This document shows positions 1 through 64,000 of a stretch of 64,000 nt of DNA, one piece after another (positions within the stretch are counted from its first letter, which is position 1; every line of letters starts with the position of its first letter). The stretch is taken from NCBI RefSeq assembly GCF_006345815.1, contig NZ_VCIG01000005.1:496001-560000 (forward strand), in the 5' to 3' direction. The notes under the pieces were generated by a model. The model had not been told where the DNA came from. It ran no database searches and saw only the letters and a list, made by a program, of their open reading frames with translations. A program made the position numbers and the translations under genes. This DNA is from Ochrobactrum sp. CGA5. Lineage in GTDB: Bacteria; Pseudomonadota; Alphaproteobacteria; Rhizobiales; Rhizobiaceae.

Positions 1-71
1 GTTACATTTCGTTACAGTTTCACGAAGCTTCGAACCGGGTGGGGGGCCGCTCCGGTTCAAGGAGGTAGGAA

Positions 72-173
72 ATGAATGATATTACAAGAACCGCCATCAT
101 CTACGGGATGATGATCATTTCACTCAACACTGCGCTGGCAGTCGGCCTTCTGGGGCTTGATTTCCTGCGTTAA
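72..173 (+). CDS. Small single-span membrane protein (33 aa)
   Basis: A 33-codon frame starts with ATG eight bases after a strong Shine-Dalgarno (AAGGAGGTAGG) and ends with TAA. The product has a short polar N-terminus (MNDITRTA) followed by a hydrophobic stretch from about residue 8 to 29 (IIYGMMIISLN, then ALAVGLLGL), so it is most likely a one-span inner-membrane peptide. No family is recognised. It stands alone: the next gene lies on the other strand, separated by a bidirectional hairpin. The ribosome binding site and the clean hydrophobicity are the main support; function is unknown. Confidence 0.6.
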   Translation: MNDITRTAIIYGMMIISLNTALAVGLLGLDFLR

Positions 174-216
174 AGTGCGCCCTAGATAGACTTTTTGCCC
201 TCCAGGCAGATATGAG

Positions 217-252
217 AAAGAGCGCTTCCAATAATAATTGGAAGCGCTCTTT
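217..252. terminator. Bidirectional rho-independent terminator
   Basis: A perfect 14-bp stem (AAAGAGCGCTTCCA at 217-230 pairing with 239-252) with an 8-base AT loop has T-rich flanks on both sides. It sits between the tiny membrane protein on the plus strand and the stop of the ABC ATPase on the minus strand, and would end both transcripts. Confidence 0.85.
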
Positions 253-273
253 TCGTTTCAGGCGGCCATGCGA

Positions 274-1389
274 TCAGAGGATCCTTCCCTCGCTGCTGGG
301 ATCAAAGAAAACCGATTTATCGAGGTTGAATGCAAGCCGGGCTGGCTGTCCTGCGGTGATGCGAGCATCTGCACGCAGGCGCGCCACGACATGCTTGCCG
401 CTCAGACGTGTGACGGCAAATGTGTCCGACCCCGCTGGCTCGACAACATCAATCATACAATCGCCTTCCACGATCGCATTGGCATTACGATCGGCCCCGT
501 CCAAATCGGTGAGTGCTTCCGGGCGAATACCGAAGACAATATCCTTGCCTTCATACGCACCTAACCCTTCAGGCGCCACCTTCAATGCTAGTTTCAGCGG
601 CTCAGCTTCGACGCGCTCAAGTTGAATTGCATAGCCCGCTCCGTTCTTTTCGACCCGGGCAGTCAGCAGATTCATTGCCGGTGATCCCATGAAGTCAGCG
701 ACAAACATGTTGGCCGGATTGTTGTAAATTTCGGCTGGCGTTCCGAATTGTTGCAAAACTCCGTCTTTCAAAACGGCGATCTTGGTTGCCAGCGTCATCG
801 CCTCGATCTGGTCATGCGTTACATAAACGATAGTGGTTTTCATTCGGCTGTGTAGCCGTTTAATCTCGGTGCGCATGTCGACACGCAGCTTGGCATCAAG
901 ATTGGAGAGCGGTTCGTCAAACAGAAAGACCTGAGGATTCCGCACCAGCGCGCGCCCCATCGCCACTCGTTGGCGCTGACCACCGGAAAGCTGGCTTGGC
1001 TTACGGTCCAGTAAGTGGCCAATCTGCAGAATATCGGCTACTTCCTGAATAGCCTTGTCGCGTTCCGCCTTCGGGACCTTACGAATTTCCATTCCGAAAG
1101 CGATATTCCCGGCAACCGTCATGTTCGGATAGAGCGCATAGGACTGGAAGACCATTGCGATATCTCGCTGAGACGGATGAAGGCCGGAAACCGACTTGCC
1201 GTTGATGGCAATGTCGCCAGAGGTGATCGGCTCAAGCCCGGCGATAGTGTTCAACAACGTCGATTTACCACAACCCGACGGGCCAACCAGAACGAGAAAG
1301 CCCCCCTCGTCGATTTCGATATTGATATCCTTCAAAACCGAAACATTGCCGTAGGACTTGTAGAGATCAGCTATTTTTAGAAAAGACAT
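274..1389 (-). CDS. Carbohydrate ABC importer ATPase (UgpC/MalK family)
   Basis: Nucleotide-binding subunit that would power a sugar or polyol importer at the inner membrane. Seen: Walker A GPSGCGKST near residue 40, the Q-loop, signature LSGGQRQR, Walker B FLFDEP, and a C-terminal TOBE-like extension ending near residue 371, the usual size for the UgpC/MsmK/MalK group. An upstream in-frame start exists, but the ATG at 1389 is preceded by AAGGGA and clears the upstream permease gene, so it is preferred. It is the last gene of a minus-strand operon (binding protein, two permeases, ATPase). Substrate cannot be read from sequence; glycerol-3-phosphate, maltose-like sugars and polyols are all possible. 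Confidence 0.9.
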   Translation of the reverse strand: MSFLKIADLYKSYGNVSVLKDINIEIDEGGFLVLVGPSGCGKSTLLNTIAGLEPITSGDIAINGKSVSGLHPSQRDIAMVFQSYALYPNMTVAGNIAFGMEIRKVPKAERDKAIQEVADILQIGHLLDRKPSQLSGGQRQRVAMGRALVRNPQVFLFDEPLSNLDAKLRVDMRTEIKRLHSRMKTTIVYVTHDQIEAMTLATKIAVLKDGVLQQFGTPAEIYNNPANMFVADFMGSPAMNLLTARVEKNGAGYAIQLERVEAEPLKLALKVAPEGLGAYEGKDIVFGIRPEALTDLDGADRNANAIVEGDCMIDVVEPAGSDTFAVTRLSGKHVVARLRADARITAGQPARLAFNLDKSVFFDPSSEGRIL

Positions 1390-1396
1390 GTGCAAC

Positions 1397-2278
1397 TTAT
1401 CCCTTAACGGCACCTGACATCAGACCACGCACGAAATAGCGACCGGACACGATGTAAACGATTAGCGTCGGCAGAGCTGCCAGAATGGCTGCTGCGAAGT
1501 GGACATTGTACTCTTTGACGCCTGTGGAAGAAGAAACCAGATTGTTGAGCGCCACCGTCATCGGTGTTGAATTCGCGCCCGAGAAGGAAGCGCCGAACAG
1601 AAAGTCGTTCCAGATATTGGTGAACTGCCAGATCACGGACACAACTATGATCGGCCCTGACGATGGCAGCAAAATACGCCAGAATATTTGGAAGAAGCTT
1701 GCTCCGTCGATCTGTGCAGCCCGAACCAGTTCCGTCGGGAAGGCTTCATAATAATTGCGGAAATAGAGTGTCGTGAATCCTATGCCGTAAACCACGTGCA
1801 CGAGGATCAGCCCCCAGATCGTGCCGGCAATCCCCAGAAAACCAAGAACGCGCGCCATTGGAATGAGTACGATCTGGAACGGAATAAAGCACGACAGAAG
1901 CAACAGACCGAAAAAGATGTTTGACCCACGGAAACGCCATTTGGTCAGCACATACCCATTCAGCGCGCCGACAATGGTCGAGATTACAACAGCCGGAACG
2001 ACCATCAGGATCGAGTTGATGAAGAACGGCTTCAATCCAGTAGGCTGCACCCCGATTTGTGCTGTCGACCAAGCAGACAGCCATGGTTCGATGGTCCATT
2101 GCTGCGGCAAGTTCACCATGCCGCCCTGACGGATTTCTTCAAGCGGCTTGAAGGAGTTGACCAGCATCACGTAGAGCGGCAGCAGATAATAGAATGCGAA
2201 GAGTAGCAGCGCAGTGTAGATCAGCGCGCGCGTCAGCTTTCCACTGTTGATGGCATTGTCTTGCGACTGGGCGCTCAT
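1397..2278 (-). CDS. Carbohydrate ABC permease, MalG/UgpE type
   Basis: Inner-membrane permease of the binding-protein-dependent transport family, 293 residues with about six hydrophobic segments beginning near residue 15 (ALIYTALLLFAFYYLLPLY). The EAA loop that docks on the ATPase is visible as ELVRAAQIDGASFFQIF about two thirds along. Its start overlaps the stop of the preceding permease by four bases (ATGA), indicating translational coupling, and it ends just before the ATPase start. Shorter cytoplasmic N-terminus and gene order mark it as the MalG/UgpE-like partner. Confidence 0.9.
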   Translation of the reverse strand: MSAQSQDNAINSGKLTRALIYTALLLFAFYYLLPLYVMLVNSFKPLEEIRQGGMVNLPQQWTIEPWLSAWSTAQIGVQPTGLKPFFINSILMVVPAVVISTIVGALNGYVLTKWRFRGSNIFFGLLLLSCFIPFQIVLIPMARVLGFLGIAGTIWGLILVHVVYGIGFTTLYFRNYYEAFPTELVRAAQIDGASFFQIFWRILLPSSGPIIVVSVIWQFTNIWNDFLFGASFSGANSTPMTVALNNLVSSSTGVKEYNVHFAAAILAALPTLIVYIVSGRYFVRGLMSGAVKG

Positions 2279-3156
2279 GATCGCGACCCTCCGCGAATTT
2301 CAGAGTAAAGATAAGGGATAATGATCGAGAAGATCATTGCCAGCATGATGATTGCAGATGATGCGCCGATGCCCATCTGGTTGCGTGTAAACGTGTAGGA
2401 ATACATGAACGTCGCAGGCAATTCCGTAGCCTGACCCGGCCCACCGCCAGTCAGCGCAATAACCAGATCATATGCTTTGATCGCCAGATGAGCCAGAACC
2501 ACGAAAGCGGACAGGAACACCGGACGCATCAACGGAATAATGATGCGGCGATAGATGGTCCCCGTGGATGCTCCATCAATCTGGGCAGCCTTGATGATTT
2601 CATTATCCACGCCGCGCAATCCTGCGAGGAACATGGCCATCACAAAACCGGAAGATTGCCATACGGCAGCAATCACCAGACAGTAAATTGCCATCGTATT
2701 GCTCTTGATCCAGTTGAAGGAGAAACTCTCCCAACCCCATAAATGCATTGTGTTTTCGAGACCAATGCCTGGATCGAGAAACCACTTCCACGCCGTTCCG
2801 GTAACAATGAAAGACAGCGCCATCGGATAGAGATAGATCGGGCGCAGAATGCCTTCACCACGGATCTTCTGGTCAAGGAGGATTGCGAGAAATAGTCCGA
2901 TAACCGAACAGATTATAATGTAGAGCGACGCAAAAATTGCCAGATTGGTGATCGCGCGCCACCAGTGCGGCAGAGCCCAAAGTTTGGTGTAGTTCGTGAG
3001 ACCGACGAAACCATAAGATGGTAACATTCGACTATTCGTTAGCGATAAAACACCCGTATAGACGATGAACCCGTAGACGAACACGAGAACTATCAGAAAG
3101 CTCGGTCCCAGAACCAACTTTGGCACCAGTTCCTGTAGTCGGCTGTTACGCTGCAT
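2275..3156 (-). CDS. Carbohydrate ABC permease, MalF/UgpA type
   Basis: Second inner-membrane permease of the importer, 293 residues. Hydrophobic segments start near residue 15 (LVLGPSFLIVLVFVYGFIVY) and the EAA-type loop EIIKAAQIDGASTGTIY is present. It pairs with the 1397-2278 permease to form the channel. The ATG at 3156 has an upstream AGGGTG. A hairpin lies between this gene and the binding-protein gene upstream, as is common where binding protein must be made in excess of the membrane parts. Confidence 0.9.
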   Translation of the reverse strand: MQRNSRLQELVPKLVLGPSFLIVLVFVYGFIVYTGVLSLTNSRMLPSYGFVGLTNYTKLWALPHWWRAITNLAIFASLYIIICSVIGLFLAILLDQKIRGEGILRPIYLYPMALSFIVTGTAWKWFLDPGIGLENTMHLWGWESFSFNWIKSNTMAIYCLVIAAVWQSSGFVMAMFLAGLRGVDNEIIKAAQIDGASTGTIYRRIIIPLMRPVFLSAFVVLAHLAIKAYDLVIALTGGGPGQATELPATFMYSYTFTRNQMGIGASSAIIMLAMIFSIIIPYLYSEIRGGSRS

Positions 3157-3404
3157 ATTTGCATCACCCTGTTCACGCCGCCGGTTGCTACGCCAATTAT
3201 CAGGCGAAGGGGCCGGACATCAGTTTGATTGGCAATCCGGTGCTACTGTACTACGACGAGCCGGATGCACTTAATACCTTCAGCCTGCTGCAATTTCCGA
3301 TGGAAACATGCAGACCGAAATCATGCAATTGATGTTTTGATTCTGGCCGTTGCCGCCAGCACTTTCAAATCCGCGTTCCATATCCAGAACGCCCGGAGTA
3401 AAAA

Positions 3405-3428
3405 GCGTCCGGGAAAAATCCCGGACGC
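3405..3428 (-). terminator. Hairpin/attenuator between binding protein and permease genes
   Basis: A perfect 10-bp stem (GCGTCCGGGA / TCCCGGACGC) with an AAAA loop. Read on the minus strand it lies 10 bases past the binding-protein stop and is followed by TTTTTACT, so it is a rho-independent terminator or attenuator that would lower expression of the downstream permeases and ATPase. The remaining bases of the 3157-3437 gap show no convincing gene. Confidence 0.75.
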
Positions 3429-3437
3429 CTCGTGCTA

Positions 3438-4703
3438 TTACTTGGCAGCTTCGACAGCCGACACGAGTTCCTTCACAGCGTCCTCCGAAGAAAGCTGGCC
3501 ATTGAACTGACGTGTTACGACGTCGTAAATTGCATTTTTGACTGAAGCCGGGTTGGCATAGCCATGGGCCATGGAGCCCAGCATCGTGCCCTTCTCGCTC
3601 GCTTCCTTTTCATCGGCGATGGCCTTCTTGCCGCAAGCATCAAAGTTAGTGTCTGGAACGTCAGTCCGAGCCGGAGCGGAGCCCTTCACCACATTGAACG
3701 CCGACTGGAATGTCGGGCTTTCAATCGCCGATGCCATTTCAAGCTGTGCGGGAACCTTGTCTTCCGAGACCTTGAACATAGCAAACATATCGGAATTGAA
3801 GGTGATAGCGCCCTGTGTACCCGGATAGCGCATGCAGACAAAATCTTCACCTGGCTTCTTTCCGGCCTTGATGAATTCGCCCTTCGCCCAATCGCCCATG
3901 AACTGAATGCCAGCTTTGCCTTCAATGACCATTGCGGAAGCGAGATTCCAGTCGCGACCAGAGAAATTGTCATCAACGTAGGATCGCAGTTTCGTCATAC
4001 GGTCGAAAGCTTGCTTCATCGTATCGCTGCCGAGCGTTTCAGGGTCGAGATCGATAAAAGCTTTCTTGTAAAAGTCAGCGCCAAAAGACAGGACGACCGC
4101 ATCAAAAATTGTCGCGTCCTGCCAAGGCTGGCCGCCATGAGCGATCGGGGTGATGCCCTGTTCCTTGAACTTATCGAGCAAAGCGATCAATTCATCCCAA
4201 TTGGTAGGCTCCTTGCCGCCAGCCTTGTCGAGTGCTGCCTTGTTGATCCACATCCAGTTGGTGGAGTGAACATTGACTGGAGCAGCAATCCAGTGGCCGT
4301 CATACTTGGCAAACTCCTGCAAGGGAGCCGGAATAACCTTTTCCCAACCTTCCATGTTAGCGACTTCATCCAGGTTGCCAAGGGCACCTTGTTCCGCCCA
4401 GTCGCGAATGTCGAAGCCAAGCATTTGCACTGCTGTCGGCGCATTGCCCGCCGTAACGCGCGCGCGCAAAACCGTCATAGCTTCTGTACCGCCGCCACCA
4501 GCGACCGGCATATCGGTCCAGCTAATACCCTTCTTTTCAAGGTCCTTCTTGAGAACATCAAGCGCGGCAGCTTCACCGCCTGCGGTCCACCAGTGCAGCA
4601 CTTCAACATTCTGCTTGTCCTGTGCATTGGCAACCGGTGCCATTCCAGCAAGCAGAGCACAAGCGGTCGCCCCCATCGCTGCGAGATTTAAAAATTTTTG
4701 CAT
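3438..4703 (-). CDS. Periplasmic carbohydrate-binding protein of ABC importer
   Basis: Extracellular solute-binding protein family 1 (MalE/UgpB-like), about 421 residues. The N-terminus is a Sec signal peptide ([20 protein letters not shown], cleavage after AQA/ANAQ near residue 28). The mature part opens with [16 protein letters not shown], typical of this family. The ATG at 4703 is preceded by GGGAGGTAGAC, which is a better site than the in-frame start seven codons earlier. First gene of the importer operon; it would capture the sugar in the periplasm and deliver it to the permeases. The upstream region carries a LacI-type palindrome. Substrate unknown. Confidence 0.9.
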
Positions 4704-4960
4704 GTCTACCTCCCGTAGAAACAAACGAAACTAGAACCGTCGGATATCCGGACAAGATATTACTCCCGCACGGCGATCCGTCCCTTCATTCCCATCTGCA
4801 CATTCTCAGCACAGACCCGGAACCGGCTGCTCCACACAGCCGCCCCTCCTATTCACTGCCGCAATACGATGCGAAAGCTCCCGCTTTCACCTGTGTTCGG
4901 CCAATCGTCACGGCGTTTCCTGAAAGTTGCATTCCACTCTTACGCCGCTTCATCTCAATT

Positions 4961-4972
4961 GACAACGTTGTC
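4961..4972. promoter_or_regulatory. Palindromic operator candidate upstream of sugar importer
   Basis: GACAACGTTGTC is a perfect 12-bp palindrome with a central CG, the format bound by LacI-family repressors. It lies about 260 bases upstream of the binding-protein start in the 4704-5237 non-coding stretch, where nothing else gene-like is seen. No LacI gene is in the window, so the regulator would be encoded elsewhere. Confidence 0.45.
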
Positions 4973-5237
4973 TTTTATGGACCTACACTATCCGTATGAC
5001 AAGATGTGGCCTTAGCATAGGCTCAAACCCTGCCTGGGTGTCAATATCCTAAGATAGATAAAACCTGTGAATTTAATCGATTTAGATCGACTATCGCATC
5101 TCTGTCGAGATAAGCAACTATAAATCAAATACTTATCACATCCGACGCGATACGTTCTGCATCTTAATTCCTATTGGACTACGCCCTGAATGTTCAAAAT
5201 AGTTTTAGAATCTACCTACAAGACCAAGCCTAATATT

Positions 5238-5486
5238 CTACGTAAATTCAGAAACCACTTGGGCTTCGGAGGAAACCGCGTCGGTAGGAAGGCAGCGTTC
5301 TATGCCGGGCATTTTCGATGAGGTCACACCCGCATCGCAGTTGGCTGTCAGGAGCTCAACAGTGACGGGGAGACCGAGAAATCGGAAGCCCCAGTCACCG
5401 TTTGCCATCAGCATTAAATAGACCAGCTTAAACGTTATGAAAAATAGCAGAGCAAGAAATAACCAGCACTGCGATATTCGCTCAAT
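5238..5486 (-). CDS. Possible small membrane protein or remnant
   Basis: Open frame downstream of serA with one strongly hydrophobic stretch (CWLFLALLFFITFKLVYLML) followed by about 55 polar residues. No ATG precedes the hydrophobic part except inside serA, and no ribosome binding site is clear, so the start is uncertain. It could be a small membrane protein with a non-standard start, or chance. Low confidence. Confidence 0.25.
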   Translation of the reverse strand: MERISQCWLFLALLFFITFKLVYLMLMANGDWGFRFLGLPVTVELLTANCDAGVTSSKMPGIERCLPTDAVSSEAQVVSEFT

Positions 5487-6720
5487 AGAGTAAACGGGCG
5501 CGGATAGTTCCGGGAATTTCCCGAATGGCCTGCAACACTGTTTCGCTGGCCTCACCAACGCCATCTGCTTCCATCACAAGATAACCTACTTCGCCGTCGG
5601 TTTGCAGAAACTGACTGGCGATGTTGATGTCATGCGTGGAAAAAACATTAACGAGGCTGTTGAGGATTCCCGGACGGTTTTCATGCACGTGCATGAAGCG
5701 TGTGCCCGTGGGGCGCGGCGGCAGTTGGACTTGTGGGAAATTGACAGCGCCAAGCGTGGAACCGACATCTGAATATTCGACCAGCTTTCTGGTGACTTCC
5801 AAACCGATCCGTTCCTGCGCTTCTTCTGTCGATCCACCGATATGCGGCGTTAAAATGACATTTTCTAGGCCCTGAATCGGGGAAACGAACCTGTCGTTAT
5901 TGGAAGCCGGCTCAACTGGGAAGACGTCGATAGCAGCACCTGCAAGATGACCTTCCTGTAGAACCCTCGCCAAGGCCTCCAGATCGACAACCGTACCGCG
6001 TGCATTATTGATAAGGAAGGCTCCCTTCTTCATCTTGCGCAGTTTCGCTTCAGTAATCAGCTTAGAAGTCGATTTGTTGGATGGCACGTGCAGGCTCACG
6101 ACATCCGAAATCCTCAGCAACTCGTCGAGATTCGCGGTCGGTTTGACATTGCCGTATTGCAGCTTGTCGGACGTATCGAAATAGCGCACGGTCATGCCGA
6201 GGCTTTCGGCCAGATTGCCGACCTGGGACCCGATATTGCCATAACCGATGATGCCCAGCGTCTTACCGCGCACTTCGCGGCTACCGGTCGCCGTCTTGTC
6301 CCAACCGCCGGCATGAGCGGATACGGAGCGTGGGAAAATCCGGCGCATCAGCATAATGATCTCGCCGATAACCAGTTCTGCGACTGAACGGGTATTTGAA
6401 AATGGCGCATTGAAGACCGGAATGCCGCGCTTGCGTGCAGCTTTCAGCTCAACTTGATTGGTCCCAACCGAAAAACACCCGACAGCAATCAGACGGTTAG
6501 CCGTGGCAAAAATCTCCTCAGTCAACTGTGTCCGCGAACGAATGCCGACGATATGCGCCGACGAAATCGCTTCCATCAAATCGACTTTGTCTAACGCCTT
6601 CGGCAGATGCGTGACATTGGTGTAACCGGAAGCTTTGAAGTAGTCGACGGCTGTTTGGTTGATGCCTTCCAGTAGAAGAACATTGATGCGGTCGCGTGCG
6701 AGAGAGAGACGTTCAGTCAT
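5482..6720 (-). CDS. serA: D-3-phosphoglycerate dehydrogenase
   Basis: Catalyses NAD-dependent oxidation of 3-phosphoglycerate to 3-phosphohydroxypyruvate, the first step of L-serine synthesis, in the cytosol. The protein has 412 residues, close to the 410 of E. coli SerA. Visible are the Rossmann motif GYGNIGSQ, the substrate/catalytic region NNARGTVVDLEAL (Arg), VFPVEP (Glu) and LTPHIGGSTEEAQ (His), and a C-terminal ACT domain from about residue 340 (FMHVHENRPGILNSLVNVF), which normally binds serine for feedback inhibition. This is the short E. coli-type enzyme without the intervening domain of long SerA proteins. It is monocistronic. Confidence 0.93.
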   Translation of the reverse strand: MTERLSLARDRINVLLLEGINQTAVDYFKASGYTNVTHLPKALDKVDLMEAISSAHIVGIRSRTQLTEEIFATANRLIAVGCFSVGTNQVELKAARKRGIPVFNAPFSNTRSVAELVIGEIIMLMRRIFPRSVSAHAGGWDKTATGSREVRGKTLGIIGYGNIGSQVGNLAESLGMTVRYFDTSDKLQYGNVKPTANLDELLRISDVVSLHVPSNKSTSKLITEAKLRKMKKGAFLINNARGTVVDLEALARVLQEGHLAGAAIDVFPVEPASNNDRFVSPIQGLENVILTPHIGGSTEEAQERIGLEVTRKLVEYSDVGSTLGAVNFPQVQLPPRPTGTRFMHVHENRPGILNSLVNVFSTHDINIASQFLQTDGEVGYLVMEADGVGEASETVLQAIREIPGTIRARLLY

Positions 6721-6960
6721 TTTGGGGATTTCCAGGCTGTGACAGCAGATAGTCGGTTTACGACATGAATGAACGCAAAGCCGTCGTCAACAGGATAGGC
6801 TGAAAGATTTTACCCCAATTGCGGATTCTCTAAGAAAGTTAACCCAGCAGCATCTTTTCAGAAGCTCTAACGGGCCTATCTGAGTACTATAGCAAATAGC
6901 CGATACTGGCCATTCGAAACAAAGATGCGCTGAATCATAGAAACCGGAGGAATCTTCTCG

Positions 6961-7257
6961 ATGAGTGAAACTCTTACCCTTGATACGCATGAAGCCATTC
7001 GGGACTGGGTGGCCGCTCGCAATGGAAATCCGGTATTTGTCAGCACGTCAGCGGATCCTGATGCAGCGCCGGTCCTGCGAATTGTATTCGAGCCGGAATT
7101 CGTTGCTGATGTCGAACGGCCATTGGATGCTGGCGGTCTGGAAGTCGTGGAATGGGAAGACTGGTTCCGAGTATTCGACCAGAAAAAACTGGTGATGATT
7201 GTAGCTCAATCGAAACCAGGGAAACTCGACAACTTCTACCAAATCCTCTCGGCCTGA
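6961..7257 (+). CDS. Conserved-type hypothetical protein (98 aa)
   Basis: A 98-residue soluble acidic protein with a good ribosome binding site (CCGGAGGAAT) nine bases before ATG. It starts MSETLTLDTHEAIRDW and has a Trp/Asp-rich centre (EVVEWEDWFRVFD). No signal peptide or membrane segment and no recognised family. It converges with the dihydroxyacetone-kinase-like gene, the two separated by a hairpin. The clean start signal supports it as a real gene. Confidence 0.7.
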   Translation: MSETLTLDTHEAIRDWVAARNGNPVFVSTSADPDAAPVLRIVFEPEFVADVERPLDAGGLEVVEWEDWFRVFDQKKLVMIVAQSKPGKLDNFYQILSA

Positions 7258-7289
7258 TTGCCAATCAAACAATTGCTTGATGCCTGTCA

Positions 7290-7314
7290 GGAGACTGACA
7301 TCAAGTCAGTCTCC
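7290..7314. terminator. Terminator hairpin between convergent genes
   Basis: A perfect 10-bp stem GGAGACTGAC / GTCAGTCTCC with a 5-base loop lies between the stops of the convergent genes at 7257 and 7327. It lacks a long T-run, so it may act by pausing or as an mRNA end stabiliser. Confidence 0.6.
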
Positions 7315-7326
7315 GAAATATACCAT

Positions 7327-9033
7327 TCAGTTCTTCAACTTATTGCCGATGGTTTCAGCAACCAGAGCAAGCGAAATGGCTCCCGCGTCGGGATGACCGA
7401 TACTCTTTTCCGCCAGAGGTCTAGCCCGACCGAGTTTCGGAGCGAGTGGCGCTGTCGCTTCGGCCGCGGCCTTTGCTGCCTCAGCCGCTATATTCCAAGA
7501 ATCGACCAGCGACTTACCAGATAGAAACGCGCTTTCGAGCGTTTCTATAAACGGAACAAACGCATCCACCAATGTCTTGTCGCCGGGTTTCGCGCGGCCA
7601 AGAGTTGTGACGGCATCGAGCGCGCGCCTGCCGCCGCGAACAACTGCACCATCATTAATGTTGCCATTATCGCCCAACTCTACGCTCCATGAACGCAATA
7701 GAAGCCCCCACAGAGCTCCAGATGTTCCTCCGGCCCGATCTGCCCAGGCATCGCCGGCAACAGCTAGTACGCTTGCGGTCCCTGCCCCAGCCTTGACGGC
7801 CAGATCAGCCGCATCCTTTGCAGCTGTCGAGCCTCGTCGCATGCCCTGCCCGTGATCGCCGTCGCCGGCGAAGGCATCAATGCGCCCCAGTTCTTCTTCA
7901 GCCTCGGCCAATACATCGGCAACGGCGTGCAATATACCCTGAATGCAAACGCCGCCAGCGCGCCCGGCTTCATCCGCTTGAGCATAATCGTGGACCGCAT
8001 CCTCATCGGCAGTGATATCGTCTGCAGGCACAACTGCAATCGCTTCGCCCCGACGCAGAACCGGAGTATCGCAAGCTGCCGTCCAGTAGCGCTCGAGTTC
8101 ATCATCGAGCCAGAGGAGTGTCAGCGAACAACCTTGCATGTCGAGGCTAGTGACAAACTCGCCCGCTTCCGGTGCGATGACATTGAGGCCGGCTTTTTCC
8201 AGCAGCGCCGCAATCGCCGTCCACAGGACAAACAGTTCTTCATATTTTGTCGCGCCAAGGCCATTTAGGATAACGCCAACTTTCCGTATGCCTTCAGGGC
8301 GTTCTGCCAGAAGTTGCTTCACCAGCAGACTTGCCAGATCGGAGGCGGGCAAAATCGACTCTTCCTTGATCCCCGGTTCGCCGTGGATACCGAGACCAAG
8401 CGCCATTTGACCTTCCGGTACGGTAAAGAGCGGTCGCGGAGCACCTGGCAAGGTGCAGCCTTTGAAGGCAACACCGAAGGAAACGGTGTTAGCGTTGGCA
8501 TAACGAGCAAGGCGTTCGACTTCATCCAGTGACAAGCCGGCTTCAGCAGCCGCACCGGCAATCTTGAATACGACCAGATCACCGGCAATTCCGCGCCGCT
8601 TCTCATGCATATCTGCGGGAGCGCTGGCCACATCGTCGGTAACGGGCACGATGCGAACATCGATACCTTCAGCACGCAGACGTTCCGCGGCAACGCCGAA
8701 ATTAAGAACATCCCCGGCGTAATTACCGAAGCCTAACAGAATGCCGCCGCCTTTATGCGCCTGCCGACAGACACGTGCCACCGCCGCCGTTGAAGGAGAA
8801 GCAAATACGTCACCAGCAACCGCCGCATCTGCAAGGCCTGGTCCAACATATCCGGCAAATGCAGGGTAGTGGCCTGAGCCGCCCCCAACCACCACTGCGA
8901 CCTTACCTTCAGGCACCTTTGTGGAACGAACCACGCCGCCCTGCACGTGGCGAACATAGCGTTTATAGATACTGGCAAACCCCGCAAGAGCGGTTGGGGC
9001 AAATTCCTCCGGTGCGTCGAAAATCGTCGTCAT
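7327..9033 (-). CDS. Fused DhaK-DhaL family kinase (dihydroxyacetone/erythrulose-type)
   Basis: ATP-dependent kinase of the single-chain DAK family, 568 residues. The N-terminal DhaK domain (about 1-330) shows VVGGGSGHYPAFAGYV and GLGIHGEPGI, whose His forms the covalent hemiaminal with the keto-substrate. The C-terminal DhaL domain (about 350-568) has FAGDGDHGQGMRRG, the Asp-rich ATP/Mg site. Such enzymes phosphorylate dihydroxyacetone, glyceraldehyde or C4 ketoses such as erythrulose; which one cannot be told here. It is the last gene of an operon with PdxA2, TctCBA and an isomerase-like protein, so its substrate is probably a C4 compound or a triose made from it. ATG at 9033 has AAGGA upstream. 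Confidence 0.88.
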   Translation of the reverse strand: MTTIFDAPEEFAPTALAGFASIYKRYVRHVQGGVVRSTKVPEGKVAVVVGGGSGHYPAFAGYVGPGLADAAVAGDVFASPSTAAVARVCRQAHKGGGILLGFGNYAGDVLNFGVAAERLRAEGIDVRIVPVTDDVASAPADMHEKRRGIAGDLVVFKIAGAAAEAGLSLDEVERLARYANANTVSFGVAFKGCTLPGAPRPLFTVPEGQMALGLGIHGEPGIKEESILPASDLASLLVKQLLAERPEGIRKVGVILNGLGATKYEELFVLWTAIAALLEKAGLNVIAPEAGEFVTSLDMQGCSLTLLWLDDELERYWTAACDTPVLRRGEAIAVVPADDITADEDAVHDYAQADEAGRAGGVCIQGILHAVADVLAEAEEELGRIDAFAGDGDHGQGMRRGSTAAKDAADLAVKAGAGTASVLAVAGDAWADRAGGTSGALWGLLLRSWSVELGDNGNINDGAVVRGGRRALDAVTTLGRAKPGDKTLVDAFVPFIETLESAFLSGKSLVDSWNIAAEAAKAAAEATAPLAPKLGRARPLAEKSIGHPDAGAISLALVAETIGNKLKN

Positions 9034-9057
9034 TGAAACCGTCCTTGATCTGGTTCA

Positions 9058-10026
9058 TTAGCCGCGTGGTAGGATGCGGCGCAGGTAGTCGCGATTTGTA
9101 GCCGAAACGGAAAGCCCGTCGCCGCCATAATGTTCACACAAGAACGGACTGGCAAATCCATAATCCAGCGCCATTCTGATTGCTGCACGATAATTAATGA
9201 TCCCGCTTTCCAGAGGAGCAGGGTGTGTAACAATGACACCCGAGGTTGGGTCCTCTATACGGGTGTAGTTCTTAACGTGCCAAAACTTTGCATAGGGCGC
9301 CACCTTCTCCATCATCCTTTGCCAGTGCTCAACCGGACGGTGCAGACGAATGAGATTGCCCAGATCGGCATTGATCCCAACATTATCAAGGCCGACTTCC
9401 TCGACAAAACGAACCGCACTGTCTGCGGTGCCAAGGTAAGTATCTTCATACATTTCAAGCGACAGCTCTATACCAAGCTCTTCTGCATGACGACCGAGTT
9501 CGCGAATTCGCTCGACAGCCTTGTTCCAAACAGCAGGATCGTCCGGGTTTTTCGCACCGTCAACCGTCCAGAACCATAATGCCTGTTTCTGCGCTTCCGT
9601 CAGCGGCTCAAAAAGCCCAAAGGAAACATAGCTCGCACCAACTTCCTTTGCCGTATCGATCACCCTGTGCCCATAGGCCAGATATTCGTCGCCATGTCGC
9701 GCATCAATCACGCTGCGCCGCGAAGTAGAAATCGCCGGAATAGAAAAGCCGAGCAATTTGATGACTGCTGTAAACTCACTGAGACGGGTGGGGGATAAAT
9801 CCGCCAGTCGCAACCAACTGTCCGTGGGATCGAGTTCGGTAAACCCTGCATCCGCAACATCAGATAAAGTGCTGCCCCATTCTTCCGCCGACTGGTCCTG
9901 CACCGAACTGCCATCCGGCAGCATATTGGGATACTGGATCATTGCTGCAGCAATTGGCCAGGTTTCGCGTGTCCATTTGGAAGTGGTCTGTTTCAATTCA
10001 CATTCCTGCTCTTTTGCGTAATCCAT
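9058..10026 (-). CDS. Sugar isomerase/epimerase-like TIM-barrel protein
   Basis: A 322-residue protein of the xylose-isomerase-like (AP endonuclease 2) TIM-barrel superfamily. Metal-ligand type motifs are in order: LEMYEDTYLG (Glu), GINADLGNLIRL (Asp), FWHVKNYTR (His, Lys) and CEHYGGDG (Glu/His). It starts five bases after the tctA stop, with no clear ribosome binding site of its own, so it is probably translationally coupled. Within the operon it is the natural candidate to interconvert a keto- and aldo-acid or sugar before or after the DAK-type kinase. Exact reaction unknown. Confidence 0.75.
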   Translation of the reverse strand: MDYAKEQECELKQTTSKWTRETWPIAAAMIQYPNMLPDGSSVQDQSAEEWGSTLSDVADAGFTELDPTDSWLRLADLSPTRLSEFTAVIKLLGFSIPAISTSRRSVIDARHGDEYLAYGHRVIDTAKEVGASYVSFGLFEPLTEAQKQALWFWTVDGAKNPDDPAVWNKAVERIRELGRHAEELGIELSLEMYEDTYLGTADSAVRFVEEVGLDNVGINADLGNLIRLHRPVEHWQRMMEKVAPYAKFWHVKNYTRIEDPTSGVIVTHPAPLESGIINYRAAIRMALDYGFASPFLCEHYGGDGLSVSATNRDYLRRILPRG

Positions 10027-10031
10027 AGAAA

Positions 10032-11561
10032 TCAGGCCGTATTGCCGCTACGGGAAGGAACTTCAGATTTCCGGCCACGCAGTTTACCAATGCCCCAGAA
10101 GATGGCTGGTGAAACGAGCAGAACGACACCGAGCGTCATCAGCGACGCAACTAGGCCGTTCGACCAGAATATAGAAAGCTCGCCGCCGGACATCATCATC
10201 GACTGACGAAATGCATCCTCTGCCTTGTCTCCAAGAACCATGGCAAGAACCAATGGTGCCAGCGGATAGTCGAGCTTCTTGAAGATATAGCCGAGCATAC
10301 CGAACGCAATCACCAGCCAGACGTCGGTTATCGAGTTGGCGACCTGATAAGCGCCTGAGAAAATAACCGCAACAATGATCGGACCGATGATCGAGAACGG
10401 TACACGCAGAATCGATGCGTAGAGCGGTACGGTCGCAATCACCAGTATGACGGCAACAATGTTGCCGAGATACATGGACGCAATCAGACCCCAGACAAAA
10501 TCCGGGCGATCCGTGAACAATGTCGGCCCGGGAGTGAGGCCCCAGATCATCAGGCCGCCCATCATCACAGCAGCGGTAGCCGAACCAGGCACACCAAGTG
10601 CCAGCATGGGTAGAAGCGCCGATGTGCCAGCAGAATGGTCGGCAGTTTCAGGTGCCACGATTCCACGTGGGTCCCCCTTGCCGAACTTCGATTTATCGCG
10701 GGCAGAGCGGCGAGCCACGCCATAGCTCATAAAGGATGCAGCCGTTGGCCCGGCTGGCGTTATGCCCATCCAGATACCGATCAATGTTGATCGTGCAAGC
10801 GTAAACCAGTAGCGCGGCATTTCCAGAAGCGTACGCCCAATCTCACCGAGACGCACCCGTGCCTTGATGCCATCAAAGCGTAGCCCCTCCTCCGTCGTCA
10901 GCAACAGTTCGCCGATTCCGAACAGGCCCATCACGGCAATCAGAAAGGAAATACCTTTGATGAGTTCCGGTATTTCGAATGTCAGGCGCAAATTGCCGGA
11001 GATCGTGTCCATGCCCACCGAAGCAAAGGCAAACCCGATCATCATGGAAACGAGTGTCTTGAAGGGCGATTGAGCGCCCATCGATATGAAGCTGGCAAAA
11101 GCCAGAAAATAGACAGCGAAATATTCAGGCGATGAAAACCGCAGGGCGAAATTGGCGACCCAGCTCGAAAGCAGTGTAATCATCACCACGCCAGCCAGTG
11201 CTCCGATACCAGCCGAAACGAATGCCAGCGTCAGGGCGCGGCTCGCATGTCCGGCCTTCGCCATCGGATATCCATCGAAAGTGGTGGCAACAGAAGAAGG
11301 CTCACCTGGAATATTGAACAGAATGGATGTGGTCGATCCGCCGAACAATGCCCCCCAATACATGCAGGAGAGCAGAATAATCGCGGAGATGGGGTCCATC
11401 GTAAATGTCAATGGCAAAAGCAGGGAAACGCCATTGGGCGCGCCCAATCCCGGCAGGACACCCACCAGAATTCCAAGCGTCACACCCAGTATCATCAGCA
11501 GAACATGATTGAAACTGAGTATGTGGGCAAAGCCATCCATCAAGAGACTGAAGTTTTCCAT
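10032..11561 (-). CDS. tctA: Tripartite tricarboxylate transporter, large membrane subunit TctA
   Basis: About 509 residues with around twelve hydrophobic segments, the usual size of TctA. The N-terminal family motifs GVLPGLGAPNGVSLLLP and later GITPAGPTAASFMSYG are both visible; these glycine/proline-rich repeats are the hallmark of the family. It forms the ion-driven channel of a secondary transporter that takes substrate from the periplasmic TctC protein. Preceded by GGAGGAAAG. TctA homologues carry citrate, tartrate and other organic acids; the neighbours suggest a sugar acid. Confidence 0.93.
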   Translation of the reverse strand: MENFSLLMDGFAHILSFNHVLLMILGVTLGILVGVLPGLGAPNGVSLLLPLTFTMDPISAIILLSCMYWGALFGGSTTSILFNIPGEPSSVATTFDGYPMAKAGHASRALTLAFVSAGIGALAGVVMITLLSSWVANFALRFSSPEYFAVYFLAFASFISMGAQSPFKTLVSMMIGFAFASVGMDTISGNLRLTFEIPELIKGISFLIAVMGLFGIGELLLTTEEGLRFDGIKARVRLGEIGRTLLEMPRYWFTLARSTLIGIWMGITPAGPTAASFMSYGVARRSARDKSKFGKGDPRGIVAPETADHSAGTSALLPMLALGVPGSATAAVMMGGLMIWGLTPGPTLFTDRPDFVWGLIASMYLGNIVAVILVIATVPLYASILRVPFSIIGPIIVAVIFSGAYQVANSITDVWLVIAFGMLGYIFKKLDYPLAPLVLAMVLGDKAEDAFRQSMMMSGGELSIFWSNGLVASLMTLGVVLLVSPAIFWGIGKLRGRKSEVPSRSGNTA

Positions 11562-11594
11562 GTCTTTCCTCCAAAGACATCGGACTTTCCGGTA

Positions 11595-12095
11595 TCAATA
11601 AATGCCGAAGAAAGCCTCGACCGGGCCTTTAAGGAGCGGAACCTTGAAGCCGATTTCAAAAATGACGAAAAAGAAGAGGGAGACAGCAATGCCGGCTGGC
11701 AACGAAGCCCACCACGTGTAACGTCCCTGAAACATCATTGCTCCAGCGATGTATAATGCCGTACCAACATAAAGCCCCAGAACCGTCGATATGGCAGCGA
11801 AGGCAACCAGTGGCAAGGCAAAACCGAGAACCGATTTCAGCCGGGAGAATTCGACAATGACTTCCCCGCTACCGCGATGTTTTATAAATGCCACCGCGAA
11901 ATTGAACGCACTTCCGAACATGATCAGCAGTCCGATATAGAACGGAAAGTAACCTGCATCCGGCCCCATTTCCGTCCAACCTGTACCGGCCTGTTGTGAA
12001 CCATAACAAACCGCCGCTCCCAGCGCTCCTGTCACGAGAGCAACGGCCGCCTCTATGACAAAGCGGGAAACTCCACCCTCACCTTTTTCACTCAT
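11595..12095 (-). CDS. tctB: Tripartite tricarboxylate transporter, small membrane subunit TctB
   Basis: About 166 residues with four hydrophobic segments (for example FVIEAAVALVTGALGAAV and FYIGLLIMFGSAFNFAV), matching the TctB family in size and layout. The ATG at 12095 has AAGGAG seven bases upstream and gives MSEKGEGGVSRF, a better N-terminus than the longer frame. It lies between tctC and tctA as in most such operons. Confidence 0.88.
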   Translation of the reverse strand: MSEKGEGGVSRFVIEAAVALVTGALGAAVCYGSQQAGTGWTEMGPDAGYFPFYIGLLIMFGSAFNFAVAFIKHRGSGEVIVEFSRLKSVLGFALPLVAFAAISTVLGLYVGTALYIAGAMMFQGRYTWWASLPAGIAVSLFFFVIFEIGFKVPLLKGPVEAFFGIY

Positions 12096-12157
12096 GGTAT
12101 GAGCTCCTTCGATGAATAATGCAGACGCCAACGACGCCTGCATGAATGCACAAGACG

Positions 12158-13147
12158 TCAGTTGGCAAGCCAGCCTTCACGCTTCAGTACAGCCGTTACC
12201 GCCGTTTCATCGTTCTTGATAAAGGATGTGAGTTCATTACCGCTCATATAGGCAGCAGATTGGGAACTATCGGCAAGATACTTCGCCCATTCCGGTGTCT
12301 CGGAAACCTTCTTGAGCACTCCGGTATAATAATCGACAACGTCCTGATCTACGCCTGCCGGAAGCCATACGGTGCGTGGCATGGAGTAATTTTCGATTGC
12401 GATCCCAGCTTCCTTGCATGTCGGGATGTCGCTCCAACCCATATCACCAGCAACCTTGCCGTCGCCCTTGAGCTTTTGCCCCTTGAAGACGCAAAGCGGC
12501 TTCACCATGCCTGCCTGCCATTGCCCAAGATTCTCACTCGGATTGTTGACGTTGGCCGCGATGTGTGCGCCAGCGAGCTGGACAGCAGCTTCACCACCGC
12601 TTTTGAACGGGATATAGCCGAGTTTCGCGCCCGTGGCATCATTGATCATGGACGTCAGAATCTGATCTACATCCTTGGACTGGCTGCCACCCACCTTCAT
12701 ACCCGCATCATCTTTCGCCTTAGCGATGAACTCTGCGGCTGTTTTGAAGTCGGATTTTCCACTGACCCAAAGAATAAACTCATCCGACGCCAGCGCCGAG
12801 ACTGGAACCAGATCCGCCGATTTATAGGGGACCTTGGCGCGAACCGGCAAAAGGTAAGCGTTGTTCGTGCCAAAAGCCAGCTTATATGGATCGCCCTTAT
12901 AGCCCGCAGTATACACGAAGCCTTCAGCTCCGCCGGCGTTGCCCTTGTTTGTGACGACGATTGGTGCACTCATCAGGTCATACTTACCGATGATCGACTG
13001 GATCGTACGTGCGAAAATATCCGTACCGCCACCGGGCCCGGCCGTCACTACGAACTCTACGGGTCGCGTCGGCTCGAATGCCAGAGCAGATGACGTAACT
13101 ATTGCCACTCCTGCTGTCATGCATGCAATGTGCAAAAACTTCTTCAT
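12158..13147 (-). CDS. tctC: Tripartite tricarboxylate transporter periplasmic binding protein TctC
   Basis: A 329-residue Bug/TctC-family receptor. The signal peptide MKKFLHIACMTAGVAIVTSS ends near ALAFEPTRPVEF, and the mature start (PTRPVEFVVTAGPGGGTD) is the classic Bug-family loop that contacts a carboxylate ligand. ATG at 13147 is preceded by GGGAGG. It would bind an organic or sugar acid in the periplasm for TctAB. It is the second gene of the pdxA2-led operon. Confidence 0.92.
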   Translation of the reverse strand: MKKFLHIACMTAGVAIVTSSALAFEPTRPVEFVVTAGPGGGTDIFARTIQSIIGKYDLMSAPIVVTNKGNAGGAEGFVYTAGYKGDPYKLAFGTNNAYLLPVRAKVPYKSADLVPVSALASDEFILWVSGKSDFKTAAEFIAKAKDDAGMKVGGSQSKDVDQILTSMINDATGAKLGYIPFKSGGEAAVQLAGAHIAANVNNPSENLGQWQAGMVKPLCVFKGQKLKGDGKVAGDMGWSDIPTCKEAGIAIENYSMPRTVWLPAGVDQDVVDYYTGVLKKVSETPEWAKYLADSSQSAAYMSGNELTSFIKNDETAVTAVLKREGWLAN

Positions 13148-13213
13148 GGTCTATCCTCCCAGTTAAGCGGCATGGGCCTCCTCCCATGCCGATAGTGTCA
13201 AAAATGCTGAAAA

Positions 13214-14245
13214 TCAGGCCGCGTCTGAAAGTGTAGCTGCTCTTTTGGCCATTCGTGCCGCGAGCAGGATCGCTTCGCGCGTGGCCCCTACGTCAGCGAT
13301 ACCCTTCCCGGCAATATCGTAAGCGGTGCCATGGGCGGGAGTGCAAAGCGGGAACGGCAATCCGCCCATCATTGTTACCCCTTTATCGAAGCCCATCAGC
13401 TTCATCGCGATCTGCCCCTGATCGTGATACATGGTCAGCACCGCGTGAAAGCCGTCCTTCAGGGCCCGCAGGAACACCGTATCCGCCGGGAACGGGCCGT
13501 CGACGTCAAACCCTTTGACCCTCGCCGCCCTTACTGCGGGTTCTATGATGTCGATTTCTTCCATGCCAAAGCTGCCACCATCACCGGCATGTGGATTGAG
13601 TCCCGCCACCGCAATCCTTGGATTGTCGTATCCTGCCTTCTTCAGGCATATCCAAGCTAACTCAAGCTCAGCAAGAATTCCCTCAACGGTCAAAGCCGAA
13701 GCTACATCCTTGAGCGGAATATGCGACGTCACACGTGCATTCCAGACCTTCTCCAGCACATTGAACTCGCGAACCTTACCCGAGAAATTCAACACATCGG
13801 CAACAAAGCGGATTTCGTCGTCGTAACCCGGATAGGCAAATCGCATCGCCTGCTTGTTGAACGGCGTGAAACAGACAGCCTTTGCGTGTCCAGCATCGGC
13901 AAACTTTAACGCAATACGAAAGTTTTGCGTTGCGAAGGTCCCCCCAACCAATGTGGCTTCACTACGGACAACATCCTTCGGATCGAGATTCTTCAAATCA
14001 ACGAAGACATGCTTGTCGACCGACATGCTAAATGCATTTTCGAAAGTGGCATCCTGCAGATCAAGCTTAACCCCCGCGATATGTGCTCCTTCGTCGAGAA
14101 TGCGGCGATCACCGAAGACGATGATATGCGCCTCTTTTTGGACATCCGGCAAAGCAAGCAAACGCGCTGTCAGCTCAGGACTGACGCCAGCCGGATCCCC
14201 CATCGCAAGTGCAATTACGCTTGGTTCAGAGCCGGTACCGGTCAT
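13214..14245 (-). CDS. pdxA2: PdxA2-type 4-phospho-sugar-acid dehydrogenase
   Basis: NAD-dependent oxidative decarboxylase of the PdxA family, about 343 residues. Seen: ALAMGDPAGVSPELTARL at the N-terminus, the metal-site region GLNPHAGDGGSFGMEE, TMYHDQGQIAMKL and HGTAYDIAGKG. The ATG at 14245 follows GAGGAGGACTCTA; longer in-frame extensions run into the operator. PdxA itself works in vitamin B6 synthesis, but members placed in catabolic operons (PdxA2) are known to convert 4-phospho-D-threonate to dihydroxyacetone phosphate and CO2. The Tct transporter beside it supports the catabolic role. First gene of the operon, divergent from a GntR regulator. Confidence 0.85.
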   Translation of the reverse strand: MTGTGSEPSVIALAMGDPAGVSPELTARLLALPDVQKEAHIIVFGDRRILDEGAHIAGVKLDLQDATFENAFSMSVDKHVFVDLKNLDPKDVVRSEATLVGGTFATQNFRIALKFADAGHAKAVCFTPFNKQAMRFAYPGYDDEIRFVADVLNFSGKVREFNVLEKVWNARVTSHIPLKDVASALTVEGILAELELAWICLKKAGYDNPRIAVAGLNPHAGDGGSFGMEEIDIIEPAVRAARVKGFDVDGPFPADTVFLRALKDGFHAVLTMYHDQGQIAMKLMGFDKGVTMMGGLPFPLCTPAHGTAYDIAGKGIADVGATREAILLAARMAKRAATLSDAA

Positions 14246-14261
14246 TAGAGTCCTCCTCGTC

Positions 14262-14276
14262 TGCATTCTGTATGCA
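14262..14276. promoter_or_regulatory. GntR operator candidate 1
   Basis: TGCATTCTGTATGCA is a palindrome of form TGCAT-N5-ATGCA, 16 bases upstream of the pdxA2 start. The same core (ATTCTGTATGCA) recurs at 14318-14329. Both lie in the short region shared with the divergent GntR gene. Confidence 0.65.
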
Positions 14277-14314
14277 GCATGCATATGATAGCTTATCGTA
14301 ACGCGCAAGTATTT

Positions 14315-14329
14315 TGTATTCTGTATGCA
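14315..14329. promoter_or_regulatory. GntR operator candidate 2
   Basis: TGTATTCTGTATGCA repeats operator 1 with one changed base, 53 bases away centre to centre (about five helical turns). This spacing would let one regulator loop the DNA over the pdxA2 promoter. Confidence 0.65.
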
Positions 14330-14420
14330 GTCTTTTATATTGACGATTGAGAGCAGGCCAGCCATCCTCACCTAAAATGTAGAGGAGAGGATTCGAGCTC
14401 ACTCTTTGAGAAAAAGGCCG

Positions 14421-15104
14421 ATGAACGAAATTCAAAAACCCGATCACGCCGCAGACGGCTCACAAGCGTTCCGGCGCACAGCTTTGCACGATATGCTTGT
14501 CAACCATCTGCGCGACATGATTATTGAAGGGCAGCTGGAACCTGGCACCCGTCTGCATGAGGGTCAACTCGGAGAGCAACTGGGTGTGTCTCGGACACCG
14601 CTGCGTGAGGCTATCAAGTATCTGGCCAGTGAGGGACTGGTGGAGCTTGTTCCAAGCCGCGGCGCTGTTGTGAAACGGTTTAGTGCATCTGATGTCAGAG
14701 ACATGCTCACCGTTCTGCGTACGCTTGAGGAACTTGCTGGTAAACTCGCCTGCGAGCTTGCTAGCGATCAGGAAATCGCCCTGGTTCGTTCGCTGCACGA
14801 TGAAATGATCGAGCGCTACAAGCATGCTGACCGACTGCAATATTACAAACTGAACCAGCAGATTCACCTCGCCATCGTTCGTCTTGCCAAGAACGCCACG
14901 CTGACAGACATTCACCAGATGCTGCAGACACGATTAAAGCGAATTCGTTTCATCGCCCATGAGGGCGCCGAGAAATGGGCGGCAGCGGTATCCGAGCACG
15001 AAGAAATGATCGAGGCTCTGGAAGCCCGCGACCCGGCCCGGCTGTCCGAAGTACTCGGTCGGCATTTGACCAAGGCATGGGAGCGCGTACGCGACTCAAT
15101 GTGA
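14421..15104 (+). CDS. GntR-family regulator, FCD (FadR) subfamily
   Basis: Transcription factor of 227 residues. The N-terminal winged helix is clear: LVNHLRDMIIEGQLEPGTRL, then GEQLGVSRTPLREAIKYLAS and the wing LVELVPSRGAVVKRF. The rest is an all-helical FCD ligand domain. ATG at 14421 follows AAAAAGG. It is divergent from the pdxA2-tct operon and two palindromes lie between, so it most probably represses that operon (and itself) until an acid ligand binds. Confidence 0.88.
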   Translation: MNEIQKPDHAADGSQAFRRTALHDMLVNHLRDMIIEGQLEPGTRLHEGQLGEQLGVSRTPLREAIKYLASEGLVELVPSRGAVVKRFSASDVRDMLTVLRTLEELAGKLACELASDQEIALVRSLHDEMIERYKHADRLQYYKLNQQIHLAIVRLAKNATLTDIHQMLQTRLKRIRFIAHEGAEKWAAAVSEHEEMIEALEARDPARLSEVLGRHLTKAWERVRDSM

Positions 15105-15236
15105 TTGCTTTCAGACATTTAATTTTGTCTGTCCGCTCTATAGAACAGATCACTGTTTGATAGACAAAGTCCGCTGGTGTCTACTTCTATCGACCGCGGC
15201 ACAGATGAGGCTAGTGACCGCGGCATCATACAGTCT

Positions 15237-15279
15237 ACCCTCCGCATGGCATCAAGCAACTGGAGGCCATGCGGAGGGT
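15237..15279. repeat. Long inverted repeat (14-bp stem) in non-coding stretch
   Basis: ACCCTCCGCATGGC at 15237-15250 pairs perfectly with 15266-15279 across a 15-base loop. It lies downstream of the gntR gene and could end its transcript, although the T-run is poor. The rest of 15105-15426 shows no gene. Confidence 0.6.
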
Positions 15280-15426
15280 CTTCCCTGCGCCTTCTCCGGC
15301 ATTATATGATTTAGAGAATCGTTCCAACGCCGCCCTGCAACGCTATTACGGCTACAAACTCAGGAATTCTAACTCACCCGTGAGGACGCCACCCACGCAC
15401 AGTAATGACGTGTGAACCTAGACTAA

Positions 15427-15807
15427 CTATCGAAATGTATCAGCCCGATTTGACTGACTGGTCCCGCTTGGTGTGCTTTCAAGTTCCCTAGGAAGAGGCG
15501 CGCTTGAGCAACGCAGATGCATCTCGCGAACGAACGCCTTTCGTCGTTTCTCATCGTTCTCTTTTATTGCCGCCGCGATACCCAAGCCATATGGACCAAT
15601 GAGAAGTCCAGGGGCAAGATCGGAAACTTTTGTTTCTCTGGCCTCATAGTTAACAGCCTCGGCACGAATTTCTTCACACGGCAACGACTGCCACTTAACA
15701 TCACGTGTTGAAAGCGAAGCTGCATAATTCTGCGGAGATGTTGTGCATCCAAGCAAAAGCACTGACAGCAGGCAAACAACCCCTACTCCGAAACGCACCA
15801 CTACCAT
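15427..15807 (-). CDS. Small lipoprotein (126 aa)
   Basis: The frame read from the ATG at 15807 opens with a lipoprotein signal peptide: MVVVRFGVGVVCLLSVLLLG followed by Cys, giving the lipobox LLGC. After cleavage the mature protein of about 105 residues would be anchored by its acylated Cys. It holds two further cysteines (LPCEEI and LRCSS) and a mid-protein hydrophobic stretch GLLIGPYGLGIAAAI that resembles a glycine-zipper. No family name can be given. Longer in-frame starts would bury the signal peptide and are rejected. Confidence 0.75.
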   Translation of the reverse strand: MVVVRFGVGVVCLLSVLLLGCTTSPQNYAASLSTRDVKWQSLPCEEIRAEAVNYEARETKVSDLAPGLLIGPYGLGIAAAIKENDEKRRKAFVREMHLRCSSAPLPRELESTPSGTSQSNRADTFR

Positions 15808-15856
15808 TCTGTTCCGTTTCTCTCTACTACAAGCTTCACCTGTGCAAACCACCGCT

Positions 15857-16093
15857 CTAATCTGAACTGTTTTTATTGCCTGTGAGTATTGCATCTGCGG
15901 CCAGCCCACCTGCCATCCGGTATTCATCTGACCATTCTTCGTCATCAAATAAGCAAAGTGCTATTGTTGCGCATCGCTGCCTCTCCCGGAGGAGAGCCAG
16001 CGCGATCATATCAACAGGTTCATTTTTCTTCGATTCGGAGATTTCTAGCCACAAACTTCTGGCCGCGTCTTCGAGATCACGAGGAAATTCCAT
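15857..16093 (-). CDS. Hypothetical small protein (78 aa)
   Basis: A 78-residue acidic soluble protein, MEFPRDLEDAARSLWLE at the start, containing a helix-rich middle (DMIALALLRERQRCATIAL). GAGG lies upstream of the ATG at a workable distance. It ends 50 bases before the lipoprotein start on the same strand and may share its transcript. Unrecognised. Confidence 0.55.
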   Translation of the reverse strand: MEFPRDLEDAARSLWLEISESKKNEPVDMIALALLRERQRCATIALCLFDDEEWSDEYRMAGGLAADAILTGNKNSSD

Positions 16094-16313
16094 GCCGTTC
16101 GCCTCGTCACGTCGTTAAGGACACAATATTTTCAGCTCGTCGATTCACAAGCTCTTATCCGCTATTTCTATGGTTTCACAAATCGGCACGGCAGGCACTT
16201 CTCAACAATGCCACATTAAACGAAACTTTCTTTCGACAACGTCGTTTAAGGACAATGCCAATCCGTACGGATACAAATACTAATGGCCGATTTTAAGAAG
16301 AGCGAGGTAAGGC

Positions 16314-16475
16314 TTGAAGCCGGATTTATTCTTTAAGAGCATACTGGCTTTGTGCGCGGCTTTCCTTGTGGCTGCCATCATCGTCAGACTTTATCACGAG
16401 TATCACGACATTGATCCAACTTGGGGCAATATACGTTCGGGTGTGCACCCGGGCTGGGACACACCGGAGAATTAG
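16314..16475 (+). CDS. Small membrane protein (53 aa, TTG start)
   Basis: Frame starting with TTG right after GAGGTAAGGC, a good ribosome binding site. It encodes one membrane span near residues 7-24 (FFKSILALCAAFLVAAIIV) and a polar tail RLYHEYHDIDPTWGNIRSG ending PGWDTPEN. Its last four bases overlap the end of the convergent gene at 16472. No family recognised. Confidence 0.5.
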   Translation: MKPDLFFKSILALCAAFLVAAIIVRLYHEYHDIDPTWGNIRSGVHPGWDTPEN

Positions 16476-16996
16476 TTTCTAGAAGCTTCAGAAACCCTGC
16501 TTGCCCTGTAAGTCGGGCTTCCTGGGGCTGCAGCATCCACGTCAATGTGGATGTTTCTGATTTCGATGGACGGTTGCCCGACCGGAAAATCAACGATTTG
16601 TCCTGTATCGGGATTTTGCAAATCGGTTGCGGTATAACCGCGGATCTCGAAACGCATTCTGCCGTCGACAAGGCCCAAATAAACGATATCAAAAATCGTG
16701 CCGGACTCAGTAGGTTCATACTCATCAGGATTTGGCGTCTCCAAACCTTTAGCGTAGTCGCGTGGAGGGACAATAGGACTTCCACTCAGAATGAACTGCG
16801 TCTGTCCGAAGGTGCCTGTTGCTGGTGCAGGATGATGCGACGTCTCAGCGATCTCCATTGAAACCTCTGCGCCCCACGCTTCTTGCGCATGCAGGTCTGT
16901 AGAAAAAATCAGAGTACAGGATGCCGCCGAGAATATTGCGGGCACCGAATTGTACTCGCAAGCATAGTCATCGGCTGCTCCTTTTCCTGATAGCAA
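16472..16996 (-). CDS. Hypothetical, possibly exported protein (174 aa)
   Basis: Open frame of 174 residues. Near residue 20 there is a stretch (VPAIFSAASCTLIFSTDLHA) that resembles a signal peptide core with cleavage near HAQ, but it lacks a good basic N-terminus, so the true start may differ. The rest is soluble and beta-rich (GTIFDIVYLGLVDGRMRFEI, and IEIRNIHIDVDA), which suggests a small secreted beta-sandwich. No family recognised. It is alone between an unrelated small protein and cfa. Confidence 0.5.
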   Translation of the reverse strand: MLSGKGAADDYACEYNSVPAIFSAASCTLIFSTDLHAQEAWGAEVSMEIAETSHHPAPATGTFGQTQFILSGSPIVPPRDYAKGLETPNPDEYEPTESGTIFDIVYLGLVDGRMRFEIRGYTATDLQNPDTGQIVDFPVGQPSIEIRNIHIDVDAAAPGSPTYRASRVSEASRN

Positions 16997-17167
16997 GTCA
17001 ACGGGGTTGTTTTGACCTAAACGCGTTACGCATGCAATCCTGCATATTGAGTGTTTTTTCTATAGAACACATGCCGATGATTATCACGATTTTATGACTG
17101 CAATCATCAATACTTTAAGTTAGGGTCTATGCGTAAGGTTACCTGAAATCTCGATAGCGAGGCACTC

Positions 17168-18457
17168 ATGTCAGTTGAAGCCAAGTCCGTTCGCATTATC
17201 CGGACAGTCGTTGAAACACTGCGTCCTCAGTTCAACGTCGAGTTATGGGATGGTACTCGCTTCGGTGCGTTCGATGGTCCGTCACTGGTAATCAATGACC
17301 CGACGATTGTTCGTCAGCTGCTCATTAAGCCCAACTACGATTCCCTGATCGATATCTGGACATCCGGTCGTGTCGATATCCGCAATGGCACCATCTTCGA
17401 TCTCGCCAAAGCAAAAACCGACGGGAGTGTGAAGAACAGGTTGAAAGAGCTGCCAAAGTGGCAACTACTGAAGGATCTTCCAGCTCTTCTGTTCGCCGGA
17501 AAAGTCGATGCTCGCCCCGCCCTCAACGGCAAACAGCCTTTCGTTAGCGGGTCGAGCAAGGAAGCGATTACCCATCATTACGACGTATCCAACGAATTCT
17601 ACCGTTTATTTCTCGATGAAAGGATGGTTTATACTTGCGGTTACTTTACCGACTGGGCCAACGATATCAATCAGGCTCAAAGCGACAAGCTGGAACTCAT
17701 CTGCCGTAAACTGCGTTTGAAGTCCGGGGATCGCCTTCTGGATATAGGCTGTGGCTGGGGTGCGCTGCTGATCTATGCAGCGCAGAACTTTGGTGTTGTG
17801 GGCACCGGTGTTTCTCTGTCAGATGCGCAAACTGCGCTGGCCCGCGAAAAGATAAAACAGGCAGGACTTGAAGACAGGATTACCATCCACGTCAAATCCT
17901 ATACAGAACTAGACGGTCAGTTCGACAAGATTTCTTCTGTGGGAATGTTCGAGCATGTCGGAATCGCCAACTACGACAGCTATTTCAGTGCTGTGAATCG
18001 GCTTCTACGCCCCGGTGGGCTTTACATGCACCACGCAATCACACGGCGCATGAAGAAAGACAAGAAATCATTCAAACGTAAAAGCGCAGAGCATAAGGCG
18101 CTAGTGAAGTATATCTTCCCCGGTGGAGAACTCGATCATCTTGGAATGACCATAGAGAACCTAGAACGGTACGGTTTTGAGGTTCACGATGTCGAAAATC
18201 TACGGGAACATTATGGTCGCACTTGCCAGGTATGGTGTGAAAGACTTTATTCCAACTTCAACGAAGCCGTTTCAGAAGTCGGTTATCCGAAAGCGCGCCT
18301 CTGGCTGCTTTATCTTGCGGGATGTTCGCTGGCCTTTGAGAGAGGTACTGTCCAAATCAACCAAACGGTGGCGTCTAAACGCAAACGTGGCATTTCCGCT
18401 GCGCCGCAGACGAGAGCGGATATCTATGCCAGTTTCGGTGAACCTAGAAACGAATAA
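17168..18457 (+). CDS. cfa: Cyclopropane-fatty-acyl-phospholipid synthase
   Basis: SAM-dependent methyltransferase of 429 residues that adds a methylene bridge across double bonds of membrane phospholipid acyl chains. The SAM site LLDIGCGWGALLIYAA is near residue 195. The preceding motif HHYDVSNEFYRLFLDERMVY and YTCGYF are typical of Cfa enzymes, and the C-terminal half has GMFEHVG and GGLYMHHAI. The N-terminal 120 residues form the usual small lipid-facing domain. Monocistronic. An inverted repeat downstream may be its terminator. Confidence 0.92.
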   Translation: MSVEAKSVRIIRTVVETLRPQFNVELWDGTRFGAFDGPSLVINDPTIVRQLLIKPNYDSLIDIWTSGRVDIRNGTIFDLAKAKTDGSVKNRLKELPKWQLLKDLPALLFAGKVDARPALNGKQPFVSGSSKEAITHHYDVSNEFYRLFLDERMVYTCGYFTDWANDINQAQSDKLELICRKLRLKSGDRLLDIGCGWGALLIYAAQNFGVVGTGVSLSDAQTALAREKIKQAGLEDRITIHVKSYTELDGQFDKISSVGMFEHVGIANYDSYFSAVNRLLRPGGLYMHHAITRRMKKDKKSFKRKSAEHKALVKYIFPGGELDHLGMTIENLERYGFEVHDVENLREHYGRTCQVWCERLYSNFNEAVSEVGYPKARLWLLYLAGCSLAFERGTVQINQTVASKRKRGISAAPQTRADIYASFGEPRNE

Positions 18458-18649
18458 AGGCTGTTACGGCAGATAACTCGCCGTTAGCACAACCATCGTG
18501 TCAGAAAAAGCACCACCGTACCTGCCCAACCACAATCCGATAGTCCTACGTCCAACCTGCTGTGATTATCCGATTTCACGTATGTGGCGGTCTGGCAAGG
18601 TTTCGCTTTGAGCCAGCCTGCCCCGCTTTGGTACGCTTCGGTCGAGAAC

Positions 18650-18695
18650 GGCAGCAAGATTTGTAATCGATACGTGATTGCAATATCTTGCTGCC
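18650..18695 (+). terminator. Terminator-like hairpin after cfa
   Basis: GGCAGCAAGAT at 18650-18660 pairs with ATCTTGCTGCC at 18685-18695, followed by CTTTGTCATTTT. It sits between cfa and the convergent aldehyde dehydrogenase stop. Confidence 0.55.
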
Positions 18696-18705
18696 CTTTG
18701 TCATT

Positions 18706-20253
18706 TTATGCTTCGGGTGAATAACCGAACGTTACAGCCGGATTTTCAGCTGTCTCCACCCAGATACTCTTTGCTTGAGTATAAGACATCAATGCATCCT
18801 TGCCGCTGGAGCGGCCGTAGCCGCTGCGTCCGAAACCGCCAAACGGCGACATGACCGAAATGGTTTTATAACCATTGATCCAGAAGGTTCCGGCCCGCAC
18901 CTTCGCTGCCACACGATGCGCCCTCGCGACATTCTCAGTCCAGACCGCCCCGGCAAGTCCGTAGGGATTATCATTGGCGAGAGCAATTGCTTCTGCCTCG
19001 TCATCGAAAGGCATAACCGCAACAACCGGACCGAACACCTCCTCTCTGGCTATCGTCATTGCCGGGTCAACTCGATCAAGGATCGTCGGCGCATAGTAAT
19101 AACCCCCCGTTTCCTCTAGTGCTTCGGGTTTCTTTCCACCTGCCGCAAGCACCGCACCTTCGGCCACACCATCCCTAACCATCTGATCAATCTTCGTCCA
19201 TTGACGCGAATTGTTGATCGGTCCGATATGCGAATTATCGTCATAAGGATCGCCAACAACGATGCGATTGGCAGCGTCAACGTAGCGTTCCACAAACTCC
19301 TTATGGATGGACCGGTGAACCAGCAAGCGTGACCCGGAAACGCAACTCTGCCCCGCTCCGCTGAAGATAGCTGACTGCGCGCCGATGATCGCGCGATCTA
19401 TATTGGCATCGGGGAATACAATGTTGCCAGACTTTCCACCAAGCTCCAGAATGCACGGGACCACATTCTTTGCAGCAGTCGCCGCGATTGTTGATCCGGC
19501 CTGTGCCGACCCGACAAAAACGATCAAACCCGTATGCGGATGGGAAACGACAGCCTGTCCGGCAGTGGGACCACGCCCGGCAATCACGTTTACCAGTCCG
19601 CGCGGCGCACCGCCCTGCTCACACATCAGTCCAAGGATAAGGGTAGAAAGCGGCGTCAGCTCAGAAGGTTTGATGACAACGCCATTTCCAGCGCAGATTG
19701 CGGGTGCGATCTGCCATCCACCCGTAAAAAGCGGTGCGTTCCACGGCGTAATTTGGGCAACGACGCCGATCGGTTCATGTCGGGTATAGTTAAGATGACT
19801 GCTTGGTACGGGAATGACATCGCCATACAGCTTGTCGCACCAGCCAGCATAATACTCGAACATCTCTGCAACCCGGACCGCTTCACCGCGAATGTCGCGG
19901 ATGGGACGACCGGCGGAACGACTTTCGATTTCAGCGATCAACGCTGCGTTTTCACGGATACGCCTGGCGATCTCGTTCATCACGCGCCCACGGGCTGATG
20001 CTGTCAGTGCCATCCACTCTTTCTGAGCCTGAACAGCACTATCCATCGCTGCATCGACAATCGAACTATCGGCATCCTTGAACGAGGCAAAAACCCTACC
20101 AGTCGCCGGGTCCGTCAGGTTCTGTTCTTCACCGTTTCCTGCGACTATCTCGCCATTCACAAAACTGCCGATTTCCCGCTTAGGAAAGAAGTTCTCAAGA
20201 ATTTCAAAAATGCGCCCGGCTCGTTCTTTGGCATCAAGGGATTGATTCATCAT
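18706..20253 (-). CDS. NAD(P)-dependent aldehyde dehydrogenase
   Basis: Cytosolic ALDH superfamily enzyme, about 515 residues. Present: the general base region LELGGKSGNIVF (Glu), the nucleophile region GAGQSCVSGSRLL (Cys), ITPWNAPLF, and the C-terminal EEVFGPVVAVMPF and NPYGLAGAVWT. The ATG at 20253 follows AGGAGCCAG; a second ATG immediately after has an even better spacing. The gene begins just after the stop of the hydroxyacid dehydrogenase, so the two are co-transcribed and may act in sequence on one substrate. Substrate unknown; betaine-aldehyde, vanillin and semialdehyde enzymes all look like this. Confidence 0.9.
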   Translation of the reverse strand: MMNQSLDAKERAGRIFEILENFFPKREIGSFVNGEIVAGNGEEQNLTDPATGRVFASFKDADSSIVDAAMDSAVQAQKEWMALTASARGRVMNEIARRIRENAALIAEIESRSAGRPIRDIRGEAVRVAEMFEYYAGWCDKLYGDVIPVPSSHLNYTRHEPIGVVAQITPWNAPLFTGGWQIAPAICAGNGVVIKPSELTPLSTLILGLMCEQGGAPRGLVNVIAGRGPTAGQAVVSHPHTGLIVFVGSAQAGSTIAATAAKNVVPCILELGGKSGNIVFPDANIDRAIIGAQSAIFSGAGQSCVSGSRLLVHRSIHKEFVERYVDAANRIVVGDPYDDNSHIGPINNSRQWTKIDQMVRDGVAEGAVLAAGGKKPEALEETGGYYYAPTILDRVDPAMTIAREEVFGPVVAVMPFDDEAEAIALANDNPYGLAGAVWTENVARAHRVAAKVRAGTFWINGYKTISVMSPFGGFGRSGYGRSSGKDALMSYTQAKSIWVETAENPAVTFGYSPEA

Positions 20254-20260
20254 CTGGCTC

Positions 20261-21148
20261 CTAATTTGACGAAACGGGCAGGAAGGCGCCCATTCGGGTG
20301 AAGTCGTCACTATCCTTGAGATATTCCGATTCAGCCCAAAGTTTTGCCACAACCGATGTCAGCGGATTGTCCACGCCTGTGCGTTCAGCCATTTCCTGTG
20401 CTAGGCGTACATCCTTACGCATCAAACCCATCGAGAAGCCGCTGTCGAAACGATCATTCATTATCCAGGTTGGAAAATGAACTTCGCTGATCACGGATTT
20501 ACCGGAAGCCGCATTCAGAACACGGAGCGCGGATTCAGGGCTTATTCCAGCGGCATGTGCAAGTTTCAGGGCTTCGCCGGTGGTCACCATATGGGCAGCG
20601 GCCAGCAAATTGTTGACGAGCTTCGCAACATTGCCGGCACCGCTGGGTCCCACATGCAAGGCCTTGGCAGCAATCGCTTCGATAACAGTTTGCGCCAAGG
20701 CAAGATCCGCGTCATTGCCCCCGATCATCATCGTAAGTTTACCAGATGCAGCTCCAGCCGGACCACCACTTACGGGGGCGTCGAGGAAACCATGCCCGAC
20801 CGAAGCGAGTCTCTGCGCGAGCGAACGGCTCACGTCCGGTTCGGAGGTGGACGTATCGATAATGACGATGCGTCTGTGTTCACTCTTCAACTGATGGATA
20901 TGCGCACTGACTACATTCTCGACGTCTTGAGCAGTCGGAAGCGAGAAAACCAGAAATTCTGATTGCTCAAAAAGCATGTCGAGCGTGTCTGCAGGCATCA
21001 CATTTGCCGCCTCGGCAAGGGCCTTGCGCTCCACGGAAAGATCGTATCCCAGCGTAACAAACCCTTTTGCCACAAGGGTCTGTGCCATACCCAGCCCCAT
21101 ACTACCAAGGCCGACCACACCGACTACCGGCTTCTCCGGTTGCGCCAT
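20261..21148 (-). CDS. Beta-hydroxyacid dehydrogenase (3-hydroxyisobutyrate/L-threonate dehydrogenase type)
   Basis: A 295-residue NAD(P)-dependent dehydrogenase. The Rossmann motif GVVGLGSMGLGMAQTL is at the N-terminus, the substrate loop DAPVSGGPAGAASGKLTMM follows near residue 120, and the catalytic Lys motif GAGNVAKLVNNLLAA near residue 170. The ATG at 21148 follows GGAGATGTGG; the longer frame lacks a site. The family includes 3-hydroxyisobutyrate, tartronate-semialdehyde and L-threonate dehydrogenases. Operon with an aldehyde dehydrogenase downstream and a LysR gene upstream. Confidence 0.88.
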   Translation of the reverse strand: MAQPEKPVVGVVGLGSMGLGMAQTLVAKGFVTLGYDLSVERKALAEAANVMPADTLDMLFEQSEFLVFSLPTAQDVENVVSAHIHQLKSEHRRIVIIDTSTSEPDVSRSLAQRLASVGHGFLDAPVSGGPAGAASGKLTMMIGGNDADLALAQTVIEAIAAKALHVGPSGAGNVAKLVNNLLAAAHMVTTGEALKLAHAAGISPESALRVLNAASGKSVISEVHFPTWIMNDRFDSGFSMGLMRKDVRLAQEMAERTGVDNPLTSVVAKLWAESEYLKDSDDFTRMGAFLPVSSN

Positions 21149-21289
21149 TCCACATCTCCATTGTCCGCCGATCAACCCCAAGGCCCATCGCTTGATTAAT
21201 GGGAAAAAACTCGCACCAAAGACGCCGGACGCATAGCCGGTTTGGAGACAACGTTGCGTCCCGTCATAAGCAACAGTCGCTAAAGCGAA

Positions 21290-22195
21290 CTATCGAAACG
21301 CTGCCATATTGTTGGCGAGAAATCCGCTCAGCCGCTCCACTGAAAGCGGCAACCGACGCCGGGCACGTACCATCAAATGTGCACTTGCCTCAGCCAGAAG
21401 CGGATCTGACAACTCACGTATAGCGACAGCCCCGCGAGCCAATTCGGTGGAGACTGCAAAGCGGGGCAAAAACGTTATGCCAAGTCCGGCAATCACGAAG
21501 CGTCTCAAAACATCAATTGAGGTCGTTTCAACGACGGGGGAAATCGCAAAACCGCGATCAGCGGCAACACGTGTAACTAAACGGGTAATACCATGGCCAG
21601 GTCCGAGCAACGCATTGGGCAGACCCGAGCAGTCGGCCAGTTCCAGCCGGTCTTTGGCCAACAGGGGATGCTCCGGTGACGCAACCAAACAGAGCGGCTG
21701 TTTGGAGATTGCAAGCGAGCGAACCCGGACATCAACCAGCGGATTATATGCAATGCCGATATCGGCATCCCCGTTCGCAATCCCGTCCAAAACGCTCTCA
21801 GTGCCGCCGAGTTGCATATCGTACTGCACATCGGGATAGACCTTTACGAATGAACCAAGCCCATATTGCAAAACGTCGGCGAGAAATCCTTCGCCGCAAA
21901 GAATGCGGACACGCTTTTGTTGCACTCCCTTGAGAAAACCAAGTTGTTCGGTAAGCAGGCTATGCTCTTCCAACACCCGCCTCGTATGCTCCAGAACCAG
22001 TTCGCCAGCTTCAGTCAAAGCCACACCGCGCGCATTTCGTTCAAAAAGAGACAAGCCAATCTTGCGCTCAGTTTCCGCGATTTGGCGGCTCACAACGGAA
22101 GGTGCAACATGCACGTGTTCGGCAGCACCTCGAATCGAGCCAATTCGAGCCACCGCCATGAACATTCGCAATTCTTTCGCATCTAGCGTTTCCAT
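21290..22195 (-). CDS. LysR-family transcriptional regulator
   Basis: About 301 residues. The winged helix-turn-helix is at the N-terminus (ELRMFMAVARIGSIRGAAEH, then VAPSVVSRQIAETERKIG) followed by LFERNARGVALTEAG and a two-lobed ligand domain. The ATG at 22195 fits the usual family start; an upstream extension overlaps the amidohydrolase gene. It sits between the M20 amidohydrolase and the dehydrogenase pair on one strand and probably responds to a metabolite of that pathway. Confidence 0.88.
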   Translation of the reverse strand: METLDAKELRMFMAVARIGSIRGAAEHVHVAPSVVSRQIAETERKIGLSLFERNARGVALTEAGELVLEHTRRVLEEHSLLTEQLGFLKGVQQKRVRILCGEGFLADVLQYGLGSFVKVYPDVQYDMQLGGTESVLDGIANGDADIGIAYNPLVDVRVRSLAISKQPLCLVASPEHPLLAKDRLELADCSGLPNALLGPGHGITRLVTRVAADRGFAISPVVETTSIDVLRRFVIAGLGITFLPRFAVSTELARGAVAIRELSDPLLAEASAHLMVRARRRLPLSVERLSGFLANNMAAFR

Positions 22196-22247
22196 GGCAC
22201 TATGTCGCTCAGTTGGCATCAAGGAATCAAAGTGAAGGAGAATAGCA

Positions 22248-23408
22248 TCAATCCGATGCCAGCTCACTTGTGACAAGTTTGATCCAGAAATTGGCACCTA
22301 TTGGCAAAAGGGCATCATTGAAATCATAAAAGGGCGAATGCAAGCCCGGATTGGCTCCGTCTCTACGGCTGCCAAGCCAAAAATAACAACCCGGCTTCTC
22401 CTGTAGCATGAAAGCGAAATCTTCGGCGGCCATGCTTGGAGCTACATCCAGAACGCTGAGACCAACATCGTTCGAAACGGCCAGTTCACGGATTTTGCGG
22501 GCGTTGGCAGGCGTATTGATCGTGGACGGATAGCGTTTTTCGTAATCAACGCGTGCCGTACAGCCAAAACCCTCGGCAATTGAAGTAGTAAGCTCATGCA
22601 TCCGGCGTGCGATCATCTCCCCGACATCGGGCAGAAACCAGCGGGTGGTTCCGCGGATGATAATGTTCTCTGGAATGACATTCCAGGCGTCTCCGCCGTG
22701 CATCTGTGTCACAGAAACTACAGCGGATTCCAGCGGCGAGACATTGCGACTGGCAATAGTTTGCAATGCTGTGACCAATTGCGCGGCGGCGACCACCGGA
22801 TCAGCACCTTCATGGGGCATCGCTCCGTGCGCCCCCTCGCCAATCAGTTCGATCTCAAACGTCCCGAAAGCCGCCATCATCGCATCATTCCGAGCGACAC
22901 AGGTTCCAACATCAAGCGCAGGCCAATTGTGGAGGCCATAAACCGCATCGACGGGAAAATCCGTAAACAGCCCTTCGCGTACCATTTCGCGACCACCGCC
23001 TTCGTTTTCTTCAGCCGGCTGGAAAATGAAGTTTACAGTTCCGTCAAACTCAAGCTTGCTGACAGCTTTGGCTGCAGCGAGGGCCATGGATACGTGCCCA
23101 TCATGACCGCAAGCGTGCATTTTGCCCAAGTTCTCTGAAGCATAGTCCACACCGCTTTTTTCGACGATTGGCAAGGCATCCATATCTGCCCGGATACCGA
23201 TCGCGCGTTTCGATGTTCCCCGCTTCAAGCTGCCAATCACGCCCGTTCCGGCAAAACCGGTGCGAACGCGGAAACCCCAAAGCTGAAGCTTTTCCGCTAT
23301 AAAGGCGGCGGTACGGCTTTCCTCGAACGCAAGTTCGGGGTACCGATGCAAATGATGGCGCCAGGCCGTCGCTTCCGCCACATCGGCTTCGCTGAGAACA
23401 CCACACAT
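22248..23408 (-). CDS. M20-family amidohydrolase (hippurate/IAA-amino acid hydrolase type)
   Basis: Zinc amidohydrolase of 386 residues. Metal-binding motifs are visible in order: IGIRADMDALPI, HACGHDGHVSMALAAA, and FQPAEENEGGG; the dimerisation domain follows (GAHGAMPHEGADPVVAAAQL) and the C-terminal metal ligand lies in APSMAAEDFAFML. Such enzymes cleave N-acyl or N-aroyl amino acids in the cytosol. It follows two membrane-protein genes on the same strand, which could import its amide substrate. Confidence 0.9.
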   Translation of the reverse strand: MCGVLSEADVAEATAWRHHLHRYPELAFEESRTAAFIAEKLQLWGFRVRTGFAGTGVIGSLKRGTSKRAIGIRADMDALPIVEKSGVDYASENLGKMHACGHDGHVSMALAAAKAVSKLEFDGTVNFIFQPAEENEGGGREMVREGLFTDFPVDAVYGLHNWPALDVGTCVARNDAMMAAFGTFEIELIGEGAHGAMPHEGADPVVAAAQLVTALQTIASRNVSPLESAVVSVTQMHGGDAWNVIPENIIIRGTTRWFLPDVGEMIARRMHELTTSIAEGFGCTARVDYEKRYPSTINTPANARKIRELAVSNDVGLSVLDVAPSMAAEDFAFMLQEKPGCYFWLGSRRDGANPGLHSPFYDFNDALLPIGANFWIKLVTSELASD

Positions 23409-23467
23409 TATATCAGTCTCCCTAAGTATTCATGGCAGGCTCGGAGTCGAACCTGCCATGAGTCAAA

Positions 23468-23983
23468 TTAACCTGTAATTCGCAGTGTCAGATCAGCGAC
23501 GACCACCGAACCAAGGTATGTGCCAATCATCACGCAAATAGCGATGATGACAATTTTCCATCCAGAGCGGCGGGCAATCTCAAATTCGTTGCGAGTCAAC
23601 GCCAGCCCTCCATAGGCAAGCGCCGGCGTTGCGAGCGCAAGAAAATTCAATTCTCCGACTTTCGCCAGAACATAATCAGCGCCAGGGACGCCGGGGATGG
23701 TGATGAGAATGGCGATGAGCGAAACCCAAGCTACACTCGGTAAGTAAAAAGGCATATAGCGAGCCAATATCAAGCCGCCGATAGATGCAGCGTAAAGCAG
23801 CGCCATGCCGGGCAGCGCTTGGGTCGGCGTTACATTCGTTCCTACCCAGTTCGCAACTAACCCGAGAAAGCAAGCAATAACTAGGAGCAAGGCATTCTCA
23901 ACAATATCGATCTTGCGTTCGTCAGTTGTATTGACTGATAAGGTCAAGTTATCGACTGCATTCTTCAGTGAATTGGAAGTCAT
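23468..23983 (-). CDS. Small integral membrane protein, partner of DUF3100 protein
   Basis: About 171 residues with four to five hydrophobic segments (LLLVIACFLGLVANWVG, ALLYAASIGGLILARYM, VAWVSLIAILITIPGV, VIIAICVMIGTYLGSVV). ATG at 23983 follows GGGAGAGAG. It begins 12 bases after the stop of the DUF3100-like gene, so the two probably form one complex. The third gene is an M20 amidohydrolase, which hints that the pair imports an N-acylated compound. No transport family can be named with certainty. Confidence 0.7.
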   Translation of the reverse strand: MTSNSLKNAVDNLTLSVNTTDERKIDIVENALLLVIACFLGLVANWVGTNVTPTQALPGMALLYAASIGGLILARYMPFYLPSVAWVSLIAILITIPGVPGADYVLAKVGELNFLALATPALAYGGLALTRNEFEIARRSGWKIVIIAICVMIGTYLGSVVVADLTLRITG

Positions 23984-23994
23984 CACTCTCTCCC

Positions 23995-24813
23995 TTACGC
24001 GGCGTTGCGATATTCTTCGGGGCGGCACTTTTTATAGAGCCATTCCGTAAGCGGCAACGCTACAAAAAGGCCAACATATAGTCCCGTAGCATAGGTGAGG
24101 ATATTGCTCGCAGCAGCCAAGGCCAGAATGAGATCTTTCTTCTCCGGCAAAACGCTAACCAGTCCGCCTGTGCAGGCAGCGAGCATACTGCCCGAACCAA
24201 CTCCGCATGACATTGCCAACGCACGAAAGTCAAAAATGCCCAGACTGTTGACCAGCGGTGGCATTAAGGCAAAAATGAACGTACCAATCAGCGTTCCGGT
24301 AGCGTAAACTCCCATCACGCCCGCGCCTTCCGGGCTATCCAGACCGTATTTGTCGGCGATAAGCGCGAGGTTAGGCTCGCGATCAATAGAATAAGTCGCC
24401 CCAATGGTTTCCCGTCCCATGCGCAGCAGGAACACGGCGATCGGAAAAGCGACCGCGATCGTGCCAAGATTGCCCATCTCTTGCAAAATCAAAGCAGGTC
24501 CAGCGGCTATAATATTCTCGATTTGAGGACCAACCGTCGTGCCGAACTTGGCAATGAAAGGCATAATAGCGATAGTTATCATGGTACCTGAAAGCTTGAC
24601 GGAATCAGACTTCAGAACCCTCCCCGTCGCCTTTAAGATGTTCGGGTTCAGAATAACGCCAAGAGCAAATGCGTACAGCATCGGCAAGAAAATCACAGCG
24701 CCTATTCCAATAGATATTTTCTGAATGCCAATCAGTTCCGAAATACAGATGATTGCTAATACAAAGGCATGCAACCAGATATGGCGCATCGCAAATACAT
24801 TGTTCCCCTTCAC
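23995..24813 (-). CDS. DUF3100-like multi-span membrane protein
   Basis: About 272 residues with eight or more hydrophobic segments; the overall sequence fits the DUF3100 membrane family as I remember it. Conserved-looking parts are GIGAVIFLPMLYAFALG, the loop MGRETIGATYSIDREPN and ALAMSCGVGSGSMLAACTGG, a glycine-rich re-entrant-like stretch that could line a substrate path. The start is a GTG at 24813 placed five bases after AAAAAGGAGG; the in-frame TTG eight codons earlier overlaps that site and is unlikely. First gene of a unit with a second membrane protein and an M20 amidohydrolase. Confidence 0.7.
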   Translation of the reverse strand: MKGNNVFAMRHIWLHAFVLAIICISELIGIQKISIGIGAVIFLPMLYAFALGVILNPNILKATGRVLKSDSVKLSGTMITIAIMPFIAKFGTTVGPQIENIIAAGPALILQEMGNLGTIAVAFPIAVFLLRMGRETIGATYSIDREPNLALIADKYGLDSPEGAGVMGVYATGTLIGTFIFALMPPLVNSLGIFDFRALAMSCGVGSGSMLAACTGGLVSVLPEKKDLILALAAASNILTYATGLYVGLFVALPLTEWLYKKCRPEEYRNAA

Positions 24814-25375
24814 GCGAGCCTCCTTTTTCTTCTTCAAAAGCTTTATGTCTCAGTATGATGAGTTTAGATTCAAGTACCAGCCTCAGTGAGAGGAACACAG
24901 CGTTGCACCTGCGACAACACGTAACGTCAGTGAGTACATGTCAATCAAGCTGCACGACTGAATTTTCGTTCGTCGCCGGAATGGTCGAGCTGCGCTCCGT
25001 AAACAAAGAAATGGTTTGGGACAAGTCGGCCGCCCGCTCATATGCTCAGGCAAGGCTTTCAACCGGCTATGGTCCACAGAATCTGAGGCCATTACATCGC
25101 GGACAACGGACACTAGCGCTTGGATGCGCCATATCATGGGCATAGCGGTGTTTATGGCATGCTCGGTGTCCCGTTACTCGGACAGCTCCTAAAACCTATA
25201 TTCTATATTCTATATTCCTGTTTGGTAGTTCGCCTTGCGCCACGTATGACGTCGCATTGCAGAAGCACAGCCGTTTGGGCAGTAACCATAGAAGCGAGCG
25301 AAAGCGATTGGATTGTTCGATGCCGAAAGCTAACAGCCAGTCATTCGCCGCAGCAGATTTGCGTTTGTTCATATC
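24814..25375. other. Non-coding stretch with heptamer repeat
   Basis: No convincing gene on either strand in these 560 bases. It should hold the promoter of the DUF3100-like gene. A tandem repeat of three perfect TATATTC heptamers lies at 25197-25217. Confidence 0.5.
25197..25217. repeat. Three tandem TATATTC heptamers
   Basis: Three perfect copies in a row in the non-coding stretch between the DUF3100-like gene and the GntR gene. Too far (about 180 bases) from either reading frame to shift it. Confidence 0.8.
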
Positions 25376-26053
25376 CTAGGCAAGCAACGAAGTCAGATCA
25401 TGCGAGTATTCGTTAAGCTCGCGAAGGTCGAGCTGAGTTTCCACATGATTGATATGATGCGCCATCAGACTGGCCGCGCTCAGCACATTCTTTTGTACTA
25501 TCGCATCCACGATCTGATCATGTTCATCCGATCCGCAATTGAAGCAATTAGCCTTGCGATAAACTGCGGTTATAAGGGACGTCCGCGACACCAGATCACG
25601 CATCATCGTGTATAGAAAATCCGAGGATGCCAGTTCGGCCAACAAAAGATGAAACCCACCGGAAAGCTTGATAATATCCGTCGTGATATTTCGTGCGTAG
25701 GCGTCCCGCTCTTTGGCGATATGATCGCTGAGCCGCTTAAAATCGGTTTGCGTTGCAGATCGACACAGCCGCTCCACGACGCAGCGTTCAACCGTGCCCC
25801 GTACAAAGAACACATCGCGAGCTTCTGCAATTGTGGGCTTGCAGACAAACGCACCGCGATTAGGAAGAATATCGACAAGGCCTTCCCGTTGGAGGACGAC
25901 CAGCGCCTGCCGAATTCGAGCACGGCTGACATCGAAAATCTCAGCCATCTGCTCTTCCTTGAGCTGCACGCCCGGACGCAGACGTCGCTCCGCGATCGAT
26001 AGCCAGACTTTCTCGACAATCTGCTGCGTTGCTGCTCCCCTCTGTTCTACCAT
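25376..26053 (-). CDS. GntR-family regulator, FCD subfamily (paralogue 1)
   Basis: A 225-residue regulator with an N-terminal winged helix (VWLSIAERRLRPGVQLKEEQ, SRARIRQALVVLQREGLVDI, PNRGAFVCKP) and a C-terminal helical FCD domain with the family-typical metal His residues (HLLLAELASSDF, SDEHDQIVDAI). ATG at 26053 follows AAAGGTG. It is strikingly similar over its whole length to the regulator at 27676-28353. An ATTGT-CA-ACAAT palindrome lies about 75 bases upstream, pointing to autoregulation. Confidence 0.88.
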   Translation of the reverse strand: MVEQRGAATQQIVEKVWLSIAERRLRPGVQLKEEQMAEIFDVSRARIRQALVVLQREGLVDILPNRGAFVCKPTIAEARDVFFVRGTVERCVVERLCRSATQTDFKRLSDHIAKERDAYARNITTDIIKLSGGFHLLLAELASSDFLYTMMRDLVSRTSLITAVYRKANCFNCGSDEHDQIVDAIVQKNVLSAASLMAHHINHVETQLDLRELNEYSHDLTSLLA

Positions 26054-26127
26054 ACACCTTTCCCCATCGTCACCACCCCCAGTGCAACCCCGAGAAGTGA
26101 ACCATAGCAACACTAGAAGGCAACAAT

Positions 26128-26139
26128 ATTGTCAACAAT
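26128..26139. promoter_or_regulatory. ATTGT-NN-ACAAT operator candidate (gntR1 promoter)
   Basis: ATTGTCAACAAT between the hydantoin-racemase-like gene and the GntR gene. The same arms recur at 27587, 36833 and, with one mismatch each, at 38809 and 38821, all in promoter regions of this cluster. Confidence 0.6.
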
Positions 26140-26148
26140 TATCACGAT

Positions 26149-26883
26149 TCACACTTCTTGAATGATCGTCCTGTTTCTGATCGCACTCTTGAGGCGAGGA
26201 TAATCATAGCTGTTGACCTTGGAGGTCTTATACCCAGCACCGACAAGGGCTTCTGCCATTTTTACAGCAGCCGTCACTCCATCGATTACCGGCACTCCGG
26301 TCGCTTCCTTAAGACGGTCACATAATGATGACATTCCAGCGCAACCAAGCACAATCGCTTCTGCTCCGTCCTCAGCCTTCGAGCGTTCAATCTCTCTCAG
26401 TAACAGCTGTTCGGCTCTATACGAATCTTCTTCCAGCGCCAGCACCGGAAGATCTATCGCACGCACCTTGCGGCAGTGCCGTTCGGCACCGTAATCACTC
26501 ACAAGATCTTCGATGATAGCAACCGAGCGCGGAAGCGTCGTGATCACCGAAAAACGGCGACTGATGGTCATTGCCACCTGTATCGCGGCCTGACAAATTC
26601 CGATGACGGGACCTTTAGCCACTTCGCGTGCCGCATGCAAACCGGGATCATCAAAGCAAGCTATGACGTATGCATCCACACCCAGAGCCTCGGCCCTTCG
26701 AATTTCTTTCAATAAACCAGGCACGGCCAGCGCTTCATCCGCACCACCTTCGATACTGACCGGCGTGTCGGTCGGATTCGCAGCAGATATACGCGTATGA
26801 TCATGCTTGACCAGCAGAGCACTCTCCAACGCTTGCGCCGTCATGGACGCCGTGGAATTAGGATTGATGAGATGAATATGCAT
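26149..26883 (-). CDS. Aspartate/glutamate/hydantoin racemase family protein
   Basis: A 244-residue cofactor-independent racemase. The two acid/base cysteines fall at residues 76 (VIACFDDPG) and 181 (LGCAGM), the positions known for rhizobial hydantoin racemases. The start MHIHLINPNSTASMTA is also typical. Hydantoin racemases interconvert D- and L-5-substituted hydantoins; related proteins racemise Asp/Glu or isomerise maleate. Its neighbours (amidohydrolases of the cytosine deaminase type, flavin reductase) favour a cyclic amide substrate. Confidence 0.85.
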   Translation of the reverse strand: MHIHLINPNSTASMTAQALESALLVKHDHTRISAANPTDTPVSIEGGADEALAVPGLLKEIRRAEALGVDAYVIACFDDPGLHAAREVAKGPVIGICQAAIQVAMTISRRFSVITTLPRSVAIIEDLVSDYGAERHCRKVRAIDLPVLALEEDSYRAEQLLLREIERSKAEDGAEAIVLGCAGMSSLCDRLKEATGVPVIDGVTAAVKMAEALVGAGYKTSKVNSYDYPRLKSAIRNRTIIQEV

Positions 26884-26913
26884 AATGGTATTCTCTGCTG
26901 CCTAGCCTTTAAC

Positions 26914-27540
26914 CTACTGTTTCGGCTTCTTAAAATCCCCGATAGGCGGAGCTTTCAAAACGAACTGGCGGTCTGATGTCACATAATTGTCAGCGTGAAG
27001 CCGGGCTATAGGCTGATACGAATCAGAGTTCACGTAGTGGCCCTCTGCATCGAGGCAGTTGCGACGTACATGCATCTGTACCACTTCGCCCAGAACCAGA
27101 GTCCGGTTGGGGTAGTCGATCAAACGCTCAACCCGGCACTCGAAAACGCATGGTGCCTCCTCAGGATAAGAGACATCGATCTTGCGACACCGAATGGGAC
27201 TCAATCCTGCAACTTCGAGTTCGTCCACCTCGCTGTCGAAACCAAGCCCGCAAATCAGCATTTGTTGAGACAGAGCCATATCCACCATGCTGATAGCAAA
27301 CTCGCCGGAACGACGTATGTTCACCATGGTGTCTTTCTGCTCCCCTGTCAGACGCGGTTGAATACCCAAAACCACAATAGCCGGATCATGAGAGAACACG
27401 TTAAAAAAGCTCATCGGCGCAGCATTGTTATGCCCCGCTTCCGATCGCGTTGTCACAAGCGCAATCGGACGCGGACCGATGAAGTTGGTCAGCAGTCTGT
27501 AGCGGCTTTGCGGTTCAATGGCCTCAAAATCAAATTCCAT
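26914..27540 (-). CDS. Flavin reductase-like FMN-binding split-barrel protein
   Basis: A 208-residue protein of the flavin-reductase-like/RutF-type fold. Signs are IGPRPIALVTTRSEAG and NAAPMSFFNVFSHDPAIVVLG at the N-terminus, where FMN binds, and a long C-terminal strand set. It could supply reduced flavin to an oxygenase or act as a small flavoenzyme; no oxygenase is in the window. Divergent from the second GntR gene, with a perfect ATTGTCGACAAT palindrome in between. Confidence 0.82.
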   Translation of the reverse strand: MEFDFEAIEPQSRYRLLTNFIGPRPIALVTTRSEAGHNNAAPMSFFNVFSHDPAIVVLGIQPRLTGEQKDTMVNIRRSGEFAISMVDMALSQQMLICGLGFDSEVDELEVAGLSPIRCRKIDVSYPEEAPCVFECRVERLIDYPNRTLVLGEVVQMHVRRNCLDAEGHYVNSDSYQPIARLHADNYVTSDRQFVLKAPPIGDFKKPKQ

Positions 27541-27586
27541 GGGCAGCTCAGTTTTGACAGTAATTTTACCTACAATAATCTTTCAT

Positions 27587-27598
27587 ATTGTCGACAAT
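27587..27598. promoter_or_regulatory. ATTGT-NN-ACAAT operator candidate (gntR2/flavin reductase)
   Basis: ATTGTCGACAAT, a perfect 12-bp palindrome (14 with flanking T and A), in the 135-base divergent promoter region between the flavin reductase and GntR genes. Confidence 0.7.
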
Positions 27599-27675
27599 AC
27601 TGCAAGCAATTAAATCGTCGAGTTGACTTTTTCACGCGTATAGCGATTGTCTGCATCAACAAGGAGAAATCACTT

Positions 27676-28353
27676 ATGAACGCACCCGCTGCAATGTCAG
27701 TCGATCAGATAGTTGAAAGGGTTTGGCTTTCGATCGCTGAACGGCGATTGCGTCCTGGCGTACAACTCAAAGAAGAGCAGATGGCGTCGATTTTTCATGT
27801 CAGCCGCGCTCGTATCCGTCAGGCTCTGATCGTCCTTGAACGCGACGGCCTTGTGACGATCATCCCCAATCGTGGCGCCTTTGTCAGCAAGCCATCCGTG
27901 GAAGAGGCGAGAGACGTGTTTTTTGTTCGACAGGCGGTAGAGCGTTGCATTGTAGAACGGCTCTGCGCTTCGACGCTGAAGGAGAGTGTGAAGAGGCTTC
28001 GCGATCACGTGAACAAAGAGCGGGTTGCAAACGCCGAAGACAGCACAACAGACATCATTAAACTTTCCGGCGGCTTCCACCTTTTGCTGGCGGAGCTCAC
28101 CGGTTCCGATTTTCTGTTCACGACTATGCGAGACCTTATTGCTCGTAGCTCGCTCATCACCGCCGTTTATCGAAACACTGCGCGCTTCAATTGTGGGCCC
28201 GACGAACATGCTGAAATCGTGGAAGCCATTTCTGCGAAAAATGCGCAGAAGGCCGTGCATCTTATGGCGCATCATCTGGAACATGTAGAATCCGAACTGG
28301 ACTTGAGCGAGATACGCGATCTTTCGCATGATCTGCGCGCTGCATTGGGATAA
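27676..28353 (+). CDS. GntR-family regulator, FCD subfamily (paralogue 2)
   Basis: A 225-residue regulator starting at an ATG with AAGGAGA upstream. Winged helix: VWLSIAERRLRPGVQLKEEQ (identical to paralogue 1), SRARIRQALIVLERDGLVTI, PNRGAFVSKP; FCD domain with HLLLAELTGSDF and PDEHAEIVEAI. An open frame continues upstream to 26995 but is the antisense of the flavin reductase gene and has no start signal. Because its DNA-reading helix matches paralogue 1 almost exactly, both should bind the same operators. Confidence 0.9.
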   Translation: MNAPAAMSVDQIVERVWLSIAERRLRPGVQLKEEQMASIFHVSRARIRQALIVLERDGLVTIIPNRGAFVSKPSVEEARDVFFVRQAVERCIVERLCASTLKESVKRLRDHVNKERVANAEDSTTDIIKLSGGFHLLLAELTGSDFLFTTMRDLIARSSLITAVYRNTARFNCGPDEHAEIVEAISAKNAQKAVHLMAHHLEHVESELDLSEIRDLSHDLRAALG

Positions 28354-28355
28354 GT

Positions 28356-28395
28356 GAAGGAAGCCAGATACCCGCTCCTTCGCTGGTGTTCCTTT
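28356..28395 (+). terminator. Terminator-like hairpin after gntR2
   Basis: GAAGGAAGCCAG at 28356-28367 pairs imperfectly with CTGGTGTTCCTTTTC near 28383, giving a stem followed by TTTT. It lies between convergent gntR2 and oppF stops. Confidence 0.45.
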
Positions 28396-29376
28396 TCAAA
28401 CATCCGTTTCAACCAGATGACAGGCGACGCGTGTGCGGTTTGGCAATAGCTGCATTGGCGGCACCTCACGCGAGCAACGCTCGATGGCAAATGGGCAGCG
28501 GGGATGAAAGGTGCAGCCCGAAGGCGGTTTAAGTGGACTTGGCACCTCGCCACCGGCGGGTTCGCGGTTGCGGTTGGGTACTTCGATATTCGGGATCGTT
28601 TCCAATAGAAGCTGCGTATATGGATGACGCGGCCTGGCAAAGAGCTCTTCCGTGTCCCCCTCTTCCACAATCCGCCCCAGATACATCACTGCGATACGGT
28701 CCGACATGTGTCGAACGACGCTCAAGTCATGACTGATGAACAGATAGGTCAGGCCCAGCTCATCCTGGAGCCGGCGCATCAGATTTAAAACTTGCGCTTG
28801 AACGGATACGTCAAGTGCAGAGGTGGGTTCGTCGCACACAAGAAACTCAGGTTCGCTTGCGAGCGCGCGGGCAATTGAAATGCGCTGACGTTGTCCGCCC
28901 GAGAACTCGTGCGGGAACTTCTCGCCGTCCGACGGGGAAAGTCCAACGGTACGCAGAAGCTCTTCGACACGCTCCCTCACTTCAGCCGCACTATTACGCA
29001 GCTTCAGTTCACGCAACGGTTCTGCGATGATGTTCTTCACTCGCCAGCGCGGATTGAGCGAGGCGTACGGGTCCTGGAAAATCATCTGCGCTGACAAGGG
29101 AGCGCCACTTTTGCCAGGCGCAAAGCGCATTTCGCCGCTTGTCGCATGGTGCAGGCCGGTGACAAGTCGCGCCACAGTGGATTTCCCGCAGCCGCTTTCG
29201 CCTACTATGCTGAGGCAACCACCCGCCGGCACGGTAAAGCTGATACTATTCACAGCCTGCAAGTATTGCTTGGGCTTGCGCTCCACCACCCGGTTCAGCC
29301 AGGGAGCGGACACATCAAAAGTTTTGACAAGTCGGTCGACAGTCAAGGCGGGGGCTTTTTCCAAAGGTTTTATCAT
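28396..29376 (-). CDS. Oligopeptide-type ABC importer ATPase, OppF/DppF family
   Basis: About 326 residues. Walker A GESGCGKSTVARL near residue 60, signature FSGGQRQRISIARAL, Walker B FLVCDEPTSALD, and the C-terminal OppF zone with a cysteine motif CTFHPRCPFAIERCS that in this family can bind an Fe-S cluster. ATG at 29376 follows AGGAGG and overlaps the oppD stop by four bases (ATGA). It forms a heterodimer with OppD to drive uptake. Confidence 0.92.
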   Translation of the reverse strand: MIKPLEKAPALTVDRLVKTFDVSAPWLNRVVERKPKQYLQAVNSISFTVPAGGCLSIVGESGCGKSTVARLVTGLHHATSGEMRFAPGKSGAPLSAQMIFQDPYASLNPRWRVKNIIAEPLRELKLRNSAAEVRERVEELLRTVGLSPSDGEKFPHEFSGGQRQRISIARALASEPEFLVCDEPTSALDVSVQAQVLNLMRRLQDELGLTYLFISHDLSVVRHMSDRIAVMYLGRIVEEGDTEELFARPRHPYTQLLLETIPNIEVPNRNREPAGGEVPSPLKPPSGCTFHPRCPFAIERCSREVPPMQLLPNRTRVACHLVETDV

Positions 29377-30356
29377 GCGGTGCCTCCTGCATTCAGCCAG
29401 CATGCACTAGCGGACTGATCGGAAAGTATGAGTTCCGGGCGTTCGCGCAGACAGCGAGGCCCAGCTGCTTTGCAGCGGGGGTTGAAGGCGCAACCATCGG
29501 GTATAGCGTCGAGGCGTGGCATAGAGCCATCGATCTGGTTGAGCTTCTCAATCCGCGCACCAAGCGAAGGGATCGAAGACATCAGTCCTTGCGTATAGGG
29601 GTGAAGCGGCCGGTGGAGCACCTGCTCCACCGGTCCGATTTCGATCAACCGCCCGGCGTACATGACCGCAATTCGGTCGGCAGCTTCAGCAATCACACCC
29701 ATATCGTGGGTAACAAGCATGACAGCGGTCTGCTTTTCCTTGCACAGCTTACGCAGGAGCGAAATGATCTGCGCCTGGATCGACACGTCGAGTGCAGTGG
29801 TTGGCTCATCGGCGATGATCAGCTTTGGTGACGCTGCAAGCGCGAGCGCGATCACCACGCGCTGGCGCATACCGCCCGAAAACTGATGAGGATACTGGTT
29901 GACTCGTTCTTCTGGCGAAGGAATGCCCACATCCCGCAACAGTTGCACAGCAAGGGCACGTGCGTCGGCGCGACCAAGACCGAGATGCCGTCGAATGGTT
30001 TCTACGAGCTGCGCTCCCACGGTGAATAGCGGATTTAGCGAAGTGAGCGGATCCTGGAAAATAGCTCCGATTTCGCGTCCGCGAATTTTCTCCATAGCGC
30101 GATCATCAAGCGTATCGATCCGTTGCTTACCGAGCCAGACTTCGCCGCCCGCAATATGGCCGGGCGCCTCAAGCAGCCCCTGAATGGCAAGGCCGGTCAT
30201 GGACTTGCCCGCGCCGGATTCACCGACAACGCCCAAAATCTCACCCGGAAGGATCGACAAGCTGACATCCGACAGCGCGGTCACCGTTCCGTGACGCCCC
30301 GGAAATTCCACACGCAGGTTGCGCACCTCAACGACTGGTTCCTGTATCTCAACCAT
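29373..30356 (-). CDS. Oligopeptide-type ABC importer ATPase, OppD/DppD family
   Basis: A 327-residue nucleotide-binding subunit: Walker A GESGAGKSMTGLA, Q-loop IFQDPLTSLNPLF, signature FSGGMRQRVVIALAL, Walker B LIIADEPTTALD, and the C-terminal cysteine motif CAFNPRCKAAGPRC. Overlaps the upstream amidohydrolase stop by eight bases and the downstream oppF start by four, so three genes are tightly coupled. With permeases at 33053-34992 it completes a nickel/peptide-type importer. Confidence 0.92.
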   Translation of the reverse strand: MVEIQEPVVEVRNLRVEFPGRHGTVTALSDVSLSILPGEILGVVGESGAGKSMTGLAIQGLLEAPGHIAGGEVWLGKQRIDTLDDRAMEKIRGREIGAIFQDPLTSLNPLFTVGAQLVETIRRHLGLGRADARALAVQLLRDVGIPSPEERVNQYPHQFSGGMRQRVVIALALAASPKLIIADEPTTALDVSIQAQIISLLRKLCKEKQTAVMLVTHDMGVIAEAADRIAVMYAGRLIEIGPVEQVLHRPLHPYTQGLMSSIPSLGARIEKLNQIDGSMPRLDAIPDGCAFNPRCKAAGPRCLRERPELILSDQSASACWLNAGGTA

Positions 30357-31854
30357 TTGCGTTTCCCTCTGTCGGCCCTTCTATCGGATAGCTAGGCGGA
30401 AAGATTTCAGCGACCGGAGGATTATTCCAGCTCCGCTCGGGATATTTGGCGATCAACCCGTTATATTGCGCCTGCGCCTGATCGCGGGCCTTTTGCATGT
30501 CGAAGCCGGCCAAGTGGCGGTTCAGCATGGAAACGCGACCGTCAACGAAAACGGCTTCAGTGATCTTGCCTGACCCACCGGTGACGATTGTGGTAATCGG
30601 ATCGATGGATGGAGCCATGAAGACATCATCGAGACGGAAAACCGCAATATCGGCCCGAGCACCCGGCGACAGATGGCCGAGATCGGAACGCCCCAGCGCC
30701 TTTGCGCCACCGATCGTCGCTGCGTCGAAAAGATCGGCTGCACGCAAGTGGTCCGGCACACCATCGGCGACACGACCGGTGATTAGGCCGACCAGCAAGT
30801 TCATCAGCATGTCAGGAGGCGTCGTATCCGTACCCATGGCAATGTTGATCCCGCGCCTGCGGCAGTCGGAGATCGATTTCAGGATTGAACCGCCTCGACC
30901 TGAGACCAACGGGCAATGGATAATGGATACACCGTTCTCGGCATAGAGACGAAGGTCTTCATCGGTAGCGTTGGTGGCGTGTGGCGCAATCAGACGATCA
31001 CTCAGCAGGCCATTTTTGGCAAGCCAGACCGGCGCGGTGGAACCGTGCAGCATACGCACCGTATCGACCTCCATTGCCCCTTGCGCCATATGAAGGCGAA
31101 ATTTGCAATCGAGGTCGCGCGCTGCAGCATCGGTGCGCCGGATCAGCTCGAGCGTTGAGGTTTCGACGCGATCCGGCGCCAGCATGCCGCGTACCAGATC
31201 ACCATGACGACCATTCTGGCGCTCGATATAAGCGATCGCGTCCTTCAGTCCCTGAAAGCCCCGCTCCTCGTCAAATACAGGCACCATCTTGCCCGGTGCT
31301 TCCAGCACCATACCGCCTGAACGGTAGGCGGGGCTGAGATATACACGCAAACCAAGATCGCCTGCGGCTTCGGCGGCTGCATCGAACTCGGCGACCGTTT
31401 CCCCCCATTCGCGGTAGAACAGCGAGGCAATCGGAGCGGCAGTGGTGATACCGTTCAACAATAGCTGACCGAAAGCAAAACGCTTCTGAAAGGCCAATTC
31501 ATCCTGCGTGTACATCTCGTATGGCCCTGCATCCACGTAGGAGCGCGGCCATACGCGACCCTTCGCCCAGCCGGGATGATGATCAATGCCAAGGATTGTC
31601 GTATCGAGGTCTGAAAGCGCATCGAGATCGATCAACCCAGGACTGATCAGTGCATTGCCGAAATCAATGCGACGGGCCACTTCACCAGCGAAATCGTGTC
31701 CGACATACAGAATCTCGCCATTCTCGAATACGACCTCGCCGTTCTTCAGAAGCCGGTGACCACCATCTTTGTGTCCTATTACCCAGCTGGCTGTGACAAG
31801 TGTGCGTCCATCCGGTCGACGACCAAGTGGAAGGACTTCCAGTGCTGTGTTCAT
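30349..31854 (-). CDS. Amidohydrolase-superfamily protein lacking the HxH metal motif
   Basis: A 501-residue COG0402-type amidohydrolase (chlorohydrolase/deaminase fold). Later metal and catalytic motifs are present: FRLHMAQGAME (His of strand 5), LIAPHATNATDEDL (His of strand 6) and AMGTDTTPPDML (Asp of strand 8). At strand 1, where GLIDxHxH is expected, the sequence is GLIDLDALSDLD (residues 73-84), so both histidines are replaced. The protein is otherwise intact, with no stops. ATG at 31854 shares one base with the stop of the previous gene. It may use another metal arrangement or have lost hydrolase activity. Confidence 0.82.
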   Translation of the reverse strand: MNTALEVLPLGRRPDGRTLVTASWVIGHKDGGHRLLKNGEVVFENGEILYVGHDFAGEVARRIDFGNALISPGLIDLDALSDLDTTILGIDHHPGWAKGRVWPRSYVDAGPYEMYTQDELAFQKRFAFGQLLLNGITTAAPIASLFYREWGETVAEFDAAAEAAGDLGLRVYLSPAYRSGGMVLEAPGKMVPVFDEERGFQGLKDAIAYIERQNGRHGDLVRGMLAPDRVETSTLELIRRTDAAARDLDCKFRLHMAQGAMEVDTVRMLHGSTAPVWLAKNGLLSDRLIAPHATNATDEDLRLYAENGVSIIHCPLVSGRGGSILKSISDCRRRGINIAMGTDTTPPDMLMNLLVGLITGRVADGVPDHLRAADLFDAATIGGAKALGRSDLGHLSPGARADIAVFRLDDVFMAPSIDPITTIVTGGSGKITEAVFVDGRVSMLNRHLAGFDMQKARDQAQAQYNGLIAKYPERSWNNPPVAEIFPPSYPIEGPTEGNANG

Positions 31855-33047
31855 CACGGCACCTCCACCACAGCAATACCCTGACGGGCCGTGACACGAC
31901 CGCCCTTGACAACAAGCGGACGCGGGGCAACATCCACAACCGCATGAGCCAATGTCTCACCAGTCAGAAGGGTGAAATCGGCATCACAGCCAACATCCAG
32001 TCCGTAATTTTCAAGACGCATGACGTCTGCGCCGCCCTGAGAGACGATATGCAGAACATGCTCAAGATCATGATCCGAGCGCACGCCGTTTTTCATGCCG
32101 ATGATCTTCGCACGGTCGAGCATGTCCGGCTGGCCCCATGGCCCCCAAGTATCACGGATGCCGTCGCAACCACCGCCAACGCGAACGCCTGCGTCCTTGA
32201 GCCGCTTGATTGATGGCACAGTGGCCGACGGCGCACCGGTGGTCAGGATGGCAACATCTAGAATAGCGAGCTGTTCGATCAGCTGACCGACACGCAGGTA
32301 GTCATTCATGCCAAGTGCAAAAGCGTGGCTGATCGCTACCTTGCCTTCCATTCCATTAACGCGAATACGCTCGAAAATAAGTTCCATCGTAAATGCACCG
32401 AGGTCACCCGTTTCGTGTAGATGGATGTCAATCGGCACACCATGCTTGGTTGCAAGAGCGAATAGAGTATCGAGCTGTCCCTTAGGGTCACGATCTATGC
32501 CACACGGATCAATCCCGCCTAGAACTTCGCAGCCCTGCCGGAGCGCCTCATCGAGCAGCTCCTTCGTGCCCGGCATGACCATAAGGCCCGATTGTGGGAA
32601 GGCCACGATTTCAATATCGATGATGCCCTTCAGCTTCTCGCGCGTTTCCCACAAGCCTTCAACCAGAGACAGGCCGTGGGTCGGATCAATATCCACGTGA
32701 CTGCGGATATGCGTGCTGCCATGCGCGACCAGACCGATGGCGTGGCGCATCGACTGGCGATGCGGATCAATGCCGATTTCGAGCCGATGCTCGCGTTCGA
32801 AATCGATGCGCTCGCGCAGGATCGCAGCGCGATTGTTGGCATGCCAGGGCATGCCCCAGGTGGTCTTGTCGAGATGAGTGTGCGCATCAATCAACCCTGG
32901 TGCAACAATGGCGTTGCCGCCATCTTCTACAGCCATATCCGGCTCTGCATCGAACTGTCCGAAACCAGCAATCTTTCCGTCCCTGATCAGGATATCACAA
33001 GTTTTACCTGCCATCGGTCGGACGTTGCGGAGCAAAAGATTGTTCAT
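31854..33047 (-). CDS. Cytosine deaminase-like metal-dependent amidohydrolase
   Basis: A 397-residue amidohydrolase close to CodA-type cytosine deaminases. Metal motifs: GLIDAHTHLDK (HxH), DIHLHETGD, AISHAFALG and GGCDGIRDTWGPWG, the last resembling the Asp-containing D-x-x-x-D-P-W loop of cytosine deaminase-like enzymes. Likely to hydrolyse an exocyclic amine or a ring amide of a heterocycle in the cytosol. ATG at 33047 follows GAGGTGAC. It lies between the dppC-like permease and the HxH-less amidohydrolase in one operon. Confidence 0.87.
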   Translation of the reverse strand: MNNLLLRNVRPMAGKTCDILIRDGKIAGFGQFDAEPDMAVEDGGNAIVAPGLIDAHTHLDKTTWGMPWHANNRAAILRERIDFEREHRLEIGIDPHRQSMRHAIGLVAHGSTHIRSHVDIDPTHGLSLVEGLWETREKLKGIIDIEIVAFPQSGLMVMPGTKELLDEALRQGCEVLGGIDPCGIDRDPKGQLDTLFALATKHGVPIDIHLHETGDLGAFTMELIFERIRVNGMEGKVAISHAFALGMNDYLRVGQLIEQLAILDVAILTTGAPSATVPSIKRLKDAGVRVGGGCDGIRDTWGPWGQPDMLDRAKIIGMKNGVRSDHDLEHVLHIVSQGGADVMRLENYGLDVGCDADFTLLTGETLAHAVVDVAPRPLVVKGGRVTARQGIAVVEVP

Positions 33048-33052
33048 GAAAG

Positions 33053-34003
33053 TCACCTCAGTTTCGGATTGAGAGCATCGCGCAGCCAGTCGCCTAGCAT
33101 GTTGACGGCAACGACCAGCAGACAGAGTTGAATGACAGGGAAAAGCACGATCCACCATGAACCGGAGAAGAGGAATTGATTGCCGATGCGGATCAAGGTT
33201 CCGAGAGATGGCTGGCTTGGGGGCATGCCGATACCGAGGAAGGAAAGTGTTGCTTCAGTAAGGATGGCCATGCCGAAGTTGAGCGTCGCCGCGACCATGA
33301 TCGGCGTCAATGTGTTGGGAAGAATGTGCTTGGCCATGATGCGCCGCGCCGGCACACCGATCAACCGCGCCGCCGACACGTAATCCTTGCCGGTCTCGAC
33401 AATAGCTTGCGCGCGCACTGTTCGAGCATATTGAACCCATGCTGAAAGCGCGATCGCCAGAATAAGAACTGCGGAAGCGCCAATCTCGCGCAGGCTGACG
33501 GGCAGCATCTGCCGCACGACCGTGGAAACCAGAATGGCGACCAGAATGGTCGGGATCGAAAGAGTGATATCGCCGAAACGCATCAGCAGGTTGTCGATGA
33601 AGCCACCGAAATAACCTGAAACCAGTCCCGCGCTCATACCGATCACAAGTGAGAGGATCACCGAAGCAATACCGATGACGATTGAAATGCGCGTACCATA
33701 CAGAATGGCGGACAACATATCTCGCCCCTGGGTATCCGTGCCGAGAAGATATGGCCATTCACCGCCCTCTTCCCATACCGGTGGCAGTTCCGCCTTCCAC
33801 ATATCGAGCGCCGCACCGTCGTATGGATTCTGTGGCGCGATCAACGGTGCGAAAAGAGCCGTGAGGATCAGGATCGCAAGAAGCGCGGCACTGAACATCG
33901 CCGTCTTGCTATGCGTGAAAGACCACCAGAGATCGCTTGAACGGATGCGCTGGGAAAGCGACCGCCGCACGACTGAGATGGCTTGTGACGTTTGAGTGCT
34001 CAT
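33053..34003 (-). CDS. Oligopeptide-type ABC permease, DppC/OppC family
   Basis: A 316-residue inner-membrane permease. Features are the N-terminal OppC segment (SAALLAILILTALFAPLIAP), the motif YLLGTDTQGRDMLSAILYGT and the EAA loop KDYVSAARLIGVPARRIM. It pairs with the DppB-like permease 20 bases upstream. About six membrane spans. Confidence 0.92.
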   Translation of the reverse strand: MSTQTSQAISVVRRSLSQRIRSSDLWWSFTHSKTAMFSAALLAILILTALFAPLIAPQNPYDGAALDMWKAELPPVWEEGGEWPYLLGTDTQGRDMLSAILYGTRISIVIGIASVILSLVIGMSAGLVSGYFGGFIDNLLMRFGDITLSIPTILVAILVSTVVRQMLPVSLREIGASAVLILAIALSAWVQYARTVRAQAIVETGKDYVSAARLIGVPARRIMAKHILPNTLTPIMVAATLNFGMAILTEATLSFLGIGMPPSQPSLGTLIRIGNQFLFSGSWWIVLFPVIQLCLLVVAVNMLGDWLRDALNPKLR

Positions 34004-34023
34004 CGATAGACTCCCCCGTTGGA

Positions 34024-34992
34024 TCAGCGAGCAGTGCGCAAGCGGGGATCAATTACCGCATAGGCAATATCCACCAGTGTGTTGAGCACAACGAAGATGA
34101 AGGAAATGATGCAGAGATATGCCGCCATCACCGGAATATCGAGAAAGGTGACAGCCTGAATGAACAACATGCCCATACCCGGCCACTGGAAAACAGTCTC
34201 GGTGATCAGTGCGAAGGCAATCAACGAACCGACATTCATGGCTGTCATGGTCACGACGGGCATCAGACAATTGCGCAGAGCATGCCTGAAGTAGATGCGC
34301 CAGCGCGGAATGCCGCGAGCGCGGGCAAATTTCACATAATCCGAACGCAGAACTTCGAGCATTTCGGCGCGCACAAGCCGCATGACCAGAGTGACTTGAT
34401 AAAGCGAAAGCGCAATGGACGGCAGTAGAATTGCAGCACGCCCCGAAGGGGTCAGTAGTCCTGTAGACCACCACCCAAGCTGGACCACGTCACCACGCCC
34501 AAATGCGGGAAGCCACCCAAGTGATACCGAAAAGACAAGGATCAATAGAATACCAACCACGAAGCTCGGCAGCGAAACGCCAACAATCGAGAGGAACTGT
34601 AGGCCTTCTGTATACCATCTGCCTCGCTTGATCGCGGTCAGCACACCCAATGGCAAACCGATCAGCAGCGAGATGAGGGTGGCGACGAGAACAAGTTCAA
34701 GTGTTGCAGGAAAACGTTCCCCGATGAGGCTCAACACGTCCTGGCCGTTGCGATAGGAAATACCAAAATTGCCTTGCGCCGCATTGACCACGAAACGAGT
34801 ATATTGCGTCATGAGACCATCGTTAAGCCCAAGGCGCTCGCGTAGATTGTCACGATCAGCCTGTGTCATCTGCTCGTTGGCCATCATCTCGACAGGGTCG
34901 CCCGCCAGCCGGAAAATCAGAAAGGCGAGCAAAGCAACGGCCAACATCACCATGACAGCGTTTGCCAGGCGCTTAATGATAAAAACCAGCAT
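34024..34992 (-). CDS. Oligopeptide-type ABC permease, DppB/OppB family
   Basis: A 322-residue permease with the N-terminal span FIIKRLANAVMVMLAVALLA, the long periplasmic loop typical of DppB, and the EAA loop SDYVKFARARGIPRWRIYF. About six spans. First permease gene after the binding protein at 35058-36617. Confidence 0.92.
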   Translation of the reverse strand: MLVFIIKRLANAVMVMLAVALLAFLIFRLAGDPVEMMANEQMTQADRDNLRERLGLNDGLMTQYTRFVVNAAQGNFGISYRNGQDVLSLIGERFPATLELVLVATLISLLIGLPLGVLTAIKRGRWYTEGLQFLSIVGVSLPSFVVGILLILVFSVSLGWLPAFGRGDVVQLGWWSTGLLTPSGRAAILLPSIALSLYQVTLVMRLVRAEMLEVLRSDYVKFARARGIPRWRIYFRHALRNCLMPVVTMTAMNVGSLIAFALITETVFQWPGMGMLFIQAVTFLDIPVMAAYLCIISFIFVVLNTLVDIAYAVIDPRLRTAR

Positions 34993-35019
34993 AGAAATCC
35001 CTCGTTAACCACAGGGCGT

Positions 35020-35043
35020 TCCGGGGAAGTGAAGTCCCCCGGA
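35020..35043 (-). repeat. GC-rich inverted repeat between binding protein and permease genes
   Basis: TCCGGGGA / TCCCCCGGA with a short loop in the 65-base gap. It probably stabilises the binding-protein mRNA end or lowers read-through, as at other importers in this window. Confidence 0.45.
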
Positions 35044-35057
35044 GCCTTATGATTGAA

Positions 35058-36617
35058 TTATTGTGCGAATTGCGTCAGCCAGTGACGCGGCTTGTTGTCC
35101 GGCAATTGCACGATCTTGTCGATCTTCTTCGACATGACCCACGCCATTGGTTGTTGATGCAGCGGCAGCATTACAATTTCGTCCTTCACCATCTTCAGCG
35201 CTTCTGTCTGCAACGCGAGGCGCTTGGTGCGGTCCATCTCTGTCGATGCCTGCACGATAAGCTTGTCGATCTCCGGATAACTCCAGCCGCCCCAGTTGAA
35301 TACACCGGCATTGGCTGTCTTGGTCTCGATCATCTGAAGAAGGATGGAATAACTGTCTAGCATCGGCTCGGTCGCCCAGCCGATCAGATAGACGTCGGCC
35401 TTGCCACCTGTTCGTTTCGGGGCTTGCGCGGCGGTCGGTGCGATGTCGAGCTGCGGCTTGAAGCCCCCGCGGCTCAACATATTTACCAAACCTTGGCAAA
35501 GCTCTTCCTCATTCACGTAAGCGTCAGTCGTGCACACCAGTGTGAACGGAAAGTCGCTGGCGCCAGCTTCTGCAAGAAGCTTTTTCGATAGCTCGGGATC
35601 ATATTTGAGCGTGGTGTCCAGCTCTGGCGTGTAGCCTGGGATTTCCGGCGCAACAACCGCGCCCGCCGTGCGCGACTTGCCCCGCATGATACGCTTCTGG
35701 ATCAGCTCGCGGTCAAGCGCATGGGCAAAAGCCTGACGCACACGCAGATCGTTGAACTTGTTCTCTGAACCATTGGCTAGTTGTGATTTCCGGTTGAAGC
35801 CAATCATTACAGTCCGCAGGTCCGTACGTTCCAGCACATTGAGGTCCGGCTGGGCCTGCAAGCGCGGAATATCCTGTGAAGGCGCGTTCTCAGTAAAGTT
35901 GATTTCGCCCGAAAGCAGCGCCGCCACGCGCGTGGCGGCCGAGGTAATGGGCGTAAACTCAATCCGATCAATATTGGACTGAGACTTATCCCACCAAGCC
36001 GGGTTTTTCAGGAGAATGGTTTTGGAATCCGGTACTCGACTTTCGAGCTTGAACGGCCCAGTACCGTTTGTGTTGTAGGTTGCGTAGCCCTCGATTTTCG
36101 CACCAACATCCGTTGGCTTTTCCGAATTATTGTTTTTCAACCATCCGGCATCGAAAATATGAATGTTTGTGAGATCGTTAAGAAGCAGCGGATAGGGACC
36201 GCTCAGCTCTATATCTACGGTGTAATCGTCAATTTTCTTGGAGGACTTGTAAGCAGGAAGGTTTCCACGCAGCGGCGAGACTGGATCGCTTACGCGCTTC
36301 AAAGAAGCGAGCACGTCATCGGCATTGAACTCGGCGCCGTCATGAAATTTTACGCCCTTGCGCAAATGAAAACGCCATATCGAATCAGAAACAATCTCCC
36401 AGGATTCAGCAAGCGCCGGTTCGATTTTCAACTCTGCGTCGTAACGAACCAAACCTTCATAGACATGATTGAGGAATGACAGTGTATAGCTGTCGCCGTA
36501 CGAATACGGATCGAGCGAATAGATATCACGCGATGCACCCCATTTCAGCGTTTCGGCATGACCTGACAACGTCAGGCTCGCCAGCATAGTGGCCGCAAGG
36601 CCCAGTTTTCTTAACAT
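35058..36617 (-). CDS. Periplasmic binding protein of peptide/nickel-type ABC importer (paralogue 1)
   Basis: A 519-residue family 5 (DppA/OppA-like) binding protein. Signal peptide MLRKLGLAATMLASLTLSG, cleavage after GHA. Mature part shows LKWGASRDIYSLDPYSYGDS and the family signature WRFHLRKGVKFHDGAEF. Closely similar to the protein at 37157-38737. ATG follows GGAGCAAATTA. It would bring the solute to DppB/DppC/OppD/OppF; the amidohydrolases downstream suggest an amide or heterocycle rather than a peptide. Confidence 0.92.
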   Translation of the reverse strand: MLRKLGLAATMLASLTLSGHAETLKWGASRDIYSLDPYSYGDSYTLSFLNHVYEGLVRYDAELKIEPALAESWEIVSDSIWRFHLRKGVKFHDGAEFNADDVLASLKRVSDPVSPLRGNLPAYKSSKKIDDYTVDIELSGPYPLLLNDLTNIHIFDAGWLKNNNSEKPTDVGAKIEGYATYNTNGTGPFKLESRVPDSKTILLKNPAWWDKSQSNIDRIEFTPITSAATRVAALLSGEINFTENAPSQDIPRLQAQPDLNVLERTDLRTVMIGFNRKSQLANGSENKFNDLRVRQAFAHALDRELIQKRIMRGKSRTAGAVVAPEIPGYTPELDTTLKYDPELSKKLLAEAGASDFPFTLVCTTDAYVNEEELCQGLVNMLSRGGFKPQLDIAPTAAQAPKRTGGKADVYLIGWATEPMLDSYSILLQMIETKTANAGVFNWGGWSYPEIDKLIVQASTEMDRTKRLALQTEALKMVKDEIVMLPLHQQPMAWVMSKKIDKIVQLPDNKPRHWLTQFAQ

Positions 36618-36832
36618 TAATTTGCTCCGCTTCTGGAAATCTGCGCCCCTTTTTGGGGTCTCTTTTCATTCACTGCACGATCATCGCTCACAGGATGATT
36701 TCGTCCGTTCGCACCCTTACGGCACGCTTCAAGTTGCGTTTGATAAACTCCCCATAAACTGGCCCCGCCTTTTCAGCTTTCTTTTTGGCCACAAGGATAC
36801 TCTATGTCGATAAGTCAAAAGTTGTCAACGCG

Positions 36833-36844
36833 ATTGTTGACAAT
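36833..36844. promoter_or_regulatory. ATTGT-NN-ACAAT operator candidate (binding protein 1 promoter)
   Basis: ATTGTTGACAAT, with a related half copy (GTTGTCAAC) at 36821-36829 and TATGTCGACAAA at 36867-36878. These sit 200-260 bases upstream of the binding-protein start. Confidence 0.6.
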
Positions 36845-36900
36845 ATTGATGAATTTACGCGTCTGATATGTCGACAAAGATTTCAATGTTATTTTCATAT

Positions 36901-37010
36901 TCAAATGGGATAGCGGGGTGAACATATCTCGTCACCGCCGCGGACGCCGCCAAATGCTATCCTAGGACTTCGCGATCAGGCCATCGTATTGACGCTGCAC
37001 CTGCTGCCGC
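36901..37010 (-). pseudogene. Remnant of an amidohydrolase 3' end
   Basis: On the minus strand the reading QVQRQYDGLIAKS-stop-DSIWRRP aligns with QAQAQYNGLIAKYPERSWNNP at the C-terminus of the 30349-31854 amidohydrolase, and after a frame change DEICSPRYPI-stop aligns with AEIFPPSYPI of the same tail. So about 35 codons of a related amidohydrolase survive with a stop and a frameshift. It sits downstream of binding protein 2, mirroring the functional gene set. Confidence 0.65.
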
Positions 37011-37102
37011 GAGCATCCAGGCATCCACTCCTCCTGCACTAGGGAAAAAGATGCTTGGGAAAGTGGATTTGTATTGAGAGATTTCCCTGTCGTCTCGAAA
37101 AA

Positions 37103-37126
37103 AGCGTCTCACCGAGATGAGACGCT
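37103..37126 (-). terminator. Rho-independent terminator after binding protein 2
   Basis: On the minus strand AGCGTCTCA-TCTCGG-TGAGACGCT followed by TTTTTC; a 9-bp perfect stem 30 bases past the stop of the 37157-38737 gene. This makes that gene a transcription unit of its own. Confidence 0.85.
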
Positions 37127-37156
37127 CTCCTGTTCCAGTTTTAGGTAATGGTCTAT

Positions 37157-38737
37157 CTATTTAGTCATCATCGTATGCCAGTGGCGCGGCTTGTTATCGG
37201 CGCGAAAATCCACACTTTCAACCTTATCGAGCATGCCCCATGCAATGGGCTGCTGGTGGAGCGGAATCAGGATCGCCTTATCCTTGGCGATCTTCAGCGC
37301 TTCTTCCTCCAACGCTAGGCGCTTCGCCGTGTCTGGCTCCTCGGCGGCTTTTTTCACCAAGTCGTCGAGTTCAGGATAGGACCAGCCACCATAGTTGGAA
37401 ACACCGGTCGAGCCGCTACGTGTCGAAAGAACTTGAGAAAGCAACGAATAGGCATCGAGGGTTGGCTCATTGGCCCAGCTCAGATTAAACATGTCGGCTT
37501 TGCCGTTGGTACGCTTTGGCTGCTGCACGGCACGCGGGCCCATATCGATAGTTGGCTCGAAACCGGCACGCTTTAGCATGTTTGAAATGCCAGAGCAGAT
37601 GTCTTCCTCGTTAATGCTCTCGTCATTCATGCAAAGATAGGTAAAAGCCAGCCCCTTCTGCCCCGCTTCTACCAACAGCTGTTGTGCGAGCTTGGGATCG
37701 GCGGGCTGATAGACGTCGAGGGACTCGGCGTAGCCAGCGATTTCTGGAGCTATAAGAGAGCCGGAAGGTCTTGCCAGACCGCGCATGATTTTCTTGTTGA
37801 TGAGGTTGCGATCAATACTCGCTTCCACAGCTTGACGAACGCGAACATCGAGGAAAGGGTTTGGGCGCCCGTCTTCAAGTTTTTCCTTGCCATTGAAACC
37901 GATGAAAACCGTACGCAGTTCGGTGCGCTTGTTCACTTTGATGCCTGGCGAGGATTCCAGCCGCGGCAAATCCTGGATAGGGGCGGAGTCAACCAGATCT
38001 ATTTCGCCTGAAAGCAATGCCGCGACACGGGTTGCAGCAGAAGATATTGGAACATATTCTATGCGGTCGAGATTATGCTTCTTCTCATCCCACCACTGGT
38101 CGTTGACCACGAGGACGGTTTTCGAATCCGGAACGCGGCTGTCCAGTTTGAACGGGCCCGTGCCGTTGGTATTGTGGGTGGCATAATTCTCGGTTTTGGA
38201 GGCGATATCGGTCGGCTTTTCGGCATTGTTGTCTTTGAGCCACTGTGCATTGAACATGAAGATATTGGTCATATCGTTCAGGAACAATGCCGTTGGTGCC
38301 GAAACTGCGATATCGACCGTGAAATCGTCAACTTTCTTGACACCTACATAAAGCGGAATGTTGCCGCGCAAAGGCGAGGTCGGATCCGACACACGGTTCA
38401 TTGAGGCAACGACATCATCGGCAGTGAAATCGGCACCATTGTGGAATTTTACCCCTCGACGCAGGGTAAAACGCCAGTATTTATTGTCAACAAGCTTCCA
38501 CTCGGTTGCAAGAGCCGGTTCAATTTCAAAATTCGGACCGTAGCGAACCAGTCCTTCATAAATATGGTTCAAAAATGCCAGATTGGACGTGGAAGGAACG
38601 GAATCCGGATCAAGAGAGTAAATATCCGCGCGGCTGCCCCAACGCAATGTCGCAGCATCTGCCGACGAAACCGCGAGTGGAGCAGCGATTGCCGCTGCGG
38701 CCAGTGCTGATACGAGAAACTTATTAAGACGCGTCAT
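37157..38737 (-). CDS. Periplasmic binding protein of peptide/nickel-type ABC importer (paralogue 2)
   Basis: A 526-residue DppA/OppA-like protein. Signal peptide rich in Ala (MTRLNKFLVSALAAAAIAAP) with cleavage near ADA; mature part LRWGSRADIYSLDPDSVPST and WRFTLRRGVKFHNGADF. It shares long identical stretches with paralogue 1 and has its own terminator and promoter, so it probably serves the same permeases with a shifted ligand range. ATG follows GAAGGGA. Divergent from an amidohydrolase gene. Confidence 0.92.
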   Translation of the reverse strand: MTRLNKFLVSALAAAAIAAPLAVSSADAATLRWGSRADIYSLDPDSVPSTSNLAFLNHIYEGLVRYGPNFEIEPALATEWKLVDNKYWRFTLRRGVKFHNGADFTADDVVASMNRVSDPTSPLRGNIPLYVGVKKVDDFTVDIAVSAPTALFLNDMTNIFMFNAQWLKDNNAEKPTDIASKTENYATHNTNGTGPFKLDSRVPDSKTVLVVNDQWWDEKKHNLDRIEYVPISSAATRVAALLSGEIDLVDSAPIQDLPRLESSPGIKVNKRTELRTVFIGFNGKEKLEDGRPNPFLDVRVRQAVEASIDRNLINKKIMRGLARPSGSLIAPEIAGYAESLDVYQPADPKLAQQLLVEAGQKGLAFTYLCMNDESINEEDICSGISNMLKRAGFEPTIDMGPRAVQQPKRTNGKADMFNLSWANEPTLDAYSLLSQVLSTRSGSTGVSNYGGWSYPELDDLVKKAAEEPDTAKRLALEEEALKIAKDKAILIPLHQQPIAWGMLDKVESVDFRADNKPRHWHTMMTK

Positions 38738-38808
38738 GCTCTTCCCTTCATGAATACCAATAGTGTCCGTCGCCTAGACTTCCCCGAAGTATCGTGATCG
38801 GCTTTATT

Positions 38809-38832
38809 ATTGTCAACGATATTGTTGGCAAT
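38809..38832. promoter_or_regulatory. Tandem ATTGT-NN-ACAAT-like operators
   Basis: ATTGTCAACGAT at 38809-38820 directly followed by ATTGTTGGCAAT at 38821-38832; each differs from the consensus by one base. They lie between the divergent binding protein 2 and amidohydrolase genes. Confidence 0.6.
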
Positions 38833-38906
38833 TATAAGTTATAACATCAACAGTATGAAACGGCTTTCGAAGGACGCGCCGGAATCGAACTATAAGGGGA
38901 ATATGA

Positions 38907-40388
38907 ATGGATGGGTTCTTGCTGCTTCACGGAACGATTATAACGGTTGACAGCGGTCGGAGAATTATCGACGACGGTGGTCTGGTGGTCGAAAAGGACA
39001 GGATCGCTGAAATAGGTACCGCGGAAGAACTCCAGCCCCGACACGTTGGAAAAAAAGTAATAGACTGTACGGGAAAACTGATTATTCCGGGACTAATTGA
39101 CGCTCATGGGCACGCTGGCCATGCCTTGATCCGCAGTATCGCCGCAGACACTAATTCGTTGTGGATGCGGATCGTCACCCCGACTTACTATCACTATGCA
39201 ACACGCGACTACTGGTATGCGGATGGGCTTGTCTCCGGTCTCGAAAGACTATGTGCTGGTGTAACGACCTCTGCCAGCATCATCACCTCCATGCCGCGCA
39301 GCGACGACCCAGTCTTCGCAATCAATCATGCCCGCGCCTATTCGGAGCTCGGCTTACGGGAGATCATCTGCGTGGGCCCTGCCGGTCTACCATGGCCGCA
39401 ATCGGTCACACGCTGGGAAAGTGGCAAGCCGAAACGGCGCAGTGTTTCCTTCGAGGAAATGATTGAGGGTGCCGAAGCCGTTATCGAAAAACTGAACGGA
39501 ACTGCCAGCGGACGCATAAAGGTCTTTCTTACACCATTCACGATTGTGCCCTCGGTTGAGCCATCGAATGCCTCAACGCCAGATTTCGCCGTAAACCTGA
39601 CCGAGGACGACCGGATGCAGGCAAGGCGCATTCGCGAAACCGCGCGCAAATGGGGCGTACGTATTCACTCCGATGCCTTTGCCGGACAGATTCGCATGGC
39701 TTGGCAGGATAAGGACAACGCCCTTCTGGGGCCCGACGTACACCTACAGCATTGCTGGGGCATTTCACATGAAGAGATCGACATTCTTGCCGAGACCGGC
39801 ACGTATGTCACCCATGCTCCACCCGGGCGCTCGACGCCGATCATGCAAATGATGGCCCGCGGCGTGCCGGTCGCCATTACTTCGGATGGCGCAGCTCCCA
39901 GCCGCCATTTCGACATGCTGCAGATCGCACGGGTTGCCCAGTCGACACAGCATGTTCTGCACAACCACGACCGCTATCTTCTCCCACCAGGCAAAGTCTT
40001 CGAAATGATCACCATCGATGCGGCCCGCGCAATTGGCATGGAGCACGAGATTGGGTCTCTTGAGAAGGGTAAGAAAGCCGATATCGCTATCATCGATATG
40101 CGTAAACCCCATCTGACACCCAACTGGATGCCGGTTCACCGTCTCATTCATCAGGTATTGGGAAGCGATGTGGATACCGTGATCGTGGATGGCAAAGTTC
40201 TCATGGAGGGTGGCAAGGTGCTGACCGCTGATATGCATGCAGCGCTGGCTTTCGGTGAAGCGGAAGCACGCGCGCTGGTGACGCGGGCTGGCTTACAGAA
40301 CCATATGCATGATCCCGCCTGGGGCCAACTGCAGCGCACCTTTCGCGAACCGGTAAACCTGCCCTCGTCACCGGAGGAGGTTCTATAG
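38907..40388 (+). CDS. Amidohydrolase of the deaminase/chlorohydrolase type (COG0402)
   Basis: A 493-residue metal-dependent hydrolase. Metal and catalytic motifs: GLIDAHGHAGHALIRS (HxH present), RIHSDAFAGQI, LQHCWGISHEEID and AITSDGAAPSRHFD. ATG follows AAGGGGA. Likely to deaminate or dechlorinate a ring compound, or open a ring amide. It is divergent from binding protein 2 and probably under the same GntR control. Confidence 0.88.
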   Translation: MDGFLLLHGTIITVDSGRRIIDDGGLVVEKDRIAEIGTAEELQPRHVGKKVIDCTGKLIIPGLIDAHGHAGHALIRSIAADTNSLWMRIVTPTYYHYATRDYWYADGLVSGLERLCAGVTTSASIITSMPRSDDPVFAINHARAYSELGLREIICVGPAGLPWPQSVTRWESGKPKRRSVSFEEMIEGAEAVIEKLNGTASGRIKVFLTPFTIVPSVEPSNASTPDFAVNLTEDDRMQARRIRETARKWGVRIHSDAFAGQIRMAWQDKDNALLGPDVHLQHCWGISHEEIDILAETGTYVTHAPPGRSTPIMQMMARGVPVAITSDGAAPSRHFDMLQIARVAQSTQHVLHNHDRYLLPPGKVFEMITIDAARAIGMEHEIGSLEKGKKADIAIIDMRKPHLTPNWMPVHRLIHQVLGSDVDTVIVDGKVLMEGGKVLTADMHAALAFGEAEARALVTRAGLQNHMHDPAWGQLQRTFREPVNLPSSPEEVL

Positions 40389-40500
40389 CCTTAGCCTATT
40401 CTGCAAGGGTTGCAATCGGCGCATCAGCTAGAGACAGTACTGCCGATGGCACTGCTACAATCATCGCTGTGGAAGTGGTCGTTGGATTTTTTGGCGAGAT

Positions 40501-40536
40501 CTCTGACCGCAATCATATCTCGAGATGATTGCGGTC
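40501..40536. repeat. Perfect inverted repeat (14-bp stem)
   Basis: CTGACCGCAATCAT pairs with ATGATTGCGGTCAG across an 8-base loop, between the convergent stops at 40388 and 40641. Probably a bidirectional terminator; flanking T-runs are short. No other feature in the 40389-40640 gap. Confidence 0.65.
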
Positions 40537-40640
40537 AGAAAGCGACAGTTCCGGTCCAGCTCACACACATAACCCGATGATGCCGAGATAATGGTTGTTC
40601 GTGGAATGTCGAAGCAATGATGCGATAGAGGAAGGCTTTT

Positions 40641-42698
40641 CTATCGCATCATTGCGGCCACGTTGCCACCATCGACAGTCATTACGGCACCGGTGGAGGT
40701 ACGCGCTCGCACAAGATACAGAACCGCTTCGGCAACGTCGCCAGCGGAGACTTCCCGCTTCAACAAATTGCCTCGCATATAAATTTCTGGCGTCACTCCA
40801 CGCGCGCGTGCCCGCTCTTCCACCATTTCATTAGTCATCAAGCCGGTGCGTATCCTATCGGGATTAACGGCGTTTACGGTGATGCCTTCAGCGGCGTATT
40901 CCAGAGAATACTGGCGCATCAACGCCATCAAAGCTGCCTTAGATGTACCGTAGGGACCGAAGTCGGGTCCAGGATTTACAGCCTGTTTGCTCACGTTGAA
41001 AACGATCGCGCCGCCAGTGCCTTGCTTCTGCATGATCTTTACCGCGGCCCGCGAAACATAATGATGACTCCAGAAATTCAAGTTGAACGCGGACTTAAAG
41101 ATGTCGTCATCAACGGATATCAAAGCACCTTGGAAAGCCGCTCCTACATTGGAAACCAATATATCGACCCCTCCAAATTCCTCCGCGATCTGAGCGAGTG
41201 CATCATCCGCAGCGGCGGGATCGGTCAGGTCGCATGAAACGGCGAAGCCGCCCAGGCGCTTCGCTTCAGCCGCAACGCGCTTCCCGTCGACGTCGATCAG
41301 CGCCAGTTCCGCACCCTGGCTTTTCAATTGCTCTGCAATGGCCAGGCCAAGGCCGCTCGCCCCACCTGTCACCGCGGCCACCTGCCGCGTCAGCGGTTTT
41401 TCCATCAGTTTGGTTAGTTTTGCCTGCTCCAGCGACCAATACTCGATATCAAACAAATCTTCCTCTGTCAGAGCCACAAACTCGTCGATCCCTTCCGCGC
41501 CGCGAATAACTTCGATCGTCGCCTCGGCGACATCCGCACAGATACGAGCAGATTTCTGGGTGTTTCCAGCCGCGAAAAGCCCAATACCCTCAACATAAAA
41601 CACGCGTGGCATCGGATCGAGCATCTTCTTGCAGGCACCAGCGCGCGCATTATTGCGCTCGAAATAGGCCTTGTAGTCTGCCGCATAGGCAGCCACAGCC
41701 TCTTTTACACTGATAGCCCAACCGTCCAGAGTATCGGCTTCCGGCTTTGGCAGTGCCACGCCAAAGCGCTTGATATGAATGACATGTTCGGGCGTCGCAT
41801 TCCCTCGCCGCACCAAATCCCCGATGTTGGGTGCCCCGCAGAAATCAAGAATATCGTTATTAACGCGATGCTCGAGAATGAAGCGGCGCGGCCTTCCCTC
41901 TTCCGTTCCAGGTAGTGCGATCGCTCCACGCAATATCGGCGCGACTTCCGCAACCGAGGCCAACGCTTTGGCAGATAGTGCGGCGCTCGCCTTTCCGAAT
42001 GGATGCGACTTGCCTTGGGCAATGCGCTTTTCGGCACGATCAATAGCAGCGATCATGTTCTCATAGGCTTCCCGCGGGTCCTCCGACCAAGTAAAAATCC
42101 CATGCTTCAGTAATATCATCCCGGGGGCATCGGGCCGTTCTGAGAATGCCTTCTGGCATGCCTTCGACAGATCGAATCCAGGCATGACGTAAGGCACGAT
42201 TATCATCTCTGGAAAAAGTTCGCGGATGATCTCTTCGCCACGCGGCTGATTGGTAAGCGACACGATTGCGTTCGCATGGGTGTGGTCCACATGCTTGAAC
42301 GGCAGGATCGCGTGAAGAATGGCTTCTACCGATGGGTTGGGGGCCACTGGGTCGAGCAACAGGCGACGTTGTAGCATGACCATATTGTCATCCGACAAGG
42401 TTTCGTAATTCACCATGGCCTTCAACGGCTCCAGACGCAGAGCAGGAAGACCCGCAGGCTCGATCTGGCCCATATCCCAGCCGCTGCCCTTGACGCAGAG
42501 TACTGGAACTTCGCTACCATCATGATCGATCAGCGTCGTCTTCACCGATGTATTGCCCCCGCCATGCAGGACCAGCTTTGGTTCGGAACCCAGGAGACGC
42601 GTTGTATAGGTGCGGATCGCAACATCGCGGTTTACGCCTTCCTTTTCATACGCGCCGACAACCCTGTCGAATTCCGCCTGTGACCAACTTGATTTCAT
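40641..42698 (-). CDS. Bifunctional class II aldolase / short-chain dehydrogenase
   Basis: A 685-residue fusion. The N-terminal part (about 1-400) is a zinc class II aldolase with LVLHGGGNTSVKTTL, HVDHTHANAIVSL (zinc His) and LLKHGIFTW. The C-terminal part (about 430-685) is a short-chain dehydrogenase with TGGASGLGLAIA and the active-site YGTSK. The known member of this architecture is the rhamnulose-1-phosphate aldolase/lactaldehyde dehydrogenase (RhaD-type) enzyme, which splits a ketose phosphate to DHAP and an aldehyde and oxidises the aldehyde. Here the local kinase is PfkB-type and no rhamnose isomerase is seen, so the sugar may differ. Divergent from a SorC regulator. Confidence 0.88.
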   Translation of the reverse strand: MKSSWSQAEFDRVVGAYEKEGVNRDVAIRTYTTRLLGSEPKLVLHGGGNTSVKTTLIDHDGSEVPVLCVKGSGWDMGQIEPAGLPALRLEPLKAMVNYETLSDDNMVMLQRRLLLDPVAPNPSVEAILHAILPFKHVDHTHANAIVSLTNQPRGEEIIRELFPEMIIVPYVMPGFDLSKACQKAFSERPDAPGMILLKHGIFTWSEDPREAYENMIAAIDRAEKRIAQGKSHPFGKASAALSAKALASVAEVAPILRGAIALPGTEEGRPRRFILEHRVNNDILDFCGAPNIGDLVRRGNATPEHVIHIKRFGVALPKPEADTLDGWAISVKEAVAAYAADYKAYFERNNARAGACKKMLDPMPRVFYVEGIGLFAAGNTQKSARICADVAEATIEVIRGAEGIDEFVALTEEDLFDIEYWSLEQAKLTKLMEKPLTRQVAAVTGGASGLGLAIAEQLKSQGAELALIDVDGKRVAAEAKRLGGFAVSCDLTDPAAADDALAQIAEEFGGVDILVSNVGAAFQGALISVDDDIFKSAFNLNFWSHHYVSRAAVKIMQKQGTGGAIVFNVSKQAVNPGPDFGPYGTSKAALMALMRQYSLEYAAEGITVNAVNPDRIRTGLMTNEMVEERARARGVTPEIYMRGNLLKREVSAGDVAEAVLYLVRARTSTGAVMTVDGGNVAAMMR

Positions 42699-42925
42699 CT
42701 GTCATTCCCTTGGTTGCTGGCCTGCGCATTGGATCGCAGACACAAAGGTGCCCTCATGGAAACCCGGATATTTTCCATGAGGCAACAAAGACTTGCGGAG
42801 ATTCCTCTTCCGACAATATACAATTGACACAAAGCTCTGACATTAGTCAATTCGCTTGATTGTCGTGTTGATCGAAAGGCTTTTCTGTGCAACTCAGACA
42901 CAATAGAGATTCACAGGAAACGAGT

Positions 42926-43906
42926 ATGACATCGGGCGCTCAAACACCGTCTACGCATACCATCCCGGCCGAGTTCGATGATGCCGTCGTCTGGGCGGCG
43001 TGGCTCTACTATGAGAACCAGCTCACTCAGAACGAAGTTGCGCAGATGATTGGGGTTTCACGCGCCACCATCGTCAACTACCTGCAGGAGGCCCGGCAAA
43101 GAGGTGTTGTGCGTATTTTGATGAATCCTGAAATCGCTACACGCACTCATATCGCCCGCAAACTGGCTGCACGGTTCAAACTATCAGAAGCACTCGTTGT
43201 TCCATCGGAAAAGTCATTCACGACAGAATCGCGCTTGAAAGCGCTGGGCGCCGGCGGCGCGCGTTTAATGGAACGGCTGATGAGACCTGGCGAAATCGTC
43301 TGTGTGTCGTGGGGACGTACCGTACTCGCTGTCGCCGACGCAATTTCTTTACCACAACCAATTGACGGATTGACCGTCGTGCAGGTTACCGGTTCTTCCA
43401 TTGGAAAAAGGGAATTTTCTGCCGAGCTTTGCACGTCGATCATGGCACGTAACATAGGGGCCACCAGCATCAACATGCTGGCTCCTGCCGTGCTTAGCAC
43501 GCCTGGTCTACGTGATGCGCTGATGGGCGAACCCGTACTCCGGCGACAGTTCGAACTGATAGGCCAAGCCAGCATGATCGTGTTCGGTGTCGGTGGCCTT
43601 GCCGCCGAAAGCACGATGCGTATCGCCGATGTGACCAGCGATGAAGAAATCGATGCTTATGCCCGCGAAGGGGCGACAGCCGTTCTGATCTGCCGCTTCC
43701 TTGATCGCGACGGAAATCAGATTGTTCGCGAACTTGACCGGCGGATCATCGGCATCGAACTGGATGAACTGAGTGGTGTGCCCAAAAGGCTCTGCGTGGC
43801 GGGAGGCGCGCAGAAAGTGGAAGCTATCCGCGCGGTTCTTTTGGGTGGCTACGCCACGCATCTGGTTACCGACATGGACGCTGCCGAGCGGTTGCTCGCT
43901 GATTAG
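42926..43906 (+). CDS. SorC/DeoR-type sugar-binding transcriptional regulator
   Basis: A 326-residue regulator. The N-terminal helix-turn-helix is ENQLTQNEVAQMIGVSRATI followed by NYLQEARQRGVVRI; the rest is the SorC sugar-phosphate binding domain with GGARLMERL and VSWGRTVLAVADA. ATG at 42926 follows CAGGAAACGAG. Divergent from the aldolase gene; it likely controls both that gene and the kinase/transport operon, using a phosphorylated sugar as signal. Confidence 0.88.
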   Translation: MTSGAQTPSTHTIPAEFDDAVVWAAWLYYENQLTQNEVAQMIGVSRATIVNYLQEARQRGVVRILMNPEIATRTHIARKLAARFKLSEALVVPSEKSFTTESRLKALGAGGARLMERLMRPGEIVCVSWGRTVLAVADAISLPQPIDGLTVVQVTGSSIGKREFSAELCTSIMARNIGATSINMLAPAVLSTPGLRDALMGEPVLRRQFELIGQASMIVFGVGGLAAESTMRIADVTSDEEIDAYAREGATAVLICRFLDRDGNQIVRELDRRIIGIELDELSGVPKRLCVAGGAQKVEAIRAVLLGGYATHLVTDMDAAERLLAD

Positions 43907-43945
43907 AAGGCGGAGAGGTTCTCGACCTACCCGCCTTCCATGGCA

Positions 43946-44890
43946 TTATTGCCGGGCAGGCACCGTATTCATGAACGCAAGCGTCTCGTCAAAGGAGCGA
44001 ATACCTGCATCCGAGCCGAGACCCGTTGCGACCAGCGCAGCAGACGCCTGAGCGAAGTTCAGGGCCGTTTTCAAATCCATCTTACGATGCAAGGCCGCAA
44101 TGAAACCAGCGTCGAAAGCATCACCACACCCGGTCGTGTCAACGACCTCGATCTGGAAAGCCGGCTGCCACACGATCTCGCCCGATGCATCCATGAAACA
44201 GACACCATCGCCGCCCAGCGTGAAAACGCAATGCTTCACGCCGCGATCGAGAAAGAAAGCTCCTGCACCTTCGACGTTCTCCGCCCCAGAAATCTGCTTC
44301 GCCTCATCAATGGAGGGCATGAAATAATCGATATGCGGGAAAAGCGGAGCGATCAGTTCAAGCGTTTCTTCATTCGCGCCGAGAAGGTCGAAGGTTGTCG
44401 TTCTTCCTCGGGCTTTAGCTTCGGCAAGAAGCTTTCGACTCGGCTCACCGTCAAGCTTGGCTAGAAGTCCTGTCCCCCCCAGATGGATAATCGGCGGCTC
44501 CAACACTGCATCCAGGGCGCTGTCGGCAATCTCAAAATGATCCGAGGCCCCGCGCGCATGCAAGGCTGGGCGATCACCGTTGCGGCGGATATTCAGGATC
44601 GTAGACGATGTCGGCACGCCCTCCAGACGCTGCATCTGTGCCGTATCGACACCAAACCTTTGCAGCGTCGCAATAACGAAATCGGCCTTCTCATCGTCAC
44701 CAACAGCTCCGACTGCCAAACAGTTCAAACCGAGCTTTGCCAGATCGACCACTGTACCACCGGCGGTACCTGCGACGGTCAACCGAATCTCATCGATAAA
44801 TTCAACGTTTCCGCCTGGCGGAATTGCATCGACCGGCCGACCGAGTACGTCAAGAATATAGAGCCCAATGACCGATACGTCATGTGACAT
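43946..44890 (-). CDS. PfkB-family sugar kinase
   Basis: A 314-residue ribokinase-like enzyme. The C-terminal PfkB signature DTTGCGDAFDAGF holds the catalytic Asp and anion hole; the N-terminal glycine region is VAGTAGGTVVDLAKLGLN. ATG at 44890 follows GGGAGG. Last gene of the ribose-type importer operon; presumably phosphorylates the imported sugar before the aldolase acts. Confidence 0.9.
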   Translation of the reverse strand: MSHDVSVIGLYILDVLGRPVDAIPPGGNVEFIDEIRLTVAGTAGGTVVDLAKLGLNCLAVGAVGDDEKADFVIATLQRFGVDTAQMQRLEGVPTSSTILNIRRNGDRPALHARGASDHFEIADSALDAVLEPPIIHLGGTGLLAKLDGEPSRKLLAEAKARGRTTTFDLLGANEETLELIAPLFPHIDYFMPSIDEAKQISGAENVEGAGAFFLDRGVKHCVFTLGGDGVCFMDASGEIVWQPAFQIEVVDTTGCGDAFDAGFIAALHRKMDLKTALNFAQASAALVATGLGSDAGIRSFDETLAFMNTVPARQ

Positions 44891-44957
44891 GAAGAACCTC
44901 CCAGAATATGCATAAGATCGCACCATGCAGGCTTAGCAAGGCACGGCCTATTTGGTT

Positions 44958-45989
44958 TCAACTGCGATTGCTCAAGGCGAAAATCGTACCGGCGAGCAGG
45001 ATAAAAATGCCGACAATGGCGAGTTGCACAGTGCTTGGAATGCCCACGAAAATCAGCACATTGCTTACAAGTGTAATCAGAAGCACGCCCAGAAGCGTCC
45101 CGATCACCGAGCCTGAACCGCCTGTGATCCGTGCCCCACCCAATACGACAGCGGCGATGATTTCGAGCTCCATACCGGCAAGGTCAAAGGGATTGGCGAG
45201 GCGGTTGCTCGAGACGTGAACAACACCCGCGATACCAGCCAGAAGACCCGCATAGGCAAAGACGAAAATACGCACGCGAAAGAGATTGATGCCAAGGCGC
45301 TCCGCAATACCAGGATTACCACCAACGGCGAAGATCGCCCGCCCCATCAATGTGCGTTCGAGAATGAACCATGTCACCAGAGCCACAGCGACCAGGATCA
45401 GAACAGTCGCCGGCAGAACGGAAACGACACCATTTGATGCGTGATGGGTAAGCAGTGATGCCTTACCGAAAGCATCCATCGCCACCGGAATATTCATGAA
45501 CAGTGCGGTTCCCACGAAAGTCAGCAAAAAGCTGCGGATCACATATTGTGTTCCGATGGTAACGATCAGCGATGGCGCTTGCAGTTTCTGAACAAGCAGG
45601 CCGTTCAGAGCCCCTATAGACGCCCCGCCCAACGCCGCAAGGAACAGAATGATCGTCATCGGCATTTCGGGGAACCAGTTCGTGACCAGCATGGTAAGGG
45701 CATACATCACGAAGGCCGCGATCGCAGTGAACGAAACGTCGATACCGCCTGAAGCCAGCACGACCAGAACCCCCATGGCGAAAAGCCCACGCACAACGGA
45801 AGCGCGCAGAATATCCACGATATTGCTCATCTGAAGAAAGTCGGGATTGGCGCCTATAACCAACAGACAAGTCACAATAATCAGAAGCAGCGTAAATATC
45901 TCGGGCCGACGCCCCAACAAATCCCATAAGCGCGAACCAATGCCGCTTCTGCCCTTATCCGCAATGCCGACAGATACGATCTCGGTCAT
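44958..45989 (-). CDS. Ribose-type ABC sugar permease (RbsC family), permease 1
   Basis: A 343-residue inner-membrane protein with eight to ten hydrophobic spans. Family motifs include GGIDVSFTAIAAFV, GALNGLLVQKLQAPSLIVTIGT and AAVVLGGARITGGSGSVIGTLLG. It overlaps the upstream ATPase stop by four bases (ATGA). Confidence 0.92.
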   Translation of the reverse strand: MTEIVSVGIADKGRSGIGSRLWDLLGRRPEIFTLLLIIVTCLLVIGANPDFLQMSNIVDILRASVVRGLFAMGVLVVLASGGIDVSFTAIAAFVMYALTMLVTNWFPEMPMTIILFLAALGGASIGALNGLLVQKLQAPSLIVTIGTQYVIRSFLLTFVGTALFMNIPVAMDAFGKASLLTHHASNGVVSVLPATVLILVAVALVTWFILERTLMGRAIFAVGGNPGIAERLGINLFRVRIFVFAYAGLLAGIAGVVHVSSNRLANPFDLAGMELEIIAAVVLGGARITGGSGSVIGTLLGVLLITLVSNVLIFVGIPSTVQLAIVGIFILLAGTIFALSNRS

Positions 45990-47554
45990 TGTGGCACCTC
46001 CTTCGACGGGCTGGCCATGGATTGGTAAATGGCATCTTCAGTCAGCCCATCGGCGGCATGCGCCGCTACGATACGGCCCTGCCGCAGGACGAGAATACGG
46101 TCGCAGTTTTGCAAGAGTTCCGGCAGATCATCACTGATGATGATGACGCCCATACCCTCGTCGGCCAGACGCTGGATGATACGAAAAATTGTATCTTTCG
46201 AACCGATGTCGACTCCAACGGTCGGTCCATGCAGGATCAGAAGCTGCGGGTTGATGGTCAGCCAACGACCAATAAGGACGCGTTGCTGATTGCCGCCCGA
46301 AAGGGACTGCACCGGTATTGTGACATCCGGAGCCACGATTTGCAGATCGGCAACACTTTGCTCGGCCACACATCGCGCCCGCCGCGCACTGATAACACCC
46401 AGCGCGTTGCGCAAGCGGTCCAGAATCGGCAGGGTGATGTTGTCCTGTATGGGCTTTTCGAGGAAAAGGCCTTCCGTCAGTCGGTCTTCAGGCACATAAC
46501 CAATGCCGTACTCAATGGCTTGAGCAGTCGATTGCGGTGCGATCTCCTGCCCGTTCAGACGTACCCTGCCCGCCGCTGCTGGTTTGACGCCAGCAAGCGC
46601 AAGCGCGAGCTCATTGCGACCGGAATCTAGTAGCCCCGTGACCCCCAGAATTTCGCCTTTTCTCAGGGTAAGCGAAACACCATGCAATGCTTTGCCATCA
46701 CTCAGCTTTTCAGCTTCTAGCAAGATTTCGCCCAGTTTCGGATCGGTACGATAGCGGGTTTCGCTGATTTCACGGCCCGTCATCCAATGACTGAACTCCG
46801 CCTTGCTGTGCCTGGCGACGTCAAGCTCGGCAACCTTGAGCCCGTCGCGCATGATGATGGCGCGTCCGCCAAGCGACTTGCATTCATCCAGCTTGTGCGT
46901 AACGAACAGGATTGCAACGCCCTTGCTGCGAAGGCGCTCGACCACATGCAACAGGTTTTCAACTTCCTGCCGTGTCAAGGATGTCGTCGGCTCGTCCATA
47001 ATGACGAGACGTGCCTCGGAAGCCACCGCGCGCGCAATGGCGATAAGCTGGCGGGTCGCCAATGGCAGCGTGTCGGTTCGACGCGCAAGAAAAGCATTGT
47101 CGGTAGGCAAATGGACTTCGGCCAGCGCACGGCGCGCAGTTTCGTTCAACTGGGAAATGTTCAGCAGGCGGGAAAGACGCCCCGAGGCTGCGACGAGCTG
47201 TTCGGTAAATGCTACATTCTCCGCCACGGAGAGATTGGGAAGAAGCGACAGATCCTGATAAACGGTTTCAATCCCGGCGCGTAGCGCTCCGATGGCGCCG
47301 AGATCGCCGGCTCGTGCGCTAGTTAACTCGCCATCGATCACTATCTGCCCCCCGTCGGCGGGCTGTGCACCTGAGAGAATTTTTATCAACGTGCTCTTGC
47401 CGCAACCGTTTTCCCCCATCAGGTGGTAGATTTGTCCGGCCTCAATCGTCAGGCTGACATCTTTCAGTGCTTTCACGCCGCCAAAGGATTTTCTAACGTT
47501 TCTAACCTCGATAAACGGTGGCGCGGTCTGTGTCGTTGTAACGGTGGCAACCAT
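45986..47554 (-). CDS. Ribose-type ABC sugar importer ATPase (RbsA/XylG family)
   Basis: A 522-residue protein with two nucleotide-binding domains in tandem. Domain 1: Walker A GENGCGKSTLIK, LPLATRQLIAIARAV, Walker B LVIMDEPTTSL. Domain 2: a degenerate Walker A (GVTGLLDSGRNEL) as usual, and the signature LSGGNQQRVLIGRWL. It powers the two permeases flanking it in the operon. Confidence 0.92.
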   Translation of the reverse strand: MVATVTTTQTAPPFIEVRNVRKSFGGVKALKDVSLTIEAGQIYHLMGENGCGKSTLIKILSGAQPADGGQIVIDGELTSARAGDLGAIGALRAGIETVYQDLSLLPNLSVAENVAFTEQLVAASGRLSRLLNISQLNETARRALAEVHLPTDNAFLARRTDTLPLATRQLIAIARAVASEARLVIMDEPTTSLTRQEVENLLHVVERLRSKGVAILFVTHKLDECKSLGGRAIIMRDGLKVAELDVARHSKAEFSHWMTGREISETRYRTDPKLGEILLEAEKLSDGKALHGVSLTLRKGEILGVTGLLDSGRNELALALAGVKPAAAGRVRLNGQEIAPQSTAQAIEYGIGYVPEDRLTEGLFLEKPIQDNITLPILDRLRNALGVISARRARCVAEQSVADLQIVAPDVTIPVQSLSGGNQQRVLIGRWLTINPQLLILHGPTVGVDIGSKDTIFRIIQRLADEGMGVIIISDDLPELLQNCDRILVLRQGRIVAAHAADGLTEDAIYQSMASPSKEVPQ

Positions 47555-47587
47555 AGCGAATTCCTGAAACTCCCGGATAGTTCTTTC

Positions 47588-47613
47588 GGGGCCGCTGTGG
47601 TGTAGGCGGCCCC
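47588..47613 (-). repeat. GC-rich hairpin after sugar-binding protein gene
   Basis: Perfect 8-bp GGGGCCGC / GCGGCCCC stem with a 10-base loop, 30 bases past the binding-protein stop. Likely protects that mRNA segment or partly stops transcription before the ATPase gene. Confidence 0.6.
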
Positions 47614-47644
47614 GGTAGTCAGCTTTGGCGCGTTTTTTATGCGA

Positions 47645-48643
47645 TCAGAACGGGAAGTTTTTGTAGTTGGACTTATCCGCATCAACCCAGGCCTGACCCT
47701 GAATTATAATACCCTTGCCAGGCCCCTTGATGACGGTCATCTTCTCGTAACCCGGCACGCCCAGGTTCATGCCATCCTCGATCTCCTCACCCTTCAGCAC
47801 GAGATCTGCGACTTTGTTCATGAGGTAGCCGGCGTCCTTCGGGTCCCAGAAGAAGATCTGGTCGACGGCACCGCTTTCGAGATACGGACCGGTATCCTTC
47901 GGCAGACCCAGACCATACACACAGGTCTTGTCCTGCAGCCCGGCTTCCTCGACAGCACGCCCGATGCCAATCACATCAATCGCGGATGATCCTTGGAACC
48001 CCTTGATATCGGGATACTTGCGGAGAATTTCCTTGGCCTTTTCGTAGGCGCGGTTGGCGTCGTTGAATGACTCGTTCTTCTCAGCCACAAGCTCCATGTC
48101 AGGGTATTGCTTGGCATTCTCTGCACCGGCATCGACCCACTGGTTATGCGTAAGGCTGCCAAGCGATCCAACGAACGACGTCCATTTGCCGGACTTGCCC
48201 ATGCATTCGGCCAGCTTTTCATTGATGCGCGCGCCGAATGCCTTGTTGTCGAAGGCTTCGATATCGACATCAGCATTCGCCAGACTGTCGCCCTCATGGG
48301 TAATGACCTTGATGCCGCGCTGGGAAGCGCGCCGCAGAACACCTTCAAGCGCAGATGGGTCCATCGGTACGACTGCAATCGCCGAAACATTCTTGGCGAC
48401 AAGATCTTCGATGATGCGGGTCTGCTGGGCGGCATCTGCCTTTGCCGGACCGACCTGGCTGGTACTCACATTGGTGTTGTCCTTGCCATAAGCATCAACA
48501 CCTTCATTCATGCGGGTAAACCAGTTTTCACCGGTAACCTTGACCACCGTCACAATGGTTGGCTTGTCTTGGGCAAAGGCAGCCCCTGCCATGACCGTAC
48601 CCGCAAGCATCGTGCCAGCTATCAGTTTTGAAAACATGCTCAT
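47645..48643 (-). CDS. Periplasmic sugar-binding protein (RbsB/LsrB-like)
   Basis: A 332-residue periplasmic binding protein 4 family member. Signal peptide MSMFSKLIAGTMLAGTVMAG with cleavage after AFA. Mature part begins PTIVTVVKVTGENWFTRM, and VSAIAVVPMDPSALEGVL fits the rhamnose (RhaS) and autoinducer-2 (LsrB) binding branch. ATG follows GGAGG. It is flanked by two hairpins, consistent with higher expression than the membrane genes. Confidence 0.9.
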   Translation of the reverse strand: MSMFSKLIAGTMLAGTVMAGAAFAQDKPTIVTVVKVTGENWFTRMNEGVDAYGKDNTNVSTSQVGPAKADAAQQTRIIEDLVAKNVSAIAVVPMDPSALEGVLRRASQRGIKVITHEGDSLANADVDIEAFDNKAFGARINEKLAECMGKSGKWTSFVGSLGSLTHNQWVDAGAENAKQYPDMELVAEKNESFNDANRAYEKAKEILRKYPDIKGFQGSSAIDVIGIGRAVEEAGLQDKTCVYGLGLPKDTGPYLESGAVDQIFFWDPKDAGYLMNKVADLVLKGEEIEDGMNLGVPGYEKMTVIKGPGKGIIIQGQAWVDADKSNYKNFPF

Positions 48644-48686
48644 ATGACTCCTCCATTAATATAAGCAGATTGTTTTTTGGTTTCCC

Positions 48687-48716
48687 GTCGGCGGCTTTCA
48701 TCCCAAAGCCGCCGAC
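48687..48716 (-). repeat. Hairpin between permease 2 and sugar-binding protein genes
   Basis: GTCGGCGGCTTT (48687-48698) pairs perfectly with 48705-48716 over a 6-base loop, in the 80-base gap. No T-run, so an mRNA-stability role is more likely than full termination. Confidence 0.6.
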
Positions 48717-48723
48717 TTTGTCT

Positions 48724-49719
48724 CTATTGTCGTCTTGGTCGCAACCAGTAGCCCAAGTGCATGCGTGCCGATGCGAGAAGCGCAAGCAGCAAAACGCCCC
48801 AGGCAAGGTCGCGGAAAAAATTCGAAATGTTCAAGAAATTGAAGAGGCTCGACAGGATTTGGAGAGCCATCGCAGCCAGAAGCACACAGATGACTTTGCC
48901 ATATCCGCCCTCAGGCTTGACGCCCCCCAAAACGGCAATCAGGATCGCAATCAGTACGTAAGAGCCACCGTAGTCCCATTTAACCGAAGAGTTGCGTGCT
49001 GCGATGATGATCCCAGCCACCGAAGCAAGCAGCCCACACAAGGTATAGGTGATCAGAAGCATGCGCCTCTCGTTGATGCCACCGTAGCGGGCTGCCTTGG
49101 CATTACTGCCGAGCAGCATCAGTTTCACGCCGAAAGGCGTATATTTCAGTAGAAAGGACAGCGCAAAGGCGATCACGAGAAATAGAGCGAAGCACACCGG
49201 AATGCCCAGCACGGGCATATTGCCAAAATTATCAAGGGGCTCGATAAAACCCATACTGACAGCGGAACCGTTGGTCAGAAAGACTGCAATGCCGGTAAAC
49301 AGAAGCTGGGTTCCAAGCGTCGCAATCAGCGGCGTCAGACGGGCATAGGCGATAACGACCCCGTTGATGATGCCGCCGATAAACCCCATAACAAGCGCCA
49401 GACCGGCGAACACCCACGAAAACAGCAAAGGCGCATCAGCAGCAGGAATGTATTGGCGCGTGAGTAGGAATGCGACGATGCCGGAAAGATTTGCCAGCGC
49501 TATACCTGAGAGATCGATACCGCCATTCCCGGAAATCATGGCCAGCATGACACCCAAGGCGAGAAGCCCCAACTCGGGAACCTGCGAAGCCATTGATTGC
49601 AGATTATAGCTGTCCATGAAATTTGAACCAGCCAGAAAGCCGCCCGCTGTCAGAACGGCGACGTTGATCAACGCCAGAAACAGCGTCTGTCGATCCAGGC
49701 TATTCGATGACACGTCCAT
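48724..49719 (-). CDS. Ribose-type ABC sugar permease (RbsC family), permease 2
   Basis: About 331 residues, eight to ten spans, with motifs GGIDLSGIALANLSGIV, GGIINGVVIAYARLTPLIATLG and AVLGGVKPEGGYG. The ATG at 49719 sits directly against GGGAGG; a GTG two codons later (49713) has a better 6-base spacing and may be the true start. First gene of the importer operon; two different permeases in one operon suggest a heterodimeric channel, as in rhamnose and AI-2 importers. Confidence 0.9.
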   Translation of the reverse strand: MDVSSNSLDRQTLFLALINVAVLTAGGFLAGSNFMDSYNLQSMASQVPELGLLALGVMLAMISGNGGIDLSGIALANLSGIVAFLLTRQYIPAADAPLLFSWVFAGLALVMGFIGGIINGVVIAYARLTPLIATLGTQLLFTGIAVFLTNGSAVSMGFIEPLDNFGNMPVLGIPVCFALFLVIAFALSFLLKYTPFGVKLMLLGSNAKAARYGGINERRMLLITYTLCGLLASVAGIIIAARNSSVKWDYGGSYVLIAILIAVLGGVKPEGGYGKVICVLLAAMALQILSSLFNFLNISNFFRDLAWGVLLLALLASARMHLGYWLRPRRQ

Positions 49720-50013
49720 CCTCCCGCTATCGAAGCACATCTTTCTTCAAATCCTGTCACCTCCAGACAGTTTTACGATTTGAAGTTCAGTTCTATTTTT
49801 TACATTTGTCAGATGCCCCTGTCTCTTGTCAATGCCTTTCCTTGATCACCAAATCTTCTCAAAGCGGAATGTTCGTTGACCGCGCCATCGCTCGGCAGCA
49901 CCACCTGTTGGAGCCAACTGTGGTGCGAGGCCGCGCAAACCTTTTGAATGGAACCTCCGTTATTGTGTCCCCGTCTTCATCGCCCATGAGGAGATGGGCT
50001 GCCTTCCGACGGT

Positions 50014-50568
50014 CGTCGCGGCGTAGCAGGAAACTTCTTCATTTTTAGAATAGCTGGCGCGGCTTGTGATCGTGGCATGTCGCTTGCGGCTTGCTAGACG
50101 GTGACCCGTAAGGCCAATCGGCGCACCTTTATGATGGGCGTCGCGCTGGAACCGTGTTCACTCCCCAGACCGGACGCCACAATTTCGAAATCAGAGCTGA
50201 AGAAGTGGAGACTGGCATGAGCATTCATCTGGAACGCGGCGTTAACCGAGAGATATGATGCCTGGCGATGCGATCATCGATCACATCATGGATCGGATCT
50301 TCGGTGAGATGAATGCCTCTCCGGTGACAGGGTGAAGGTGCTGGTAAATCCGTTCGGTTCAACGCCCCTGATGGAACTCGCCATACTGTTCAGACGCGTC
50401 GGGCAAAGACTGAGTGCCAAACAAATAGCAATCCAAGCCAACTGGGTCGGCCATTACTGTACATCGCTAAATATGAACGGAGCATACATATCTGTCATGC
50501 ATCTCGATCAGGAACTGTCCGATCTATTGTCTCACCCCTGTGATACGGCTTTTCTTCGGATCGGCTAA
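50014..50568 (+). pseudogene. Broken dhaK (dihydroxyacetone kinase subunit)
   Basis: Successive frames spell DhaK: RRGVAGNFFIFRIAGAAC then a stop at 50095; RKANRRTFMMGVALEPCSLP; EVETGMSIHLERGVNREI then stop; MPGDAIIDHIMDRIFGEM; and finally VLVNPFGSTPLMEL through AYISVMHLDQELSDLL to the end at 50568. The covalent-substrate His region (GMSIHLERG) is recognisable but altered. At least two stops and several frame changes make it non-functional. The N-terminal third is missing or unrecognisable upstream. Confidence 0.85.
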
Positions 50569-50619
50569 TTAATGCCGCTCCAGCGGTTTAATGAGTTCCA
50601 GATGATCTGGGAGGTAAAA

Positions 50620-50934
50620 ATGCAGGAAACTACAGTGCGTCGTCATAGCCAAATGTTTCAGCTCATCGCGTTTTCGACGAAAGAGGAAAAAGAACGGCTT
50701 TCCGATCTAGGCAGAGCAATCGATGCGTGAGCACACGGTCTGAGCAGTGAAGACATGTGGACCGAAATACTCGCGACTGCCGAAAAGGGCTCAGATTCAA
50801 CTCGCTCTATGGTCGCGAGGCATGGGCGTGCGGCACGATTAGGTGAACGGTCGCTCGGACATGTCGATCCTGGTGCCTCTTCAGTTGTCATCATCCTGCG
50901 TCCCATGCGCGATAGCTTCACCGAACTCCGTTGA
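50620..50934 (+). pseudogene. Broken dhaL (dihydroxyacetone kinase subunit)
   Basis: Starts with ATG after GGGAGG. The first part (KEEKERLSDLGRAIDA) matches the N-terminus of DhaL and then hits a stop where the Asp-rich ATP site should be. After a large internal deletion the C-terminus resumes from about 50755: STRSMVARHGRAARLGERSL then GHVDPGASSVVIILR. It follows the broken dhaK, so this was a two-gene dhaKL operon beside the sugar cluster. Confidence 0.8.
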
Positions 50935-51232
50935 TGGATGAAGAAGGCCGAGGTAGATAGTGGCAAACAAGCTCAGAATGACGCCGTCGCAAGGTGAGAG
51001 AAGTGAGCAGCAGAATCGTGAAACCTACCCACTCAAAAACAGCAAACCAAGACCCCATAACTCAATAATCATATTACAAATCAATTGGTTATCAACACAC
51101 CATTCCAAGATCATCTAAAGGGGCGGCACCGTATCGAGTATCGAACATGGCATCAGATTTTGGTCGTATCTTGTATCATGCTTTAGAAGCGTCGTGCTCG
51201 GCGATGAAAACCTTAACCGCCAAGAATACAAG

Positions 51233-51254
51233 AAGCCCGCAGTTATGCGGGCTT
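51233..51254 (-). terminator. Terminator hairpin (guaA-like, minus strand)
   Basis: Perfect 9-bp stem AAGCCCGCA / TGCGGGCTT with a 4-base loop. Read on the minus strand it follows the EWE-stop fragment by about 45 bases and is followed by TCTTGTATTCT, as expected for the native terminator of a gene ending at 51301. Confidence 0.7.
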
Positions 51255-51300
51255 ATATCTGTCATATTGCTCGTTAATATCAGCAAATAGCGAACGCGGG

Positions 51301-51314
51301 TCACTCCCACTCGA
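51301..51314 (-). other. Attachment site candidate: 3' end of guaA
   Basis: On the minus strand TCGAGTGGGAGTGA encodes the last residues (I)EWE-stop of GMP synthase GuaA, whose C-terminus is typically PPATIEWE. Upstream of it the sequence is AT-rich and unrelated to guaA, so only the tail is present. The 3' end of guaA is a known integration site for genomic islands; a tail fragment with its terminator is what an island leaves at its far end. Confidence 0.55.
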
Positions 51315-51753
51315 ATATTTTTTTATCCCTAAGCAACTGATATAACTTCGAAAAATAAATTCAGCGGCCGAGTATGCCGTGTAAGGTACCGTCAAAAACC
51401 TAGCCTTTTGATTTTGCTGAGTTTTCAGGAACCAACCTAGCTGAAAAAATTCTGTGAACTATCGGCATCTATCGACCGTCTCGCAGTGAGGCGCCGACCT
51501 CAAACTCCGAAGCCTTTTCTCTCGATAGAGTACCGTCAAAATCAGCGAAATCAATGCAGCCAGCACTATCCTTGATCGCTGAGGAGGCCTGCCTCCTCTT
51601 ATGTTCAAGAACAGGCTAACCCAAAATCGGGGACAACTCAGGTTGCACGTCATCACCCCCCAGTCGGCCGTCCGCCGACGGTCCCAAATGTCCCAGACAC
51701 CTATTCTTACCTATAGGCACCTTGGCCAAATCACTACTCCGCCGTTGGCCGCA
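51315..51753. other. Non-coding stretch inside island edge
   Basis: No supported gene. A 12-base direct repeat GTACCGTCAAAA occurs near 51387 and 51530. The stretch is AT-rich at the left and may carry the end sequences of the element. Confidence 0.4.
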
Positions 51754-53784
51754 CTATACCGTTGCTCGGGTTTGTTCAGACCGCCGCTCGGTTGAAATAT
51801 TGGCAGCGCAGTCGAATGACTCGACCATAGCAGCGGCATGCGTTAGGTTGCGGATGTCACCAGGTGCGAGATTATGGCCCTCTTGCTTGAGACGTTCACT
51901 CCAAGACATAGCCTTGATCTCACCGGCTGACATATGGTCGGCGATTGGCCCAACTGACCCTACATCTTCCAGCCGACACAGCACCACGCAATCCCAAGAG
52001 ATGGAATTAGCTCTCTTGTGAAGCCCGCCACTGCTGTCGCCATACATCGGCCAAATCCGGACTGGGCGGATGTTTGACACGGCCAGTGCAGAAGCAAGCG
52101 ACTGCCAACCTCGCCCATCAAGGTTCTGGTAGGTGAAAACGATTCTGGCGGCAGGTTTGCAGGTCCGCCGAACCTCGACGAGTGCCTCTGCGAGGCTGTT
52201 ACCAAAAGTCTCCGCGGCGTCGAGCCCGTTGCCGGGTTTAGCGAGTTGTCCCGTAGGAAAGCCCTTGAGGTGCTCCGGGCCGACAATTCCGAGTTTGACC
52301 ATCCATGGCACAAAGAAGTGCCCTAGTTCCGAATATGCGATGTAGTTGAAGTACGGAGGATCGGTAAGGACAAGGTCGACCGACGCGTCAGCAATATGGG
52401 AAAGGTCGCGTGCGTCCTGACAACGAACGTCCCAACTGCCCTGCTCAAACCATCTCACTGCACGTGGTCCGTCGGTGATTGTGGGCTCTGTATCCTCACG
52501 CATCGCCTTTGCAGCCCGCTGCACGGCCCTTACGGCGTTAGGGAACGTACCCCTGCCGTTTTTCTCAAGCCAAGGATTGAGTTCCACAGGCCTCGCAATG
52601 TGACGGTAGGCGCGGATGGAGAACAGCCCGGTCAGACGACGCCAGCCACCAGCATATGCGCACAGCATATTGTTGGTCGTGAGGTGATCGGAAAACGCGA
52701 TCTTCATGGCCTCACCAACCATACCGTCAAGTCTGCCAATCTCCCGCGCCAGTAGGCCCAAGTGTAACTTTTGTCTCGCACCGAACAGGTCGCCGTAGTC
52801 CTCGTAGCCGTACTGGACGAGGCGATTGTCGCTTCGCCGTTCTTTGGGAATTGGCCCTGGTGCCAAAAAATCGGGGTCGCGCCGCAGCTCTGCCTGCAAC
52901 CTAACTTGTGCCGCCTCATAGACGGCAATATCCTTCGCGTTCGCCGCGCGGATCCGCCTATGGGTATTGGGGTACCTTTTCTCAACGCCAGCGGGAATGG
53001 TTTCAACGGCGAAAAGACGGAACCGGGGAGACCTGCCGGTGAATTTGGCAGTATCTATCAGCCGATCCCGTTGACCGCAGCACGGACAGATGGCAGTGCC
53101 ACGATCCAACCGGCCCGAGGTCGGCATGGTCTTCTGTCCACACGCGCAAACATGCCTTTTCCGGGTCATTGTGCGCTCTGTAACCTCTCCGCAATCATCG
53201 CAGATGATCCATTCGCGCTTGGCGTCGTCATTCCAGGCGAGGCGGAAGCTCGGATGAGCGTCAAACGTGTGATTACAACTAGAGCAAGTGTGTTGCTGGA
53301 CCCAAAAGGCGTGTAGAAGTGTCTCCTGCTGTCCCTGTGCATTGGTCGCTTTGTAGTAAGGGGCCAGTTCTGATCCGACTGCCTCCTTAAGTGCGTCGAG
53401 CGTCGAAGTTAGGTCGGGAAGTTTGCTGAGCCGCCCCTGGAAGTTCGATACCACAGCGGCTACGGGCTCGATATCAGTGCCGTTTATGTCAGCGCCCAAT
53501 CGCGATGCTTCTAGAAGCATCACGCCACCACCCATAAAAGGGTCAAGAACAGAAAGTCCCTCGCAGCTCGCCTCGTCGTAGTAGGCTGACCAGAAGTTCC
53601 TATCGGAAGGGGTTGCTGCGGCAACAGCGAGGGACCTAGCTGTGGCCGCGAGCCGGCGAGCGAACCACTTGTGAGACTGGTATGCCGGCCGCGGGCGTAC
53701 GCCCTCCCGTTTCGCGATCTGCGCAATCTCTCCTACTGGTAGGATACCGGCATCCAGCAATGACTGTTTTGGCAGAGTCGTCAT
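51754..53784 (-). CDS. DNA methyltransferase, DUF1156-like, with zinc-ribbon insert
   Basis: A 676-residue amino-methyltransferase expected to modify adenine or cytosine in DNA. The N-terminus RPAYQSHKWFARRLAATAR resembles the DUF1156 region. SAM motif I is LDPFMGGG (residues 80-87) and the catalytic motif IV TDPPY lies at 474-478. Between them, cysteine pairs at 167/170, 195/198, 213/215 and 233/235/236 suggest one or two zinc ribbons. Its ATG overlaps the stop of the nuclease-helicase gene by four bases (ATGA), so the two are made together. In a defence setting it would mark self DNA for the nuclease-helicase partner. No separate restriction subunit is seen. Confidence 0.85.
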   Translation of the reverse strand: MTTLPKQSLLDAGILPVGEIAQIAKREGVRPRPAYQSHKWFARRLAATARSLAVAAATPSDRNFWSAYYDEASCEGLSVLDPFMGGGVMLLEASRLGADINGTDIEPVAAVVSNFQGRLSKLPDLTSTLDALKEAVGSELAPYYKATNAQGQQETLLHAFWVQQHTCSSCNHTFDAHPSFRLAWNDDAKREWIICDDCGEVTERTMTRKRHVCACGQKTMPTSGRLDRGTAICPCCGQRDRLIDTAKFTGRSPRFRLFAVETIPAGVEKRYPNTHRRIRAANAKDIAVYEAAQVRLQAELRRDPDFLAPGPIPKERRSDNRLVQYGYEDYGDLFGARQKLHLGLLAREIGRLDGMVGEAMKIAFSDHLTTNNMLCAYAGGWRRLTGLFSIRAYRHIARPVELNPWLEKNGRGTFPNAVRAVQRAAKAMREDTEPTITDGPRAVRWFEQGSWDVRCQDARDLSHIADASVDLVLTDPPYFNYIAYSELGHFFVPWMVKLGIVGPEHLKGFPTGQLAKPGNGLDAAETFGNSLAEALVEVRRTCKPAARIVFTYQNLDGRGWQSLASALAVSNIRPVRIWPMYGDSSGGLHKRANSISWDCVVLCRLEDVGSVGPIADHMSAGEIKAMSWSERLKQEGHNLAPGDIRNLTHAAAMVESFDCAANISTERRSEQTRATV

Positions 53785-56700
53785 CGCACTCTCAACTCAC
53801 ACTCACCGAGATCCTCGAGCCCCGGCATCGAGAATACCGTTCCGGTACGCAAGAAACCATACACTAGGTGCTTCAGAAGCCGCGAATCTCTTAGCGCCTT
53901 GATGTCCTTGGGAAGATAGTCTGCCAGGCGACGACTAAGGACCACGACCATCTTGGCTTTAGCGCGGGAAACGATAACGTTGAAGCGATTAATATTATAA
54001 AGGAAATCCTCCTCGCTGGCGATCTGATCGCCGTCGCCGAGACCAAAGGAGGCGAACATCGCCACCTTCTCTTGCCCCTGAAAGCGCTCGACGGTGTCCA
54101 CCGAGCGGAAAAGCTCCTCAGCAGTCTCCGCATCAGGTTGCAGCGCCAACATAAGTGACTCTATGACTGCGGACTGCTGTGCCCGGTGGGGTGTGACGAT
54201 ACCGACGCCCTTCTTGAAGAAAGTCGTACCAACAAGAGGTTGGCCCGTTTCTGGATCAATCAGTCGTCCATACAATCCGGCGACGAGGGAGGCGACGAGC
54301 TTAGCTTCACCGTCATTGCGCTGGCTGCTGTACATGTCAGAATGGATCACGGCAGCGAGCGGGTGGTTTGGATCGAGTATCGCCGCAATCTGATCCGACC
54401 AAGGAAGCTCTGGGGGTACCGAGGCCGGTCGAGCGATTGGGACGGGCGTGGAAAGCAGCATCTGCTGATCGGGGAATTTCGACGTCAGGCCGGGATACCC
54501 GGCTATTGAGACGAACTCGATGATCTCTCTGTTTGATCGATAGCTGACATCTAGCATTGTGGGCGCGATGCAGCGGGAACTGCCATCCGGATTGGTCTGA
54601 CCTTGCCGATATTTGCAGAAGAAATCATAGATCGAGCCGACAACATTTTCGGCACCGATCGGTGGATCAATTGGGTGAATGGGTGCCATCTGTAGGTCGT
54701 CGCCAACCACGGTCACGTTAGCACCTTCAGCCAAGACGCTGAACGCTACGGAAGCATGAGCGACGTCCATCTGCGACGCTTCGTCGATCAACAAATAGTC
54801 GATGAAGGACTGAGGATCGTCCTTGTCGCGCAGCCGGCTCAGCTTGCCCAGTTGCTGGGCCGTTGCTCCGATTATGGTCGTACCGCCATTTTCGAGCCGA
54901 GACAGTAGTTCCTGTGCACTGACTTCCCGGACCTCGGTCGCGATGACAAACTCGCGAAGGATCGGATCTATTCCGACCTCGGAAGTGTCCGGTGACTTCA
55001 GTCGAGCAAACAGGATGTCTTGTCCTATAAGCCGTTCGGGCAACTTACGCATTACATTGTCGACGGCAACCCAGGTAGGGCCGGTGATAGCAATGCGGAT
55101 ACTTCGCCCCTCGCTGCGGGCCTGGGCGATCAGTGCCACAAGCAATGCTGCCGATGTCTCGCTCTTTCCAGTGCCGGGAGGCCCCCAAAGCAAGCTTAGC
55201 CGCCGTGTCAGGCCATTTTTGATCGCCGTCACCTGAGACGGATTTTTTCTGACCAGTGCCGGAAGCGTGCCGAGACCGACATTGACGTCCTTTTCGACAG
55301 GACGCGCAAGAATGTCCGCCTGCCAGATGAATGGGACGGCTGCATTGCCGGTTTCCTTGATACGAGGTGCCGCGCGCCCGGAGCGTATGACCCGCCTTGC
55401 ATCGATGAGCGGGTCGTCAATGGAAATCTGGGGCACACCGATCGTGCTCAGAGCTGGCCGCAACCGAGGTCCAACGAAATAATCAATGTGAAGCGGATCG
55501 ATAATGCCATATTGTACCTTTCCTGCGTCCACCTCAAACGTCAGGTCGAAAATTCCGTAATGGACCATGCGGTGAAGGATTTCATCGGCAGCGACAACCA
55601 CCACACGACGGACGCGGTCGAACCTGATTATCGAGATCTTGCAGGCTTTCCGTAACTTCTGGCGGAGACGCCAGTCGGGAATATGTTGTCTCATGTTCGG
55701 GAAGGTGTTTGCCAGCTTGGCGAGCGTCCAATGCTGCATGTGCAGACTGTCTTCGGGCATTAAAGACAGATTGAACTCCCCCTCCTTGACTTTGGCTTCA
55801 GTAGACCGTTCCGACATTTCGAAAACCCACACGGTATCATCCGAGACCAAGTCGCCAAGTCGTTGTCGCTGCAATTCCTGTTTTCTGGCGTCGTCTTCGA
55901 GGCGCCGAACAAGTCGGACGCTCTGGAAACGCGCCTCCCGCTCAAACGGCGGCGTAGCCATTAGCAGATCAACCTCTAATGTCTGGGCCGCATCCATCAA
56001 TCGAGCGTGCTGGTAGATGACCTGCAAGTCTTGAGCTACCGCAGACAGCCTGTCGCCGCCTCCAAACACCCGGTCTATTGAGGGGGCTTCGGCGGTCAGC
56101 TTGGTATCGTCGGCTTTTTCTAAGTCGTATCGGAGCCGGTTCACCACCGACAACGTCGCACCGAGGCGCTGGCGCACAACACGACGAAGCTCTTCCTGGA
56201 AGTCATCCGGTGTCTGGTCCTTAAACGGGCTCTTATTCCCGGCCCATACCTCATGACCGCGCTCGGAGGGAATCTGATCCGAGAGCGGATCGGCGAAGAA
56301 TGGATGCTGTCGATAGTCGAAGACCTTTCGGTCAGCTGCCACGGGTATGCGGTAGGCATTGGCGATGAAGCCTTGACTGTAGTGGTATGGTATGTCGGCA
56401 GCGAGCAATCGCACCATTTCGCTGACGATAGTTATTGGCGAGTTCCGCTCGACGTTTTCGGCCTCCTGCACTACCTCTTCGGGCGGAAATATCCAGGCCA
56501 TTGGTGAGAGGTCAGCCCCCCGCTTGTTCTTGTCCACGGGCGCGCTTCGGATCAACTCGAGATGACGCCCCATCATCCGGCAGAGTTGCTCGAAATTGAG
56601 CATGTCCCATAAGTAAAACTGGATTGAGGGCTTGTACTTGGCTTCGCCGGCGATCTCGTTCCGAGCGTTAGCTACCTGGTCGCGGAAGTCGAGTACCTTG

Positions 56701-58202
56701 TCGCGAAGGCGAGTGAGGAAATCAAGGAAAACCTCACCTTCGGCGCGGACGGTCTTGTCAGATACCAGTCGCGCTTGGTCCCAGCGCTCGAACTGGCCAT
56801 CTACAAGTACCTTGCCCCCTGCCGTCCGCACCACTTCCCCGGTTTTCGGATCGCGCCTGACCGACTTCGGGATAAAGGCTTCGATCTGGCAACCCAGAGC
56901 GAAACTGATCCCTGTTGAGACATCAAAGTCCGCCGAAAGGGCAACACGAACATCGCTGAAGCGTGGCATGATCGCCGAAGTACCCGTGCGGTCAGGCAGC
57001 CGCGCTTCCCCATGATTTTGAAGAGCACTAGCTCTCGCTTGAACTATATGTCGCGTCGCTCTTAGATTCTGGTGCGATTCGAACACGCGGCTGCCCGGCG
57101 ATAGGTTTGCCAAGTCATCGATCTTCTTGACGTCAGCGGATGAAAGCTTTCCGCTCGCGCCTTCCGAGAGGCCCGCGATACGGCTCAAGTGCTTCTCCCG
57201 CTCCGCCGTCGGCGAACAGTACCTTTGGTCGATGCTATCGAGTTCCTTGCCCGATCGAGTCCAAGGCAAGCCGAGATAGTCGCAGCCAATGCAACGGCTG
57301 CTGATATGCAGCGGCAGATCTCGCCAGTCGCTCAGGGAGATCACCTCGCGAAGGTCATGGGCTAAAAAGCGAACGACACGACCGAGCACGACCTCAGCTG
57401 GCATTTCTTCGAGATCCGTCTTGAATCGCTCATAGTATGCTGTCCTGTCCCGAACCAGTGAGCCGCGCCTAAGTTCTTCTGCTTCGAGTTGGCGAATGGC
57501 TGAACCCTCATGCGAACCAGGCCAAATAGCCGCGTCGGCCAGCACCACAAAATGGTCGGTGCGCTGGTTATCAATCAGCCATCCAGCAAGGGTCATGCCA
57601 TAGTAGGCTAGCTCGGCGAAATGGGCAGGAGATGGCTGTTCGGAAAGCTTGATGTCGATGATCCGCAAACCGATCCGAAGGTCTTCCGGGCCTATTTCGA
57701 CAACTCTGCCACCTGCATCAACAATACGCCTGGAACTCCCTGTCGGCGCCATCGATAAAAGAATGTCAGGTCGGTTCGAGCCGAAACTCAATGATACTTC
57801 CTGCCCGCCCGAAACTAGATCTGTGAGGCTGTGCTCCGCAACAAAGCTATCCGAGACCTCATACAAGACTTCGAATGCAAAATGCCCAGGTGTTCGTAAA
57901 TGCTCCAGCGCTGTTTCAAGCGGAAGGTCTTCGAATGCTTGCTCCTCCTCTCGCACATACGCCTTTGGAGAGCCATGTCGGACAGCATCGGTCCCGAAAA
58001 TGTCGGTGATCGTAAAGTAACACTCGCGCTCGTAGGTTCGCCCTTGGTCGGCAATAAGCTGCAACCCTGGGCGACCTGTGTCCTTTTCTGGGGCATCCGC
58101 ATGCCGACGCGCATCGGCTCCAGCATATAGATCGAGGCGAAGCCGACGGCGACATTCGCCACGTATATATTTGGAGATTGCCCCTTTTGATAAGCGATAC
58201 AC
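53781..58202 (-). CDS. RecB/Cas4-like nuclease fused to Dna2/Upf1-type SF1 helicase
   Basis: A 1473-residue protein. The N-terminal part looks like a PD-(D/E)XK nuclease of the RecB/Cas4/TM0106 type: Cys17 in RGECRRRLRLDLY, RPDILLS (Asp146), IIDIKLSEQ (Asp183, Lys185), AELAYYGMTLAGW, then Cys304, Cys307 and Cys329. Four such cysteines bind an Fe-S cluster in Cas4, AddB and Dna2. A long middle region (about 350-1000) is unrecognised. The C-terminal SF1B helicase has Walker A GPPGTGKS (1007-1014), Walker B IDEAS (from 1139), GDDLQMAP (1167), TVERFQGQEK (about 1370) and NRFNVIVSRAK (about 1405). The start is GTG with GAGGGG upstream. Overlaps the methyltransferase gene. Confidence 0.85.
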   Translation of the reverse strand: MYRLSKGAISKYIRGECRRRLRLDLYAGADARRHADAPEKDTGRPGLQLIADQGRTYERECYFTITDIFGTDAVRHGSPKAYVREEEQAFEDLPLETALEHLRTPGHFAFEVLYEVSDSFVAEHSLTDLVSGGQEVSLSFGSNRPDILLSMAPTGSSRRIVDAGGRVVEIGPEDLRIGLRIIDIKLSEQPSPAHFAELAYYGMTLAGWLIDNQRTDHFVVLADAAIWPGSHEGSAIRQLEAEELRRGSLVRDRTAYYERFKTDLEEMPAEVVLGRVVRFLAHDLREVISLSDWRDLPLHISSRCIGCDYLGLPWTRSGKELDSIDQRYCSPTAEREKHLSRIAGLSEGASGKLSSADVKKIDDLANLSPGSRVFESHQNLRATRHIVQARASALQNHGEARLPDRTGTSAIMPRFSDVRVALSADFDVSTGISFALGCQIEAFIPKSVRRDPKTGEVVRTAGGKVLVDGQFERWDQARLVSDKTVRAEGEVFLDFLTRLRDKVLDFRDQVANARNEIAGEAKYKPSIQFYLWDMLNFEQLCRMMGRHLELIRSAPVDKNKRGADLSPMAWIFPPEEVVQEAENVERNSPITIVSEMVRLLAADIPYHYSQGFIANAYRIPVAADRKVFDYRQHPFFADPLSDQIPSERGHEVWAGNKSPFKDQTPDDFQEELRRVVRQRLGATLSVVNRLRYDLEKADDTKLTAEAPSIDRVFGGGDRLSAVAQDLQVIYQHARLMDAAQTLEVDLLMATPPFEREARFQSVRLVRRLEDDARKQELQRQRLGDLVSDDTVWVFEMSERSTEAKVKEGEFNLSLMPEDSLHMQHWTLAKLANTFPNMRQHIPDWRLRQKLRKACKISIIRFDRVRRVVVVAADEILHRMVHYGIFDLTFEVDAGKVQYGIIDPLHIDYFVGPRLRPALSTIGVPQISIDDPLIDARRVIRSGRAAPRIKETGNAAVPFIWQADILARPVEKDVNVGLGTLPALVRKNPSQVTAIKNGLTRRLSLLWGPPGTGKSETSAALLVALIAQARSEGRSIRIAITGPTWVAVDNVMRKLPERLIGQDILFARLKSPDTSEVGIDPILREFVIATEVREVSAQELLSRLENGGTTIIGATAQQLGKLSRLRDKDDPQSFIDYLLIDEASQMDVAHASVAFSVLAEGANVTVVGDDLQMAPIHPIDPPIGAENVVGSIYDFFCKYRQGQTNPDGSSRCIAPTMLDVSYRSNREIIEFVSIAGYPGLTSKFPDQQMLLSTPVPIARPASVPPELPWSDQIAAILDPNHPLAAVIHSDMYSSQRNDGEAKLVASLVAGLYGRLIDPETGQPLVGTTFFKKGVGIVTPHRAQQSAVIESLMLALQPDAETAEELFRSVDTVERFQGQEKVAMFASFGLGDGDQIASEEDFLYNINRFNVIVSRAKAKMVVVLSRRLADYLPKDIKALRDSRLLKHLVYGFLRTGTVFSMPGLEDLGECELRVR

Positions 58203-58773
58203 CGGCTTCCCCTCTCAAGCGGCTATGGTATAAGAATAAAGTCCCTGCTGGTAACGTTCAAGGCAACCCCAGGAAACGTTGACGCACCAAATTCTTCTTG
58301 TGCTAGCTGGAGTGCTGGTCAAGACAACCTCCGCGTTCGAATCTCTTTGATTACTCTCGACATCAACATATTGTGCTGTGATCCATGAGTATAGGCGGCA
58401 AAATCGCATAATCGGCGGCGATATGGCGGCCGGAAGGCGATGAAATCGAGAATTACGTCGACTCCATAGCCCTCTAGATTGAGGCGCGAGCGAATAGCTT
58501 CGATGGGGTGGGAGCCCGTCAAGCATGCTCTAGGCTGCTGCATCGGGACAGCGGCCTGTCATCTGGCTTACGGCCCTCGTCGCCAACACAACTATATTTG
58601 TCGCAGGGAGGCTAGCTGAGCAGCAGCCAAAGTTAGATTGCCGATGTTCTGTGCTACGAGCTCAGTAGGTAGTTTCGTTGCGGAAATGTTCTGTCTTCTC
58701 TATACAGCAACAGAGACAGTGAATTCCACACAGATGATTGGTTCACCATCATTTCCGGTTTCGCGAGGGGCGA
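58203..58773. other. Divergent promoter region, no supported gene
   Basis: About 570 bases between the divergent nuclease-helicase and PIN genes. Several short frames exist but none has a start signal or a recognisable product. It should carry both promoters; its length leaves room for a small RNA or regulator site. Confidence 0.4.
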
Positions 58774-60459
58774 ATGGAGCATGTGTTTGTAGCCGATACG
58801 AATCTCTTCTTCGAGTGCATGCGCCTAGAAGAGCTTCCTTGGTCTGACCTGGCCGTAGACCCGGTTGTTATCGCATTGACCAAACCGGTTTTGGCGGAGA
58901 TCGACAAGCACAAGAATGGTGGCGGCAGAACGCGCAAGCGGGCAATCGAGATTTCGGGGCGCATACGTGGAATGCTTGCGGCTCTTCCGCCGGAAATCGT
59001 TATTCAGGAAGCCACACCACGCGTCCTACTCCGGCTGATGCCCATCGTCCAGCCCGCCCCCGAACTCGCCAGCTCACTTGACTACGGCATCAATGACGAC
59101 CGGATCGTCGGTACTGTCGCCACCCTTTCGAAGGATGAAACATTCGCCTCCGTCAAGTTGCTCACAGATGACAGTGTTGCGGCATCCACCGCACAGGGTC
59201 TTGGGGTTTCCTTCTTTCTGATCCCAGAGAGTTGGAAGCGACCGCCGGAACAGACAACCGAAGCAAAGCGCATCAGGGAGCTGGAAAAAGAAATATCGAT
59301 CTATAGATCGCAGGAGCCTGTCATTAGCATCGCGAACGCCTCAGACAAGGCAGCTTCTGCTAATGTGGTTCGCCGAGTCGCTTTGGCACTTGAGCCCACC
59401 GAAATTGACCGACTGATCGACAAACTAAAAGTGTGTCACCCCCCAACGGAGGATTTCGCTGCTCCGAAACCCGAGATTCAGGCCGATGGAACCGAAATTT
59501 CCTACGAGGCGCCGGATGCTGAAGCGATCGGGAAATACTCTTCGGAAGCCTACCCAAAATGGATCGACGCCTGCCGCTCAATCTTTGAATCGCTGCATAA
59601 GGGCCGCGTCGAACCCGAGGCCAAAGTGGCTCTAACATTTGGGGTTGCCAACGGTGGAACGCGACCGGCCTTGAAGATGCGCGTGTCGTTTGAGGCTGTC
59701 GGCAACATCGATTTGAGACGTGACGCAGATGATTCAGTTGATCACGAGGATCGAAATGACGACGACGGGCAACCCGAACTTCCTCCGATTCCTAGGCTGC
59801 CCGCACCGCCTATTGCGCCAGCGGTTCGACGCATCGTGAAACGGTCGCCTTCTGCGGCGAAAGGCGTTGACATCGCTACACTGAGAATGCCCGGCAGTGG
59901 TCTGAGGATCTCTGAGCTGGAGAAGGCTTCGCGCGGAGTGATGAGCGGTCTCGGTCCCCAAATGGCGGCAATGCGTAGCGCCCAGTCGATGTTTGACAAC
60001 CTTCACGCCAGAGGAGCGCTCGCTGACCTAGCGCGTGGCATAGGGCCAATGTCGGACTTCATGAAAATGGCAGAGGAGCATGACCGCCTGCATAGATCGC
60101 TTATTCAACCCACCGGCATTGCTAGGCCAACATATATCGATGACCCAGCTTTCCGTATGCCGTTGATGCCGGAGAAGCACGATCCGGAGGGATTTTACTA
60201 CGATCGGTGGCCAAAAGGGAAGCCGACCAAGCGTGGCGCTCTGACTTGTGATCTGTTCCGCCATCAGCGCGGAGAGGAGTTTTTCGAGATCGAGGTACTG
60301 TTTCCTGACGATGGAGACGTCACTGGCGCAGTGCGGTGTACAGTCGAAGCCGAAAACCTCACTAAACCGGTGGAGCTCCTGATCCCTCTCAGCAGAAAGA
60401 TTGAAGCCTACAATCTCATGGTGATCGCGGATGAGATGGTCGAACACTGCGGCCGCTAG
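58774..60459 (+). CDS. PIN-domain protein with long C-terminal region
   Basis: A 561-residue protein. The N-terminal 150 residues form a PIN-type nuclease domain: MEHVFVADTNLFFECM (first Asp), TKPVLAEIDKHK (Glu), LDYGINDDRIVGTVATL (Asp pair) and KLLTDDSVAASTAQG (last Asp), i.e. a full acidic set for metal-dependent RNase activity. A coiled segment (AKRIRELEKEISIYRS) follows, then an unrecognised region with a proline-rich link near residue 355 and a conserved-looking C-terminus (YYDRWPKGKPTKRGA). The ATG at 58774 follows GAGGGG; a TTG 12 codons upstream lacks a site. Divergent from the nuclease-helicase, convergent with the UvrD-like gene. No paired antitoxin gene is present. Confidence 0.8.
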   Translation: MEHVFVADTNLFFECMRLEELPWSDLAVDPVVIALTKPVLAEIDKHKNGGGRTRKRAIEISGRIRGMLAALPPEIVIQEATPRVLLRLMPIVQPAPELASSLDYGINDDRIVGTVATLSKDETFASVKLLTDDSVAASTAQGLGVSFFLIPESWKRPPEQTTEAKRIRELEKEISIYRSQEPVISIANASDKAASANVVRRVALALEPTEIDRLIDKLKVCHPPTEDFAAPKPEIQADGTEISYEAPDAEAIGKYSSEAYPKWIDACRSIFESLHKGRVEPEAKVALTFGVANGGTRPALKMRVSFEAVGNIDLRRDADDSVDHEDRNDDDGQPELPPIPRLPAPPIAPAVRRIVKRSPSAAKGVDIATLRMPGSGLRISELEKASRGVMSGLGPQMAAMRSAQSMFDNLHARGALADLARGIGPMSDFMKMAEEHDRLHRSLIQPTGIARPTYIDDPAFRMPLMPEKHDPEGFYYDRWPKGKPTKRGALTCDLFRHQRGEEFFEIEVLFPDDGDVTGAVRCTVEAENLTKPVELLIPLSRKIEAYNLMVIADEMVEHCGR

Positions 60460-60575
60460 ATAGCCCCTTATCTTCTCTAGTTGCTGAACGGGCTTCGGCA
60501 GCAACACGCCTACAGTCAATCAGGCCATTCGGAGTTTGTCGGCTAGAATTTGTGTACTTGAGTAGCCTGACAAGC

Positions 60576-62384
60576 TCATTCACCTCCGAGGCGCTCCTGT
60601 ACTTCTGTCACGAAGCGCGACGGGTTGTGCTGCCCATACATGAGATGGATCTCATATCGCGCACGCGTGAAGCCGACATAGAAGAGGCGTCGGGCCTCAC
60701 GGACGTCGTTCTCGCCGGCATTATTACGCGGCAATCGGCCTTCCTCCGCGCCGAACATGATCACCACATCGAATTCGCGCCCCTTGGCGCTATGTAGCGT
60801 CGAAAGATTGAGACGATCGAGGCCACTCCCGATTCCAGCGAACTCACCTAACGGAAAATCATCGACATCGCCAGCTGGACCGATACGCGCGAGAAAGTCG
60901 GTTAGTGTGCCATATTCATCAGCGAGTGATCGGGCGAGATCGACTCGCGGACGGATGATGTCTTCGCGCAGTGCGGCCAGCCAGTCGTGGAGGCTGAGCG
61001 TCTCGTCCCGCCAATCCCATAATGCTGCGGTGAGGTCACGCTGGAAGGTAAGCCGCTCATCCTCATCTGTTATGGTTTCATGGAATAGCCTGGTCCCTTC
61101 GCTTACTACACGAGACAGCCGAGGTATGCCTGATCGCCACCCCCCGCAGCACCACACTGCGCATTGCTCCAGCCATCGCATCAACCTGCTGCCGCGCGGA
61201 TACAGCGCGTTGCCATCGGTCCGTATGACGGAATAGCCATATTCTGCAGCCGCATTTGCGACTTCATCACCGAGGAACGCCGCAGAATACAGCACAGCGA
61301 TCTCGCCGAGATTGGTGTCGGGCCGACGCTCGCGGATCTCCGGGATCAACTCCTCGACAAGATATCGTGCGTGCCCGGTATAGCCCCCAGTGCAGGGGTG
61401 AAAATAGATCGTTCCTTCGTGGGCACCGTCGGGCGCCTTGTAGCCTCGGTTCTCTCCGAGCGCATATTCGGACGCACTGACGATCCGCGAGCCGCAGCGA
61501 TAGTTGAGACCTAGTCGCACCGTCTCGACATCATCGCGCGCGGAAAGACGTCGCAGCAACTCTGGAGTTGCGCCGGTAAAGCCATAGATCGACTGATCAA
61601 CGTCGCCGACCGCGAACAATCTCATGCCCGCGCTGAAGCAGAGGCCCATGACCATACCGTGCAACGCACGGCCCAAGTCCTGATACTCGTCGACGGCTAG
61701 GATTGGATATTTAGCCACCATCGCTGTTCTAAGCCACTTGTTGGCGGCAAGGGCGCGCACCGCGAGGAGCGGCATGTCGTCAAAATCTATCAGCTGGCGT
61801 GCGCGAAGTTCGGCTTCGTACGTCTCGACGAGTTCGGTAAGCTGCGGATCGAGAGTTCTCCACTCCGGCAGCTCGCGATTAAGGAACCGTCGCCGATGAC
61901 GGCCGAGCCTCATGTCCCAGTTCTGGAGGTTCTCCGGTCCACCTATGACTTTCGCATGAGCGGCGGCCAATGCGGCTCGACTCTGCTGCCGTGTCGCTAC
62001 CGTGAATTCATCGGGTAGGCCCAGCCCGGCCACTTTGGCGTAAGGCAGCAGAATTTGTGTGAGAGAAAATGAGTGAACGGTTCCGATAAACACGCGTCCG
62101 CCCGGTGCGACGCCGAGCGTTTCCAAGCGGCTTTCGAGCTCGCGTGCACATTCGTTATTGTAGGTGATACAAGCAATACCGCGTGGCTCGTCCACATCCT
62201 CGCTGAGCATTCTGGCGAGTTTGACCGTCAGCGTCTTGGTTTTGCCACTGCCAGGCCCAGCCAGCAACACGCAATGCCCGGTCGATTCATAAGCTTGCCA
62301 TTGCTTCTCATTGGGACGCAGGTCTTCGGCCGCCTTGAGATAGAGAGCCCGGTTAGACGAGATCGATGACATGATTGATCGCAT
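60576..62384 (-). CDS. UvrD/PcrA-like SF1A helicase, GajB-like
   Basis: About 602 residues with all SF1A motifs: Walker A LLAGPGSGKTKTL (near 42), GTVHSFSL, Walker B LAVDEYQDLG, motif III FAVGDVDQSIYGFTGA, LGLNYRCGSRI, motif V LSTLHSAKGREFDVVI and motif VI FYVGFTRARYEI. It overlaps the 3' end of the OLD nuclease gene by about 30 bases (starts at 62390 TTG, 62384 ATG or 62372 ATG are possible). A UvrD-like helicase coupled to a class 2 OLD nuclease is the make-up of the Gabija anti-phage system, in which GajB is thought to sense or process DNA ends made in infection. Confidence 0.85.
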   Translation of the reverse strand: MRSIMSSISSNRALYLKAAEDLRPNEKQWQAYESTGHCVLLAGPGSGKTKTLTVKLARMLSEDVDEPRGIACITYNNECARELESRLETLGVAPGGRVFIGTVHSFSLTQILLPYAKVAGLGLPDEFTVATRQQSRAALAAAHAKVIGGPENLQNWDMRLGRHRRRFLNRELPEWRTLDPQLTELVETYEAELRARQLIDFDDMPLLAVRALAANKWLRTAMVAKYPILAVDEYQDLGRALHGMVMGLCFSAGMRLFAVGDVDQSIYGFTGATPELLRRLSARDDVETVRLGLNYRCGSRIVSASEYALGENRGYKAPDGAHEGTIYFHPCTGGYTGHARYLVEELIPEIRERRPDTNLGEIAVLYSAAFLGDEVANAAAEYGYSVIRTDGNALYPRGSRLMRWLEQCAVWCCGGWRSGIPRLSRVVSEGTRLFHETITDEDERLTFQRDLTAALWDWRDETLSLHDWLAALREDIIRPRVDLARSLADEYGTLTDFLARIGPAGDVDDFPLGEFAGIGSGLDRLNLSTLHSAKGREFDVVIMFGAEEGRLPRNNAGENDVREARRLFYVGFTRARYEIHLMYGQHNPSRFVTEVQERLGGE

Positions 62385-64000
62385 CCGCAATATAGTCGGG
62401 TACGAGCTTTCCGGCTGCGCGCGTTGCCAATCTTTGCGCGAAGCGGCCCTTGCCCATCTGCTCGATCATATTGAGCAGTTCGTTAGCATCGAAATCCTTC
62501 GGCTTCGCTTTCCACGCGTTGAGGATCGCCTTACGCTCAGCACTAAAGTTGTGCTCGTGGAGGGTCTCTATCATCTCTTGGGCATAGTCGCCTTCGAACA
62601 ATTCAGTTTCCAGCGTGCTCCAATTCACGAAAATGCCGAACTTTCGAATTTCAGCGAATGTCTCGCCCCAGGTTTCTTTGTCTTTGATCGATTTGATAAC
62701 CGCGTTAGTGTCGTCACCGCCAGCGGCCACGTCAATGATCCGAACGAGCTTGAGCGCCCGATTGTAGGCGCGAGGTTTCTCGTCGACTTCATCATAATCG
62801 GTGATGACAGAGAACGGGATACCCAGAGCACAGAGCAGCTTCACATAGGGAAGGAAGTTGGTCCCGGAGACCGAGCACACTGACACGCCATGCTCGTCGA
62901 GCGAGATGTCCATATTCTTAGCAAAAGCCGGGATCAGAAACCGCTCCGCGTCACCTTCGACGAGGATAACGCCGCGTGCGAAGACCATCTCCGCGCGAGT
63001 GACATCGAGATATCGTTCGAGATCTTCGGTGTCGGCTTTGGTGAAGCCGGCTTCGGCAGTCGAATATCCCTTCGTTCCCTCCTCCACGTGCGACCGAAGA
63101 AGCAGGAGAGACCCTAGCGGCGCGACACTTGCAATATGCGGCGAGTGGGTGGTCAAAATGACCGAAAGCGGCCCGGTAGCCTCCCCGTCATCATTGTCAT
63201 CGACACCGTGTTCGCCATCAACGATCGTCTCAAACAGATGCTTATAGACTAGGCGCTGGAGGTGTGGATGGAGGTGCGCCTCTGGCTCCTCGATCGCGAG
63301 CAATGACTGGTCGCGCTTGTTGGCAGTTATCAATCGCTGAAGATCAAGCAGTTTGAGCGTGAGAAAGATGAGATTTGCCGAACCTAGGCTGGCGTCGGCA
63401 ACGCCGCGCCGCCCCTCATCTATAAGAAGCCGGATCTGACGATTGATCCGCGTGGCGTCGGTCGCGCTGAATCCAAGTGAGGGATGCACATCCTGCTTCG
63501 ACCCCGCCATTGCCACAAACAGCTCTGTGATGCTGGCTTCGAGCTCCTTCACCTCGTTGAAGTCAATCGCCGCAGCGCTTGCCTCCGCGATCTTGTCTCC
63601 GATTTCTTTGAGCGCTTCCTTGTCGATGCCGATGAACGCATCCTCTACGAGCGGACGAAGTGGCGACCGGCGCCAAGCGGCAAGATCCCCCTCGGCGTCC
63701 CGAAGCGCCGGCAAAAGATCCATTGTGATGCGGCGCCGAAGATCGTGGCCAAAGCGCTTAGCTTCATCCTCACCGCCGAAGCAGACGAATGAGAAATCGT
63801 CGTCACTAGCAGGGGCGTGATCGAGGCCAGGCTGAGCACGCAGTTGATAGGTAAGGCGGACTGTCTCCGGGTCGTAATCGAGGCGGTAGTCGGTCAGCAC
63901 CGCCAGGACATCGAGGTCTTGCTCGAAATCCTTGATCTCCACCGCGATGGTGATGGTCGTCTCGGCGGTTATCTCCTCCAGCCCATCCCAAAAGTCGGCG
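62353..64000 (-). CDS. Class 2 OLD-family ATPase/Toprim nuclease, GajA-like (partial)
   Basis: At least 548 residues are in the window; the frame runs open through 64000, so the N-terminus with Walker A is missing. A GTG at 63942 is internal. Visible are the ABC-ATPase Walker B LLAIEEPEAHLHPHLQ, the switch His ILTTHSPHIAS, then the Toprim domain: VILVEGDAERFLIPAF (Glu) and SVITDYDEVDE (DxD). Class 2 OLD proteins are defined by a following UvrD-like helicase, as here. In Gabija GajA is a sequence-specific nickase held off by ATP. The product would be cytosolic and oligomeric. Confidence 0.87.
   Translation of the reverse strand, partial: ADFWDGLEEITAETTITIAVEIKDFEQDLDVLAVLTDYRLDYDPETVRLTYQLRAQPGLDHAPASDDDFSFVCFGGEDEAKRFGHDLRRRITMDLLPALRDAEGDLAAWRRSPLRPLVEDAFIGIDKEALKEIGDKIAEASAAAIDFNEVKELEASITELFVAMAGSKQDVHPSLGFSATDATRINRQIRLLIDEGRRGVADASLGSANLIFLTLKLLDLQRLITANKRDQSLLAIEEPEAHLHPHLQRLVYKHLFETIVDGEHGVDDNDDGEATGPLSVILTTHSPHIASVAPLGSLLLLRSHVEEGTKGYSTAEAGFTKADTEDLERYLDVTRAEMVFARGVILVEGDAERFLIPAFAKNMDISLDEHGVSVCSVSGTNFLPYVKLLCALGIPFSVITDYDEVDEKPRAYNRALKLVRIIDVAAGGDDTNAVIKSIKDKETWGETFAEIRKFGIFVNWSTLETELFEGDYAQEMIETLHEHNFSAERKAILNAWKAKPKDFDANELLNMIEQMGKGRFAQRLATRAAGKLVPDYIADAINHVIDLV

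Follow-up and report, generated by a model that had tools for sequence, protein, structure and literature searches.

The window, a stretch of 64,000 nucleotides, comes from a 4.6-Mb genome and carries two intact genes, encoding a DNA methyltransferase (MTase) and a nuclease-helicase (NH), which share the ATGA overlap described in the original prediction, as confirmed from the ORF list. The features of the two genes and of their neighbours at higher coordinates are as follows.

51754..53784, minus strand: type-A DNA methyltransferase gene, 676 aa (ORF; ATGA overlap with NH; PHROG)
52351..52362, minus strand: catalytic DPPY, MTase residues 475-478
53077..53286, minus strand: zinc-ribbon pairs, MTase residues 167-236 (eight Cys invariant in 7/7 type-A MTases)
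53781..58202, minus strand: NH gene, 1473 aa, GTG start (ORF; Pfam AAA_11/AAA_12; relatives)
53847..55244, minus strand: SF1B (UPF1/Dna2-like) helicase, NH residues 987-1452 (Pfam, PDB profile, PADLOC)
55245..57002, minus strand: family-specific middle region, NH residues 401-986 (common to the ~770-aa Dpd-island protein by HHalign)
57003..57200, minus strand: helix-hairpin-helix type domain, NH residues 335-400 (VIA-align)
57201..58202, minus strand: iron-sulphur (Cas4/AddB/Dna2-type) PD-(D/E)XK nuclease, NH residues 1-334 (conserved residues, model and fold match)
58771-60459: PIN_4-domain protein, 562 aa, between the NH-MTase pair and Gabija (Pfam)
60576-64000 and L003:1353-3194: complete Gabija pair, GajA 613 aa and GajB 604 aa

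NH has seven full-length relatives, with 26-46% identity. It had been described as a RecB/Cas4-type nuclease with four cysteines and catalytic Asp and Lys, fused to an SF1B helicase, and this description held in both parts. A model and fold match was found for residues 1-334, so that the N-terminus does have a nuclease fold, and C17, D146, D183, K185, Y201, C304, C307 and C329 are invariant in 36/36 aligned rows (35 for D183; L079 and L008, which have no N-terminus, are left out of the active-site counts). The RecB-type fold, the D-(D/E)XK residues and the four spaced cysteines together place NH among the iron-sulphur nucleases of the Cas4/AddB/Dna2 kind; a PDB profile search with the nuclease region alone gave no match. 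Residues ~335-400 matched the NusA AR2 and RadA/Rad51 N-terminal domains in VIA-align, and the helicase matched NAM7/UPF1, SMUBP2 and DNA2 in the PDB profile search.

The window MTase matches the DNA methyltransferase family phrog_10183 (E-value = 3.7e-68). Its DPPY motif, which we take to indicate adenine N6 as the target, makes methylation at that position likely. The protein had been called a DUF1156-like MTase with zinc ribbons; the zinc ribbons are present. Membership in the DUF1156 systems (Hma, DUF1156_antiphage) was rejected, since no full-length match at the curated score was reached (54.7 of 1000 bits for DUF1156_antiphage, and 49 bits over short stretches for HmaB, among the best 25 of 45 families).

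As had been anticipated, the two genes do not both match a named defence system: neither reached one in profile searches against PADLOC or NCBIfam. Type I restriction-modification, with its SF2 HsdR translocase, HsdM and HsdS, was rejected because NH is an SF1 protein (AAA_11/AAA_12); no REase_I was found among the ten PADLOC matches of NH, and no Pfam HsdR or HsdS on either protein at an E-value of 0.1. Type III systems (Mod-Res) resemble the pair in being made of two genes, an MTase and a helicase-nuclease. However, Res is an SF2 ATPase, whereas NH combines an SF1B helicase with a Cas4-type nuclease; there was no REase_III among the ten PADLOC matches, and Pfam ResIII appeared only at an E-value of 0.088, so this type was rejected too. 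Mokosh was rejected as well, since MkoA and MkoC match only residues 999-1426 of the NH helicase (best E-value = 6.6e-22), with no full-length match. According to the available portion of a Cas4 survey, UvrD-Cas4-like fusions occur in Type III restriction-modification or Dcm-Vsr contexts; they likewise join a Cas4-like nuclease to an SF1 helicase in defence loci, but the helicase there is UvrD-like (3'-5'), whereas that of NH is UPF1/Dna2-like (PMC5704561).

Relatives were sought by NH similarity in plasmids, viral contigs (IMG/VR), species genomes and whole-genome samples. Without repeats, the NH clade has at least 25 members including the window. Among the matches listed, their partners are seven type-A MTases (long, with zinc ribbons), 14 of type B (~370 aa, SPPY) and three of type C (upstream, N6_N4-type), and one member has no MTase; Pfam kinds were assigned for ten of the clade MTases. 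NH proteins of the clade are 1399-1528 aa long, their Walker A lysine lies between residues 933 and 1050, and the named hosts include Bradyrhizobium, Rhizobium leguminosarum, Chromobacterium alticapitis, Chloroflexi, Pyrinomonadaceae and gammaproteobacterial MAGs. L017, L018, L024, L074, L075, L116 and L117 were removed before counting as contigs of L021, L081 and L122 as a contig of L022, and L082 as a contig of L023. Also removed were L110-L113, L115 and L124, which show loci counted already from their MTase side, and the duplicates L141-L149 and L153 (L144 is the contig of L114). L114, found via its MTase, L150-L152 and most partial plasmid matches fall outside the counts, and all that L109 contains of NH is an ORF of 129 aa from the N-terminal end of the nuclease. 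A single-protein scan of viral sequences found nothing. The distribution of NH is sporadic: among 385 genomes sampled from the class it was present in its own alone, three other full-length members were found in an order sample of 297 genomes, and there was no other full-length match among 100 relatives. A core repair gene is thereby rejected, and the pair is not one found mainly in core DNA-repair loci, an outcome that the original prediction had named as speaking against it.

Conserved adjacency of the two genes, which the original prediction had named as support for it, was borne out by the count: the MTase gene lies directly beside NH in 24 of the 25 clade members among the matches listed, with gaps of -28 to +216 nt. 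In one neighbour test, an MTase was recognized at 23/24 paired loci by HMM and 24/24 by motif, and at control helicase loci, among the matches listed, at 0/39 by HMM and 1/39 by motif (P-value = 2.4e-15 on motifs, Fisher test, the unpaired L008 counted as a miss). The 24 paired loci are 23 clade loci without the window plus the distant L036, with L008 not among them, and the 39 controls are all listed species-genome loci outside the paired set; an ORF was absent on one side at 9/39 controls and 2/24 paired loci. Since the HMMs (types A-C) derive from MTases of the family itself, counting by motif is fairer. Chance adjacency is rejected on this comparison, and the effector gene is linked to a DNA MTase as in restriction-modification systems generally. 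Relative to NH, type-A MTase genes lie downstream at four loci and upstream at three, type-B genes are convergent at 13/14 loci, and type-C genes lie upstream at 3/3. The exception, L008 on the Methylorubrum extorquens AM1 megaplasmid, is among the matches listed the sole clade member without an MTase and also the sole one with a broken NH frame, which may be a sequencing error; in 24 kb of this locus, one of 100 ORFs of at least 100 aa has an MTase-like motif, in a 158-aa reading. At L101:528-2895, two adjoining type-B-like MTase ORFs were observed next to a single nuclease-helicase.

Nhi is a stand-alone helicase-nuclease defence, and NH might likewise act alone, as Nhi or Hna, with the neighbouring MTase only marking or regulating the locus. 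This would agree with the outgroup loci L030, L031, L032, L102 and L108 (ORF motifs) and L073 (annotation), which have no adjacent MTase. We regard it as highly improbable, as the long clade keeps its MTase almost throughout and is set apart by residue 197, which is E in 23/23 of its rows that bear the N-terminus and Q in 13/13 other rows. Because of these two features together, the MTase-paired clade is distinct. Residue 197 falls in what we take to be the Q-x3-Y motif of RecB-family nucleases, which reads E-x3-Y in the paired clade.

Reciprocal searches started from the MTases. By similarity to type-B MTases 28 viral loci were obtained, of which 16 match most of the MTase, the remaining 12 being short partial matches that were not counted. 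NH lies beside the MTase at 10 of the 16 (including the near-identical contigs L116 and L117), and none was seen in the fetched flanks of the other six, two of which are at contig ends. The search with type-A MTases yielded no more than two loci, both viral: L138, the contig of L019, and L139, which is cut by a contig end with no NH seen there. MTases without the effector do exist, and the effector, in this sample, almost always has an MTase. The six loci fit the expectation if the MTase is harmless alone. At two of them (L120:5253-6572 and L121:5931-7238), the type-B-like MTase is followed by a GmrSD_N (DUF262) protein, which places this kind of MTase beside a different effector. Type-B MTases without NH, two of them beside GmrSD_N, nevertheless count against a restriction-modification reading of the pair.

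Two loci outside the clade are reported apart. In L036, from Fibrella aquatilis, NH is followed downstream by an MTase of the D12 (Dam-like) kind, and no adjacent MTase was detected in its sister row L102; this split also counts against the restriction-modification reading. Pairing of the L036 type was sought in 241 genomes of its order and did not recur. The MTase of L036 matches PD-Lambda-5_B (E-value = 4.3e-71), a system reported by Vassallo et al. (2022; PMC9519451, available in part), whereas PD-Lambda-5_A matched 0/9 of the nuclease-helicases scanned.

The two proteins also vary together, as their identity matrices are correlated both for type A (n = 7, r = 0.966, P-value = 0.0021, Mantel test) and for type B (n = 13, r = 0.929, P-value = 0.0001, Mantel test). 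A quick ML tree was built from the nuclease and middle region of 37 rows (midpoint root, no bootstrap, flagged long branches); in it, a group of 24 rows with an SH-aLRT of 100 comprised types A, B and C together with L008. These are 24 of the 25 clade members; L079, without its N-terminus, was placed by similarity and is outside both the tree and the Mantel test. The labels of all rows need six changes on the tree, where the least possible is five and the shuffled mean is 21.3. Three MTase kinds with differing gene order occur within one clade, and a fourth, Dam-like kind occurs at a more distant relative. Sliding identity over seven close pairs revealed local dips, for instance to 25-42% in 40-column windows of NH (L021 against L009 or L010) and to 37-47% in the MTase (L010/L021 and L027/L104).

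The surroundings of the window pair were also inspected. The PIN_4-domain protein had no match in PADLOC or NCBIfam scans. At higher coordinates, GajB (E-value = 2.3e-246) and the in-window part of GajA (E-value = 2.7e-203) were identified by PADLOC, and the GajA ORF starts ~190 bases past the window end. Beyond Gabija follow a DUF6119 gene and then CagX/VirB9- and TrbI-type conjugation genes, so the window pair lies in a defence island next to conjugation genes. The 459-aa DUF6119 ORF (L003:3601-6727) matches its profile only over positions 1-355 of 524, and it overlaps the CagX/VirB9-type ORF, with TrbI next; its appearance is that of a truncated gene bordering a conjugation operon. Over window positions 1-20000, the plasmids that cover most of the query (12-20%) come from Shinella, Rhizobium and Sinorhizobium, with 76-79% identity.

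Ten neighbour proteins of the relatives, picked by eye and thus no census, were scanned against PADLOC at an E-value of 1e-10. Seven had matches, namely a dGTPase (L009), a Type II/III MTase (L076), a Type III REase (L026), a Type I REase (L105), PglZ (L029), the candidate PDC-S05 (L103) and PtuA of Septu (L010), and three had none. With PglZ, the Type III REase, the Type II/III MTase and, in the window, Gabija so close by, NH might serve the systems next to it (BREX, Type III restriction-modification, Gabija) as an accessory effector, its MTase being theirs; we consider this rather improbable, since the scanned neighbours vary by locus and the NH-MTase pair is constant. A somewhat better, although still unlikely, alternative is that the pair serves mobile elements, the MTase protecting a plasmid or prophage against restriction by the host and NH aiding the recombination or replication of that element. 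Members on plasmids and in IMG/VR viral contigs, and the position of L077 near a PHROG tail gene, would agree with it. Against this stand the near-obligate pairing, the co-variation, the several MTase kinds and the defence neighbours, and the contigs of L026 and L027 have no obvious phage genes by eye. At L077:15101-17311 a type-B pair was noted near the phage tail gene, and similar ORFs were seen by eye in L029, L076 and L079; on the other side of such pairs is PglZ (L029) or the Type II/III MTase (L076). Such a position may be one where prophages carry defence genes as cargo.

The closest precedent is Bad of Geobacillus, a Dna2-like helicase-nuclease beside a Type III-like MTase, for which Wilkinson et al. 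(2020) suggested a role as a novel restriction enzyme (PMC7430649; statements on Bad follow the available parts of that paper). Like NH, Bad fuses an iron-sulphur nuclease to an SF1B helicase, and in vitro it has the activities expected of NH. Bad differs in being 1245 aa long (D150, K815), shorter than the proteins of the window clade; compared by residue spacing alone, it is closer to the short stand-alone rows L031 and L108 than to the long MTase-paired clade. The window MTase is also of another kind than the Type III-like neighbour of Bad. Among the open-licence PubMed Central papers listed in searches, none was seen to name the window pair, its range of MTases or the link to Dpd described below. 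The pair had been proposed as a candidate undescribed module. No named system was matched, but as Bad beside an MTase was reported with a similar suggestion in 2020, novelty is limited (PMC7430649).

A second relationship leads to the Dpd (7-deazaguanine) islands. The best PADLOC match of NH is DpdJ (E-value = 9.8e-37), over the helicase part only (residues 987-1452). In Dpd islands, a separate gene precedes DpdJ:

L012:7530-9854, L071:14992-17307 and L072:5004-7292: ~770-aa gene with iron-sulphur nuclease residues, before DpdJ with SF1 helicase at its front

Six such ~770-aa proteins aligned with the window family at an HHalign probability of 100 (E-value = 5.5e-40) over 735 columns, which correspond to the nuclease and middle region; PADLOC gave no match for the two that were scanned. 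In Methylobacterium sp. XJLW, a 774-aa gene is followed by DpdJ (E-value = 0), in an island that holds DpdA, DpdB, DpdF, DpdH and Que genes. DpdA, DpdB and QueE lie near the two genes in Skermanella, and DpdB, QueC and QueE in Caulobacter. The same nuclease and long-helicase ORFs occur in Azospirillum (L011) and in genomes L106 and L107, known here from these ORFs alone. NH is thus homologous both to the ~770-aa gene and to the SF1 helicase part of the long DpdJ. In the Dpd islands, however, the engine is split over two genes, DpdJ also has a YprA-like SF2 part, and DNA is marked by a 7-deazaguanine base instead of a methyl group (PMC12458937, in its available part). Dpd proper was rejected for the window pair, as no DpdA lies beside it; in its own genome the DpdA model had one weak match on another contig (E-value = 3.9e-4, 19.7 bits), and control genomes such as E. 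coli match too. Through the homology of the ~770-aa protein to these parts of NH, namely the nuclease and middle region, an engine akin to NH is seen to occur with a mark of another chemistry.

The near-obligate pairing, the co-variation of NH and MTase, the several MTase kinds in one clade, the conserved catalytic residues and the Dpd homology are the basis on which we judge the window pair to be probably a two-protein restriction-modification-like system with a Dna2-like effector. The original prediction of a two-gene, methylation-guarded defence is thereby well supported by comparison, with the controls and the defence neighbours also in its favour; that it is wholly undescribed does not stand. 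We infer that the MTase protects self and NH destroys unmodified DNA. The MTase would mark a site on the cell's own DNA, read either by the MTase itself or by the middle region of NH, and absence of the mark would license the motor nuclease. The role of restriction effector would fall to NH, whose 5'-to-3' SF1B motor and iron-sulphur nuclease would unwind and cut DNA without the mark. Dna2-like enzymes act on single strands, which makes an attack on intact double-stranded foreign DNA harder to explain and counts against this reading. Free ends or replication forks of the foreign DNA may be the entry points, and NH may load onto foreign DNA that is entering or replicating, at its ends, nicks or flaps, in the way that Bad does in vitro (PMC7430649, available parts).

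More tentatively, and with somewhat less than even confidence, we suggest that restriction-modification has a further, distinct class. Its single engine of Cas4/Dna2-type nuclease, shared middle domain and SF1B helicase would react to absence of the mark in a manner that tolerates swapped marking enzymes; the class would include at least three, perhaps four, MTase kinds and a split form with 7-deazaguanine insertion. If the restriction-modification-like reading is true, a Dna2/Cas4-type motor nuclease joins the known restriction effectors, and bacterial Dna2-like enzymes, whose cellular role was left open in the available text of the 2020 Bad paper (PMC7430649), gain one. The job of the ~770-aa nuclease gene in Dpd islands would be hinted at, and a single destruction module would be recombinable with chemically different self-marks.
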